The translations under genes and the position numbers were made by a program. The notes under the pieces were generated by a model, which made no database searches, was not told the origin of the DNA, and worked only from the letters and a program-made list of their open reading frames with translations. From NCBI GenBank assembly GCA_013054445.1, contig JAAMPI010000145.1:1-59820 (forward strand): a stretch of DNA of 59,820 bases, written 5' to 3'. Of this stretch, positions 1-59,820 are shown piece after piece. The stretch comes from Cudoniella acicularis (lineage: Eukaryota > Ascomycota > Leotiomycetes > Helotiales > Helotiaceae). Each line of letters opens with the position of its first letter. The stretch's first letter is position 1.

Positions 1-751
1 TCAGATGAGCCGCGCTAGTAAGCGCCCTCGAGTCAATGGTCTGCAGCCTACCGTCCTCTAATTCCAACCTTTCCAACCGTTGCAGGACCCGATCTTTGCG
101 AGCCTTAGCAAGCGTGTCAGCAAAGTAGTAATTGATCGTCTGAAGGATCCCCCCCCTCTCGTCATGCAATATCTGGGTGAGTTGGGCTGCAGCAGCTACA
201 TGGGTCGAGTTGTGGAATGCCAAGTTGCGAGTTCCAATCTTGACTCGGAGGGCTTCTTTAGGAATGAGATCCTCTAAGAGGTGCTTATTGAATTGGTGGA
301 CTATCTCCTCCACTGTAGAAATGTATTTCAGTGCTATCGGCTCCCACTTCGCAGATTGCTAGTGGAAACGGCTTTCAAGGACCGCTGGATTGGCTGTGCT
401 CGGCAACTCAGCTCCATGTGATTCGTGGTAACGGCTACGAATCCATTCGTACATGCTTTCCTCGCTCTTTATGCGCTTGTCTGACGAGCGGCGCTGGAAG
501 GATTGGTCTATCGTACTGTCAACTAATCGGAACAGGCTCCTGTGGCCATTGTGCTTAATGTCTTGACCAAACACTTCGTTGCCGTTTTGTATGTGCATCC
601 TCAGCGTAAGCGGATGCTGAGACTCTAGCGTGCTGTCGTAGTTTCCGGCAAGACTGTCTGTCACCTGTCTCTGGTATTTCGCTGCTAGACGCACCAGAAA
701 CTGGCTGTCACAGATACGAAATAATAGTTTGTTTAAGGTCCCATATCCCAA
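1..751 (-). pseudogene. Dynamin-family GTPase stalk fragment, truncated and interrupted
   Basis: The minus strand encodes the middle/stalk part of a fungal dynamin/Mx-like GTPase. Visible hallmarks are AAKYQRQVTDSLAGNY near 670, MYEWIRSRYHESHGAELP near 430 (the usual W-I-R...R-G-x-E-L-P motif), and after the break QSAKWEPIALKYIS and LLEDLI. Reading stays in one frame except for a TAG codon at about 359-361, immediately before QSAKWEP, so a single nonsense change separates two coherent halves. The N-terminal GTPase domain, which should lie above 751, is absent: the DNA there is AT-rich and non-coding, and an in-frame stop lies just upstream. The C-terminal part runs off the left edge. Family role (membrane remodelling GTPase) is known; that this copy is a non-functional relic is inference from the missing GTPase domain and the stop. 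Confident family call; broken status also confident. Confidence 0.8.
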
Positions 752-1206
752 GTACTAGGATTATTAAGACAATATAAGGCGGAATTTTCTTGACGTATTG
801 TATTAAGGACGTCACTAGCTTTGATGCCTACTAACCTTCGTAATATTATATAGTCAAAATATGTCTAGGAAATATCAGAAGGGTTATACTACTAAGCCCC
901 TCGGTGAAGTTACGTTGTAAAAAGGATTCGTATCAAATCATGATTTACCGCTAAATAGCTATCAAGTTTGTACAAAGTAGTAGCAGGGCAGAATCACATT
1001 GGCTACAAAGCTACATTCAAGATACATTCAGGATAGCTATCGAATAATAGAGATAGGAGATTTCCATGCTCTTCTGAGCGGCGCAACCTTCGTGCAGATG
1101 ATAATCATCCGTCTTCAAGACCTTTGAGCTCTAGCATTCTACGGCCACCATGACCCGAATATATCCTCACTACGGTGGCCGGCGACTCCGTCCCAACCTT
1201 GTGAAT
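752..1206. other. AT-rich spacer without gene
   Basis: No coherent reading frame. The stretch from about 755 to 1060 is AT-rich with many TA steps and could be the decayed 5' part of the neighbouring dynamin relic, but no GTPase motif (GxxxxGKS) is recognisable on either strand. Confidence 0.5.
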
Positions 1207-2102
1207 TCATCCCAACATAAAAATGGGTTCCTTTTTCCCAGCCTCCAACTCCTCGGAGTTTATTGGCTTATTGAAGAACAGCCCAATCATAGCAACTGTC
1301 TTGAGAACGACGCTTACCAGCAGTGCAAACGCCGAACTGACGTTCTTGTTCGCGAATGCGCCTGCGAAACTACCTCCAGCCAACATGATCAGGAAAGCAA
1401 TTCGGCGATTCCGCGAGCGGTTACCCCGCGCATACAGTCTCGGATCGATCAACAAGTCGACATAAGCCGCCGTCGCCATGGCCGTGGTGATCTCCGTAAT
1501 CTTCAAGCTCCTAGCCATAGCCACCTGTGCCGACGCCGCAAAAGCCAGCAGTGACAGTACGGCGAAGGCACACGGACCGGTGCGCGAATGCGGCGTGGCA
1601 TACTGAATGGCGACGCCGCCCAGACCATCATGGTCTGCACGAGTGACGACACGAGAAGCCAGGCGCGCCGGCGCGGACCGACCGCGTTGCCGATCTGTCC
1701 GGCAATCCAGCTGCCGGTGACAAAGAGGGCCAGCGAGATGCCGATGTTGGTGAATTCCAAGGCACTGGAGGCAAGACCGCTGATGCCGATGGCTAGCAGG
1801 AGTGTGTTGCCTGTTTGGTTGGAGGCGAAGCAAAGGTAGTCAGGATAGGTGCAAGCATCTTGGATGCCGGTGCAAAAGGCAAGTAGAAGGAGCTGCATTT
1901 CGAGAAAGAGATCGTCTCGGATAGGCTCGTTCATGTATGTAAGGAATGACTTGCGTTGGGTTGGAGCTAGCGAGGTGGAGGTTCGCTGTGCGGTGAGGTG
2001 TGTATTGAAATCATCCTTGGTCTCTACGGCTTCTGCTTTGAGAGGACTGAAATTTGAAGGGGATAGTTGAGTTTCTTCGGTTCTTGCCTCAGATGCTGCC
2101 AT
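1207..2102 (-). CDS. DUF1275 (YoaK-like) membrane protein, frameshifted
   Basis: The minus-strand ATG at 2102 opens a frame with a hydrophilic N-terminus (about 65 residues) followed by the typical DUF1275 start: LLLLAFCTGIQDACTYPDY, then FASNQTGNTLLLAIG (the family's G-x-x-D-A ... T-G-N pattern). Four to five membrane helices follow. After MMVWAA the frame is lost and the family sequence continues in another frame (AIQYATPH ... LLAFAASAQVAMA, TEITTAMATAAYVDLL, then a final helix and stop at 1207). The switch lies at about 1611-1618 and needs one missing base; no intron fits. Combined length is about 298 residues, normal for the family. The function of DUF1275 proteins is not established. Either the gene is a recent pseudogene or the base was lost in sequencing; no other damage is visible, so a sequencing error or very recent mutation is likely. 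Confidence 0.75.
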
Positions 2103-3754
2103 GTTTGACGATAAAAGGGACTCGGCAATGACCAGTTGATTAACAAGATCAGTATTGGGTTGGAAATAAAGAGTCGTTCCAAATGCATGACAATCGTCTC
2201 AAGGATCGTACAGCACAGTATTTATATTTCGTCCAGAAAGATGGAGCGAGGGAACCCCCCAGGCTATCATCCGGATTCAGCTGCCTCCGTGAAGTTTTCT
2301 GAGAGTACGGTTGAAGAGCCTACATAACCCACCATAATCGATAGCGGCCCACAAAGTCGTGAGCAATTACAACGCATCAGCAGGAAAGGGGTTTTCCTAT
2401 ACGCTATCTCGTAGCGCTCCAGACACATCGCTGCTCTCTCAGAGGTCGACCAAGATTGTGGCGACAGGGAAAGACTGTCTCTTTGTGCTTTTTCCATACA
2501 AAACTGCTTGCTGCTCGTCGTGTTGGTCAACCNGGCCAAACGAGCGCGGAAATTCGGCATTGCGATACAACTTATCGAATTGTGGCGACAGGGAAAGACT
2601 ATCTCTTCGTGCCTTTTCCATACAGAACTGCTTGTTGCTCGTCGTGTTGGTCAACCAGGTCAAACGAGTGCATTGTGGCGACAGGGAAAGACTTTCTCTT
2701 TGTGCCTTTTTCCATTCGAACTGCTTCCTACTCGTCGTGTTAATCAACTAGGTCGAAGGAGCGCCGGAATTCGGCATTGCGATGCAGCCTATCGATTTGT
2801 CAGAGAAATGCAGCTAGAAGCGGTCCTTTCGTCGTGATAATAATTGCGGAATGTTTTGGACGGCCATAAGACTTAAATCAAAATTGAACCCAGTGAAGGG
2901 CGTCGAGATTTTGCTGTCCAGCGATTTACTAGGCAAAATAGCCTTTCCTTGGGAATATTGCCCAGTATGATATGTGAGAAGGGGTTTCCTTTCGTGACGA
3001 GCGAAATTTGGTGCGGGCTAGCGCGCTCGGGAGACGATCCCAATTCCTGACTTCTCCGAGTTTTCTTCCAGTTCACCGAGGGAGGTGCCCGTACTCACCT
3101 GCATGCATTCGTAGGCAATTTTGGAGACAGGGTAGCGGCGAGGCAGACGTCATCATCTGGTCCGATCAGTTCGAACAAGTCCACTTCACATCACCACTAA
3201 CTGCTTAGGAAAGCAGTCAAATGAAGCTGAAAAGGAGGACCTGGGAATCGAAATTCTGATGGAAGCATTCGACTCCTGAGAAAGGGGCCATCTCTTATAT
3301 ATTCGTCCATAGTAACTTGTCTTATGAATCCATGTTGTGGCTGATCACGTCAAATAATCTAACATTGCGCAATTTCCTTGGCGGGTCAGGTATTGGCCCG
3401 AGGCGAAGTCGGTGTGCACTGCACCAGACAGAAGGGTGAAGGAAACGAACACCCTTGTATAGTTATACATCACCTGCAGTATAATAAACATTGACGCCTA
3501 CGCTACAAGTTCGCTCTTCTCAGAGATATCAGATCTTGACTTTCGATTCGATTTATGGACTCGATCTGACTTGAAAGAAATGTGTTAATTTTTTTTTTCT
3601 TCTTTTAGTACTCCTGGCAGTTAATATATTTTAATTGCAAGGGCGAAATTCTACTACCAACAAAAAGGCAGTATGGTGGAGCAATTGAGCAACGTTTTTG
3701 AGCCTCGATAATGCAACCTACAGTATACATGATATTCTGCCAACCACTTATGTT
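2103..3754. other. Intergenic region with a minisatellite
   Basis: Apart from the tandem repeat at 2455-2800, no coding stretch is convincing. A poly-T/CTT tract sits at about 3589-3604. Short open frames in both directions have no recognisable protein pattern. Confidence 0.5.
2455..2800. repeat. Tandem repeat, three units of about 93-128 bp
   Basis: Three consecutive copies begin ATTGTGGCGACAGGGAAAGA at 2455, 2579 and 2672. Each continues through a CTCTTYGTGCCTTTTTCCAT-like block and a GCTCGTCGTGTTGGTCAACC-like block. Copies 1 and 3 end with an additional segment of about 31 bp (the ATTCGGCATTGCGATRCA block), which copy 2 lacks, so the periods are 124 and 93 bp. Copy 1 holds an N at 2533, so collapse of further copies in the assembly is possible. 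The copies share all-frame openness simply because the unit lacks stops; I do not regard them as coding. Confidence 0.85.
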
Positions 3755-6426
3755 CTATATTAATCTAACCTCCACTTTCACTACTTCCTTCTCTTGCACC
3801 CTGTCCGTGCTACCTATGCCTTCTCCCAGCTCCTGGGCTTGCTCCATCATCGTTGACCTAAATTCCTCGGTTGCAGTAGCGCTCACTAGCGCGCTCTGTA
3901 GGTCTGGGTGGAAAAATGGTCTGTTGATGCCATGCAGGGTGGCCATTCTCACTGCTGAAGCACTGGTCGGTGGACCAGAGGACGCGCCTGCGTCCTCTAT
4001 GTGGGACTCAATGGCCTTCTCCTCCCGTGATACAAAGTCTCCGGGCTCAACGTCACCGGTTGTATGGACAATTGACTTGCGCCTCTTTGCGTTGGACGCG
4101 GGGTCGATAAAAGCGGTGAGATCTCCGGCATCCTGCATTTCTGCAAGACTGTAAATGGCTTTGAAGTGTCGAGGCTCGCCGTTATCGGCTTCAAAAGATG
4201 GAAATCCGAAGCCGGCGGCAGCGAGGGCGCGTTTTGACCAGCGGTTGTTGATGCAAGCAAAGTGCCATTGCACAGCATTCGGCGCAGCATGGCGATCCAG
4301 TTGGTTCCTGATGTCGATCAAGGTTTGTATTGAAGTCAGGTCAACGTTGTTGACCGCCGAAAAGTCTAATATAATGGCCTTGAGGGTGGGACGGGTATCA
4401 TTGGTCATCGGGTCCTTGCTTCGGCATAGGGTGGGGTCGTTCCATGAACGGTCGCCAGGTTTCTCAAAGTTACGCTCAATCGTTGGTCGAGTCTCATCCA
4501 AGATAACTGTAGCCATATGGTCCAATTGATTGTTTGCATTAGAATAGTTGAAGCCTTCACTGAAGCGATAGATGAAGATTCCTTGGTATGGACGTTCGAT
4601 TTCAACATCTGGATTTGACCCGTCTTGACGATTAAGAGGAAGGAAGATGGGTCTCGAGGAATCGGTACTTTTGTCAGAATCCAAGCTGCTTGCGGGGATC
4701 CATTTTTCTTTTTCGTACTTGACACTTCGGACTTTGACCTTTCCGAGAAATCCCCCATGTGCCTTGAAGACTCTAAAAACTAGGATGGCGAGAGAAAGAC
4801 CTATCGTGGCAAAGATACCATGTTCAATACTGTCGAAAATCGTTATAGACAAACCAATCACAAAGATAATGAAGTCGAGAGGGCTAATCTTCCAAAATTC
4901 GTATAGTGTCGAGGGTGGGGTGACAACTATAAAGAATCAGTTGAAATATCTTCAGAGTATGTAGTGCCAACATACGATCGCCTATGGCGTGAATGATGAC
5001 AGCAGCTAGTGCAGAGCGTGGGACGTAAAAGAACATTCCTGTCAGGGTATATAAGGCGAGCAGAACCACGATGGCGGTAGCCACACCAGCCAATGGAGTT
5101 CTCGACCCAGCTTTGGCGTTTATAGCCGAACGTGACAACGATCCAGTTGCAGCATAGGCTCCAACCAGCGGCCCAAGAAGATTTGTAACTCCTATGGCTA
5201 TGAACTCGGAGTTGGGATTGATGGTATAGTTGTTGATTCGACCAAAGGACTTTGCGATCGATATGTGCTCAATTACAAGAACAATGCACGCCGCGGGGGT
5301 TTGACTAAGGAGGGTTGCTAGAACTTTGGCCTCAATTTTTGGTGGAGGTGCAGTATGGAAGCCTATTGGCATTAGCACTAAATTCAGAGAATTTTCTATC
5401 AGGTTGCACTGACCCGAAGGAATGAATCCCAAAATCCGAAACAAGGGGTCATCTTTTCGGGTTCTATTGACAAGGTAAGATACCAATGTATAAAAAAGTA
5501 GTATAAGCACGGTTCGAAGCGTTGAGACAAAGAATATCGCCTTTGCCATTTTTGGCCTCTTTATGGCAACCGATGAACAGATCCACTTTATGATGTATAA
5601 CATCGCCAGAGAGGTAAGTCCAAGTGCAGCATCGATTCGAATACGGTTCAGATGTTTTAGAATATTCAGACCAATGAAAAATGCAGGGTCTCTCCCGGAT
5701 ATTCCTGCCATGCCCATCATGACTGGGATTTGGCTAAAAGTGATAGTAACAGCGGAACCGGTGATAAACGCCGAAACTGCTGGAAGGGAAAGGAGGTCCG
5801 CCAACCAGCCAAGGCGCAAAAATCCAATAGCGAAAATAACACCCCCAGCGAGCATGCTGATAGTACCGGCCAAGGTTTCGGGTGATTCTGTAGGATGGTC
5901 TGCTGCAATATTTGAAAGAATGGCTCCGGTAACGATTGAAGCAACGGCGACGGGGCCAATATTGATGTCTTTCGAAGTCCCAAATACCCAATAGCACAAG
6001 GCTCCCGTGAATGAGGTATAGAGGCCATACTGCACAGGGAGCCCAGCCAATTCGGAATATGCCATTCCCTAAATTTCAAGTTAACCATGATCCATCTACG
6101 TACTTGACCAAACTTACTTGAGGTATCACCACAGCTCCTACAGTGACTCCAGCAATGACATCGCCCAGAAACCATTGGAGATTGTAGTTGAAAAGCCATT
6201 TATAACATGGGAAAGTGTCCTCTACATATTGTAGTATTCCTTGCTTCTCTGGTACAATGCTTTTGATATACTCAAGTACTGTGGGTTTTTGTTCCATAAA
6301 CCCGTCCGAGGCTTGGGTCGCAAACCAAGTATCTTGAGCTCGTCGACTTTGTGTGTCCTCCTGATATTGCCTAATGACTGGTAGATTTCTCGCAGCGCGC
6401 TTGAAAGCGCTCTGTTCGGAGGCCAT
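3755..6426 (-). CDS. SulP-family sulfate permease with C-terminal STAS domain
   Basis: Three exons fit exactly: 6118-6426, 4976-6068 and 3755-4926, joined by 49-bp introns (6069-6117 and 4927-4975), giving 857 residues. The ATG at 6426 (MASEQSAFKR) is preferred because the open frame upstream has no better start. The cytosolic N-terminus leads into the SulP entry motif (LQWFLGDVIAGVTVGAVVIP, then GMAYSELAGLPVQYGLYTSF), followed by about ten further membrane helices with FGTSKDINIGPVAVASIVTG. Splicing restores HAIGDLVTPPSTLYEFWKIS. The C-terminal part contains a STAS domain (RPTLKAIILDFSAVNNVDLT, then SIQTLIDIRNQL). It should be a plasma-membrane proton-coupled sulfate/anion transporter like yeast Sul1/Sul2 and Neurospora CYS-14. 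Both frame transitions coincide with consensus splice sites, so the gene looks intact. Confidence 0.93.
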
Positions 6427-6875
6427 TTCAAATCCTCTTGCGGTTCCCAGCAATAATATTGGCGTTGTTACCCAGACTGAAAAGAGATTCAACCTTACAG
6501 CAATAATTATTTGCGAAGATCAAAAGAAACTACTTTCCTTGAGAAAGAAGAGAGACAAGTATAATCCAGAGCTGATGGTTGAAAACGAGAACAGTGGAGC
6601 AGAATTTAGAGAGCAGCCCTTTAAAGAGGTTGTCCACCGATGGATCGATCAGAGATGCATACGTATACTGCCTGGACAGAGAAATTTTCGTCTCAAAGCA
6701 AAGGAGGTCACCAGGACTAGAACGGTGTCCCACTTGGATAGAGTCTGCAGATTATTCAAATCGGCACGTAGCAGAATAATTAACATTAAAGGCCGAGTCC
6801 GTTGGGTCGCTATACTCAATATTTGTGCTACTTAGGCAAAACCTTGGCGAACCATGATGACCCTATACTAATACG
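6427..6875. other. Upstream region of the sulfate permease gene
   Basis: The open frames here are short and match nothing. The region presumably contains the promoter of the minus-strand permease; I could not assign regulatory sites. Confidence 0.4.
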
Positions 6876-7105
6876 CAGCAAGTATAGACTGCGTGATGGG
6901 TAACCCGCGGGTACCCGTTCGGCGTGCTTCTCTTTTGTTTCTAGGCTAAATTTAATATAGACTTTTTAACAGAACTAGAAATTTTGAGCCTATTATAAAA
7001 ATTCGATATTTATTAAATAAACCCTTAGGGCTTTACTTGACGCACGGCTAGGCACGGACCAACTGGTCCGTGTACGGGTACCCATCACGCAGTCTACAGC
7101 AAGTA
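6876..7105. mobile_element. Miniature inverted-repeat element (MITE) with 9-bp target duplication
   Basis: The element spans 6885-7096 (212 bp). Its ends are perfect 18-bp inverted repeats, TAGACTGCGTGATGGGTA at 6885-6902 and the reverse complement at 7079-7096. It is flanked by direct repeats CAGCAAGTA at 6876-6884 and 7097-7105. The interior is AT-rich around a TTAAATAAA core and has two small palindromes near the ends (GCGGGTACCCG at about 6906 and GGACCAACTGGTCC at about 7056). There is no reading frame, so it is non-autonomous. A 9-bp duplication fits Mutator-like elements; hAT elements (8 bp, ends often beginning with TAG or CAG) are the alternative. Perfect ends and an intact duplication imply a fairly recent insertion. 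Confidence 0.88.
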
Positions 7106-7119
7106 TTAGCCGAAAATGC

Positions 7120-8340
7120 TTGAATTACGAAAATCGCGTACTCTCTTCCCAATACCCGTCCCTTTGATATTATCCATATTGCCTATTCTAAGCAGCCTGG
7201 TTCTTGATTCTATATAACATTGATGCTAACTGCCGGCGTGGTCACGAAAACTGCACAGCGACCCGATTTGTCTGCGAGATCACCTCATCCATCACCCGCC
7301 GGGGAGAATTCGGTCTGTACATGAGAACTCTCGACTCTACTCCTCCTTCCTCGATCGATATCTCTCCGTCGAAGAGGTTTAGGTGGTACCGTCGAACGCT
7401 CCCGGCCACTGACGTCCCCTTACATCGACTTGGTTATCGGTATAGCACTTGCGTGTAATGCCGAGTACACTACACGCCCTTACTCTAGCCTATATAGCTA
7501 GACGAGCAGCGAGAGGCCCTACGGACCGCGCGAGCAGCTGAGATCGTAGCTAAAAGGGGAGAAAGGGGAGAGGGGGGTCGGGTTCACTGAGCAACACTCG
7601 CGAGACGCGCTATTGAACGTTCTCCTGGCTTTATATCTTAATTTAATCCTTCGCGGGAGTCGTATAACCTAGGAGAGCTACGTCACGAATACGGGTTCTA
7701 TCGTGCCATTTACTTTATCGGCGAACAGGTTCATCCCTAGAAGCAGTTCTCCGTACACTACGTACAAGGGCACGGTCAGTTAGAGCCTTTACAGCCAGTC
7801 CTGACAGAGTTACAGATGCTTCTCATAGACGACTCTCTACAGGCCCGCCGTTATATAGGGACATCCGTAAATATAACTCCACGCTCGCGTTTACCACGAT
7901 TAGCTATAATAAAGACACACGGGTTAGTTTTCGGGGCGGGATCTAGTACTTCTAGATCCGCGACGAGCTCTTTCACCTCTAAGGCCCTTTGAAGATCGAG
8001 GACAGTCATACTCCCGCGTTCACGCAGCTCTTTTTCTATAACCTAGAGTATACAACGAATGTATAGATAGACCGCTACCTAACGCTCGATCGTATAGTCC
8101 TATTAGAGCTTTTATAGATGCTTATAGACTATAATCCGTTTAATTATGTCTAAAACAGCTTATAAGCACTTAGGTAAATCTATAAATAGCTAGTTTCAAC
8201 TACTCTTGAATTTATACATATGTTTTATTATAAAATTAAGAGTAGATCGTTATTATAAAAACTTATTAACTAGTAATAAAGTTACTATTATTCTTATAGA
8301 CAAGTTCAAGAGAGATGCTTAAAGAGAAGTATTTATAAGA
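7120..8340. mobile_element. Degenerate transposon-like relic, TA-rich and TG-poor
   Basis: By eye the tract at about 7480-8340 is full of TA and CG steps and nearly lacks TG, a skew expected from repeat-induced point mutation (C to T on one strand). On the minus strand a coherent peptide of about 60 codons can be read between about 8025 and 7855 (it contains TVLDLQRALEVKELVADLEV) and ends in a TAA; its neighbours are broken by further TA-containing stops. I cannot assign it to a transposon family. No terminal repeats were found. It lies directly beyond the MITE. Confidence 0.45.
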
Positions 8341-10229
8341 AAGAAAAGTGTGTTAAAGACCTATTTATCGTCTAGCCTCGTAATTTTAAAACCCTGACAA
8401 TAAAAATTAACTACGCTTTGCGCAGTACTAAAAGCTCGTGAAGTGACGGTCGAAAATGAGATTACCTTCGCAGGTACCCCTGGAGTGTGGCACAACTCGA
8501 ATAACATTATTTTAATTTGAGTTTGAAGTTGGACATTTCCCTTCCACCCCCTTGAGGGCATAGAGAAGACTACGTCCTTTGGAGGTAGACCCTATAGTAT
8601 GTGAAAGAAGAGTGACAATCGAAAAGAATATTCCGCGTGAGTTTACTTTCTTACGGTCGAATATTTACATATACCAACTGTACACTGGCAAAAGCGTCCA
8701 TTTCGCGTATCCATCACTGCATTGAAATGGAACATCAACTCACTAGCCGTTTCCCCCTCCAAATATGAATGCTAGTTAGCAAAATACGACAGCCCGCATG
8801 TTGATAGTCTTCGCACGAACTTATCAAAGAACAAGCAACGTATCATCGTCTACTGAAGTCAAAGGAATTAAAAATAACCGCAGCGCTTACAGTCATATTC
8901 GAATTGTGTCGAAGGCAGTTGTTCGTGATCATAATGTTTTATAAAGCGCCTTCGGCATTTGCGATGTCGGATCTCAACACACGCAAGCACCCCTTAACGC
9001 CGAAAGTTTCAAGGCTCTCGGCGCAATAGAAGTCTCTAATGTTTATTGATATGAAAAATGCTTTTTGACATAATCAGTTGCATCTTGTAGCTGCTGTGAT
9101 CGTGTTTTGAATTAGCTGCTATTTAATAATGTTGAAGTGTTTCATTCGATTTCGCGAGTTGGCGAGGATGGCTAAAAAGAAGCGGTTGTCAGCAACTTTT
9201 CATGCCACAGGAGGTTATGAGCAAAATGAATGCACTCCCATGAGTTGGAACTCTTTTCTTAAGGAAGGGACTCGTTTCACAAGTACCTTTTTGCTCCGCT
9301 TCAGCAGCATTCTTTTACATACACGCCGGTCGCGACCATTTCCATAATCATTCGAAAAGTATTTTTGTAACGAGATGTATAGCATTGCAGTTTATCTATC
9401 CCTTAATAATACAAAGCATTGAAATAATTCTATCCAAATTGAGCCAATGAAGAAAGCAGGCCGTCTCAAACAAGCCTTCTAAAGCGCGCCATTGAAACGG
9501 AAAGAAAAGAAAGCAGATAATCCCAACCAAGCTATGCTGCTGCCTCAAATATGCCAGACAAACCAAACTACTTAAAACAGGAAAACTGAGAAAAAAGGTT
9601 CCCTGTATACCATCAACTTAGTAGTCCCTGCTCCTTCTAGCTGCTGCAAAATCTTGTGAGTGGTTTGAAAGTCACAAATTGCGACGCTTTATTTTGTGGC
9701 GAGGAGCTCGCTAATTTTCAGCGAGTTGTACGCTAAACTTTAGCGTGTGCTCCCAACGTCATACCAGTAGCTCAGCAGAAGTTTAGCACTTGATTTGGGC
9801 TGCAAGTCCAGATGTTCTCAACCACTCCGCCTTCAAATACGTAAAAACATCTGTGCGGTCGAATAATTAACCGCCTCTCCAGCCTCACCCATTTTTCCAT
9901 TTTGAAGTTGCATCAAGCCACTAACTCATCCCTACGGACCCTACCGAAGGAGGAGTTCCATTGGGCTTGTTGTGTACCAACCCAGCTGTTCGGTTAGCTA
10001 GCGCTTACAGTATGGTCTGTTTTTTGGGGGGCCATGTGCGTCCCTTATTGCCATTTTCAGGGGGTGCCCGTAGTGAAAATAATAAAACTCCCTTGCCTCA
10101 GATTTTGATCGCGGTTGGTTCCAACTCGTCGTACAGGGCAGAAACATGGTTAGTGATAAGTACTTCATTCATCATCTCCTACACAAGCTACACTTAATTG
10201 ATTCTCCAATAACCCCCCCTCCTACGAAA
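8341..10229. other. Long intergenic stretch before the RiPP-type cluster
   Basis: No gene is supported. Two small hairpins are adjacent at 9707-9725 (CTCGCT...AGCGAG) and 9731-9745 (CGCTAAA/TTTAGCG). The segment 9755-9840 resembles parts of tRNA D- and anticodon arms on both strands but lacks a T-arm and matching acceptor stem. The promoter of the plus-strand P450 gene should lie at the right end. Confidence 0.4.
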
Positions 10230-12168
10230 ATGTTCTCTATTCAGGAATTAACTTCATTATCAATTGCCTACAGATACTCTTCTTTTCAAGTCTTGCTTTT
10301 GTTATGGGTAATTATCTTAACTATATTATATCGTCAAGTAACTGCCACCTCCAAGCCATACAGCCATTTCCCCCGCATAAACAGGCCCCTTTTGCCCTGG
10401 CCATGGGCTAAATCCACTTCGGATTCTCTTCAGGAAGGTTATTCCAAGGTGCGTCTCTCCTATGGCCGTATCTGTGTCAACATGATGACTGATTCTGGAG
10501 CTGGCAGATCCTTGCAACGAGGAAAAGCAAAGCCTTTACGATGCGATGGTGGGCGATGGATTACCTGGTCCTCTCTCCAGAATATCTCCCAGATTTAAAG
10601 ACTGCAGATGCAGAAAATGTCAGCTTTTTACAGAATCTCAGTGATGCGCTGCATATGGAAGCTTCTGCTGGCATCATTTATCATAGCCCAGATCGCATGA
10701 TACAGACGATTAAGAAAGGCCTCAATTCGCACTTGGGTAAACCATAAATCGAAACCCTCCGATAAAAAACGCCTGCTAACAATAGACCCGTGTGTTAAGC
10801 TCAAATAACACCCTTGCTCGCAGAAGAAGCAGACTTTGCTCTGATGTTTGAAATCGGCGAAGATTCGAACGGTTCGTGCCACCTTAGCTTGTTATTTTCC
10901 CTTCAGGTGTTTTATATGCACACTGTTTAATACTTTAGTAGGATGGAAAGAATTCAACGCGACCAAATTACTGTTTGGGGCGACCTACCGAATCGCCTGT
11001 CGTTTCTTCATCGCGAAAGAGCTTTCCGGCGACGAGAAATTGATCAAAACTTTAACTGCCTTCACAGAGTCTATCTTCATCAATGGATTAATAATTAAAA
11101 TGCTCCCACTTGGTCCTATTCGTGGCATACTAGCATGGCCAATCTCATTTTTCCATCGCCGCAAAATGGAGGCCGCTCTGGAAAGACTTCAACCGTTGGT
11201 TGAGCGACGAATTTCCTTATTTGCTGCTGACGATAGCAGTAGTATGAAGAAGTCACCCAATACAGAGCATTTTCTAGATGCTATTGACTGGATTTTAACA
11301 GCTTCTTCGGCACAACCCACACAGCAGGATTCAAGAATATTGGCCATAGAGATTTTACACAATTTCTGGGCTAGTTCGGGAAGTCCCAGTGCTTTGCTCA
11401 CCCAGATTGTCTTCCAGGTCCTGATGTTCCCTATGTATCTAGATCCTCTCAGAAAGGAGGTACAAGATGCTGTCTCTAAATATGGTTGGACTGAAAAAGC
11501 AGTCCAGAGTTTACCTTTACTAGACAGCTTCATTCGCGAAACAAATCGATTGTACCCTTCATTTTCTGGTAAGTCAGCTTGGTTTTTTTCTTGTAATATT
11601 TCAAACTCTACATTTTTACAATCATGCTAAAATATAAATTTACCACAGCAATCTGCTGTCGTACAGTGAAAGGGGAACCATGGCGACTCCATGATGGACT
11701 GGTTCTTCCCGTTGGTACACGCTGCATTTGGGCTGCCGATCCTTTATTACGCAACCCCAAGGCATTTGTTGATCCCTTAGTATTCGATGGGTTTAGGTTT
11801 GCACGTTTGGCTACTGATGACGAAAAACGTGAGGGGAAGGAAGATGGAAATTCTTCGGCTGCATCTTTTCTATCACCCACCAATCTTGCGTGAGTTCATC
11901 CCAAAATCTTTGTTAGAGTTGCCCGTTTTGGTTTTTGCATAAATAATAATTTCGTAGGTTCGGATATGGTCGACATGCATGTCCTGGTCGTTTCTATGCG
12001 TTGCGTAAAGTCAAAGTCTTGTTTGGAAAACTTATCCTTGGCTATGATATCGAATGGGACACGCCAAGAACCGAAAGACCCTCACCAGTGAGTGTTGAGG
12101 CACAGTTTGCCCCTAATCTTTGGCAGAAGATCCGCTTGCGCAGAAGACCAGTTCCAACAGAGGGTTGA
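10230..12168 (+). CDS. Cytochrome P450 monooxygenase (cluster P450 1)
   Basis: Six exons fit with consistent phases: 10230-10448, 10508-10736, 10800-10871, 10942-11568, 11649-11889 and 11958-12168, encoding 532 residues. An N-terminal membrane anchor (LLLLWVIILTILYR) is followed by a P450 fold. The ExxR motif of helix K is E373-T-N-R376, and the haem loop is FGYGRHACPGR with Cys471. The helix-I oxygen-activating region reads F315-W-A-S-S-G-S-P-S where family members usually have an acidic/alcohol pair, so the conserved Thr is replaced by Gly/Ser. The gene is ER-anchored and of the type common in fungal secondary metabolism. It converges on the second P450 (93 bp between stops) and lies about 2.7 kb from the UstYa gene, so a role in oxidising the cluster's peptide is a reasonable inference. 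The substrate is unknown. Confidence 0.9.
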
Positions 12169-12261
12169 GAATTTCGGGCAATGTTTGGAGAAAGAAGGAA
12201 ATCAAGGACTTTTTGTTTTTGGTTGAAAGTAGATTTTATTGATGGAAATGATTTCATACAC

Positions 12262-13854
12262 TTATTCAACAGGCTTAACCGCAATTTTCACACCATTCTT
12301 ACTCTCAACAGTCATTGTGATGACCTCGAAATACTCAAGAATCTCATCTCTATTCTCCAGCGTCTTGAATTCCTGTGCGAATCTAACCAACAAAAACGCC
12401 AATTGGGTCAGAACTTGGTTCTGGGCGGGGCACATTCGAATGCCTCCAAGAAACGGCTCATATTGCCATTTTGCTTCCCAAAGTGTTCGACCCGATTTGG
12501 TCCAGCGATCTGGTTTAAATTCGTCGGCGTCCTCGCCCCATATGCTTGTATCTCGTTGAACTGTGTAAAGATCCATTTCTACTACTATTCCTTTGGGTAC
12601 GAAGATTGGGGATTGACCATCTGGCCCACCTCCTTTTGGGAGAATACTGTCTCGCAATGATGTACGACCAATGCGGGAGGCAGCGGGATGCAGTCGAAGA
12701 GTTTCCTCGATGATTGCTTTCGTAAATTTCAACGAGTGTAAGAATTGGAAAGTCAAAGCCTGGTCTGGTTCAATTTTACTGACTTCTGTTCTGAGCTTCG
12801 TCCATTCGAGGGGGTGACGAGCGAGTTCGAATATTGCATCTGCGAATGCAATAGCGGCTGTGTCTCTAGCTGGGAAGAAAACATTAAGTATTTGCATCCG
12901 GAGATCGTACGGGTCCTGAGTTGTCTTGGTCATCTCTTCGAGAAGCACATATCTCTTTGAACCGGGGATTTCTTTCTCGGGCCTGCTTTTCTTTTCGAGA
13001 GCACGTTCCACATGCTTGTCTACGAACGCATGAACTTTGGTGTATGCTTTCTTCCAGTAGGGGTCGAGGTATAGGGGCCATCGAAAAGGGCCCGTTATCA
13101 GAAGTAATGCTAAGCCCAAGAGCGAACGATCGAACGCTTGCATGAATTCGTCCGTCTCGAAGTGCGGGTCTGGGTCGAGACATTCAGTGGATTCACCAAA
13201 GAGAAACTCAGTGGATGTGTCCAAGAACTAAGTAGACAAAAGTAAGCATATCAAAAAGGCTCGGGACATCCATTGATGACCACATACTAATTTTTTCGAC
13301 AGAGGCAATAAGTCGAATGTTGATCCATCTTTTGGAATCAAAGCTAGGAAACGAGCAACATGCCGATCGAAGTTCCCCAGGTCAGCAATCTCCGCTCGAC
13401 TGAAAGTTGGTCGAACAAGTGCTCTCGAATGCTTCCAGAACTCTCCATCCTCAGTGAAGATACCACGACCAAGAAATGGGGCACCAATGGTCCCTCTCAT
13501 AGGACCGACGCCAAATTCGTTAAAATTTGATGTGCAAATAGCCTGTATATTCTCAGGTTGTGAAGTTTGAAGTTCAAAGACCCCCAAGGATTTCATCAAA
13601 AATGTTGGGCCATATGTTTTATGAAGAGTCCTGTACGCTTCTGAACGGCACCCTGCAAAGTCTGCTTTGCGAATGTTAATGAAAGTGTCGAAGCCGAAAA
13701 CAGGATCCCAGCTTGACACTGTTGGAATTGGCTTGCACCCATGACGTTGCGCGGCCTCCGCTGAGAGCCTTTTTTTAGTCCAGGTGACAGTGAGGAGGTA
13801 AAAGGCATAAATTGCGACGAAGGTAGTACCGAGAAGAGTGAGTAGTGAAGACAT
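12262..13854 (-). CDS. Cytochrome P450 monooxygenase, CYP52/alkane-hydroxylase-like (cluster P450 2)
   Basis: Two exons, 13288-13854 and 12262-13227, are separated by a 60-bp intron and encode 510 residues. The ATG at 13854 precedes an N-terminal membrane helix (LLGTTFVAIYAFYLLTV). Characteristic CYP52-like blocks are FLDTSTEFLFGES after the splice, the helix-I motif A309-R-D-T312 in FFPARDTAAIAF, ExxR at E364-T-L-R367, and the haem loop FLGGIRMCPAQ with Cys455. The usual Gly two residues after the cysteine is Ala. CYP52-type enzymes hydroxylate fatty acids or alkanes, but relatives in clusters act on other substrates. The 3' end faces that of P450 1. Membership in the RiPP-type cluster is inferred from position only. 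Confidence 0.9.
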
Positions 13855-14894
13855 GGTCCGATGAAACTGGAGCTGGGGTCTTGAATCTCGACTATATGTT
13901 GAAGAAGTGTGTCTCTGATTAACTCGAACTCGATTGGTATAGATGCATTCAGTAACAGTGCCTGGTTTGAAAGTCTGTAAGTTAAAATGAAAAGGTAGGG
14001 ACGATAAACTTACGAACAGAAATGATAACTACAAATTCATGGGCTGGGGCTGTACCACATGCAGGATCTAGGATGGCTCGGATGGATGTCCGCCCGCTTT
14101 CATTCAGTAATATGTTCCCACCGACTGCCGGGTATGAGTCTGAGATCGGTGACTCAACAAGAATGTTGGCGTTTTGTTGGAATTTTAAAACCCTGGCACA
14201 TTTGTTGGAGTTAGGAGCGGATATTTATGCAGACCCTCGTGAGAAGCGGAAACGATGCTGACTGCGTTCTGCAGACTTACCTTGCGAAGAAGGGTAGTTA
14301 AGTGGCGTGATGCATTGTCACCCTGCAAATCAAAATGTATTGCTAACCAGGATATCATGCAAACTAGTGTACCGATACAGTGGTTCATGAGCTCCAATTC
14401 ATCCAGCCGAACACCACCTTCCCCTTCAACAAACCACCTCAAACTAATTAGATGCAATTAAATCATATCTTCCACGCTGCAATTTAGGAGGTTGGTTTTC
14501 TGAAGAATCTGAAGAACTGCCGGTGGCGCAGGCACGCACCAATGCAACACAGCATCCGGTGCTCGAATTGACGAGGGAACATAAGACACTGGCACAACGA
14601 ACATTAGAGGCAGCTTGTCTCTTTCATTGCAGCTTATGTTGGTGATAGTTGGTCCACTCGCATAATGCTCTTGCAAGCTTCACGTTTTCAGATTTCGGGC
14701 TTCGACTACCGCGCCTTTGACGTGTTGGCTAACCTTACTGTAGCAATAAGGCCACTAATTGAAAAACAAAAATATCCCTCGTAAAAGGAAGATTTCAAAG
14801 ATTTAATTTGTTAAAGCCCCGTACACTGCACACTTCAACTGCACTCTTGAACTACACTCTTGATCAATCCCCAAGCTTTGGAAAGATCACGATC
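13855..14894. other. Intergenic region with faint coding-like fragments
   Basis: Plus strand 14181-14261 reads NFKTLAHLLELGADIYADPR, which resembles one ankyrin-repeat unit, then stops. On the minus strand, coding-like stretches in changing frames occur at about 14670-14460 and 14170-14015 (for example YPAVGGNILLNESGRTSIRA), some bordered by plausible splice sites. I could not assemble either into a gene. The region should contain the promoters of P450 2 and the UstYa gene. Confidence 0.35.
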
Positions 14895-15808
14895 ATGGTT
14901 TTCGACCACTCAGAAAATCAGCCGTTTTTAGATGAAGACTCCAAAAAGACAAGCCTGGAGTATCATCCTGCATTGTACAAAACTTCTCCCACGAATAGCT
15001 GGCTGATCAACGCTCTTGCAATTATTGCTGTTACTTCTACCTTGGGCAATATTCTCTGGGCTTTCTACAATATCCGCACTCTTTCCAAGCCATTGAACAA
15101 TGAAAAGAGTCTCTATGCTGGGCTTGAGCGCGATGTGCCTACGCCCTTCAGAGATGATATGATATTCTCACCCAACAACCGTTCGCTATCAGATGCTGCG
15201 TGGGATAATTGGGTTGTGGACCCAGGCATTGTGGCTTTGCCTCATGATTGGGTCAAGGAAAATATGCTCCCCCGAGCTCAAAAATGGCCTTGGGATGGGG
15301 ACAAAGGCGTTTATCTTCTTAATGGGTTTCATAATCTTCATTGTCTAGTAAGTCGTTGCAAAAGCTGCTGAAATGTATCTATTTTATAGATAATTGCTGA
15401 CATGGATGATAGCAACTACTCCGCAAGACTATAATTAGTGCTGCTGAAGGAAGAGGAATTGAGGACGAGCATTACCTTGCCAAAGGCCTCGAGCACAATC
15501 TCCACTGTATCGAATCTCTCCGTCAAGACGCAATGTGTCATGCAGATGATACACCACGTTACTCAGGCTATTCGAAGAAACAAGCTTCTGGAGTTATGCA
15601 AACGCGCATGTGTCGAAGTTGGGATAAGCTTGAAGCTTGGGCTAGAGATCATACTGCTTGTTACCGTGATGTAGGCCGAGATGTTGAAGGATTTCCTATG
15701 ATCGAGAAGTTCAAGTTTTGTCCCCCTGGCTATGTTTTCTCTGCTACTGGCAGCCCGATAGCTCCATGGGATACTGGGTCGGGTATCTCTCATCCTGGGG
15801 ATGAGTAG
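14895..15808 (+). CDS. UstYa-family (DUF3328) oxidase of a RiPP-type cluster
   Basis: Two exons, 14895-15347 and 15413-15808, joined across a 65-bp intron (GTAAGT...GATAG), encode 282 residues. A short cytosolic N-terminus precedes one membrane helix at about residues 36-58, as in UstYa proteins. The family signature is present twice: H146-N-L-H-C150 in GFHNLHCL and H179-N-L-H-C183 in EHNLHCIESLRQ, followed by the conserved M-C-x-A-D (MCHADDTP) and a cysteine-rich C-terminus. UstYa/UstYb and relatives catalyse oxidative macrocyclisation or hydroxylation of core peptides in ustiloxin, phomopsin and asperipin biosynthesis, with metal bound by the HxxHC motifs. The gene is convergent with the repeat-bearing precursor gene 705 bp downstream. 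Both key motifs are intact, so I expect an active enzyme. Confidence 0.95.
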
Positions 15809-16512
15809 GGCCTGAAGGTTGAAGTGATGTAGTGCTTGATCTAGCATTAGTAGCTTGCAGGTAAATTTCATTATGTCAGTCTCTCAAAACTGATAACATT
15901 ATACTGATATTCCATTCAATATAAAATATTATACTTTGCATCAGAGAATAAATTTGGTCTCCACGCAGCATAAGTTTCCTCTAAATGTGGAAAAGGTTTC
16001 AATATTTGCTGGATTTTCCCGAAACCTCTTCTTCTAATGCGTTAACGTTGCGAAACCACAAAGAGCATTTCAAAATAATTAAATAACAATCAACTAAAAT
16101 AATCCCGCAATTAGCCAGAAAAAAAGAAGAAAAGATCGGGATTTATACCGAGTCCTTTTTAGCACATACGTATGTCAGTGTGGCGGTTATTCTTTGAAGT
16201 GTTTGTGGCAAGCTCTTGGCACGAGTAGTCGGATGTCCAGGCGATGTGCGCATTCATAAAGACTAATAGTGAATAATTCAAGTTTTTATGGCAAGCAAAC
16301 AGAGGGCCTTGAAGCATAAGTGAGTGGATTCTTCAAACTCAAGGCTATTTTTTAGACTTATAACACCACAATAACCCTAATTCCCGAGACCAGATGTCCT
16401 ATTCCCACTATCAATTGAAATCAAAGTTACGTTGTCATGAAAACTTATGAAGACACAAAATTCTGATTCCGGCGAAGGGTTTGCCCAAAATCCGCTTATG
16501 GCCTGCGTGTTC
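15809..16512. other. Spacer between convergent UstYa and precursor genes
   Basis: AT-rich, no reading frame of note; it should carry the 3' ends of both transcripts. Confidence 0.5.
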
Positions 16513-16840
16513 TTAGGCAGTACGCTCTTTGAAAAACCCTCCAAGGTAGTCTCCTGGAGCTTCCACCTCTGCAGGCTCTGCATCGCGCTTGAAGAAGCCG
16601 CCCAGGTAGTCGGTTGGAGCTTGCTCTTCTGTGTCGCGTTTGAAGAAGCCGCCTAGGTAATCGTCTGGAGCTTGCTCCTCTAATTGGTCAGTTAGCATGA
16701 TTTTGACCGGTTCATAAAATGAAATAGACTACAGAGAGTAGGGTGTTAAACGTACCAGATGGCACAGATGGCACAGGAACAGCGATCACTGCGATTGCCG
16801 AAGCGAAGAGGAGGGCAATGGATGTGGCGGAGAACTGCAT
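16513..16840 (-). CDS. Dikaritin-type RiPP precursor peptide with three DYLGGFF cores
   Basis: Two exons on the minus strand, 16756-16840 and 16513-16679, are joined across a 76-bp intron (GTACGT...AATTAG) and give 83 residues. Residues 1-20 (MQFSATSIALLFASAIAVIA) form a signal peptide. The mature part contains three near-identical units: residues 32-43 APDDYLGGFFKR, 49-60 APTDYLGGFFKR and 69-81 ending DYLGGFFKER, separated by acidic spacers rich in Glu and Asp. Lys-Arg after each of the first two units is a Kex2-like cleavage site. This architecture (signal peptide, repeated short core, KR sites, acidic spacers) matches UstA, PhomA and epichloecyclin precursors, and a UstYa gene is next door. 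The likely core is YLGGFF or DYLGGFF, with Tyr the probable crosslink donor. The third unit ends K-E-R and may not be cut normally. The function is inferred from architecture and context; the product is unknown. Confidence 0.92.
16522..16671 (-). repeat. In-gene core-peptide repeats of the RiPP precursor
   Basis: The DYLGGFF-coding blocks lie at 16642-16662, 16591-16611 and 16531-16551, with periods of 51 and 60 bp. Codons differ at several third positions between copies (for example CTA, CTG and CTT for Leu), while the heptapeptide is unchanged. That is the pattern expected if selection keeps the peptide. Confidence 0.9.
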
Positions 16841-18737
16841 TTTGAGTGCTTGAAGCTAGAGAAAATCGATTGATTTAGCTAGAAGAAGGTTAAGATTGTT
16901 TGGTAAAGAGGATTATACTTGAAAATTACCCTTTTCTTTCAAATACCAAGGCACTTGGACGGAGATGTGTGACAATCGAAGCTTTCGTGTGTCTTTGCTC
17001 TCAACTTGAGAGGGAACGGGAATCGGGATTGATCGAGGGTTCTTAATTGACTTCTATGTGTAAAATCTTTGATCGAGCATTTTTACATCTACCTCGACTT
17101 ACTCTAAAAGTTCACTGTTATACTACTATCCGATCCTGGGTTTGTTTGACGTCGAATATCCAACATTTTCCAATTTGGGGCTGAATTTCCAGGGTCACAC
17201 CCGGTGCACAGTGAGTTGGTGGCCTCACTTCTGCTTGCTACTCCCTCTCCTCTCTAGGAAGGTGGTTATGGCAAAGAGTGTTTGGAAGTATATCTCTTAC
17301 GTGGTGTTACACGTAGTACCAGGTACAATCAACTAGCGAATCTCCTCCACAGACCACCGGTTAAGACCTTTTAGAAAATCATTTGGCACATCCATTCTAC
17401 CAACCGCATTGCATATCTCAACCAACATTTATACCAAATCATGCCATAGACCAACAAAAAACATAGGGCCGGTTCTCGCTCACTGGGTCGCTCAGCTACA
17501 CTAGACTTTTGCGCAGCTCACTCTTCTGTGAAGCACTGACGGAGTACTCATTTCCTTCTGCGTAGGCCGCTTATTTATGAATTTGAAGTGAGTAAATAGG
17601 TAGTAAATTCATCTCGGTCACGTCACACATGAATAGCAGGAACAAAGCCGAACAAGGACTTAAGAAGGAAAGCTCAGGAAGATAAAATAATTGCAATAAG
17701 GGGGCGGCCGCTTTTCCCGATATCGATATGTGCGGCCTTTGTCAAATGTAAGCTTAGGTTACGGAATTCTGAATTCAGTGACCACTTTCACAACTGCCGT
17801 GAATGGTTGGGTCCAATATAGAATTGACTCCTTGCGTATATTAAATGCAAGCCTCTGCGGAGCAGACCGTCATGGGTCGGCCCGGCCGAAACGAAACCTG
17901 CCGGTTTGCGGAAAAAGTCCGGATAAATTCTCCGAAGGTGTTGCATCCGTTGAAGATTTTATGGAGCATGTCCTGTTTGTGCTGCGCCACAAGCTGACAG
18001 CTGATGTTGAAGATAGATTCAGAAAAGTTCAATTCGAAAGTCCCCTAGGTGAACAATGGATGATATGTTCCGGAACAATATGCATGAAGCCGGAGCGGCG
18101 GAGAGGCGTGGCATCTTCTCATTTTTTTCCCAACTGACCAATCATTATGGAACATCCTCAGCCACCAACAGAGACCAACTGTTGGCAATATTCTGCCCTA
18201 TACCTCGTCATACCGATGTCAGCAACTCACAACACCAACTGCAGCACCAAGCCGGCCTTTTTACAATTGCGACCCTATCCGTTCTGCATCTACAAGCAAT
18301 GTAACCCTGAACATGCCACACTGAAATGCCACGCGACACGAGACCAACAGCCATTTTCCTAAAGAATTTTGTCTCAATGCACGAAGATGACGATTCCCTG
18401 AAGAAAATAACAGAGCCAATTTCTTTCTCTCCTGCACGTTGCAAAGAAGAGATAACCTGTCATGTTCCGCTTGCATGCGCCTTATTACCCTTGTAGAGTG
18501 CAGGATGTTGCAACTTTCCATAACGCGCTTTCTTTTCTGATCTTGGTTGCCAGCCTTGCCTTCCCGCACAGGTTTGAAAGTTGGTAGACGTCCTTCTTCT
18601 CACGAGCTTTGATTAGAATTTCAGATCATAAACAACACTCAAACTTCTCTTGTCCATTCTTACAGATCTTACGTGTCTTTACGATACTAGAATACCACTT
18701 CAAGCTAATCAAGCCTTTGAGTTGTCCATTGATCATC
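16841..18737. other. Intergenic region upstream of the precursor and SAT4-like genes
   Basis: The minus-strand precursor's promoter should begin at 16841; the plus-strand membrane protein's promoter lies at the other end. Open frames here, such as a 135-codon one at 17730-18137, show no family motif and no consistent splice pattern. I see no zinc-cluster regulator gene. Confidence 0.45.
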
Positions 18738-20214
18738 ATGTCAACTACTTCAACTCAAGGAATCATAGCTTGCAACACAATATTACCCGTTCTTGGAATT
18801 GTTGTAGTTGGCCTCCGCTTCCATGTGCGTTCGACACAGAAAGTTGCCTTGAAAGTCGATGACTGGCTACAGATTCCAGCGCTTGTAAGCGTCCAAAGCG
18901 GCTTCCAATGAAACTCTCTTGACCTCTTCAGCTTCTCTTTGTTGGCATGGCCGTTACCGCTCTGTATGGTAAGTAAGCCAAACGTTGATTTATCTGAGGC
19001 TTCTGACAGACCATTTTAGGTGTCAAGCATCGTGCATTCGGCTATCCGACTCCAATTCAACCTCCCACGGAACCGGCTGATTCTCTCATCCTATGTGAAA
19101 AAGTATATTCACCCATATCTTCCCAGTGTGACTCTCGGGTCAAATGCTCACCGTCAAGTAGCTATGGTTTATCATACAACTGATTCAGATTTCCGCCTTG
19201 TCCATTATCAAAGTAGCTGCACTATTTTTCTATCGCCGTATCTTCGTTGCGTCAACACGAAGCAACATTCTGAACCGAATAATATGGATCCTTATGACCA
19301 TCATCTTTCTTTGGGGTATTGGGTTCACTGCCTTCTACATCGTTGCGTGCGGTTCTCATGTTCCAGCTGCTTGGTCCGGGTTTATAGGTTTTGCGACATA
19401 CTGCTTAGACACCGAGAAGTTCGAAGAAGCCTACGCAATTTCCGACTTCTTGATTGACACCTTTGTTCTTGCTATTCCATTACCATCAGTATGGAATATT
19501 CAAATCTCTTGAACTTGGAACTTCTCTTACTAATTAGTGTGTCTAGATCTGGTCTCTTCACATGGATGTCGTTCGCAAGATTAGTGTTACCTGTGTTTTC
19601 ATGTTTGCGTTAATGTAAGCAAATTTCAGTCTCTATTAAATTCTGTGTCCGCGCCGAACTTCTATAATAACCTTTCTCATAGTGGCTACGGAGCGCGATA
19701 GCCCGGCTTGTAACATTCGTACAAATTTCCAATAATTCACTAAGTACCGCACTACCAGACGTTCAAAGTATGTATTTTGTCTCTCATCGCTGCTGAAAAC
19801 CTACACTGACACTTTTCAGCCAACAATACCCAAGCTGTATGGTTCTCTTCACTTGAAACCGGATTCGCAATTTTCGCCCTAAACCTCCCATCTATCTGGC
19901 CTTTGCTTTCAAAAGTCTCAGTTGAGTCTATTGTCCGCAGTGTGCGCAGTATCGCCTCCTTAAATAGCAACTCCTCGAGGAACAGATCATATGGCGAGAT
20001 AAACACTGCAAAGTCTACGAAGAAGGATCTGAGTGCTGCGAACGACGATATTGAACTTGTCCCTCAGCGACAAGGCACACAATACAAAACCATGACTGAA
20101 GGTGATTGGCATAGTACCGAGGGATCTGCTTCACAACAGGATGTAGAACATGAAGGCGGTATCTACGTCAAGAAAAGCATAGAAGTGACATCCAGGAGTG
20201 GCCCAGGAGTGTAG
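18738..20214 (+). CDS. SAT4/Pth11-type rhodopsin-like seven-helix membrane protein
   Basis: Seven exons fit in phase: 18738-18884, 18932-18968, 19020-19102, 19162-19488, 19547-19614, 19694-19767 and 19820-20214, giving 376 residues. Fungal rhodopsin-domain landmarks are visible: the first helix (ACNTILPVLGIVVVGLRFHV) followed by KVDDWLQIPAL, SIIKVAALFFYRRIF in the central helices, a cysteine-bearing loop with YCLD, then ARLVTFVQISNNSLSTALPD and ETGFAIFALNLPSIWPLLSK at the last helix, and a hydrophilic C-terminal tail of about 100 residues. Exon 6 needs the acceptor ending GGAG at 19693; the nearer ATAG acceptor would cause a stop. Such proteins are often found in secondary-metabolite clusters and as Pth11-like receptors, but their biochemical role is mostly unknown. 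Its position between precursor and exporter suggests cluster membership. Confidence 0.85.
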
Positions 20215-21226
20215 GTTCTCATGGAAATCAGTCGCTCCAACCCTGAGCGGTACTTGGTCATTCGGTGCTCTTACCCAATTTTTTTGATCCATGAGAGGGC
20301 TTTGGGGCAACAAAGCGATACGTCCTGACTTCTATGAAAACATTTCGCTTTTTTGGAACTTGGGGTGGTGTATATTTCTAGATAATAAATTCTGCTGCCA
20401 AGTTTTATTTTTGAAGTGATAAGCCCAATGGGCCAATTGAAGCAACTATTTTATCTGAGACTTGGACTCTAACCAAGTGAAGAATGGTGGTCGCTATTGA
20501 GAAGGGAGGAAGTAAGCAGTGACATCTTTTTCCGGGTGCAGCGTTTAATACTCACGGTGCTTTATTTAGAATTTGTAAGAACGGTACCACATCCATTTTT
20601 GATTTCTGTATGATATCCTATTTTACTATTACTTCACCATTCATCTAGAGGAAAACAAAACAAGTTGATTCTCAATACCCACCCATGTAAGAATCACCTT
20701 ATTTCAAACGATTGTTGCTGTTGATACTCTGGCCGTTGACACGGGCAAGCATACGAGGTATCCAGCCAACTGGTTGAGGACCCCTGGCTAGAGAGGAATC
20801 TTTCTTGAACCTCGTATAAGCACATTATATTTGATACGAAGGGCCGAAGGCCAACTTGTACCCTGTTATCAACCGATTCAACGAACCACACCGAGTAGAC
20901 ATGCAATATAAAGTGCGGTTGGGGGGTTGCTAAGACCGGCACTCATGTGCAGATGCCCATGCATCTCGAGGCAGGGTGGTTATCCTTGTCGAGTTTGGGT
21001 CCGTAGGCTTTTTGTTCTCGGTTGGTTATTAAGTGATGCAACAAAAGTCACCAACATTCGTAATGCAACCGTTCACGTATCACTAATACAAACAACTAAA
21101 TCAGTACCACCTTCTAGTACTGGGGAGTTGTCCGCATTTTCTCGACTTCACCCTGGAGCCGCCTCCCCTTTGTTTTTCACACCCATAGGACGTGAGAATA
21201 AGGAATTTAGCAACACCATTTTCAAA
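20215..21226. other. Intergenic region before the MFS transporter gene
   Basis: No gene supported; the open frames lack family patterns. Expected to hold the terminator of the SAT4-like gene and the exporter promoter. Confidence 0.45.
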
Positions 21227-23361
21227 ATGCCAATCGTTGAAAAAAGTCTCGAAGAATTGAATGCCGGGAATGAGCAGATAGGAGACTCACCCACAGCTCC
21301 GCCACGGGAGCTAAGTGGCCTACCTGTAGGTTCCAGTGTTTTACTCCTAAATATTGACAAAGCTAACATGTATAGTGGGCTCTTGTAGTCACAGCCACAC
21401 TTGCCAGTATCCTCCTCTACTCTCTGGACAATACTATTGTTGCAAATATCATTCCAGTATGTCTCAAGTCCCCCACCAAAAATACCCACGAAATTTAACA
21501 AAGCTAACTCACTACTCGTCAATTGTCACGGACCTAAACAATACCACCGAGCTGCCATGGCTCTCCGTTGGGTAAGTTCGAAGAATTCCACGCTGAAAGC
21601 AGTCATAGTTGTCTTGAGCTAGAATAAACACCTTCTAGGTTCATGATAGGTGGGCTCTGTGTTGCTCTTCCATTCGGCAGACTCTACGGCCTCTTGGACA
21701 CCAGGTGGCTTTACTTAAGCTCCGTTCTCCTATTTATGACTGGATCTGCATTATGCGGAGCCGCTCCTAACATGTCGGCTATGATCGTGGGCCGTGTCCT
21801 TGCTGGAATGGGTGGTAATGGTATGAATACTGGCGTCAACACTTTATATGCAATGAATACTACGGAAAGGGAACGGCCCATGTACATGGCTCTGGTGTAA
21901 GTTATCCAAAATCAGCTACTAACTCTGTTTTGGTAGAAAATTTATTAACTTTTTGTAGCGGCTTGACGTATGGTATTGGTACGTTCGATTTCTGCTGGCA
22001 AAATTATCAACCAATTTCAAATACCTATTCTTACAAGACTAACAAATTATAAAATCAAGGTACAGTTATTGGTCCGATTGTGGGCGGTGCTTTCGCAGAC
22101 TCTTCCGCAACCTGGCGTTGGGGATTTTATATCAATCTCGTAATCGGCGGTGCCTTCGCTCCGGTATACCTCCTTCTTCTCCCCTCATCGAAAAGACAAC
22201 CAAACCAGCCATTTTTGGACCGCCTTCAATCCTTTGACTACGTTGGAACAATTCTTCAAGCTGGGTTTCTTGCTTGCGGAGTTATGGCTCTAAATTTCGG
22301 AGGCACTCTCTACTCCTGGTCGTCTGGACGAATAATCGCTATGTTCGTCATCGCTAGCATTCTTCTGCTCGGATTTTCAGTGCAACAGAGTCTTCTGGTA
22401 TTTACTAAACAAGAGACACGCGTCTTTCCTGTGCAATTCTTGAAAATTACAGAGCCTGTTTGTTGTTTCATTCTCATGGCTTCTTGCAGTAGTGGCACGT
22501 TCTTGGTCATGTATTACATCCCGCTCTATTTTCAGTTTGCGAGAGGAGTCACCTCTTTGAGCTCAGGCGTCAACATTCTTCCATTTATTGTCACTACTAC
22601 TGCTGCCATCATGATAAATGGAGCTGTTTTGTCTAAGAATGGGTTTTATAAACCTTGGTACGTTTGTGGGAGTGCACTCGCACTTATTGGAGGGGCTCTT
22701 ATATGTAAGTTGATCGCCAGGTTCAGCATTCTCTATCGAATTAAATAAAATATCTGATAAATTCCTCTAGCTCGCATAGACCTTGACACCCCGAATGCGA
22801 AGGTCTATGGCTTCGAGGTTCTTCTCGGCATTGGTTTCGGCAGCTGGCTTCAATCTTCATACTCCGTCATCCAGTCGGCCATAGACCCCAGTGAAATTGT
22901 TTACGCGGTTACATTCATTGTTTTCAGTGAGTAAAATCTAGAAGAGCCTCTGAAAACAATAATTATCAGGGAAAAGACTAACGAAGGGTGAAAGGTCAAC
23001 TCCTCGGTCTTGCTATTTCTTTGTCAATAGCCGGCGCAATATTCGTGAATACATCCCTCCAAGGACTTGAAAATATCCTGCCCAATGTACCAGTCACACA
23101 ACTTCAATTAGCTATTTCCGGAGCGAGTGGTAATTTTTTTGCGACATTGGATCCAACCCTGCAGAGACCCTGTTTGGAAGTCATAGTCTCCTCATTACAA
23201 AAAGTGTGAGTGATTTAACCCATGAATATTCTACTCGTAGAAAAGCTACATATGACGGCTCTCTGACTACGAGAACTAGGTATATTCTTATCTACGTTGC
23301 CGCCGCTGTGGGCCTCGTATGTTCGATTTTTCTTTCTGTAAGTTTGACTACTGGTTTTTGA
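21227..23361 (+). CDS. MFS drug/toxin exporter, DHA2 (14-helix) type
   Basis: Nine exons fit in phase: 21227-21325, 21376-21456, 21504-21571, 21639-21896, 21959-21978, 22060-22704, 22771-22926, 22995-23205 and 23280-23361, encoding 539 residues. The first helix carries the DHA2 motif LYSLDNTIVANIIP. The loop 2-3 motif appears as GRLYGLLDTRWLYL, helix 4 as IVGRVLAGMGGNGMNTG, and motif C as GIGTVIGPIVGGAF. Further helices follow to a hydrophobic C-terminus. The 20-bp fifth exon is required to keep frame. The acceptor before exon 3 (CAAAG, 21503) introduces six residues not usual in the family, so this boundary is the least certain. Members of this group include cluster-encoded efflux pumps such as AflT-like transporters; here it probably exports the cyclised peptide and protects the producer (inference from context). 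Confidence 0.88.
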
Positions 23362-23962
23362 TTATTCTTACTGTCTCTAATTGGATATCGCCGTTTTATG
23401 CTAATTATTTTCCTTCGGGAGCAAAAGAATAAAAGAATTGCCCTACAGTAAAGACTTTTTGAGGATAGGGGGACTTCAGAGGGATAAAAGGAGATCGTGC
23501 TGGATACCGCGGGTCAAGGTTTCCCTTGTGTGTGCGGATGCTTTCGCAGCTTAGACAAGTTGGCATGGAAATGGATGGCGACACTTGTTGATAAAATCCG
23601 TATCGGTTCGGTTTTTTTGGGAGTAGATGAAAGGGGAATAGAGTATATTATGGCTGAGCTAGGTACGAAGAAGCAAAAGTGCGTGAGGAAGGTTCGGCTG
23701 CCTAAAATCTACCCTGCCTCCTTTTGTTCTCGCTTCAGTAAGGTTACAATACATGTGAGTTACATACTTTGTGGCGCACATTGCGAACAGCTCCTTCCTC
23801 AAAACCATGCGCTCTTGCATCCGGAAAAGTCCCACCACAACACATTTTTTCTTCTTCATCTTCTCTCCGATTTCTGCAAAAACCATCTAGATTTTATTAA
23901 ATCACATCTCTGGCCATTCCTAGCTGAATCGTGACAAGCCTGCGCATTCGCTCGTATGCAGT
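23362..23962. other. Intergenic region between exporter and ankyrin gene
   Basis: An open frame at 23497-23934 has no recognisable domain. Nothing else is seen. Confidence 0.45.
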
Positions 23963-26404
23963 ATGGAAGCCTTAGCGGCAGCATCCAGCATCTTCTCCGT
24001 CGTGTCGCTCGCCCTCCAACTCGCCACCACGGTCCAAAATATCATCGACTTCTGGGAGTCGATGAAAGATGCACCTGTAGAAATTCAAGAGATCAGAGCG
24101 CATCTCAAGGTGCTGAGTACACTTTTGCGAAGTATTGAGAATGATGCTCCGTCTTCGGCGATTATTGATGCTTCGGATGTGGCGCAAAGCTGCCTCGGAA
24201 TTTGTGCTGCGAGGATTACGAAGCTTGAAATTCTGACAAAAGAGTTTGGTAAGGGTTTGAATGGCAACGGTGTTCAGCGGAAATGGACGGGGTTGAAAAA
24301 GGTTTTAAGAGAAAAGAAGCTGGCTGTCTATTGGGGAGAGCTGGAACGCGCAAAGAGTACGATGATTTTGTATCAGACATTGAGCCAAGGGTGAGACACG
24401 AGACCCAATTGTATAGCACATTGCTGACTGAGTCTTAACAGTCAAAAACAAGACAACATGCTGCTCTTGATGAGGCAGATGTCTAGGCAAAATGATCTAC
24501 CAGGTTTTCATTCCATCCAAAATCTCCTATACGACGAGCTGAGTCTCCAATCCAAAAATGACAAGCTTACGAGTGCTCGCATAAGATCGCATACTTATGA
24601 TCTCCGTTTGTCATTCGGTGTAATCCGCTGCAAGTCCTTGACGAATATAACCAAAGAGAAATTCTCAAAATCCGGCATTACCGGAATTAATCGGGGCCTG
24701 CGACACAAAATTGTGAAGGCATACTTTTTGCCAAATTTTTCCAGGTTCCCCTTCGTTCTTATTTGGACCATCCAAAATCACTGTGGATCATTTTCCAGCG
24801 GCCTTCAAGCATTGCACATACGCCCACACTGGTCACCAATTTTCGAATTCGCCGCAAAAGGAGATATACAAAACGTCAAAATATTATTTGAGGAAGATCA
24901 AGCGTCACCCAACGACGTCGATCCAGATGGGTGGACTGTATTGCATGTGAGACCCCCCTTCAGATCATTTTCCCCATTTATCAGGTTGATCCTAAGCTTT
25001 TGACGTAGCATGCTGCCGCCGGTCACCATGCCGCTATGTGTTGTATGCTTATTAAACTAGGAGCAAGAGCTGATTGCGTAACGACGAAACATCACGAAAC
25101 CCCACTATTGCTTTGTACTGGATGGGAAAGTTGGAGTTCTCATGTTGTGGAGCATGAATCCGGTAGTGACCAGAATGCAATTTTGGAGACCGTGCAAGTT
25201 CTTGTAGAACAAGGAAGAAACGATCCTATGGAGGTGGATTGGGATGGTCTCAATTCGGTTATGAGATCGGGGCTCAGCAACAGGAGGACTTGCATCTCCT
25301 GGCTTTTGCATCAAGACGAATTTGAGGTTGATGTGAATTATGCCCTCCCTGGGGGATACACTGTTGGTGCATGCATTGCAACTCGCGATGACCTCTTGCA
25401 AGCCCTTTTAATATCGCTATTACGAAAGGGAATAAGAGTTGACGAACCTTGCGCAGAAATCTGGTATTCTAGCTATGCCTCTCACATCATAATCAAAGGT
25501 ATGAGGACTTTCTAATTTTATCCTATATGCATCGTGGACTTTAAACTAAGTCAACAACCAAGAACCGTCGATGCTTCACTTTGCAGTTTGGATGTGGCAT
25601 TACAGATTTTGCAGGGGGCAGGACGACTTTGAAATACTAGGGGTCGAGAATTTGGTTCAAAGATCTAATTTCTCAGCACCACGAGGTTTTTTGAGAGCTC
25701 TCGTGGAGCTTGGTGCCAGTATGCACTCAATGTCAAGCTCAGGCCACACAATTTTAGACGGGATTTTACTCGACATCGTACACCGGAATGGGAAACCATA
25801 TCCATCGGACGTTCTTAGCTTATGCATGGGAAACTGGCTTAACCTTCTTCAAGATGTGGGAATCGATAGCAAAGAGTATGTTCGTAAGGAGAGGGAGCTT
25901 CACAAAAACAAAGTGCTAGAACTCGGTCTCGGAATCAAGATGGAAGCTCGCTTCAGCGAGGAAACAGAACCGCCGTACATATGGAGAGTGTTCCAAGGGC
26001 ACGAAGAAAGAGAGAAAGGCGAGTTTGTCGACCATATATCAAAATGTGCTGACTTCGAAAAATGGCGACAGATGAAGCCGCCGCCACCCCTTCCAAAATC
26101 TGCGACTCTCCTGGCGAACAATCAAGAAATGGTTGCCAACAAAGAGGCGGCGAAGTCTCGGGGAGGTGACCAAGCATTCCACCAAACGAACACGGTTAAT
26201 GCAAATCGCAATACATCGCCAAAATCGGTTGCTGAGGAGTGTTGCACAATACTGAGGAGTGTTGGCTATGCAACTCGATATCGCCATGAGTTCTCAGCCT
26301 ATGTGGCTGCCTCAGCTTTATTCCTTGGCTGCCAATTGTTGACTTCGGCTCGGATCACGCTTTGTTTCTACCTGACTTTGTACTTCATCAAAGGTTTTGT
26401 GTGA
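23963..26404 (+). CDS. Ankyrin-repeat protein with fungal STAND-type N-terminal domain
   Basis: Four exons, 23963-24390, 24442-24946, 25009-25498 and 25563-26404, give 754 residues in continuous frame. Residues 1-140 (MEALAAASSIFSVVSLALQL ... VQNIIDFWESMKDAP) match the helical N-terminal domain that precedes NACHT or ankyrin modules in many fungal STAND-like proteins. A linker is followed by ankyrin units around FEFAAKGDIQNVKILFEED, WTVLHHAAAAGHHAAMCCML and IKLGARAD (restored by the 62-bp intron), with later degenerate units (LRALVELGASMHSMSSSGHT). No P-loop NTPase lies between the two parts, so it is not a complete STAND receptor. The C-terminus ends with a hydrophobic segment (residues about 730-752). 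Roles of such proteins in self/non-self recognition are suggested for relatives only. It borders the RiPP-type cluster; whether it belongs is unclear. Confidence 0.8.
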
Positions 26405-29251
26405 TAGTGATGCGACTTCAGTCGACTCACCAAGGAAAGAAGTCTTTTCGAAAGGCATGAAATTTACGGAAAGACACGAGAAAGACCGGCAGCCACCAGA
26501 AGTTATGATTGTTTCTCATTCAGGTGCGCGGCAGATTCGGGGAATCAAAGCACTTGTCAACCCATCGCAAATTTCTACATCTTAATATCAGTCTTGAGAG
26601 CTTTGTGTTACGTGGACTGTTAAGTACGGGAAGAGGATCCAGTTTCTTCGAGAACCTCCTCGTGAGTTCGAGAAAAAAAGGGGGGCTCACATGACGAAAA
26701 CGAAAGCTTCTGGGAAACTTTTCTGACAGCATGCAACTGCAACTTAGGAACAAGTCACTGACCGCTCCCAAGACAAGATTCAAGAGAAAAGCCTCAAGAA
26801 AATGGAGAGTTACAGCCTCACCGTGGCGGCGAGTTGGCAACCCCGCCTTACTTTTCGACTGCTGCAGCGCCCCTCACTCGAACACGTTCCCTAACTCTGC
26901 TCCAACCACCAAGCGGCGACTGGCCGTGTATCAGGTGTCTGCGCATGAGACCCAAAATCACGTGGAACGTATAACTTCACCTCCACCAAGCTTGACACGG
27001 ACCTGGTAACGATCTCGGCTGCAGCTGCATCTGAATCTCGAAGCAGAAATGTCCTATCCGATTGGGGTTCACCGACCTTGGTTCCGTCATGATCACCCTA
27101 CTCTGGGGCTAGGTGAGGGAGATTCGCCGAAAGAAGTGCGTGAATTGGAATGATAGTAGAGGTGATAGAAAGTATGGGGATATGGGAAATAATTTGAACG
27201 AATTATATCCCGCCCCAAGCTCAAGCCGAAAGAAAGGTCCTTGCTTTCGAGTCCTTCCCCTGAACTCGGGCCCGTGGGATTTTCTGATCAGGGCAGGCCA
27301 GGCCAGCCCTTTCCAAAGCTCCCACCGCATAATAAAATGATTCGTCTCATGTACCAGCCCTCCTGCACCGAAGAGTGCAAAATAAGCCACAAATCCCACG
27401 CCCTACCACGGATCAAGGACCGGTCTCTTACCCCTGAGCGGGAGGCTCGTCCAGTGAATGTGAGACTGGACGTTGAGACATGCATTCGGGGCAAAGCTGC
27501 AGCTAGGGTCTTGCTGCAGGTCGCTAGGTTGGTACTGGGCTATAAGGTGCAACGATCCGCGTAGCTGGTTAGGGTGGTGGTCTCTGTGTTACCGTTTGTG
27601 GTCGTGCAACGTGCCGCATTTGGCGTGCTGGGCAGAGCCAGAGGGCGAGAGAGATCGGATGAGGCAAGCTGAGGCGGTGGGAGACGATATCCGGGTGGTA
27701 GTTGTGGGCTGGACTGTTTTGGGGTCGATGAAACAGGTGAGCTGGTTGGGTGGGGCAAGAACATATGGGAAAGATGACATGGGGTGTAGTCGTTGCGGTG
27801 CGGGGATGAGGTCGCGTGGCTCTTGTTCAACAAGACCACAATGTGTGAAGAAGCACGTGGCGGCTCATGATCACCATCATGCGGAGGCAACACCGGAAGA
27901 TTCCCACGCCTTTCCAAATCCCAAGTCGATCTCAGGTAGCAGCACATCCATCCTGCGCCCAGAGCGGTCAGCGCTGCAGCAAGGGGACAGCAGGTCCTCC
28001 TACAATAGGTCGGTTTGCCAGGGAAGCCGTCACCGTCAGGCAGTCCGAGCTCGGCTGGCACTGCAGCTACCCGTCGGTTTGCTCTGCCAGAAACGTCGGT
28101 TCATGCCCAGCATCTCCAGCACGCCAAGAAGCAAGACCGGCAGCTTTAAACCTGAGACAAGCGAACCCGTTCATTAACATATCTACGCCGCGCTCCTGGC
28201 CTTAGACACGTGCAGCGGAACTGGTGATACGGTATAGCCGCCTTCGCCCCGGCGTCTGGCGCTGAAGCCTCATGTTGCACTGGCCACACGGGGGGTCGCC
28301 AAGGCTCCAAAAAGGAGTATTGAGATATATGAAAGCCATCCAAAAGATGATTCATAGCTTTTTCATAGTGGTGGTTGTGGTTGAAGAGGTTGGGCCGTGT
28401 TGACTAGCGACGGGAGGCTTGAACAAACCCGTCACTTGTCTAGGGCTCGAGATTAAAAGGCGAGTGTAATGGCAAGCAAGACGAAGCGCTTGATAGCAAT
28501 TCCGGTGCGGAGGAGGGAGCACGGCCTCTTCCGGCAGTGCTTCCTTCTTCGGTACCTCTAGAAGACCATGGTATGAAGCGCTCTTCCAGTAAGTATCACA
28601 CGGACTCGCCTGCTATTGTGGATCGCGTTCTTCTGAACAGCAATCATAAGAGTCTATTGTAACCACAAACTTTTGGCAATGTGAAAACAATTCGTTCTTG
28701 ATCCTAAGCATTCCGCATCATTGTTGATACCCGAATACCTCTTGTTCATACTAGAAGATCATAAGTTGGTTCCGCAAGTTCTTTCCATAATCTGATCCCA
28801 AGAAACTGATTTGTATTGAAGGTGAGAATCAAAATTCTCCTCTCCGCTGGCGGTGTAGAAGGTAGACAACGATAGGATGAGGTTCGTTGCTGTCACAGAA
28901 AATAATTGGAGTATCTCGTTCGGTCAAAGAAGCTCTGCATGTTCTTCGCCTTGCGAATGCCAAGTGGGTCCTGCCTCGACCAGCCAGTCGCCGCGTAGCT
29001 CTTTCGAAGACGAGGAGACGATTCTGGATTTTCCTCGCATCCACCAGTGCCCAATCCCAAGACTCTGACCGCCATTAGGACAAGTACTGTTTGAGGGCAT
29101 TATTGCCGCATTGCATCTGCTGACGGATGATGTTTACAGGCACCTTGCTTCTGGACTACGTCTGGCGTTGTTCGATTAGAAGCAGAAGGATTAGGATTTC
29201 GCAAACCCACATCGGCCCTGAAACAGGAGGGCGGTGAGGTTCTACGCGGCC
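26405..29251. other. Long intergenic region, partly GC-rich
   Basis: No gene could be supported in 2.8 kb. The section 27450-28300 is GC-rich and open in several frames on both strands (a 234-codon frame at 27473-28177, a 173-codon frame opposite it), but the translations are biased in composition and show no motif. The right end includes the 5' region of the Myb-like gene, with a possible leader containing short upstream ORFs. Confidence 0.45.
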
Positions 29252-31132
29252 ATGTTTATCAACGCAAAGCCCCGAATTGTCTCGAATGGCTTCGGAACCT
29301 TTGTCCCTACCCAGAGGCGGGAGCCGGTGCATCAAAGGTTTGTTGAGATGACGAACAACGATATCAACGCCTGGGGTGCCTTCAGGCCCGTGGGGTCAAG
29401 TTTAGGCTCAAGTTCAGCATTACAAGCAGCAGCAATAGCAGCAAATGACAATTGGAACCAGCCGATCGATGACTTTAGCAATATCGAGAACTACCCAGTA
29501 AGAGAGCCCGAAAAGAGAGGGGTTGCGCGACGAGGCTGACAGACAACAATAAGCTACACAATTTGAGCGGCGGGTATCTTCAAGATAACACCGCTTGTAT
29601 CACTCAACCTCAGAGAGGCACCTTGCAGAAGGGGCCATCGTACGCGACTTCGCAACAGAGTCAATATCAGAATTCCAAGAGAGGTTCAGTATCGCAACAG
29701 CAACTGTATCAAGAAATGCCATACAACATGAAGTGCTCTGCAAAACCTGGTCTCATGCTTGGAGAACCATATCCGCAACTGCAGCAATGGGGTACAGACT
29801 ATAGCCAAGAAAGCCTCGCCGATTTCTCGACTTTACGACAAGATTCGAAAGGTTACCATTGCCCAACTTCAGATGGAGCAGCACTGACAATGACCACAGC
29901 AGCCTCTACTTTCGCGCAACCGCAATCTTCATATGCGGACGCTACCTTTGCAATGAATTCGATCAATGGAACATACAGCGCCTACGCATCAGCGAATCTC
30001 CCCTTCGGCCCGCAATCGCTGACCGACCTCGATATGACAACCACTTTGAATATCAAGAATTCGTGGTGGCCTGAGTACTCTGGAAGCCTCAATGGCCAAT
30101 ATCAAAATAGTTTGGGATTCATGCAGAGCCATGATGATTTGCCAACTCCACAAACCTTGCAAAACCGCCAGTACAGCAATTTTTGGGCTGCTGGATCCAG
30201 CTCGGCTCATAAGTGGATGTCTCAAACTGCAAGGCCGACAACTATATCACCAAAATTGTTGACACTGGATGTAATGTCGCCACCCATGTCAAGATCAGCA
30301 TCGAGTCAAGAGAGTGTCACCTCGCAAACGACTTCGAGTGAGTCCAGCAGCGGAGACGATGGATCGGAATTTTCAGGCCGTGAAGCTTCCACAATTATCG
30401 AGCAGCCAAAGGCTATTCACCCGACTCGCCGATTGCTTCCAAATGATATACCCAAATCAGATCGAACAGTACCAATCCTGCCGAGTAACGATCGTTCTTT
30501 AACAATGAAGAGCGCAAACCGACCATTGAGACCCAAGTCAGGTAGCGACTTTCCATCACAAAGCCGATCGTCAAGTAGCAATACAGGCAGGAAGGTGAAG
30601 ATTATGTCAAAGCCACCTGATGTAGCCCCACGAAAGTCAACTGCTCCTCAGCGGATTGAGCCAAAACCACAAAGCCCATCGGATACAACCACTTGGACTG
30701 AACAGCCGCAATCGACAACAACCGCTCAAGCAATGCACCACCGAGACGCCAAAGATGATTTTCTGGTCCGATCGAAGTTGGCTGGCATGTCATATAAGGA
30801 GATACGTCGAAAGGGCAATTTCACCGAAGCGGAATCAACATTGAGGGGAAGATTTCGAACATTGACGAAAGCTAAATCCGCCCGAGTAAGAAAGCCGGAG
30901 TGGAATGAAAACGATGTGAGTTGGTTGCGCTACTAAGCTGGAAATCGCTAACACTCTGCAGCTTCGACTTTTGGAAAAAGCAGTGCGAAAGTTGACCCAT
31001 GGTTCTGATCCATCTAGAAGTAAAGTCCCTTGGAAGCTAGTTGCTGAGTATATTGCCAATAATGGTGGTTCATATCATTTCGGTAACGCGACATGTCGGA
31101 AGCGATGGGACGAGCTTCAAGAGCAATCTTGA
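29252..31132 (+). CDS. Myb/SANT-like fungal nuclear protein
   Basis: Exons 29252-29497, 29554-30915 and 30962-31132 encode 592 residues. The 56-bp first intron uses the acceptor AATAAG at 29553, which keeps frame; a nearer CAG acceptor would not. The long middle part is rich in Gln, Ser, Thr and Pro (low complexity, as in activators). The C-terminal 120 residues hold the conserved block DFLVRSKLAGMSYKEIRRKG, then TEAESTLRGRFRTLTK, RKPEWNENDLRLLEKAVRKL, and, after the second intron, KVPWKLVAEYIANNGGSYHF ending GNATCRKRWDEL. The tryptophan spacing suits a Myb-like helix-turn-helix. Probably a DNA- or chromatin-binding regulator; targets unknown. Confidence 0.82.
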
Positions 31133-31300
31133 ATTCTTTTATATGAGGCTATCGTTTTAGCATGGGCATCGGGGGAAAAGCTTGTGTGTATTATGGAATC
31201 ATTGCTGCGTCCATTCTCATGCACTGGTGTGCTTCAGGTTTTTTTTTTGGGTCGGATCGTGCTGCTGGTAGATAAATTGTTTTGTTTACAGGTGGCCCAA

Positions 31301-32386
31301 TTACAGTCGTCCATCACGGTCGTCTTGAGGCGAAGGAATACCAATAGCCTTCAAAATATCCCTGAGTCTCGTTTGGTCATTTCTTAAAGCTTGCCACTCT
31401 TCTTCGTTTTTGACAAGAAGGGTACCGCCTAGGACTGTGCCATTGAGGGCAATGGGCCCAATAAGTTCTTGGCCAACTCCCTTGATTTTAGGACCTTCCG
31501 AGGTTCTTGGACAAAGCACCATTGCGCGATCAGTGAGTCCAAGATTGTAGCTGATCGCTGACTCTTCTTTTCTTGTAGCACTTGGCGATGGTAAGAAATG
31601 GGGGTTAGAAAAACTTGCCACGAATTGTTGAGTTGCCGTGACAGCCTTCTGATGCATAGACATATACATACTATGGAGCTGCTTTGGCGTTGCATCGGCG
31701 GGGATTTCCGAGACAAAGTATGTGAAAGGTAAAGCTATTTTGTTAGCCTAGTGGTTCGATAGCGGAGAAGTGCTCTGCAATACCCTTGTTTTCTAGCAAG
31801 CTGTCTGCCAAGACGCTCCACGTTCCGTTTTCATCAATTTCACTTCGCATTGAGTTAACTGGGAGGAATTGTATGTGCCTGTGTGGTTGTGATGCACCGG
31901 AGTGTTCTTCGGAGTTGAAGAACCCAAACAGCTCCTTGCCATTTTCCCGGTATGCTTTTAAGCACTCGTAGGCAGCACCAAGATCCTCTTCTTCCAACAA
32001 ATCTGTTTGTTCCTTGAAACTCTTCGTTGCAAGTATAAAATGGTCCGGGATCACAGGAAACTTATTGAGGACAAGATAATGGAAAGGCGGGACGTCCGAA
32101 ATGAAGAGACCTTTTGGGGGATTTTCGAATGGATCAATTGCTTTTGAATCTTTGGGCTTGTTGGACCTGGGCTTATTTGCGAGTGCGGGGGAGAAGCGCA
32201 GCTGGAACTATAGAATGTCAGTAAGAGAAAGTAGGAGTGCTGAGAGGGATTGGAAAGTGTGCATACAGGAAGGTCATTGCACAACAGAATAGAAACTTGT
32301 GTTGCAAAGAAGGTCAAGTCACCAGATTCCTGAGCAGATTTGAATTTGTCTCGAACCAGAGTTGGCAATGCTCTCAATGCCGTCAT
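31301..32386 (-). CDS. APA2: Diadenosine tetraphosphate (Ap4A) phosphorylase
   Basis: Three exons, 32267-32386, 31784-32207 and 31301-31734, give 325 residues, close to yeast Apa1/Apa2. The start MTALRALPTLVRDKF is chosen because relatives begin at this point and the upstream reading is atypical. The second intron (31735-31783, 49 bp) has the branch motif GCTAAC and removes an apparent frameshift. The catalytic histidine-triad-like motif is GASQPHRHIQFLPV. Other landmarks are NKFPVIPDHFILATKSF, the typical substrate-binding stretch, and ISYNLGLTDRAMVLCPR near the C-terminus. The enzyme phosphorolyses Ap4A to ADP and ATP in the cytosol. Orthology to Apa2 rather than Apa1 cannot be decided because filamentous fungi usually have a single gene. 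Confidence 0.92.
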
Positions 32387-33617
32387 GTTGAGCGGCTGAG
32401 GGGTTCTCTGAGTTAGAGCTGAAGGTTTTGAACAAGTGATGTTCAAGTCCGGGGTCTGAAGAGGCTTGACGCTCGGATCTCCAAATGCGCCGTGCACAGG
32501 TTCGTCGGCCGCTCCGCATAAGGACAACGGCAACGGCAACTTAGGTTGGCTCTAGATCTTCTGAGTTTCTCTCCTTCGCCCTCTTCAATTCTTGCGACGT
32601 TTTACATTGTTACATGTCATGCTGCAAGCGCTGAAGACTCATCCTTTTGGTTTGAAATAGGGGTCAAAACTTTTACCCAGCCTGGCTGCAGGCCGAGTTG
32701 GTTCGACCCTGGCGTTAACATGTTGGTGTTTCTAAATATTAGCAGCTTCCCCTGGTACCCCGCAGCTTCTCTTCTTTACGGAGTAAAGTTCCAGCAGCTG
32801 GCTGTTTTACCTAACCAAGCTCTTCTCAAATGATTTCTCAAGCAATAATTTGTATTTATAGTTCAAGTGAGCAAGAAGTCGAGAATTGTAAGAATCTGAG
32901 AAGTTCAGCTCCTACCTTCGTCCCACATTCCATTTACGTACAGACGCAGTACTACGTATAGCGAGCGAGCTTCTTGTGCAAAGGACAAATTGATGATGCA
33001 AATTTGTGACTCTTATTGGCTATATCGTATCAGCCTCAGAATAGGAAGTTGGGTTTTATGTTGGTAAATTGTTGCAGCGTAAGCAGACAAGGAACATGTT
33101 AGATTTTGCACGGCGCAGCCCCTTGCTGTGTCCCTTTCCTAGACCAATTTCGTACCAATTGACGAAATGGCCGCTTACACTCTCGCAAATCTCAGGGTAT
33201 CTCACTCAGCCCTATCGTTGGTGCTATTCCAACCGATATATTTGGAGTGTTGGTGTCACTTGTCCTCGTTTACAACCGACTCGGCCCCCTTCTTCCCTCT
33301 TTTGTCCTACTTTGTGACCACCTACAAGGCAGTCTTTGGATTTCTGTGACTCCAAAGTTTTCTTGCTACCCTGTGGTTCTTCGGCGCTTCCTTCCAGTCT
33401 CTCGGGATTTCTAGGTACCTATATATACCCTATAGTCTAGCGCAGTACCTCTCACCTTTGCACTTCTTGCACTTAAACTTGCACTTATTTGGTTCTAGTT
33501 TTTTAAAGACGTGTTCGCAAAAGCCACTCAAAGCTTCAATTACCATTCCACTATTCGTTCAACTCGGAAGGCTTGTCTTAGTCGCGACTCTCGTCCAATA
33601 GTCAAACAGCCATAAGG
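32387..33617. other. Divergent intergenic region (Ap4A phosphorylase / SLATT)
   Basis: Contains the promoters of the two divergently transcribed neighbours. A long pyrimidine-rich stretch precedes the SLATT start. No gene is seen. Confidence 0.5.
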
Positions 33618-34316
33618 ATGGCGGACCTCCTAGACGCGAAAGGAGCAAGCTCAACTGTTAGTGGTGTCGCCTCAACAGCACCCTCCATCCACACTGGAAA
33701 GCAAACCGAGACTTCTCCCGCGCACCCTATCCAACACAATTTCGTTAGACTCTCCGATGTTGATCTCGCAATTGTCTGTCACAGCATTGGCGGATCTCGC
33801 AACACCGAAAGTCAAAACGCGCTACATCCCACCTCATGGATTTACCCACCCAAAGGTCTCCCAGACGGCTTGTATAGAGACGTGATCCAAGCGCGAACCA
33901 GCTCCCAATACGCATATTATTTCTTCTCGCTCTTCTTCAACCTTGCTCTCATCGCACAACTCGTTCTCGGTGCTCTTCTCACCGCTTTCGGATCTCGAGC
34001 TACGGGCAAAGATGTCGTGATCACTATTTTGGCTGCTCTCAATACTGTTGTTGCCGGACTTCTGGCGCTGATGCATAACTCGGGCCTGCCGGATCGCTTC
34101 CAAAAGGATTGGGACGAGTTTGATAAGGTTGAGAGTTTCATGAAGGAGCTGATGGATTCTGGTATTGTGAATAAAGATATGACGAGGGACGACGTGATTG
34201 AGCATTGCTATGCGAAGTTTCGAAAGGCGAAGAAGACGATTCAGAGCAATAAGCCCTCCGCGTATACGGGAACTGACGGAACGGCTACTCCACCTTCTGG
34301 GCGGATCGCGTCGTAA
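33618..34316 (+). CDS. Fungal SLATT-domain two-helix membrane protein
   Basis: A single exon of 232 residues with ATG at 33618 in an AAGGATGG context. Two membrane helices lie at about residues 99-124 (YYFFSLFFNLALIAQLVLGA) and 132-152 (VVITILAALNTVVAGLLALM), joined by a short loop with FGSRATGKD. Before them is the conserved PKGLPDGLYRDVIQARTSSQ, and after them a helical cytosolic segment (DRFQKDWDEFDKVESFMKEL). This is the fungal version of the SMODS- and SLOG-associating 2TM (SLATT) effector domain. In bacteria such domains are predicted pore-forming effectors of nucleotide-signal defence systems; in fungi the function is unknown. No SMODS or SLOG partner is nearby. Confidence 0.88.
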   Translation: MADLLDAKGASSTVSGVASTAPSIHTGKQTETSPAHPIQHNFVRLSDVDLAIVCHSIGGSRNTESQNALHPTSWIYPPKGLPDGLYRDVIQARTSSQYAYYFFSLFFNLALIAQLVLGALLTAFGSRATGKDVVITILAALNTVVAGLLALMHNSGLPDRFQKDWDEFDKVESFMKELMDSGIVNKDMTRDDVIEHCYAKFRKAKKTIQSNKPSAYTGTDGTATPPSGRIAS

Positions 34317-34506
34317 GCGCTATCGTGCATTGGTGATGTTGTATGAACAGAATTGCATGATGTATAGATATGAAGGCCGGGTTTGTAATCTTGTAATGTA
34401 TTTTAGGCACATCCGACTTTGAAGTCAAACTTGCTCTTTGTACCAATGCTATAAAGTGGATGTGCAGTTGTAAATTCTTCTGCTCACCTTGCTTGACTCC
34501 CTCCTA

Positions 34507-35307
34507 TCAACAATTCCACCCTCCATCCCCGCCATAAACAGCCCCAGTAACATAAGAACTCTCAGGACCCAACAAGAACACAATGATATTGGCCATTTCT
34601 TCTGCTGTTCCATGTCTCTTGATGGCTGTCGGGTTGTTGGCACCCTCATTTGGATTCGCCTCTTGAGCTCTCTTCAGTAGCGGCGTGGTGATCGCTCCAG
34701 GGGCTACAGCATTCACTCGAATGTTTCTGCCGCCATTTTCCTTCGCAGCTGATCTCGTGAGACCGATCACTCCATGTTTTGTTGCTCCATACGCTGCAGC
34801 GCCTGGAAAACCTGTCCTCAAGCATCAGCATATTTTAAACACTAGTTAAAAAGGCGGAGTACCCATCACTCCTTGAATGGAAGAAATATTAACAATCGAG
34901 CCACCCTCACTGATCTTTCTCAGCTCCGCTCTCAGGCAATACATCAGTCCCGTCAGATTGACGCCAATGATCTTATGCCACTCTTCATCCTCTAGCTCCG
35001 TAATCGGCGTGATCCCATGTAATTTCCCAGTGATACCAGCAGAATTCACAGCACCATCGAGCTTCCCGAAAACGTCGACTACACCGTTGATCCACGCATC
35101 AACCTTCGTGACACTCGTGACATCCACCTTGGATGTTGAGGAATGAATTTTGAGTTCTACGAACTCCATTCTTGCGGCTTCGAGGGCAACGGGGTCCACG
35201 TCTGCGATGCAAACGGTCGCACCGCGGCTACCAGCCAGCTTTGCCGTCGCGAGGCCGATTCCACTGGCGCCTCCTGTGATGGCGATGACTTTGCCTTGAA
35301 GGGACAT
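34507..35307 (-). CDS. Short-chain dehydrogenase/reductase (classical SDR)
   Basis: Exons 34863-35307 and 34812-bounded 34507-34811 (51-bp intron, acceptor GACAG) encode 249 residues, the normal classical-SDR length. ATG at 35307 gives MSLQGKVIAITGGASGIGLA with the TGxxxGxG cofactor motif. Asp in CIADVDP after beta-2 suggests NAD preference. Then follow NSAGITG (NNAG-like), the catalytic Ser in SIVNISSIQG, and Y-G-A-T-K (YxxxK) in AAAYGATKHGVIG, restored by the splice. The C-terminus YVTGAVYGGDGGWNC is typical (G-x-x-x-x-D-G-G). Substrate cannot be told from sequence. Confidence 0.93.
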
Positions 35308-35824
35308 TTTGCTTGGAGTCGCTGATCTCACGGTATTCAAGTATTGATGTGAAACTCCTCACCTGATGTTTGGTTGCATATGCAAGGCGGGGTATTGTTT
35401 TGCCATCTCCTTGAAGGACCCCGCCTTGAACCTGCATCCAGGCGTTGTTGGAAGGTCGGATGAAAACTGCTGGTGGGAGAAAAGACCCTGAAGTCCCTGC
35501 TTGCATAAAGCTTGCATATTGACGGTCCAGCTGCTGCTCAAATTTATGCAGCCGCTCTCCGCACACTCCACTTTCCCCATGTTTCACTTCCGAGGACCCC
35601 ATGACGCGCTGTCTGACGAGACAAGGAGGAGCTCGGCGGAGGATCAAAATCAGCTCTCCTGTCAGCAACGGCTGTGTTTGTTTTCCTTCTTGCTTATTAC
35701 TCTTTGACCGAACATTCAATTTCTTCTCTTCTGGAAAGCTTTTTGGCATAACCTCGTGCAATAGATACTTGCATTTCATTAACTCATACCGATTGGAGCT
35801 TTGGTCCTGGTTGACCCCAACAAC
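35308..35824. other. Divergent promoter region (SDR / glutaminase)
   Basis: Holds both promoters; no coding signal. A leader of short upstream frames may precede the glutaminase start. Confidence 0.45.
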
Positions 35825-38422
35825 ATGCGCTGGGCGACCTGCTTCGCTGTCGCAGCTCTAGTTGCAGTCAGTGAAGCCTCTACCTTGACGCCGCCCGTTA
35901 TACCCCTCATAGTGCGCAACCCTTATCTAAGTACCTGGCTAGGTAATGCCAGAGGCCTGCCATGGGAGCACTGGCCTATTTTCTGGACTGGGCAAGAGGT
36001 AAGGCTCCCTAAGCCTTGAAGTCTTCGTTCTACGGGCTTTGCAGCTTACACCAAGATTTAGGTCGGATTATCCGTTCTTGCAGCAGTCCCCGAATCAAAT
36101 ACTGTATATCCTTTACTCGGCAGACCTCACGATTCTCTTCCCAGATCAGGACAGAGGTAAGTTTCAACACTCCCGGCTCCGCACACTTTGGGCTGACAAC
36201 GTCGAAGCTTCAATGTCTCATACCCCGCCTTCCTCGGCACAACTTTCGATGCCTCCACTACCAACCTTACATACAGCATCCCCGGTGCTAGCCTTACAAA
36301 AAACCCCATCATCGTTGTACTATCATTTCTCTCACCTGTCACCCCAACCTCAACTCTCCGACAATCGATTCCAGCCTCATACCTCACTGTACATGTCAGT
36401 GGTGGATTCGATATTGATATCTATGTTGATCTTAATGGATTATGGGTCAGTGCGAATAGAGACAACACAATACATTGGGAGTTCAGCCAATCTACGTTTC
36501 TGAAAAAGCGGAAAGGGGAGAAACCTTTGAAGACATGGAAAGTCAGGAGAATGGTGGAGCAATTGCTGACTGAAGATGCTGATCGAGCTGAATGGGGAAC
36601 ATTGCAATTTACAGGCCCTTCAGATGTTCAACATGAAGCCGGAACTTCTGCTATTCTCCGTCAACGCTTCTCCCGGACCGGAACGCTCCAAAATATTGTT
36701 GATGGGAACTTCCGTTCAATAATGGACGAGGAGCCAGTCTTTGCGTTCTCCAAATCATTCAAACTCAATGACTCCACCTCTGCTGCAGGTGGAAAGTCTT
36801 CCGATAGTGTTCTATTCACAATTGCTCATGTTCAAGACCCCGTCATCCAATTTGCGGCTGCACGAGGAAACACCTTGATGCGTCCTTTGTGGGCATCATA
36901 TTACACGGCGGACGAGCTCCTAGAATTCCATTATCATGATTTTGATACATCCTTCAAACTTGCAAATAACTACTCCATCCAATTGGAAGAAGATGCTCTC
37001 AAATCCGGATCTGAAGATTACAAAGATATCCTCGCTATTAGTGCTCGTCAAGTTATTGGGGCATGCAGCTTCGCTGGAACACCTGAGGATCCACTCATCT
37101 TCTTCAAAGAAATTTCCTCTGACGGCAATACAAACACTGTCGATGTTATCTACCCTGCTTTCCCATGGTTTTTATACACGAATCCAAAATGGCTGGCTTA
37201 TGTTTTGGAGCCCTTGATCGAGCACCAGCTGAGCGGCCAATATCCAAATCAGTACAGCATGCATGATGTTGGGGCTCATTTCCCAAATGCAACAGGACAT
37301 CCAGATGGCAGAGATGAATACATGCCTGTGGAAGAGTGTGGGAATATGCTGATTATGGGGCTTGCACTTGTCAACTCTCTGATATATGACACCAAACCGG
37401 CCAGTATATGGTCTGCAACTGGGCTTGATGTGCATGTGGACAGCCAAGGCAGCTCATTTGCTCTTCATATCGATGGCGAGGGTATGGATGATACTTTTGG
37501 CGGCCCAGTCTCGTCCAAGGGCGAAAAGCAAGCTCGACAATGGATTGAGAGATCTTATAGCTTGTGGAAGCAGTGGACTGGTTACCTTGTTCGAGAAACC
37601 CTCATTCCCGCCAATCAATTGTCGACGGATGATTTCGCTGGCTGGCTAGCAAATCAGACAAACTTGGCCCTGAAGGGTATTATTGGAATTCGAGCAATGT
37701 CGGAAATCGCAGAGCTAGTTGGAGACACCAAGGACGCAAAATACTACAAAGAGGTATCAGAAGATTACATTCAGAGATGGCAGGACGAGTTTGCGATCTC
37801 GCGGGATGGCACCCATGCAAAACTGGCCTACACTTGGTTTGGCAGTTGGACTACACTTTACAATTTGTTTGCGGACGCTTTGCTCTGTTTCCACATTCCT
37901 TCAAATACAGAACCTGTCACTGCAACCGGGCAGAAACCTTTGGTATCGAAAGGTTCCAAGACGGCATTTGTTGATTCTAAGATTTACAAGATCCAAAGCG
38001 ATTGGTATCATAATGTGCGCCAGCGATATGGTTTGCCTCTTGACAGCAGGCACATGTACACCAAGAGCGATTGGGAATTCTTTGCTGTAGCCGTTTCAAG
38101 TAAGCAAGTTCGGGAAGAAATTGTTAATTCGATAGCTTTGTGGGTGAACGAAACATCAACGGGTATGTGGATCTACCGTGGTTCCCGCGATTTCGCAGTG
38201 CTAACCTCTGCTACAGATCGTCCGCTTACGGACTTGTATGATACAGAAGGAGATGGTGGATTTCCTGGGATTTACTTCAAGGCACGGCCCGTTGTTGGTG
38301 GCCACTTCGCCTTTTTGGCGCTTGAGCGGGCTTGCGGAGGCCAGGCAGTGGAGGCACTGAGCTTCTTGGATAACGAGGCTCCAAGGGAATTCCAGAGCAG
38401 GATGTTTGATGAGGAACTATGA
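35825..38422 (+). CDS. Secreted glutaminase A-like protein (GtaA family)
   Basis: Exons 35825-35998, 36062-36156, 36208-38162 and 38217-38422 encode 809 residues. A signal peptide (MRWATCFAVAALVAVSEA) starts the protein. The N-terminal domain has VRNPYLSTWL and VYPLLGRPHDSL; the middle and C-terminal parts have the family hallmarks YNLFADALL, YGLPLDSRHMYTKSDWEFFA and GIYFKARPVVGGHFAFLALE. A 54-bp intron (38163-38216, GTATGT...CTACAG, with GCTAAC) is easily overlooked because its length is a multiple of three and it has no stop; removing it gives NETSTDRPLTDLYD, the conserved family reading. Extracellular glutaminases of this type deamidate glutamine to glutamate. Catalytic residues of the family are not firmly established to me. 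Confidence 0.9.
38163..38216 (+). other. Frame-preserving 54-bp intron in the glutaminase gene
   Basis: GTATGT donor, GCTAAC branch motif, CTACAG acceptor. Without splicing it would add 18 residues without a stop, so automated gene finders may retain it as coding. Confidence 0.8.
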
Positions 38423-39051
38423 TTGACAAAAGAAATACCTAGCATGGGCATCAATAACTAAGATGTTGTATTACCACGCTCTTACTGATGGATGCATGCA
38501 TGTAGCGTTCTGTATACTCGTCTGCCTGGGTGGTCTGGACCGCCTCGTGGATCAATGTGATGGACAGTTGTGGCAAGGCTGAAGTCGGGTCACAAAGAAA
38601 GAGAAAATGTGAAAGGCAAATACAACCAGAGAAAATTGAATTGATTGGAATCGAAGAAAACCACAATTTCTTTGTTGCATTCCTTTGAGTTTACGGAATC
38701 TCACAGGCGTGAGCGCCCGGGCAGCTGCGCGTGAGCTGAAGCTGAGAAGGTAGGAATGCGAGGATGAGACGCTAAGGCTTCGGTTAAGCACCCTATTGCG
38801 GTTAGACTCTTCGCGCCTCTCGCAATAATTTACTCCCTTCCTCCTCCTGCAAACAAGACACTTGACCTCTTCAACACTGAAACCTCCATCAACTTTTCAT
38901 CACCGAGAACCTTCCTTGATACTCGATTCCCCTTCTCATCACCCTTGAGCTAATCTCTGCTCTTGTGTTGCAAACGACTCCTCTTGAGTCATCTTCTACC
39001 TAACGTCTGACATCTCTGCCTCGCGGCCTTCGTATCAACATCACCAACATC
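38423..39051. other. Intergenic region upstream of the Tra2-like gene
   Basis: No gene; the last 250 bp are pyrimidine-rich, as often seen in promoters of highly expressed fungal genes. Confidence 0.45.
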
Positions 39052-40141
39052 ATGGCTTCCATGGACTACGAGAACGAGAACGGTACTCGCTACGAAGGTA
39101 TGTTATCACCTGCTCACCTTCAATATATGTGCGCAATGCGCCTGGGCAGAGGACACAATGTTGACTCAATCTGCGACGCGTAGATGAGGCTCCCCGTTAC
39201 GAGCGCGACCGCAGCGCATCCCCTCGCCCAACCCGTCGCAATGATAGCCCTCGAGGTGGCCCTCGCCGATCTGCTTCTCCCAGCGGTAATGGTCACATGG
39301 ACAACCGGTATGCATTCCTTCACGATTCAATCAGTTCTCGATCTAACAACTCCCAGTGGCCCACCCAAGAATGACCGTGGTGCTCCTCAGGATGATGGTG
39401 CAGTCAACCCAGGTTCCAACCTCTTCGTGACTGGTATCCATCCTCGCCTCTCCGAGCTGGAAGTCACCCGTCTCTTTGAGAAATATGGAGATGTCGAGAA
39501 GTGCCAGATCATGCTTGATCCTCACACCAAGGAGTCTCGTGGCTTCGGTTTCGTCAAGATGGTCACTGCTGAGCAAGCCGATGCTGCCAAGGAGGGACTT
39601 CAGGGTGAGCCTATTGAAGGCCGCACTCTAAGCATTGAGAAGGCTCGACGCTCCCGACCTCGTACCCCAACTCCTGGCAAGTACTTTGGTCCACCGAAGA
39701 GAGGCAAGTTGATTCTGAACCCCTTGTCTTACATCATTAACTAAAACATTAGAAGAAGACCCACGGCACCCTCCTGGTGGCCGCTACAATGACCGTTACG
39801 ATGATCGCCGCCGCGGTGGTGGTGGTTATGGTGGTGGCCGTTATGATGACTATCGCCGCGATGATCGCCGAGAGCGAGGCTACGGTCGCGACCGTGATGA
39901 CTACGCCCCTCGCGGAGTTGATCGCTACGCCCGTGACGACCGATACAGCAGCCGAGGTGGTGATGACCGTCCCCGAGGTGGCGGAGGATACTCTGATCGT
40001 TATGACAGAGGTGATCGTGGCTCAGCTCGCGATGTTGCGCCAGCAGCCGCCTATGGTGACCCAGCTCCTCGTGGAGAGGCTCGGGAGCCATACGGAGGTA
40101 GACACTACGATGATGACAGATTTGCCCGTCGTGAATATTGA
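39052..40141 (+). CDS. Tra2-like RRM/SR splicing regulator
   Basis: Exons 39052-39097, 39184-39307, 39357-39703 and 39753-40141 encode 301 residues. An N-terminal RS-like stretch (DRSASPRPTRRNDSPRGG) is followed by one RRM. Its RNP2 is NLFVTGI and RNP1 is RGFGFVKM, in the order typical of transformer-2 (the loop TRLFEKYGDVEKCQIMLDPH matches). The C-terminus is rich in Arg, Gly, Tyr and Asp (GGGGYGGGRYDDYRRDDRRE). The third intron (39704-39752) uses a GC donor, G|GCAAGT, required to keep frame. A possible alternative last intron (40098-40157) would replace the final residues after EPYGG by GERPAR and stop at 40180. Nuclear splicing role is inferred from the family. Confidence 0.88.
39704..39752 (+). 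other. GC-AG intron in the Tra2-like gene
   Basis: Donor G|GCAAGT and acceptor CATTAG. The only GT-based alternative nearby (GTTGAT) breaks the frame, so the non-canonical donor is strongly indicated. Confidence 0.85.
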
Positions 40142-41733
40142 TCGCTGACCATAATAGGTGGTGAGCGCCCTGCTCGTTAAACTCGCACGATCTCGACGCA
40201 CAACAACAGCTTTGGATCTGCGGCTTTCATTGTTGCGGGCACTGCCACTGGTGTGCTTCTATCTCCTTTGTCATCATCATGGTCCAAAGCTTCGAGCGGC
40301 GGAAAATGCAAAAGCGGGTGTTTACACTTTCGGCGGATCGAGCGAACTTCGGGTCATTTGATGACTTTTTACGGATGCTAGGGTTTCATTTATGCTTTCA
40401 TCAGGTCTATTCGGAACGACATTCAGTCAGTCGGGCGGGTCAACACGCGATCAACCTACCTTTGGGTTGATTTATATCTGGACAGATATCTGGTTCTTTC
40501 ACCATCAACACTCAGATGCAGCACCTCATGTCCCCATGTACCAATATTCAGCTTGGCTGAGCTTCTATCACACGCTTGATTTCGGCCTATACGCCTTTCG
40601 AAGCTGTCTCGACTTGGGTCTTCTTTAGTCGCCAGAACAGAAATCGAAAGCAAAACCTCAACCATATTCCGTGATCAGCAATATCTCGCATTGCGAATGC
40701 AATCCATTGACAGCAACTTCCCAACGTGCTCGTTAATAACGAACCCTCGATATCAATGTACCTGTTAATTGCCAAAACCTCTCAGCCCCGCCCTAATACA
40801 AAAGCAACATGAACTGCGCCGTAACCAATTAATGAGGCAACTAATCGTAAACTTATATTTATACACCCATCATCTTCAATTGCGCCATCACAATTCCACA
40901 TCCTTCCGACTGTTTCCGTGCCTGAACCTTGTGGAATTTCAAACAGAAAAAGAAAGCCTCTACCAAAAAGAGTTGACTGGAGAGAAGAAAGGTAGTTTCC
41001 CAAATGTGAGTACAAGGTAGCTGATATGTGAGCTTCGCAGGTCAATAATTGATAGCAAATTCTCAGGATGACAGTCTATTTGCTCTATAACTATTGCTTT
41101 GCTATACCCATGTCTCGGACCAAACTGACCAGGCAGCAAAAATGAAGCGTTTCGGGATGGGAAACCGTGTCGCTGTGCCGCATGCATTGTTCGCGATGTT
41201 TGTGAAACCGAGTCGGCTTGCCGAGCCGGTTTGACTCATCAGCTCGTATTGGATCTTCCTAATCAAGATCTTGTGGAATACGATGGCTGGAAATCATTGG
41301 TAGGTTTTTTTTCGATGGTGGTGCCAACCTAGAAATTGCTTTGTGTGGCTGAGATTCGGGCGTTGCGCCAAGACATGGGACGCCCTGAGGGCTGAGATGT
41401 AGTTAGTGTGCACAAGCAAATCAATACAATAAATAAATTTTCAGCTGCCTTCTCATCCCTTTGCCTTTCTAGTCTTCTAACCGAAACGGAAACAAGAGTT
41501 TTAATATCCCACAGTACCGCAGTATCTCACGTAAACAGATGAAAGTGTGTCATCGTCAGGATCTTATAAAAGTTTCAGTATCTCAGTACCATAGTAATTC
41601 TCGTGCAAACAGACGCAAACCTATTATCATAATCACCTAAGAATCTCACAGTCCAGAGTAACTCATCCATTATCTATCTATCACTACAGGCACAGACCAC
41701 CACAATTCACCATAGCACCATATTATCTCACCC
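40142..41733. other. Intergenic region
   Basis: Holds the 3' region of the Tra2-like gene and the 3' end of the minus-strand neighbour. No gene is supported. A weak direct duplication of about 32 bp is at 41511-41541 and 41583-41615 (both include CAGTACC and end AAACAGAYG). Confidence 0.45.
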
Positions 41734-43292
41734 CTACACCCCTTCCGTAAACCTCACAACCTTCTTTGCCTTCTCCTCCTCCAATGCCCTCAAACTACTC
41801 ATTCGTAGTGGAAATGGCGGTAGTGGTCTCGTGTTGGTGGTGCTGGGGGTGAAGAGGGGGTATCTTGAATCCCCCGCAAGTGAGGATGTAGAGGGGGAGG
41901 AGAGGTCGTGGTAGAGGAGTTGGCGGGTTTCGACGAGGGTTGGGGTGCGGGAGGATTGTTGTGAGGTTGAGGGAGGTGAGGTGGTGGAGGACGTAGGAGG
42001 AGGAGGTGTTGGGGGAGGCAATGGCTTTCGCTTGATGGGGAGGGGTATGCGGTATTGAGGGGTTATATTTGGTGATCCCTCGACCGTGACCAGGTCTCTG
42101 AGGGATCTGACCGAATCACACCGTCTGAGGCGTGATGATGGTGCTGGCTCTTTGGGAGCGTCCATTGCTTCGTCGTCGCTATCGGATGATTCGCTTTCAT
42201 CCTTTTCTAATTTGGTCACAAGGACCAGTCTCTTCTCCCTTCGAGGTTCTTCCTCGTTTTCGTCTGCGGCTCCATTGTTTCGGCCCTTGTAGCCACGCTC
42301 GTACTTGGCGAAGTTCTTCTCATCGAGTAACTCTTGTTGTTGGAGGGATAAGCCGAAAAGATCTAAAAGGCTTGGTGTGATGGGTAAGAGTTTGCGGGGT
42401 TGAGGGCTAGGGGCGAGGTTTGACTCGATAAGGCTGTCCCAGCTGCGGTAATGGAATTTAAAAACGGCGTATGGCTCGTCGGTGTGATCGCTCAAGCAGA
42501 AGTCGTAAAATTTAGCATCTTGGGGTCGGTCGACCAAACCTCCACTGATGAGCCTAAATGACAAGTGTCAGAAAGTGCTAAAAAAGAAATAAATTCCAAA
42601 AATGACAGCTTACCGGAGTCCACATTCCTCCTGATCCTTGAATACAGGTGGCTCTTGAAGTCTTCGCTGTCCACCCTCGGCACGGAAAACGCGAATCTCA
42701 ATCAGACCGCCATCATTTCCAATGCTCGACTCCTCATCCCTAGGAGTAAAGAAGAAAGCGCGCCTCTCCAAGCCATTCGCCTTTATGTGGACACCATTGG
42801 CATCTTGATAGTTGTAGGATGGGTCAGGGTCAAAGAGAGCTCTCATGATCTGACCTTCTTTGGTTTTGTGAGCATTGCAGCCTGTTGACGTGATCGCTCT
42901 GCCATTCATGAACACCTTGAAGTAGAGGAAAGGGGTATCATTCCGAGGAGGTTCGAGGATTTGATAGCGGATCCAGAAGCGTATTTCTGGTATTAATCAG
43001 CACGCGTCCTAAGGAGTCGAAGGAAGGAAAGAGGGTTGTTACCAGGCAACGATGGGATATACACTGAGATACCAGTCTCTTTTCCGAGCAATTGATCCGC
43101 TTTGCTGTCTTTAGAAGAGGTTGCTTCTGCAAGCTCCAAGGCTTCAGAATTGCGACGCGGTCCAACACAAGTTGAGCGATTCGTAAATTGGGAAGAGTCG
43201 GGGTGCGGAAACTCTGGAAAGATCCCAAAGTCCAACCTAGAGAACTTCGAAGCAGAAACGATAGTGAGCTTAATACCATGCGAAGTCGGCAT
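41734..43292 (-). CDS. Uncharacterised fungal protein with conserved N-terminal globular domain
   Basis: Exons 43040-43292, 42614-42986 and 41734-42553 encode 481 residues from ATG at 43292 (MPTSHGIKLTIVSASKF). The first 280 residues read as one beta-rich domain (SLPEIRFWIRYQILEPPRND, then FLYFKVFMNGRAI, GLIEIRVFRAEG, AKFYDFCLSDHTDEPYAVFK). The layout recalls fungal DUF7918-type proteins, but I am not sure of the family. The remainder is acidic and serine-rich, then proline-rich (KRKPLPPPTPPPPTSS), ending VVRFTEGV. The low-complexity tail suggests disorder or SH3-type binding. No catalytic motif is visible. Function unknown. Confidence 0.75.
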
Positions 43293-44046
43293 GATGGGCA
43301 AGTGTCGATACAAGTCGCTGGTGTTCTCTTGGTCCTTGGAACTGCGCAGTTGAGATCGGCGAAGCGTGAAAAGGTGTGACGCGATAGAGAAACTATATCG
43401 TTGTCGGCTCTTGATAAAAGGTTATAGTACTTCTCTAGAACAAGGCTTTACTTGTTGTCTGCCCCAACTAGGAAAGAAAAACACCTAGAGCAAATGTAAT
43501 CATTAATTGAGGGACATTCATTTCAGGATTTTAAGATCGAATTTCAAAAATCAAAAAGGACCTTAGGGAGGTGCAAGTAATCATCCGCCTACCACCAAGA
43601 GGACTGAACCAGTACGTCAACGCAGAAAGACTCATAACGCATTTCAGACTGACGAGTGTGAATGCAGACTCAAACACAAAATAATTCCTGAGCCCAGTCA
43701 AAACATAATACACCCCCAGCTATGCCAGGGGGGGGGATGAAAGACAGGTAGACGCCCCAGGACCCCAAAAGACAGGCAAAAACGGTCCTATATATAAATA
43801 ACATAGCAAACAAACACTGAAAAAAACACAATTTAACCAAGGGAATTTGCAAAGGGAAACTATTAAAATCAAATCAAAGTATGCCTTCTTCCATCAAGCC
43901 TCAGCATCTTTAACAAATTGAATCTTCATGCTAGTTCAACCAGATGCACAAACTTCCTTGAAGAGAGCAACTTGGGTTTTTGCTTTTATTGAAAGGCCAT
44001 GACGTTTCCTTATGTACAGAGCTACAGTGCTTTCCTTAGCACTAGC
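43293..44046. other. Intergenic region
   Basis: Divergent side of the uncharacterised gene and 3' region of the complex I gene. A run of nine G is at about 43727-43735. No gene seen. Confidence 0.45.
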
Positions 44047-44520
44047 TCACTTGCCAATCACAGCTTTGGTATCCTCTTCCTTGTCCAACAATCCCAGATT
44101 TCGTATCGCGCCGGCCGATGGTGCATTGTCGCGAGATGATGCTGCCTCTGCTTTTCGGTATGCTGTCTGTAATGCGCGGACTCTTGAAGCCTATTGTGAA
44201 AGACTGGTCAACTTCTACAACTATACAAGCTTGGGAGTTGTGGTTCCCCATGGTGGGGTAGTACTAACCTCTTTCTTGTGATGCAAGCACTCGTAGTAGT
44301 CCTCTAGTGCTGGCGAACATTTCTTCTTGCCCGAATCGTCGTCGGCATTGGTGTTTACAACGTAGCAGGCTAGGACCTCTTGCCAAAAGGGAAAGCATCG
44401 CGAGGGGCCTTTGAAGACGACTTGTCAGCCATTGAATGTTCCTGCAAGTGTAGGACAGCTCTGAGCAGCATGATAAAGCAGTGCACACTTACCCCCCGTG
44501 AGTCCATACCCAGAAGACAT
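44047..44520 (-). CDS. NADH:ubiquinone oxidoreductase 15 kDa subunit (NDUFS5-like)
   Basis: Exons 44493-44520, 44269-44408 and 44047-44190 give 103 residues starting MSSGYGLTGGPSRCFPFWQE. The first exon has only 28 bp, so the gene is easily missed. The twin CX9C motif is intact: C-FPFWQEVLA-C and C-SPALEDYYE-C, which forms two disulphides in the mitochondrial intermembrane space. The downstream helix (ALQTAYRKAEAA) is typical. The acceptor CAAAG at 44409 is needed; using the nearer CAG leads to an immediate stop. It is an accessory subunit of respiratory complex I imported by the Mia40 pathway (family knowledge). It is divergent from the Sec39 gene with about 215 bp between starts. Confidence 0.92.
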
Positions 44521-44735
44521 CTTGTTCTTGTTTGATCGCTTTCACGTATCCTCCTAGCTCTTTCGAAGACGTGAAGTTGGACATTGACTAGGAGCGGCGC
44601 TAACTACTCGGGTATGCACTGGTGCCTTTCCCGATCAGGCATCAAGAAAGTTCCAAGTTTGACAGCTATCAACAGCTTTATACAACAGCTTGAGCAAATG
44701 GGCATGTCTGTATGCCACGAAAAGAATTTGAAAGC

Positions 44736-47681
44736 ATGGCAGGATCCGAGGTATCCGCAGCCAAAGCCATACTTTTGGCAGTCCAGCTGGCCAGTAAATC
44801 GGATATACCAGCTCTCGAAACCCTCGTTTCCCGGCACCGAAAGACCCTCCACCTCGAAATTGTCTTGCGCATACTTCTAAGTCATTTACCAGAAAGTCTC
44901 GATTCTTCAGATTATGTCCCTTTCTTGAGCAGGCTTTTTAGTGGGACGCTGGTAGAAGACCCGAATTTCTCTCCTACCAGCGAGGTGCTGGACGATTTGG
45001 ACGAGTCTGAGGCGAAGAAGAAGGCGCGGAAGCTTCACTTGTTACCGTTGACATGGCCGTATGACACTGATAAATCTCCGGACTGCCTTGTTTGTTTTCT
45101 TGTCCTTAGATCATTGCGAATCGACGAAAACACTGGCTTGATCGCCCAGTTACCAGGGCTACTACGGCCTTTCCTACATCAGTCTACATTCCTTCGAACC
45201 TGGATGATATCTACGGTCCTTCCACTCCTACGTTTCAACTACGAGTACCACCCAGAAATTGCTGTTTTTCTCACAATTCCTAACTTTGAAAAGTTAGACG
45301 ATCAGGCGGGTGTGAAGCTTCTACTTTCGCAAACGGGTAAAGACACAAAAAACAATGAGGCAACTGTTGGGCGAGATTTACGCGGCTTAGTGGGAGCCTG
45401 GATGTATGGCGACACAAGATGGAAAAGGCGAAAGTCTCGAATCGATTCCCAAGCAGCCTTACAGACGATTACACCACTAGATGAAGCCCACGCTGTGAAT
45501 GAGAAGTGCGTTGGTTGGGAGGAGGTGTTCAAATGGATTGTTGAGCAAGCAGGGACCTCTTGGAAAACAGCGGTGGAGGCAGTTGAACAATGGGACGGTC
45601 CAGGAGATGTAGACCTTGGAGAGTATGGAAATGGAACTGTTTGGTTGGATGAAGGCGAGCAACAACATCTTGAAAGGCGATATGCTCGAGCTGCAATTGC
45701 GTCAGCATACATTATTTATGAGGATTCCGAGGATGCCCTGAATGGTATCTACAGGATTTTGTCCCGGATCGTCACTCTCTTCGATCATGACAGGATCCCA
45801 ACGTTACAGTCTTCTGCCCAATTACTAGCCCCTGTTTTAGGCCTCGATGAAAGTCTCTTGTCTAAAAAGACTACTTTTCATATGCGCAACGGCCTTCTAG
45901 ACGAACAAAACCCCTTAACAAGCGCTAAAGCAGGGTCTGTCAGATTTCTGCAAGCACTTCTCATTTCTGCGTTCTTATGTACGAAATTTGGTTTCAATTC
46001 CACAGTCAGAAAAATGGGCGAGCTTGCATTGCTACAAGATGAGCGTGAGCAGCAACTCGAATTCACAAAATTAATGCTCCATGTTGGAAATGGACCAAAG
46101 GGCGATGACAAGTACTGGGTCAGAAAGAGGAATGAACTCTTATGGCTGCGAAGTTGGGGTACGGAAGAGTTATCGGAAGGCGCAGATGCCACAACGGGAA
46201 GGGGCATTTTTGGAGCATTGGCGAAAGACTATGTCGAGGCAGAACTTCTCAAAATTCTGCTCACGAATACTCGTGGGTGATATCTATGCTTTTTCCATCT
46301 TTGATATTGACCCTTTTTAGGATATACTCTTGCACGGTCCATATACGAAAGCTCCCCAGATCGTCCTCTCTCGAAGCAACTTTTGGTGGATACTATAATT
46401 TCCGCAGCCATGAATGCTTATGACAATGCGACTAATGCCAATAAAACACGAGGTGGTGTTAAGAGATGTCACGACATGTATGTCATCGTTCATCAGTGAA
46501 AATCTCAGGTGCTTACTTTGTCTAGTCTTCAAGCGTTTCCCAATTCCTTGAGCGACTCTCTTGCCTGCAATCAGCTCGAAAACTTGATCAGTGTTACGCA
46601 TCTATTGGGAGAGTATCGACTGGTCTTCAAGCAAGGCGAACCATTCAAGCCTGTGACTTTGCGCGTACACGGCGATCCAATATCGATAATTGGCAAAGTC
46701 CTTGAGCAGAACCCGAAGACTTATACCAAAATCAACAACTTGCTTGATATAGGAAGATTAATGGTGAAGGCTGGCCTGACTGTCAGGGATATCGGCGGAC
46801 ATACCAAATTCTCCACGCCAGAACACCTTACGGAGCAGATACCGATTGCTGAGAAGCGAATCGTTAGCATGTGCGTCGACGCAGCTCTTGCTGAGGATGA
46901 CTTCGAGACAGCGTATTCTTATGTGATAACTCGGTTGAAGAACATTGCCGGGCCGTCGCATGCACGATCTCCAGATATCGAAAGGACGCAATCCGGGCTT
47001 ATTGCAGAGGTGCCCCCTAAAGTAATTGATGACTGGTCTTGGCGCGCAGCTTTACAGGCTGGAAAGTATCGCCGTACCAAATTTACAGTCAAACCAACAC
47101 ACCTTGGAAATGCAAGCGGAAATCTCGAGATTCGACATTTGGAACAACGTATGGAGTGCCTCTCTCAAGCTCTTCGACTTGCTCCAAAAGCAACACTTCA
47201 GGAAATTCTAAATGTGTATCGCCGCTGCGAAGAGGAATTGGAGACACAAGTTAGGCTGGAAGCTGAGCAAGAAGCTGCTTGGGATGCACAGGGTGATGAC
47301 CAGGCTATGCCTGGAGGATTTGGCGCTGCATCCTCGAAGCAAAATGCTACCGAAAGTTCGACTTCCCGTGCTGCCGAGGAAGCTCCATTATCTCTGTTCG
47401 ATCTCTCTCGGGCCAGTATGGCTCGAGCACAGAGTGGCTTCTCTGCTCTCTCTATGCTGAGAAGTAATACCTCCGACTCGAAGAGGCCTGTTTCGGGGTC
47501 GTCCTTTGGAGGAAGCGATGGATCGAAAGACGGAGCCTCCGAGTCGGGAACACCAAAACCTAGTATGAGGAAGAGAGATCAGCTGAAGAATGCCGCTGTA
47601 GGAGGGTTGGCGTCTGGAATCGGTTGGCTTATCAACGCACCGGCTGTTAATACGAATCAAGAAGAGCACGATGAACGATAG
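44736..47681 (+). CDS. SEC39: Sec39-domain subunit of the Dsl1/NRZ tethering complex
   Basis: Exons 44736-46272, 46321-46477 and 46526-47681 encode 949 residues. I prefer ATG 44736 (MAGSEVSAAKAILLAVQLAS) because its context (AGCATGG) is better than that of the in-frame ATG at 44712 and relatives begin here. The Sec39 domain occupies most of the protein: alpha-helical arrays with LEIVLRILLSHLPESL, FLRTWMISTVLPLLRFNYEY and, after the third exon begins, LQAFPNSLSDSL. The first intron uses donor GTGGGT and restores NTRYTLARSIYE. The C-terminal 130 residues are Ser/Ala-rich and disordered, with SGIGWLINAP at the end. Sec39 with Dsl1 and Tip20 tethers Golgi-derived COPI vesicles at the ER. Two out-of-frame upstream ATGs lie at 44698 and 44704. 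Confidence 0.9.
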
Positions 47682-47936
47682 GATGGCAATTAGAATAGCT
47701 AACGGCTTTGGTGTATTTGAGCGGGAGTTTTGGGAAAGTGATAGGCATACAAGAGACGGCGTTTTGAGCTTGTGTGTGTACAATACCCTTGGTGGCCTGC
47801 AGTGTAGCAATATTGAAAGCACAAGTTTACTTCCAGTCACCAGAATAGTTCATAACGCTATGTATTTTTTAGCTCTCGTTTTTGTAGGTCTGATTTTTGA
47901 AGCTCTGCTAAGCCTTTCATTGTAAACTTCCCCGAC

Positions 47937-49050
47937 TTATTTCTTTGCATCAGCAGCCATTCCTTGCTGAACCCAGGCTTTACTCTTCTCAGCAATCTCC
48001 TTCATCTTTGCTGGATCCTTCTGCAGATCTTTGATAGTGTGGCGTTCAGGAACATGTCTGCCCTTTTCGACGCCTGGTCTGGCTAACATGCGTTCATCCC
48101 ATGCCTTGAGAGCGGGGAACTCATCGATGTCGACGCCGGCCCAGAAGGCAGCAGTAACCCATCCCCACTTTTAGTACGTTAGTATTTTGTGCAACTCTTA
48201 TGAGTGATTTCGGAGTGGAGAATTGGCTAAAGGAAATGAAATGAAATAACGAAGGCCAGAAGGAAAGGAGTCAGGATGAAACACTTACGTGAGCAATGTC
48301 TGCAATTGTGCATTTGTCACCAACGAGGTATCCGGAAGTGGATTTCTCAAGTTGGGTGTTGAGGACTCCGTAGAGCCGGCGGGTTTCGTTGGTGTAACGC
48401 TTTACGCCGTATTCAACTGTGATGATGTCAGCTGATAGCCGTTCTAGATGCGAACCCGAGGAATTTGACGGCATAATATTTACTCAAAATTCCAGTTGTG
48501 AGAACGGGAAAAAGTGGAATAAAACATACTGTGCTCTGGAGCATAACGTGAAAAGTGGTTGGCTTGTCCTTGCATAGGTCCGACACCTGCGTTGAGAAAG
48601 AAAAGCTTTTTGAAATGTCAGTTGCCATCTCCATTATCAAAGTTTCTGATAACATCATTGAAACCATTCACGGGAACCACTCACCCAACTATTCATCTCG
48701 TAATACTCCCTTGTTCCTCTTGGATACGAGATCTTGTGATCCTTGTCATATTGATCGATGAGATATTGCTGGATGCTTCCGGATTCAAAAAGTCTGATAG
48801 TCTTTCCATCCGTAAATGTGTCCGTCAAAGCTGGGATTCGTCCATTGGGGTTGATTTCCAAGAACCATGGTTCCTTCTGGGTGTTCTTAGAAATGTCGAT
48901 TTTGGTTACTTTGTAAGGGAGGCCAAGTTCTTCGAGGGTGATGGAGATCTTGATGCCATTTGGCGTTTGGGTGGTGTAAAGGTGGATATCTGGACGGGTT
49001 GCCATCTTGTTGATTTGTCTGCTGATTTGTACAAGACGGGAGGTGGTCAT
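47937..49050 (-). CDS. Glutathione S-transferase, Ure2/GTT-like
   Basis: Exons 48685-49050, 48530-48605, 48289-48416 and 47937-48167 encode 266 residues. The thioredoxin-like N-domain reads IHLYTTQTPNGIKISITLEE, NPNGRIPALTD and LFESGSIQQYLIDQY (the Pro of the cis-Pro loop and the ESG glutathione-binding residues are present). The C-domain begins LFFLNAGVGPMQGQANHFSR and contains DKCTIADIAHWGWV. The exon-2 acceptor (AAAAAG at 48606) restores the conserved reading. Two starts are possible: ATG 49050 adds 15 basic residues (MTTSRLVQISRQINK), perhaps a mitochondrial presequence, before the usual start MATRPDIHLY at 49005. The enzyme probably conjugates glutathione to electrophiles. Confidence 0.9.
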
Positions 49051-49672
49051 TGAATGTTGAAGCCGAGGACAAGAGCTTTATATACATTCTGCGATTGGAA
49101 GGAGCTAACCCACACTTACTCTATTCGGAAATAAATGGGCGAAACGCCGATGATTGGTAATCTTTTTACAGAGCGCGATGAGGGGAACCAGCATATTTTG
49201 AGTATGTGCATGACAAACAAAGGTGGTGTTCTACATACCCAGGTAGTTTATCCAATGAAACACCTACAGCATTTGTCATATGGGTATTTTGCGTTCCGGC
49301 TTCCCCTCTCTTTTCCATTGTCTTCAAGAGCAGGGCGTGATTGACATATCCGCAAAAGTCAAAAAGTATCAGTATCTTGTGTCTAGGCACACCCAAAACC
49401 AGAAACATTTGTATCACTGCTAACCGTGCTTTAATTGTGATCTTCCACTGTCTTAACATATAGAAAAGATAGTGTAATTGCTTTAAAACTCAAAAAAGCT
49501 GCAACAAAGAAAGGTACTCCGTACCTTGGCTAAGATCACGTGACTGTTGAAATTACAACGGCGCTAGTGAGCAACCTAACCTTCTGAACCCGAACCGTCA
49601 TCTTTTTTGCTTTCCCCTCTCCTTCTCCAACACGCTCCAACACGCCAACAACAAATCTCTCCACATCACAAG
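49051..49672. other. Divergent promoter region (GST / BBP)
   Basis: No gene; contains both promoters. A GATCACGTGACT palindromic E-box-like site (CACGTG) is at about 49533-49544. Confidence 0.45.
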
Positions 49673-51869
49673 ATGGCGTGGCGACAACAAGGAAGCACAG
49701 GATCTAATAACATCCCTCTGGGAAATCGACGTAGATTCGGCGGCGACAGCGCATCACCACCTCGCGACGATGGCGGCTACAACCCATCCCAGCCTGCTGG
49801 AGGTGACAGTGGCTTCAAGCGCGGTCGCAGCCCAACTCGAGGTAATATTTCCCTTTTGCGTCGTTTCACGACGTATGCTGACATCTTGACAGCTGAAGAG
49901 CCTGCCGGCGATGGATCGAGACGTCGCAAGAAGAGAAACAGATGGGGCGATGCTACAGAGAACAAGGCAGCAGGACTGATGGGACTTCCAACAGCTATCA
50001 TGGCGAATATGACAAGCGAACAGCTCGAGGCATATACCCTTCATTTGCGCATTGAGGAAATTAGCCAGAAGCTCCGAATCGATGATGTTGTACCAGCAGA
50101 TGGTGACAGGTATATATTTATGATCCTTTCCTACCTACTACGTACTCGAGGCTTACTTTATGCAGATCCCCATCGCCACCGCCCCAATACGACAACTTTG
50201 GTCGTCGTGTCAATACTCGAGAGTACCGCTATCGCAAGCGTCTTGAAGACGAGCGTCACAAACTAATTGAGAAGGCTATGAAGGTCATTCCTAACTATCA
50301 TCCACCACAGGACTATCGCCGTCCCACTAAGACACAGGAGAAAGTTTATGTGCCTGTCAATGACTACCCAGAAATTAACTTCAGTATGATTGCTAACCCT
50401 CTAACCTTTCTAACCTTTACTCCAAATATCCTTTTCATTTCTGTGTGACGATGCGCCGCATTTGAGAATGCTGCGCAATGTCATCACTAACCTGTCACTC
50501 ACATTATTTGCTATTAGCTTTTGATCATACACTAACACTTAGCTTGCGCTTTACTAAAGTTGGCTTACTTATTGGTCCCCGTGGCAACACTTTGAAGAAG
50601 ATGGAGACAGAGTCCCAGGCCAAAATTGCTATCCGTGGAAAAGGATCCGTCAAGGAAGGAAAAGGCCGTTCTGATGCCGCTCACACCAGTAACCAGGAAG
50701 AGGATCTTCATTGCTTGATCATGGCAGATACCGAAGAGAAGGTCAACAAAGCAAAGAAGCTGATTCACAACATCATTGAGACGGTGAGTACTCTCTAAAT
50801 CCTTTACCGGTGTAATTAAAGCTAACAATTCAGGCTGCATCAATTCCCGAGGGGCAGAATGAACTCAAGCGCAATCAACTCCGTGAGCTCGCTGCTCTCA
50901 ACGGTACCCTCCGTGACGATGAGAACCAAGCTTGCCAAAACTGCGGTCAAATCGGCCACAGAAAGTATGATTGTCCTGAGCAGAGGAACTTTACTGCGAA
51001 CATCATCTGTCGTGTTTGCGGAAATGCAGGACACATGGCCAGAGATTGCCCGGATAGGTACGGAACCGAATATGTGGTCCCCTTTGAACGATGGCTAATT
51101 TATCCTAGACAACGTGGTGCCAACTGGCGTAACGACGGTCCCGGTGGTCCTCCTGGCCCCACTGCTGGTCGCATTGGTGCTGGAGATGCAGTTGACCGAG
51201 AATACGAGGCAAGTTCATTCCACTTATGTTTACTTTGATCAAAATATTAACTTTCAATAGCAACTTATGCAAGAACTTTCTGGCGGTGGCCCACCAAACG
51301 CAGATGCTCCTAGACGTATTGAAGCAGGCCCAGTCGGTGGTTACGATCAAGGTCCTCCAGCAGAAGATGTGAAGCCTTGGCAACGTGGACCTACTGGCGC
51401 AGCTGCTCCTTGGCAGAAGCGTGGTGATGATCGTGCAGGCTTTGATGGACGTGACGCTCCTCCTGCTGGGGGAGCCGCACCGTGGGCTAGAGATCGTGCT
51501 CGACCAGGCGAAGGTCGCGGCGGCGATGCTTGGGGCGGCCAAAACAACTATCCTCCTGCTGTTTCCGGCACCGCTCCTCCTTGGCAACAACAGGTTCCTG
51601 CCTACCCAGCAGCAGGCGCCACGGGCTATACTGGCTACCAGGCTCCTGGTTATGCTGGCGCGTACCCTGCTCAAACTGGCATGGGTGCTCCTCCTGGACT
51701 TGCAGCTCCTCCTCCTGGATTGAGCAGCGCTGGAATCAGTGCTCTATTGCAACAATTTGCTGGTAGCCCACCTCCACCCCCTCCAACCTCGGCTATTCCC
51801 CCACCACCACCTGGAAATGCTCCTCCACCTCCACCAAGCGATGCACCACCACCACCTCCCCCATCGTGA
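49673..51869 (+). CDS. MSL5: Branchpoint-bridging protein BBP/SF1
   Basis: Seven exons fit in phase: 49673-49841, 49893-50109, 50166-50383, 50560-50783, 50834-51057, 51109-51208 and 51261-51869, encoding 586 residues. The N-terminal basic motif [11 protein letters not shown] is the U2AF65-binding region, followed by [11 protein letters not shown]. The KH-QUA2 region contains [13 protein letters not shown] [19 protein letters not shown] and [17 protein letters not shown]. Two zinc knuckles follow: C310-x2-C313-x4-H318-x4-C323 and C335-x2-C338-x4-H343-x4-C348. The C-terminus is a long Pro/Gly-rich tail ([16 protein letters not shown]). It binds the intron branch site in early spliceosome assembly. 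Intron 6 has a GC donor; intron 3 is unusually long (176 bp) with five CTAAC motifs. Confidence 0.94.
50384..50559 (+). promoter_or_regulatory. BBP intron 3 with five branchpoint-like motifs, candidate autoregulatory intron
   Basis: This 176-bp intron contains CTAAC at 50393, 50401, 50410, 50487 and 50532, while other introns here have one. Additional AG acceptors (for example ATTAG and CTTAG at 50511-50542) occur before the used one. If retained, translation meets TGA after about 22 codons, upstream of the KH core. It lies in the gene for the protein that binds such motifs. Confidence 0.6.
51209..51260 (+). other. GC-AG intron in the BBP gene
   Basis: Donor GAG|GCAAGT and acceptor CAATAG join DREYE to QLMQELSGG, the conserved family sequence. 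A GT donor two bases later would shift the frame. Confidence 0.85.
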
Positions 51870-52700
51870 AAGGATTCCTTATTTACTGGATACTTACAGC
51901 CCCGGAAAACAGACTAATCTCAGAAGTTCAGTGTGCTCGATTAGGTATGCTGCTAACTTAGGAGTCCTACTCTGTAGATAGCTCGACTGGATTCGTCGTG
52001 ATGCGACTCACACCTGCTTATTGACTTTGGTTGTTGTTGTTTTAGTACCTCACTTACATGTAGGCATAGAAAATATTAAAAACGGTCGTCCCGTACCTCC
52101 TTTTGTCCCAGTGATTTCTTCAACACCTATAATTATACACCGGGGTCCCACATACTTGCCTTCAATTTCTTTTCGTCTTTCTGTCCTTTCGTGCTGGATG
52201 ATGTGAGGGCTAAAAAGCCTATGCTTCTATTATTCGCAAGCAGAGAATACTTATTTTTCATAGGTTGTTATTCGGTTCCTAGGCGGGCAAGGTCTCAGCA
52301 GAAAGAAAGGGGCGCATATTACGTGATACTGCCTTCTAACGACAGTAACGGTTTGTTTCGGCGTTGAGATCTTGGATTTTAGATGAGCTATAGTTGACAT
52401 TAGGTAATTTGAGCCATCACTTCCATGCAGAGAATAGCTCGAGATCAATATCGAGGCTTTTGGCCAGGTACCTTTGCGCTTTTGCAGATAGAAAGAAATC
52501 AATTTTTATAACAAATGAAGTCATATCGTTAGTTTTCTAGGAATCATATTGTAAATTTTACAAAGAATTTCTGGACAATCGAAAATGAATATCATCTAAG
52601 AAATAAAAATAAAGACGCTATATAACCCCCTCTCTGTATACATTCAAACCATCACATACCTCCCCATTAAAGCCAAAAAGAAAGGCAACCCACCAACCCC
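51870..52700. other. Intergenic region between convergent BBP and coiled-coil genes
   Basis: 3' ends of both genes; no coding signal. Confidence 0.5.
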
Positions 52701-55700
52701 TCACCCCTTCTTCGCCTTCTTATTACCCTTCTCACCCCCCTTGCTCTTCCTCCTCTCCTCCTCCTCCCTCTTCCTCTTCACCGTCGCCGTACTGGCCCTG
52801 GTCCCCGCGCGCTTACTCCTCCTCTCCCCATCCTCCTCCACGTAGCTCGAATCCACACTCCCCTGACTCCCCGTTCCTTTCTTTCCAAAAGCTCCTCTGC
52901 AAACTTAAATCCTGCTTTCTTTGACCATTGCGAGGCTGAGAGTGCGGNCGAGGCGTTGTTGNTGNTGNNTTGCGTGGTTTGCGGGTTGCGGCTTGTTGAT
53001 GCTTTTTGCGGGCTTGCCAGGTTTCTGCTCGGCCTGGTGTGGGGGGTGCTTGTTAGCTTTTTTTCTTGTTGTGCTTGGCTTTGGGGAGTTGGAAGGGGAG
53101 GGGAGAGAATGGAGGAAGAAAGGAAGGCATACAAAGGCGCAGTTCTGCTTGCAAATTGCTAATTTGCCATTCCAGGGAACGGATCAAGTCTCGAAGTTTC
53201 TTATTTTCATCAGAACTTTTACCTTTACCAGAGCTATCACCTATAGCATTCAGCTGCGCCTGCGTGTTGGCGATGGTTTGGTTGAGGGCTTCGATATCGG
53301 CAATTAGGCTGTCGTTTTCGGTTGTGAGTTCTTCGATGCGTTGGTTTGCTTCCTCGAGAGTCTTGGGTTCTTTAGGCGCTGGGCCGACGTCCTCATCCTC
53401 GCTCTCGTTTTCATTTTCATCGTCAACATCAGCCATCGTATCCTCAAGCATCAGGGTTGTATTATCTTCGTTGTCGCCGGTGGCAGCGGGGGTGTAAACG
53501 ACGGGGCTGTTATCTTCGTCGCCGAGACCGCGGATACGGCCATCGCTGAGAAGGGCATTGAAAGCCCTCTGAAGACGCCTTAAATCTTGAATGACATTTC
53601 GAATGCCAATTGAAACAGGAGTTTCAGGGGTCCCACCATGCTCTTCCTCAGAAATTGGCTCCTTGGAGAAGCTGTACTGGTTGTAGAAATCTTCCACGTT
53701 CGCACTTTCGAGATCGGCGAATCTCTCTGCGAGGTTGTCGACTTGTTCTCGGAGGGCTTCGACCTGTCTGTTACGGATATCGTCATTTGATGAAGCATTT
53801 TCTTGAAGCTGTGTCTCGAGTCTCGAAATTTGTGCCTTGAGCGCTGCCTTTTCTTTCTCGCAATTTTTCTTGGCTTCTGTAAATTGCTTAGAGAGCTTTA
53901 GCATTTTCTTGTCAAGGTCTTGCTTTTGCTCATCAAGCCTTTTCTTTTCCTTTTCGAAGTTCTCTTCGGCCTCTTTAAGCTCCCTTTGGAGAGCAGCAAC
54001 TCTGGCATCAGTGTCATTTTCATCGGCCTCTGCGTTGCTATCTTCTAGGGACTCCTCGGTATCTTTTTGTTCCGCATCGTTGGCTTGTTGAATGAAATCG
54101 TGGATGCGAGTACGGTAAGTTTGAATTCTCGCACTGAGCACTTCCTTTTCTTTGTCGCATTTTTCCTTGGCCTCTTTAAGCTGCCTTTGGAGGGCAGCTA
54201 CCATATTGTTGTTGTTATCGGCGTCAGCATCGTCGTGGTCAGCATTATCGTCGTCAAGCCCGACTCTGGTGATAGCTTCTTCCGCGTCCTTAAGCTGGTC
54301 GTCCGCGGCCTGAAGCCGGTTCTCGAGGTCATCAATGATGTCACGGTAGTTCTCAATTTCTGTCTCATCTTTTTCGCGGAGATCCTGTAACCGCTGGAGC
54401 TCCTTGTTATATTTGTCTCTGAGCTCGTTATGGATCTTTCTCTTTTCCCTGTCACAATCATCTTCAGCGCGTTGAAGTTGGCTTTGGAGACTGGCAATTT
54501 GGCGAAGATACGCGTCTACATCCTTCGCCAGTCGTTTTTCGGTCTGCCGCGGGTCAGGTCCCCGAGCTTCTTCAAGCTGTTTCTCGAGCTCGCGGATCCG
54601 GGCTTCAAGAACCGTCGTTTTCTCCTTGCAATTATCTTGAGCATCTTTAAGTCGCTGTTTGAGGTCTGTAGTTGCCTTCACAGGATCGAACGTCGGCTGA
54701 GGCCCCTGGGCTGCGACTACCCCTATGGAATTTGGGTCAGTGGTCAATAAAATCCCGCCTCGCGCATCTTCGCCAGCAGTGATATTCCACCATGAGAGTT
54801 GTTGTAAAAGTTCATCTTCTCTTACTTCCTGCTCTCTGAATAACGTCCTCAGTCGTTCAAGTTCAATCTGAGTGCGTCTCAAAACTCCTTGAAGGTGCGT
54901 CATTTCTTCATCCCGATTTAATTCTCCATTCCATGCCCGCTTGATCATAGTCATGTCATGGTATTGCTTCTTTGCTTCCTCCACAGTTGGATCCCCTCTA
55001 CCCTCAGCATGCCTCAAGGTTAGATCTTCACATTGATCACTTATTTGCTCCAGACGGCCTTCGAAGGAAGTTGCAAAAGCTTCAAACTGATCCCTAAGTT
55101 GTTGATATAGTTGATTGGTTATTGTTTTGGATTTCTCTTTCGCCGGTTTGAGGGACTGGCTGTCTCTAGCTGAGTCCACATCGTCCGAATCGTCCCCAAA
55201 ACGTTTTTCAAAAGCGTCGTCATCTTTCAGTCTATTCGCGTACTGAGATTCTGCAGCCATGTGGGTTGCAAGATCCTGTAATTGACGTCGAAGTTCCAGC
55301 ATATCAACATCTTCGCGTGAGGCAGACGCTACAAGATTTTCGACCAGAAGATGTGCGTCTTGCCAGTCCGCGCAGTAGGCTTGATAATTCTCTACCGACA
55401 TACCGCGAGCAAGGAATTGTAAGGTTACCCCAAAGGCGTTAAGCTTATTATCCACAGTAACTAACATAGCAACTAATTCCCTCGGCGCTCTATCCACGCT
55501 GCTCATTGCTCGTCTTAATTTTTCAAATATCTCCACTATCTCTTTAATGTTTCTCAATGTCGTGTTAAAGTCGTCTGGAACTGGTATGATTTTGACAACC
55601 GCTCGTCGGAGCCTTTCATTATCACTTGCAGCCCTTTGCAATTCCTTGAAATTGTCGTTCGGGATATCATTAAGGCGCTTCAGCACAGCATCAATATCGC

Positions 55701-56953
55701 TCTGTTTCCACCCTTTCACGTTAGACCCCTTTAAGCTGGCGATGAATTCATCGGTGAGTTTTTTTAGTTTCCTTATAACTCTCGCGGTGGCGAGTAATCT
55801 CCGCATCCAAAGCTTTTCGAGACTTGTCCGCGCCATTCAAGTACCCCTTAAGCTTTTCTGCTGTCTGCTGCACTTCCACTTCCAGTTTCTTGATCTGTTC
55901 ATTCAGCTTCTTATTCTCATCGCGGAGTCGATTTTCTTCTCTGAGGTGATTGCCAATCGTCAATCTGAGGTGGGTGTTCGCTTTATCTAACGAGATCTCT
56001 CTGCCAACAAGAGGCGGAGCTGGTTCTCGTGTTTGAGCAAGAGCTTTTAATTCCTTGATTCGTTTATTCAAATCATCGTTCAATTTACGCAGATCCACTA
56101 CTGATTGGAGGTACGAAGCGCTTCTGTTTCTGAGGGTTTCGTTTGTTGCCGTCGCATTCGCCAATTCAAACTCTGCCTTTAGAGCACGCTCTTTTCCTTT
56201 TTGAAACTCGTCTTCGCAACGCTTGAGCTGATCTGGCGATTTGTCTGATGGTTGACTGGATCTTTCTTGGAATTCTAACGCATCTTCGAATCTCTCTCTA
56301 GCTAGATCCAGATTTGCCTCAATCTCCTCAACGGTGCGGCCAGTTCGTGCTTCAAAAGGAGCAATATCTTTATCGATATCTGTTTGGTCACTGTGGTCAT
56401 TTGGATCGATTGGATCCAAGGGGATTCGGATGCGTTGAGTACGATAATCAAGCTTGCGAGTAGTATCAGCAAATTTGGACAAGAGGTGGCCAATAACTTG
56501 TCGAGCTTCATCCAAGGAATACTGGTCTTGATCATGGAGAGCTTGTATGAATTCCTCAGCCTGTGTGATTTCGATGTGAGCATAATCGCGTTCAGCTCGC
56601 AGATTCCGAGCACGGCTTCTATGAAAGACTGTCCGCTCGCGTTCATAGGCAAGGAGTTCCCCGTAAACCTTGTCTAGTGTGTCGCTATTATTGTCGATTG
56701 AGTCTTCTCCGGAGTAACGTTTTAGCATACTTCCGAAGGCGTCAATAGCTTCTCGTCTGTCTTCATCATTACCGCTGGCGATGCGAGTATGAAGAGCTCT
56801 CATGGTGTCGTAGAGAAAGGCACGATGCTTTCGAGCTTTATTCACAGCAGCGAGGAGCGGTTTTGCCTTCGTTTCACCAGGCTTGATTTCTCGTTGCATC
56901 ATTTGGACCATGTCCTCTAGCTCCTTAATCCTCGCGTCCCGTGGGTCCGCCAT
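52701..56953 (-). CDS. Very long coiled-coil protein, frame interrupted at a homopolymer
   Basis: From ATG 56953 (MADPRDARIKELEDMVQMMQ) a minus-strand frame runs to about 55766. At 55759-55765 a run of seven T (A on the coding strand) shifts the frame; with six, ESYKETKK would continue as LTDEFIASLKGS in the frame that stays open to 53053. Heptad-rich coiled coils fill most of the protein (for example ETKLEKQL-like blocks, LQRELKEAEENFEKEKKRLD, KALKAQISRLETQLQE), interrupted by acidic segments (DDNADHDDADAD). A 59-bp intron (53074-53132) leads to a last exon that crosses several N bases (52947-52969); a second frame change there makes the exact C-terminus uncertain. A lysine/arginine-rich end (VKRKREEEERRKSK), reading to a stop at 52701, looks like a nuclear signal. 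Total about 1,390 residues. No enzymatic domain; a structural role is likely but unproven. Confidence 0.75.
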
Positions 56954-58060
56954 CTTGACTTTGTATTCCAATTCGAACGCAGCAATGGAAGTTCTCAGCT
57001 CACGAGGCTACTTGTTAATACAGGCTCAAGCGAGCCAATTCTTAAGGATTTTGCAAGATTCGGTTTTTTCTACCCAGTCGGGGTCTTGACAACTTGGTAA
57101 AGACAAAATACCATGGGAAGTAACAAAAATGGCAGAGAACATCGATGACTCTGCATAGCCTTTCAATGTGTACATACCTGAGAACGAACGTTATCTAACT
57201 TTAAGATTTCTTTTGCCTTTGTCCGTGACGGAAATCTGACCGAATGCAGCATCTTGGGGCTTGTTGCGGAATTCGAACTCAAAATTTTTGAATCGATTGT
57301 GATATTCTTTGTTTTGTTTATGTTGTTTTGACATGGTAAGGCTTAATCCGGGCTTGTGCTCGACTTTTACAATAAAGAATCTTTGACCGCAAACTCTTTG
57401 ATAGAGATAATAGGGGAACCGCGCCTTTTAGCATCAAGAAAGCTTGCAAGACTGCTTTCAAGGCCCTGCACGACAACGACAAGAAGATTTCTCCACCAGG
57501 TGGAATGAGTTGATGGCCACATTGAAGCTACGAGCCAGCGAGGTCAACCTGGGAGCACGCTATTATCTCCAACACCATAGGGAACCACTTGGTTTATAAT
57601 ATAGAAGTATACCAACAGGTGGTACTTTGTGGCCTCGGATTTGATACCGTGGGAATCCTGCACTCTGTGAATTTTGTCCATAGTGGTTTGTGTATAGATG
57701 GCCGCCTCTGTTGACACGCGAAATGTAACTCGAACAAGGAGGGCTTCTTCACCGTGAAGTTGTCATAGCAAGAGCCAACACTGTCTCAACTATATTTCTT
57801 CAGTTCCTTTCCAGTTTTGATGTTCTTGCTTACCCAGGTACGGAATACGGTCGGAGTCTCGGAGTGGTTGAGAACTCCGTTAAGAAACCAGTACGTAGCC
57901 ATTGCCAAATCCAACTCAGGCCACATCAGCAACGACCTCGAGACGCAGAATAAATCGTGAATCGCGATACGCATCTCTGCGTTCCAGCCGGCAAGGTGCG
58001 AAGCCCTGTCTACGTGAAGCGTACTGTAACGGGTAACGGAAAGAAAGAAAAGAGGAAGAG
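56954..58060. other. Divergent intergenic region
   Basis: Promoters of the coiled-coil and DUF829 genes. No gene is supported; short frames lack motifs. Confidence 0.45.
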
Positions 58061-58891
58061 ATGTCGCAGCCGAAGAAAGCCACAGGCCTCGACCATTTTT
58101 CCCGCCTCAACCCCGCCGTCTTCCTCCATCAACCAACAACTACCTCGAAAACCCACGATCCAGATCTAATCCTCATCGCAGCATGGATGGACGCGTCGCC
58201 TCGGCACATCTCGAAATATGCTGGCATCTACGAGAAGCTGTACCCCTCAGCGCGCATCTTAGTTGTGACGACCAACTCCCTTGACGCAGCATTTCGCTCC
58301 AAGGCTGCCAACGAGAACCGTGTCAAACCGATCCTCGAGATTTTATATACTCTGCCAGCAGATACGAAACTTCTGCTTCATTTCTTCTCGAATGGAGGGA
58401 CATATACGAGCACAATTATTGCGCGGAAGTATCGGGAGAAGATGGGTCAACCGCTTCCTGTCAGCGCGATTGTGCTTGATAGCTGTCCAGGACATCCGAT
58501 ATATGAAGCTACGGTTCGAGCGTTCACTGTTGGTTTGCCCAAGGGGTTATTGGCACAAACAATTGGAGTGTCAGTGTTCCGGGTCTTCCTATTTTTATAC
58601 ATGGCGGTTCATGTCTTGTTGAGAAAGAAGAACGTTGTTGAAAGAGCAAGGGAAGAACTAAACGATAAGACGCTGTTCGAACTTGATGCGCCACGAATGT
58701 ATGTATACAGCATTGCGGACGAAATGGTTGAATGGAAAGATGTGGAAGAGCATGCAGACGATGCTAGAAGTCGGGGATATACTGTTGAGATTATGGAGAA
58801 ATACATAGAGAGCGGTCATGCTGCGCATATGGTGAGCGACGAAAAGAGATACTGGTCAGCCGTTCAGAGGCTATGGAGTACAGTTGCATAG
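58061..58891 (+). CDS. DUF829/TMEM53-family alpha/beta-hydrolase-like protein
   Basis: A single exon of 276 residues starts at ATG 58061. The DUF829 pattern is visible: PDLILIAAWMDASPRHISKY near the start, LLLHFFSNGGTYTSTIIARK (the H-x-F-S-N-G-G motif), AIVLDSCPGHPIY (D-S-x-P-G), a hydrophobic stretch around RVFLFLYMAVHVLLRKKNVV, and RMYVYSIADEMVEWKDVEEH ending in GHAAHMVSDEKRYWSAV with a late His. This resembles an alpha/beta-hydrolase fold with Ser, Asp and His, but the nucleophile is not proven. TMEM53 is a nuclear-envelope protein in animals; the fungal function is unknown. Confidence 0.9.
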   Translation: MSQPKKATGLDHFSRLNPAVFLHQPTTTSKTHDPDLILIAAWMDASPRHISKYAGIYEKLYPSARILVVTTNSLDAAFRSKAANENRVKPILEILYTLPADTKLLLHFFSNGGTYTSTIIARKYREKMGQPLPVSAIVLDSCPGHPIYEATVRAFTVGLPKGLLAQTIGVSVFRVFLFLYMAVHVLLRKKNVVERAREELNDKTLFELDAPRMYVYSIADEMVEWKDVEEHADDARSRGYTVEIMEKYIESGHAAHMVSDEKRYWSAVQRLWSTVA

Positions 58892-59299
58892 AGTATAGAC
58901 AGCTCTTCCTTGCTCACGCAGGAACTGAATCCAAAGAGCTAGGTTCGAGGTTCCAGAACTCCTCCCAGTCCACACGCTTGGTAGATTAGCTTTCTGGAGA
59001 TCGTCCCGATAGTAAAATCAAAGTTCTCCATTTCTCCTCGGTTCCCCTTGATTTCAATGGCGTTTGCATGGGGATATGGAAGCCAAAGGTACAAGTACAT
59101 GACGCTGTTAAGTACCAGCAGTCCAGTCTAGCATGCGAGTGAAATAACTTCCTATCACCAGTTCTGTATGTCGTTCTTCCATAATATTTTGTGACCGCTT
59201 CTATCCCCAATTCCTCTATTCTTGTAACCCCTGTTCTTCAAAACACCGTAATTTAATCTTCTAAAAACAGAACCGAATAAAAAGCATACACTCTTCACC
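58892..59299. other. Short intergenic region
   Basis: Nothing recognisable; 3' end of the DUF829 gene and promoter of the MAPEG gene. Confidence 0.45.
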
Positions 59300-59820
59300 A
59301 TGGCTCTCGTTGGTCTCACAGCTCCAAAACTTCTTCGTAAGTCAATCAACCTCCCTTTCGTCCTTCCAGTAGTCAGTGACATAGCTGGTACAAGTCATTA
59401 AACTACTCCAATTTCATCTATCCACCAAATCCCATATAACTATCTACAAAATCAAAATCTCTCACCCAAGCACATATAAACAACCAGCTAACACCCACCA
59501 CCTAGCCATCGCAGGCACCTGGGCCGCGCCCTTCACGCTCTACTATCTCCTCCTCTCCTCCCGGATCTTCAACCTCCGTGTAAAACACGAATCCTACATC
59601 GGCGACCGACTCAAATCCTCCTCTTCCTCCCCCTCCCCTTCCTCCAACTCCACCACCAACCCCGACCCCCTTGGAGTAGCCATCCGCTGCTAAGGCAACT
59701 TCCTCGAAAACGTCCCTTTAGCCTTCATCTTCCTAACTTTCTGCGAGCTTAATGGAAGTGATAGGAAGGCGCTGCATTATATTATGGCTACGTTTTTAGT
59801 GTTGAGGATTGCGCATGCGG
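59300..59820 (+). CDS. MAPEG-family membrane protein, partial and with disrupted frame
   Basis: ATG 59300 begins MALVGLTAPKLL; exon 1 ends 59336, a 169-bp intron follows, and exon 2 starts 59506 with PIAGTWAAPFTLYYLLLSSR then YIGDRLKSS. At about 59640-59643 (TTT) the frame slips by one base; the following frame reads DPLGVAIRC, a TAA at 59692-59694, then GNFLENVPLAFIFLTFCELN and LRIAHA to the window edge, clearly MAPEG (N-F-x-E-N-V-P). So two disruptions are needed in a strict reading. Alternatively, an intron 59578-59695 (donor GTGTAA, acceptor CTAAG) joins NLR to NFLENVPL in frame, deleting the loop between helices 1 and 2. MAPEG proteins act on glutathione or lipid substrates or lack enzyme activity; here function is uncertain and the gene continues outside the window. 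Confidence 0.7.

Follow-up and report, generated by a model that had tools for sequence, protein, structure and literature searches.

The window, that is, the whole stretch of 59,820 nucleotides of Cudoniella acicularis (Helotiales) DNA analysed here, contains a gene on the reverse strand (16513..16840) that encodes an 83-residue protein with a signal-like N-terminus and three YLGGFF cores. Its model consists of two exons (16840..16756 and 16679..16513) separated by one GT-AG intron of 76 bp, and the predicted protein is identical to the NCBI hypothetical protein G7Y89_g3061 of the same species, which bears out a first-pass annotation of the locus as encoding an 83-residue precursor with three DYLGGFF units. 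The N-terminus is hydrophobic, as judged from hydropathy (mean of up to 2.76 per 11 residues). The cores lie, all on the reverse strand, at 16642..16659 (copy 1, context APDDYLGGFFKRD), 16591..16608 (copy 2, context APTDYLGGFFKRD) and 16531..16548 (copy 3, context APGDYLGGFFKERTA). All three read DYLGGFFK, giving an array of three core repeats, each of at least eight residues, limited by two KR sites and by the end of the protein. The Kex2-like KR sites announced earlier are present after copies 1 and 2, but not after copy 3, which continues as FFKERTA and then stops.

The copies differ from each other by at least seven base changes, every one of them synonymous (about 2e-5 under random placement). 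The repeat scan returned no array in three dinucleotide shuffles of 296 kb and none in the remaining window outside the precursor, and for this reason we do not consider the array a product of chance; reversed sequence was set aside as a control since reversed repeats remain repeats (four matches), and shuffles were used instead. The precursor contains no Pfam domain and has no paralog within the C. acicularis genome at E<=10. A fourth genomic YLGGFF match, on C232, was rejected as a further precursor, being a single copy in an unrelated frame. Scanning viral contigs for the DNA pattern of GGFFKR(D/E) gave 48 stretches with one match apiece.

The gene model directly adjoining the precursor, on the forward strand (14895..15808, exons 14895-15347 and 15413-15808), encodes a 282-residue protein of the UstYa family (DUF3328, PF11807; score 95.3 bits, cut-off 25), with 704 bases between the two stop codons. 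Both of its HxxHC motifs read HNLHC (residues 146-150, 15330..15344; residues 179-183, 15494..15508; forward strand), confirming the UstYa-family gene with two such motifs previously noted near the precursor. All six motif residues (H/H/C and H/H/C) are invariant in an alignment of the window protein with 57 relatives (58 sequences). A single hydrophobic stretch (residues 36-54) is predicted to be transmembrane. The window contig gave no match to a UstYa gene other than this one (two exon matches). Sequence searches recovered no related solved structure at E<=1, and 32 stretches of viral contigs retrieved with exon 1 of the gene as the only query yielded no confirmed relative.

The relatives P0002-P0005, with a Dirinaria lichen assembly among their sources, are 59-72% identical to the window protein. 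A structure model was available for one of them, P0002 (mean pLDDT 70), whose motifs, at residues 147-151 and 181-185, are placed on adjacent helices (144-164 and 173-196) following a helix at 33-60. This layout, which is that of P0002 and not of the window protein, agrees with the description of the cyclochlorotine hydroxylase CctR in the accessible text of its source (PMC12435403). The window protein combines HxxHC(x)nHxxHC with a transmembrane anchor and, going by the P0002 model, helix-paired motifs.

A second precursor and conservation of the core

A search with a lengthened artificial query, in contrast to the first precursor search, which missed it, identified a 112-residue relative, P0122 (BLASTP E 6e-15 against the window precursor). 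It carries three YLGGFF copies (APENYLGGFFKRD, APEDYLGGFFKR and APETYLGGFF) within otherwise different spacers. P0122 comes from an ENA contig of 5,078 bp, and a UstYa relative that is 72% identical to the window UstYa over 56% of it, P0007, also comes from an ENA contig of 5,078 bp; because the two contigs are equally long, both genes are probably linked on one contig.

Across the six copies of the two precursors, YLGGFF and an upstream AP are invariant (Tyr, Leu and both Phe in every copy, and Gly at position 3 in 6/6), whereas the residue ahead of Tyr is D, N or T. The conserved core in these sequences is YLGGFF, not DYLGGFF; of the core originally proposed, the YLGGFF part is retained in P0122 and the leading D is variable. 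The first-pass annotation had named lack of repeat conservation in relatives as a finding against its reading, and the core is kept in the one relative found. Such conservation is informative because precursors of this kind change fast. Most precursor types in the survey of Umemura 2020 were confined to one genus (PMC7329392), and in a survey of lichens most RiPP clusters were singletons, the two conserved clans described in the accessible text being without a repeat precursor (PMC12048977). A core shared by two precursors with otherwise diverged spacers gives direct evidence on product identity.

Neighbouring genes and UstYa loci across the genome

Four further genes flank the pair. Two encode cytochromes P450 (PF00067): P450b, of 510 residues, on the reverse strand (12262..13854, exons 13288-13854 and 12262-13227), and P450a, of about 526 residues, on the forward strand (10231..12168), whose N-terminal exon and C-terminus were placed by hand and whose membership is by adjacency only. 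On the other side, and both on the forward strand, are a Fung_rhodopsin (SAT4-like) membrane protein (PF20684; 18738..20214), in an approximate model with several introns, and an MFS transporter (PF07690; 21227..23361), in an approximate hand-assembled model and again included by adjacency only. The P450a, rhodopsin-like and MFS proteins used in the searches were assembled by hand from predicted exons. These matches confirm the two P450 genes and the SAT4-like protein of the earlier description. Its DHA2 exporter stands as an MFS_1 transporter, but the best NCBIfam match, DHA2/EmrB at 100.8 bits, falls far below the cut-off of 230.2, so that assignment to DHA2 is no more than plausible. The reported lack of ustiloxin's tyrosinase was also upheld, none of 48 genome matches lying on the window contig, and no S41 peptidase match was found on that contig.

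The C. acicularis genome contains about 89 UstYa gene loci, and these were used to assess which neighbours belong with the pair. Paralogs of P450b lay within 7 kb of a UstYa gene at 6/59 loci, against 0.93 expected, and members of the rhodopsin family at 11/141, against 2.2 expected; the 7-kb distance was chosen after the data had been seen, and at 5 kb P was 0.0059 for P450b and 0.0018 for the rhodopsin family. Only three of the best 15 P450b paralog loci were within 7 kb of UstYa. In contrast, 0/32 P450a paralog loci lay 10 kb or less from another UstYa locus. The earlier inclusion of the flanking genes in the cluster thus has genome-wide support for P450b and the rhodopsin-like gene, and none for P450a. 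P450b is probably a tailoring oxidase, the rhodopsin-like protein probably an accessory and the MFS transporter possibly an exporter.

Of 22 other UstYa contigs that were sampled, 10 had a repeat precursor at a distance of 0.6-2.2 kb from the UstYa gene and 12 showed no repeat array; the first and a looser scan agreed except for one array (on C681) that the looser scan missed. At a sister locus, C1710, UstYa, rhodopsin and P450b were all matched, but the 6.4 kb covered there contained no repeat array. This locus, with its P450b and rhodopsin genes and no visible precursor, would suit an arrangement in which precursor and UstYa form a stand-alone two-gene unit to which none of the four flanking genes is related, as would the 0/32 count for P450a and the asperipin-2a cluster, described as four genes and no P450 (PMC6514808). 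We regard such a unit as unlikely, given the excess of P450b-type and rhodopsin genes within 7 kb of UstYa.

Class assignment and predicted product

By gene content, the closest architecture is that of asperipin-2a, not of ustiloxin, phomopsin or epichloecyclin; the match originally put forward was to these three systems, but asperipin-2a, with one UstYa and no tyrosinase, fits better. In the accessible text of its sources, asperipin-2a (aprA/aprY/aprT/aprR, Aspergillus flavus) likewise has a repeat precursor with Kex2 sites and a signal (the window precursor having a signal-like N-terminus), a lone UstYa-family oxidase, a Tyr-bearing hexapeptide core and a transporter, with no tyrosinase among its four genes (PMC6514808, PMC7329392); the window has a single UstYa, a transporter (by adjacency only) and no tyrosinase. 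The asperipin-2a core, FYYTGY, has several Tyr, whereas YLGGFF has one, and its cluster includes a gene for an isoflavone reductase but lacks P450s, whereas two P450s and a rhodopsin-like protein lie near the window pair.

Ustiloxin B and phomopsin share with the window, as far as their accessible descriptions go, a KR-cut repeat precursor, UstYa-type oxidases and a Tyr starting the core, and the ustiloxin pathway includes a P450, as does the window neighbourhood. However, they carry two or five UstYa genes alongside a tyrosinase, their Tyr1 is joined to an internal Ile, and ustiloxin cores are bordered by ED and KR. We rejected this subclass in view of the single UstYa, the lack of a tyrosinase match on the window contig and the Gly at Tyr+2 in 6/6 copies. 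Victorin and the epichloecyclins also derive from multi-core, Kex2-processed precursors, and YLGGFF is not known among their cores. Victorin, unlike the product read here, is chlorinated (PMC9233826), and epichloecyclins carry methylated Lys (PMC6514808). The genetic arrangement is that of the 1758 Kex2-repeat proteins with DUF3328 neighbours reported by Umemura 2020, in which DUF3328 genes are commonest at the adjacent position; neither YLG nor GGF occurs in the accessible main text of that study (PMC7329392).

The precursor/UstYa pair, the P0122 relative and the intact copper motifs support assignment to the ustiloxin-type RiPPs (dikaritin-like in the broad sense). The pair likely makes a new cyclic peptide of an already known kind, with a predicted structure. 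On balance, we favour a pathway in which the precursor is secreted and cut by Kex2 after KR, and its YLGGFF cores are cross-linked by the adjoining UstYa into a cyclic peptide. By analogy with CctR, which resembles the window protein in family, HxxHC(x)nHxxHC motif and transmembrane anchor, and for which binuclear copper has been demonstrated (PMC12435403), UstYa would bind two copper ions in the Golgi lumen through four His and two Cys, and activation of O2 at that site would take hydrogen off an sp3 carbon. A lone UstYa may suffice to form the bond between the phenol oxygen of Tyr and a beta-carbon, as asperipin-2a is made with a single UstYa (PMC6514808). The partner of Tyr would be Phe5 or Phe6, our preferred choice, or Leu2, because Gly3 and Gly4 lack a beta-carbon. 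The same two Gly exclude the Tyr-to-residue-3 ring of ustiloxin and phomopsin; a bond from Tyr to Phe or to Leu is likelier. Ring oxidation by P450b might follow, and assistance or export might fall to the rhodopsin-like and MFS proteins.

Because members of the UstYa family also catalyse hydroxylation, chlorination and transacylation, family membership alone does not imply a cross-link. UstYa might accordingly modify YLGGFF without a Tyr-oxygen bond, through a Phe-Leu2 link or mere hydroxylation or desaturation of a linear peptide. The victorin ring joins a C-terminal Phe to an internal Leu (PMC9233826), residues that YLGGFF has at its end and at position 2, and CctR is a hydroxylase (PMC12435403), although, in contrast to the role predicted for the window UstYa, it acts on a non-ribosomal peptide. 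Tyr is nevertheless invariant in the six copies, albeit together with Leu and both Phe, and in the accessible text of PMC7329392 it occurs in 65.6% of the repeats that have DUF3328 genes next to them and in 38.2% of the repeats that lack such genes; we consider a modification that spares the Tyr oxygen unlikely.

A plain Kex2-processed repeat protein releasing a linear signalling or hormone-like peptide, with UstYa belonging elsewhere, is very unlikely. Such proteins are common, 6120/7878 having no DUF3328 among their 15 closest genes (PMC7329392), and the spacer ahead of copy 3 starts with D-A-E-P, which hints at an X-Ala/X-Pro (STE13) run. No regular run of this type, a mark of hormone-like repeat proteins (PMC6339444), precedes the core in the other copies, and on this ground we rejected a pheromone or hormone precursor; moreover, UstYa is the adjacent gene model and a 72%-identical UstYa apparently shares a contig with P0122. 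That the repeats are a functionless accident of translation is extremely improbable, since their copies differ by synonymous change only, the spliced model matches the public annotation and the core persists in P0122, where the spacers have diverged.

Beyond the favoured cross-linking by UstYa, we tentatively propose, as a possible though doubtful extension, that YLGGFF represents its own subclass. A copper UstYa would read APxx-YLGGFF-KR and bond the phenol of Tyr to the beta-carbon of a Phe, with Gly-Gly as a hinge between them, and the UstYa-associated P450 lineage and rhodopsin-like protein would be a recurring tool kit that a single fungus reuses with many different precursors. Such a Tyr-Phe ring over Gly-Gly would be out of reach of the ustiloxin/phomopsin geometry. 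The APxxYLGGFFKR frame, in which a single Tyr has just three possible partner residues, could serve as a compact substrate for testing a copper UstYa. The C. acicularis genome is rich in UstYa loci, and the sampled part adds 10 more repeat precursors next to them.

The precursor and its conserved core

The window is one entire contig (C500) of the 53.2-Mb assembly of Cudoniella acicularis, an ascomycete of the order Helotiales. The precursor gene lies on its minus strand (16840..16756 and 16679..16513 in a gene model with one 76-bp intron), facing the UstYa-family gene with 704 bp between the two stop codons. Its 83-residue product, identical to the NCBI entry 'hypothetical protein G7Y89_g3061' of the same species, has a hydrophobic start followed by APDDYLGGFFKRD, APTDYLGGFFKRD and APGDYLGGFFKERTA. 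The first-pass annotation described this locus correctly in all but two points: KR follows two of the three core copies rather than each of them, and DHA2/EmrB, although the top NCBIfam match of the neighbouring transporter, falls under that model's cut-off.

When stop-free frames were scanned for a pentapeptide repeated at least three times across dibasic sites, the window gave this one array. The rest of the window beyond 10231-23361 had none, and neither did three dinucleotide shuffles of the full 296 kb examined; the array is not due to chance. Six of the eight codons vary among the three DYLGGFFK copies; the base changes number at least seven, and every one is synonymous and at a third position (P ~2e-5 for random single changes being silent throughout, under a simple null that ignores mutation bias).

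The full precursor retrieved only itself from 5.8 billion proteins (two candidates). A search of the repeat against other proteins, as proposed at first pass, found YLGGFF kept in one relative: P0122, a 112-aa protein, was the sole match of a lengthened repeat probe (E 6.5e-7, best 7996 candidates by shared words scored; E 6e-15 by direct BLASTP), and carries ...NAPENYLGGFFKRD..., ...GAPEDYLGGFFKR... and ...KAPETYLGGFF. It comes from a single ENA contig of 5,078 bp, and since P0007, a UstYa relative with 72% identity over 56% of the window's enzyme, is likewise listed from a single 5,078-bp ENA contig, we infer that both lie on one contig. Spacers of the two precursors are unlike in length and sequence, but all six copies share A(-4), P(-3) and YLGGFF, and Lys directly follows YLGGFF in 5/5. 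The residue preceding Tyr is D in four copies, N in one and T in one. The three DYLGGFF copies originally reported are present, but their D is not conserved, and comparison of the two sequences gives YLGGFF as the conserved core, with the upstream APxx likely serving as a recognition frame. Genome-wide, codons for YLGGFF occur four times: three times in the window and once, alone and out of context, on contig C232.

A Kex2 repeat protein near a DUF3328 gene is also the arrangement surveyed by Umemura, where 1758 of 7878 such proteins have DUF3328 genes near them, most often adjacent (available text of PMC7329392), so that the kind is already known. In the available text of 5.39 million papers, YLGGFF occurs solely in a human amyloid study, and YLGG or YLG is absent from the main texts of PMC12048977, PMC7329392 and PMC6339444. 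The core thus appears to be new within the literature searched, main texts only. The species name combined with 'genome' led, in the text available, to a mating-pheromone study.

The UstYa enzyme and the predicted cross-link

The claim of a UstYa gene with both HxxHC motifs was borne out: the gene (14895-15347 and 15413-15808; PF11807, 95.3 bits) encodes 282 residues, with two HNLHC motifs and a stretch of hydrophobic residues from 36 to 54. It shares these marks with CctR, a membrane-anchored homodimer of the same family whose HxxHC(x)nHxxHC holds two copper ions and which attacks an sp3 C-H bond using O2 (as described in the available text of PMC12435403). In an alignment of 58 proteins (the window protein and 57 relatives chosen from 120 listed), H146, H149, C150, H179, H182 and C183 are invariant, as are C193, C218, C234 and C254. 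A structure model of the relative P0002 places the HxxHC motifs on two neighbouring helices (mean pLDDT 70, pTM 0.59, 57 sequences).

Positions 3 and 4 of YLGGFF are Gly, which has no beta-carbon, so a Tyr ether to a beta-carbon, if formed, must use Phe5, Phe6 or Leu2, and it is onto one of these that UstYa would close the ring. The main rival is closure by a victorin-like Phe-Leu link; our preferred prediction is that Phe is the ring partner of Tyr. In architecture, the cluster is closest to that of asperipin-2a, a system that requires one enzyme of this kind, AprY, the proposed maker of Tyr ether links to beta-carbons (available text of PMC6514808); in ustiloxin and phomopsin, the Tyr linkage goes to an internal Ile (available text of PMC9233826).

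Neighbouring genes

Around UstYa and the precursor lie the flanking genes named at first pass: two P450s, an MFS transporter and a SAT4-like protein with a fungal rhodopsin domain. Only some of them are probable members. The genome itself served as control, with matches merged into loci and the window excluded; its 121 UstYa matches form approximately 89 gene loci on 62 contigs, window included. Taking loci as independent and without control for secondary-metabolite-rich regions, a UstYa locus is no more than 7 kb away for 11 of 141 rhodopsin-domain loci among the matches listed (2.2 expected, binomial P 1.7e-5), for 6 of 59 P450b paralog loci (0.93 expected, P 3.4e-4) and for 0 of 32 P450a paralog loci (0.5 expected). 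This distance was picked after the distances had been seen; the respective P values for rhodopsin-domain loci (among matches listed) and P450b are 0.0018 and 0.0059 at 5 kb, and 1.8e-4 and 0.0014 at 10 kb. Three of the best 15 P450b paralog loci are within 7 kb, and one more (C368) is 13 kb off. Because of this enrichment, cluster membership is probable for P450b and the rhodopsin-like gene; P450a and the transporter count simply as adjacent genes. A sister locus (C1710:11500-17900) brings together, within 5 kb, matches to UstYa, the rhodopsin domain and P450b-type enzymes, with no repeat array in the part read.

Tyrosinase was rightly described as absent, none of 48 genome matches being on C500; the contig also has none of 10 S41 peptidase matches and no Zn2Cys6 regulator among the 150 of 332 candidates scored. 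Outside the cluster are ordinary genes (among them sulfate permease, ankyrin protein, Ap4A phosphorylase, glutaminase, Sec39). A multi-exon ankyrin-repeat protein, directly downstream of the transporter (23963-26900, plus strand), has a weak, below-cut-off SesA-like N-terminal domain, and a 927-aa reading frame, very long and coiled-coil-like (53056-55836, minus strand), has a sub-threshold FlxA domain as its sole Pfam match (25.6 vs 26.3 bits).

Other precursors in the genome

Besides the window, 22 of the 62 UstYa contigs were sampled, strongest UstYa matches first (39/89 loci); the rest of the window was the only natural control without UstYa for the array scan. Ten of these contigs carry repeat arrays, with the nearest UstYa match 0.6-2.2 kb away: L025:3396-3896 (C279), L011:4029-4523 (C40), L032:2254-2586 (C801), L038:1277-1585 (C1520), L040:2563-2934 (C336), L041:3220-3399 (C1603), L043:8161-8454 (C368), L048:2271-2588 (C788), L021:2828-3145 (C681) and L033:2636-3511 (C107). 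The last is doubtful, with a dibasic site inside its unit (HHTEAQIAAKKAKA). The single-frame scan found no array on the remaining 12, nor on the parts of C1710 and C1542 that were read.

C279, a 17-kb contig (L024, L025), is a dense UstYa cluster: its seven UstYa loci are spread over both strands around an array of DGPSIAIPWTKNYGEYEEKR units. Tyrosinase-domain matches lie ~1.3-4.7 kb from UstYa loci on C1370, C1124 and C1160, which may be ustiloxin/phomopsin-type clusters.

The ten further arrays are Kex2-type, each with its own unit, and these are quite unlike one another, as in ADDGNYYYYGEAKR (C40), NEADVDSIQWKR (C801), DEDLAKYGKR (C1520) and AELDGDLYNYKEKR (C788); the genome of Cudoniella acicularis is precursor-rich.
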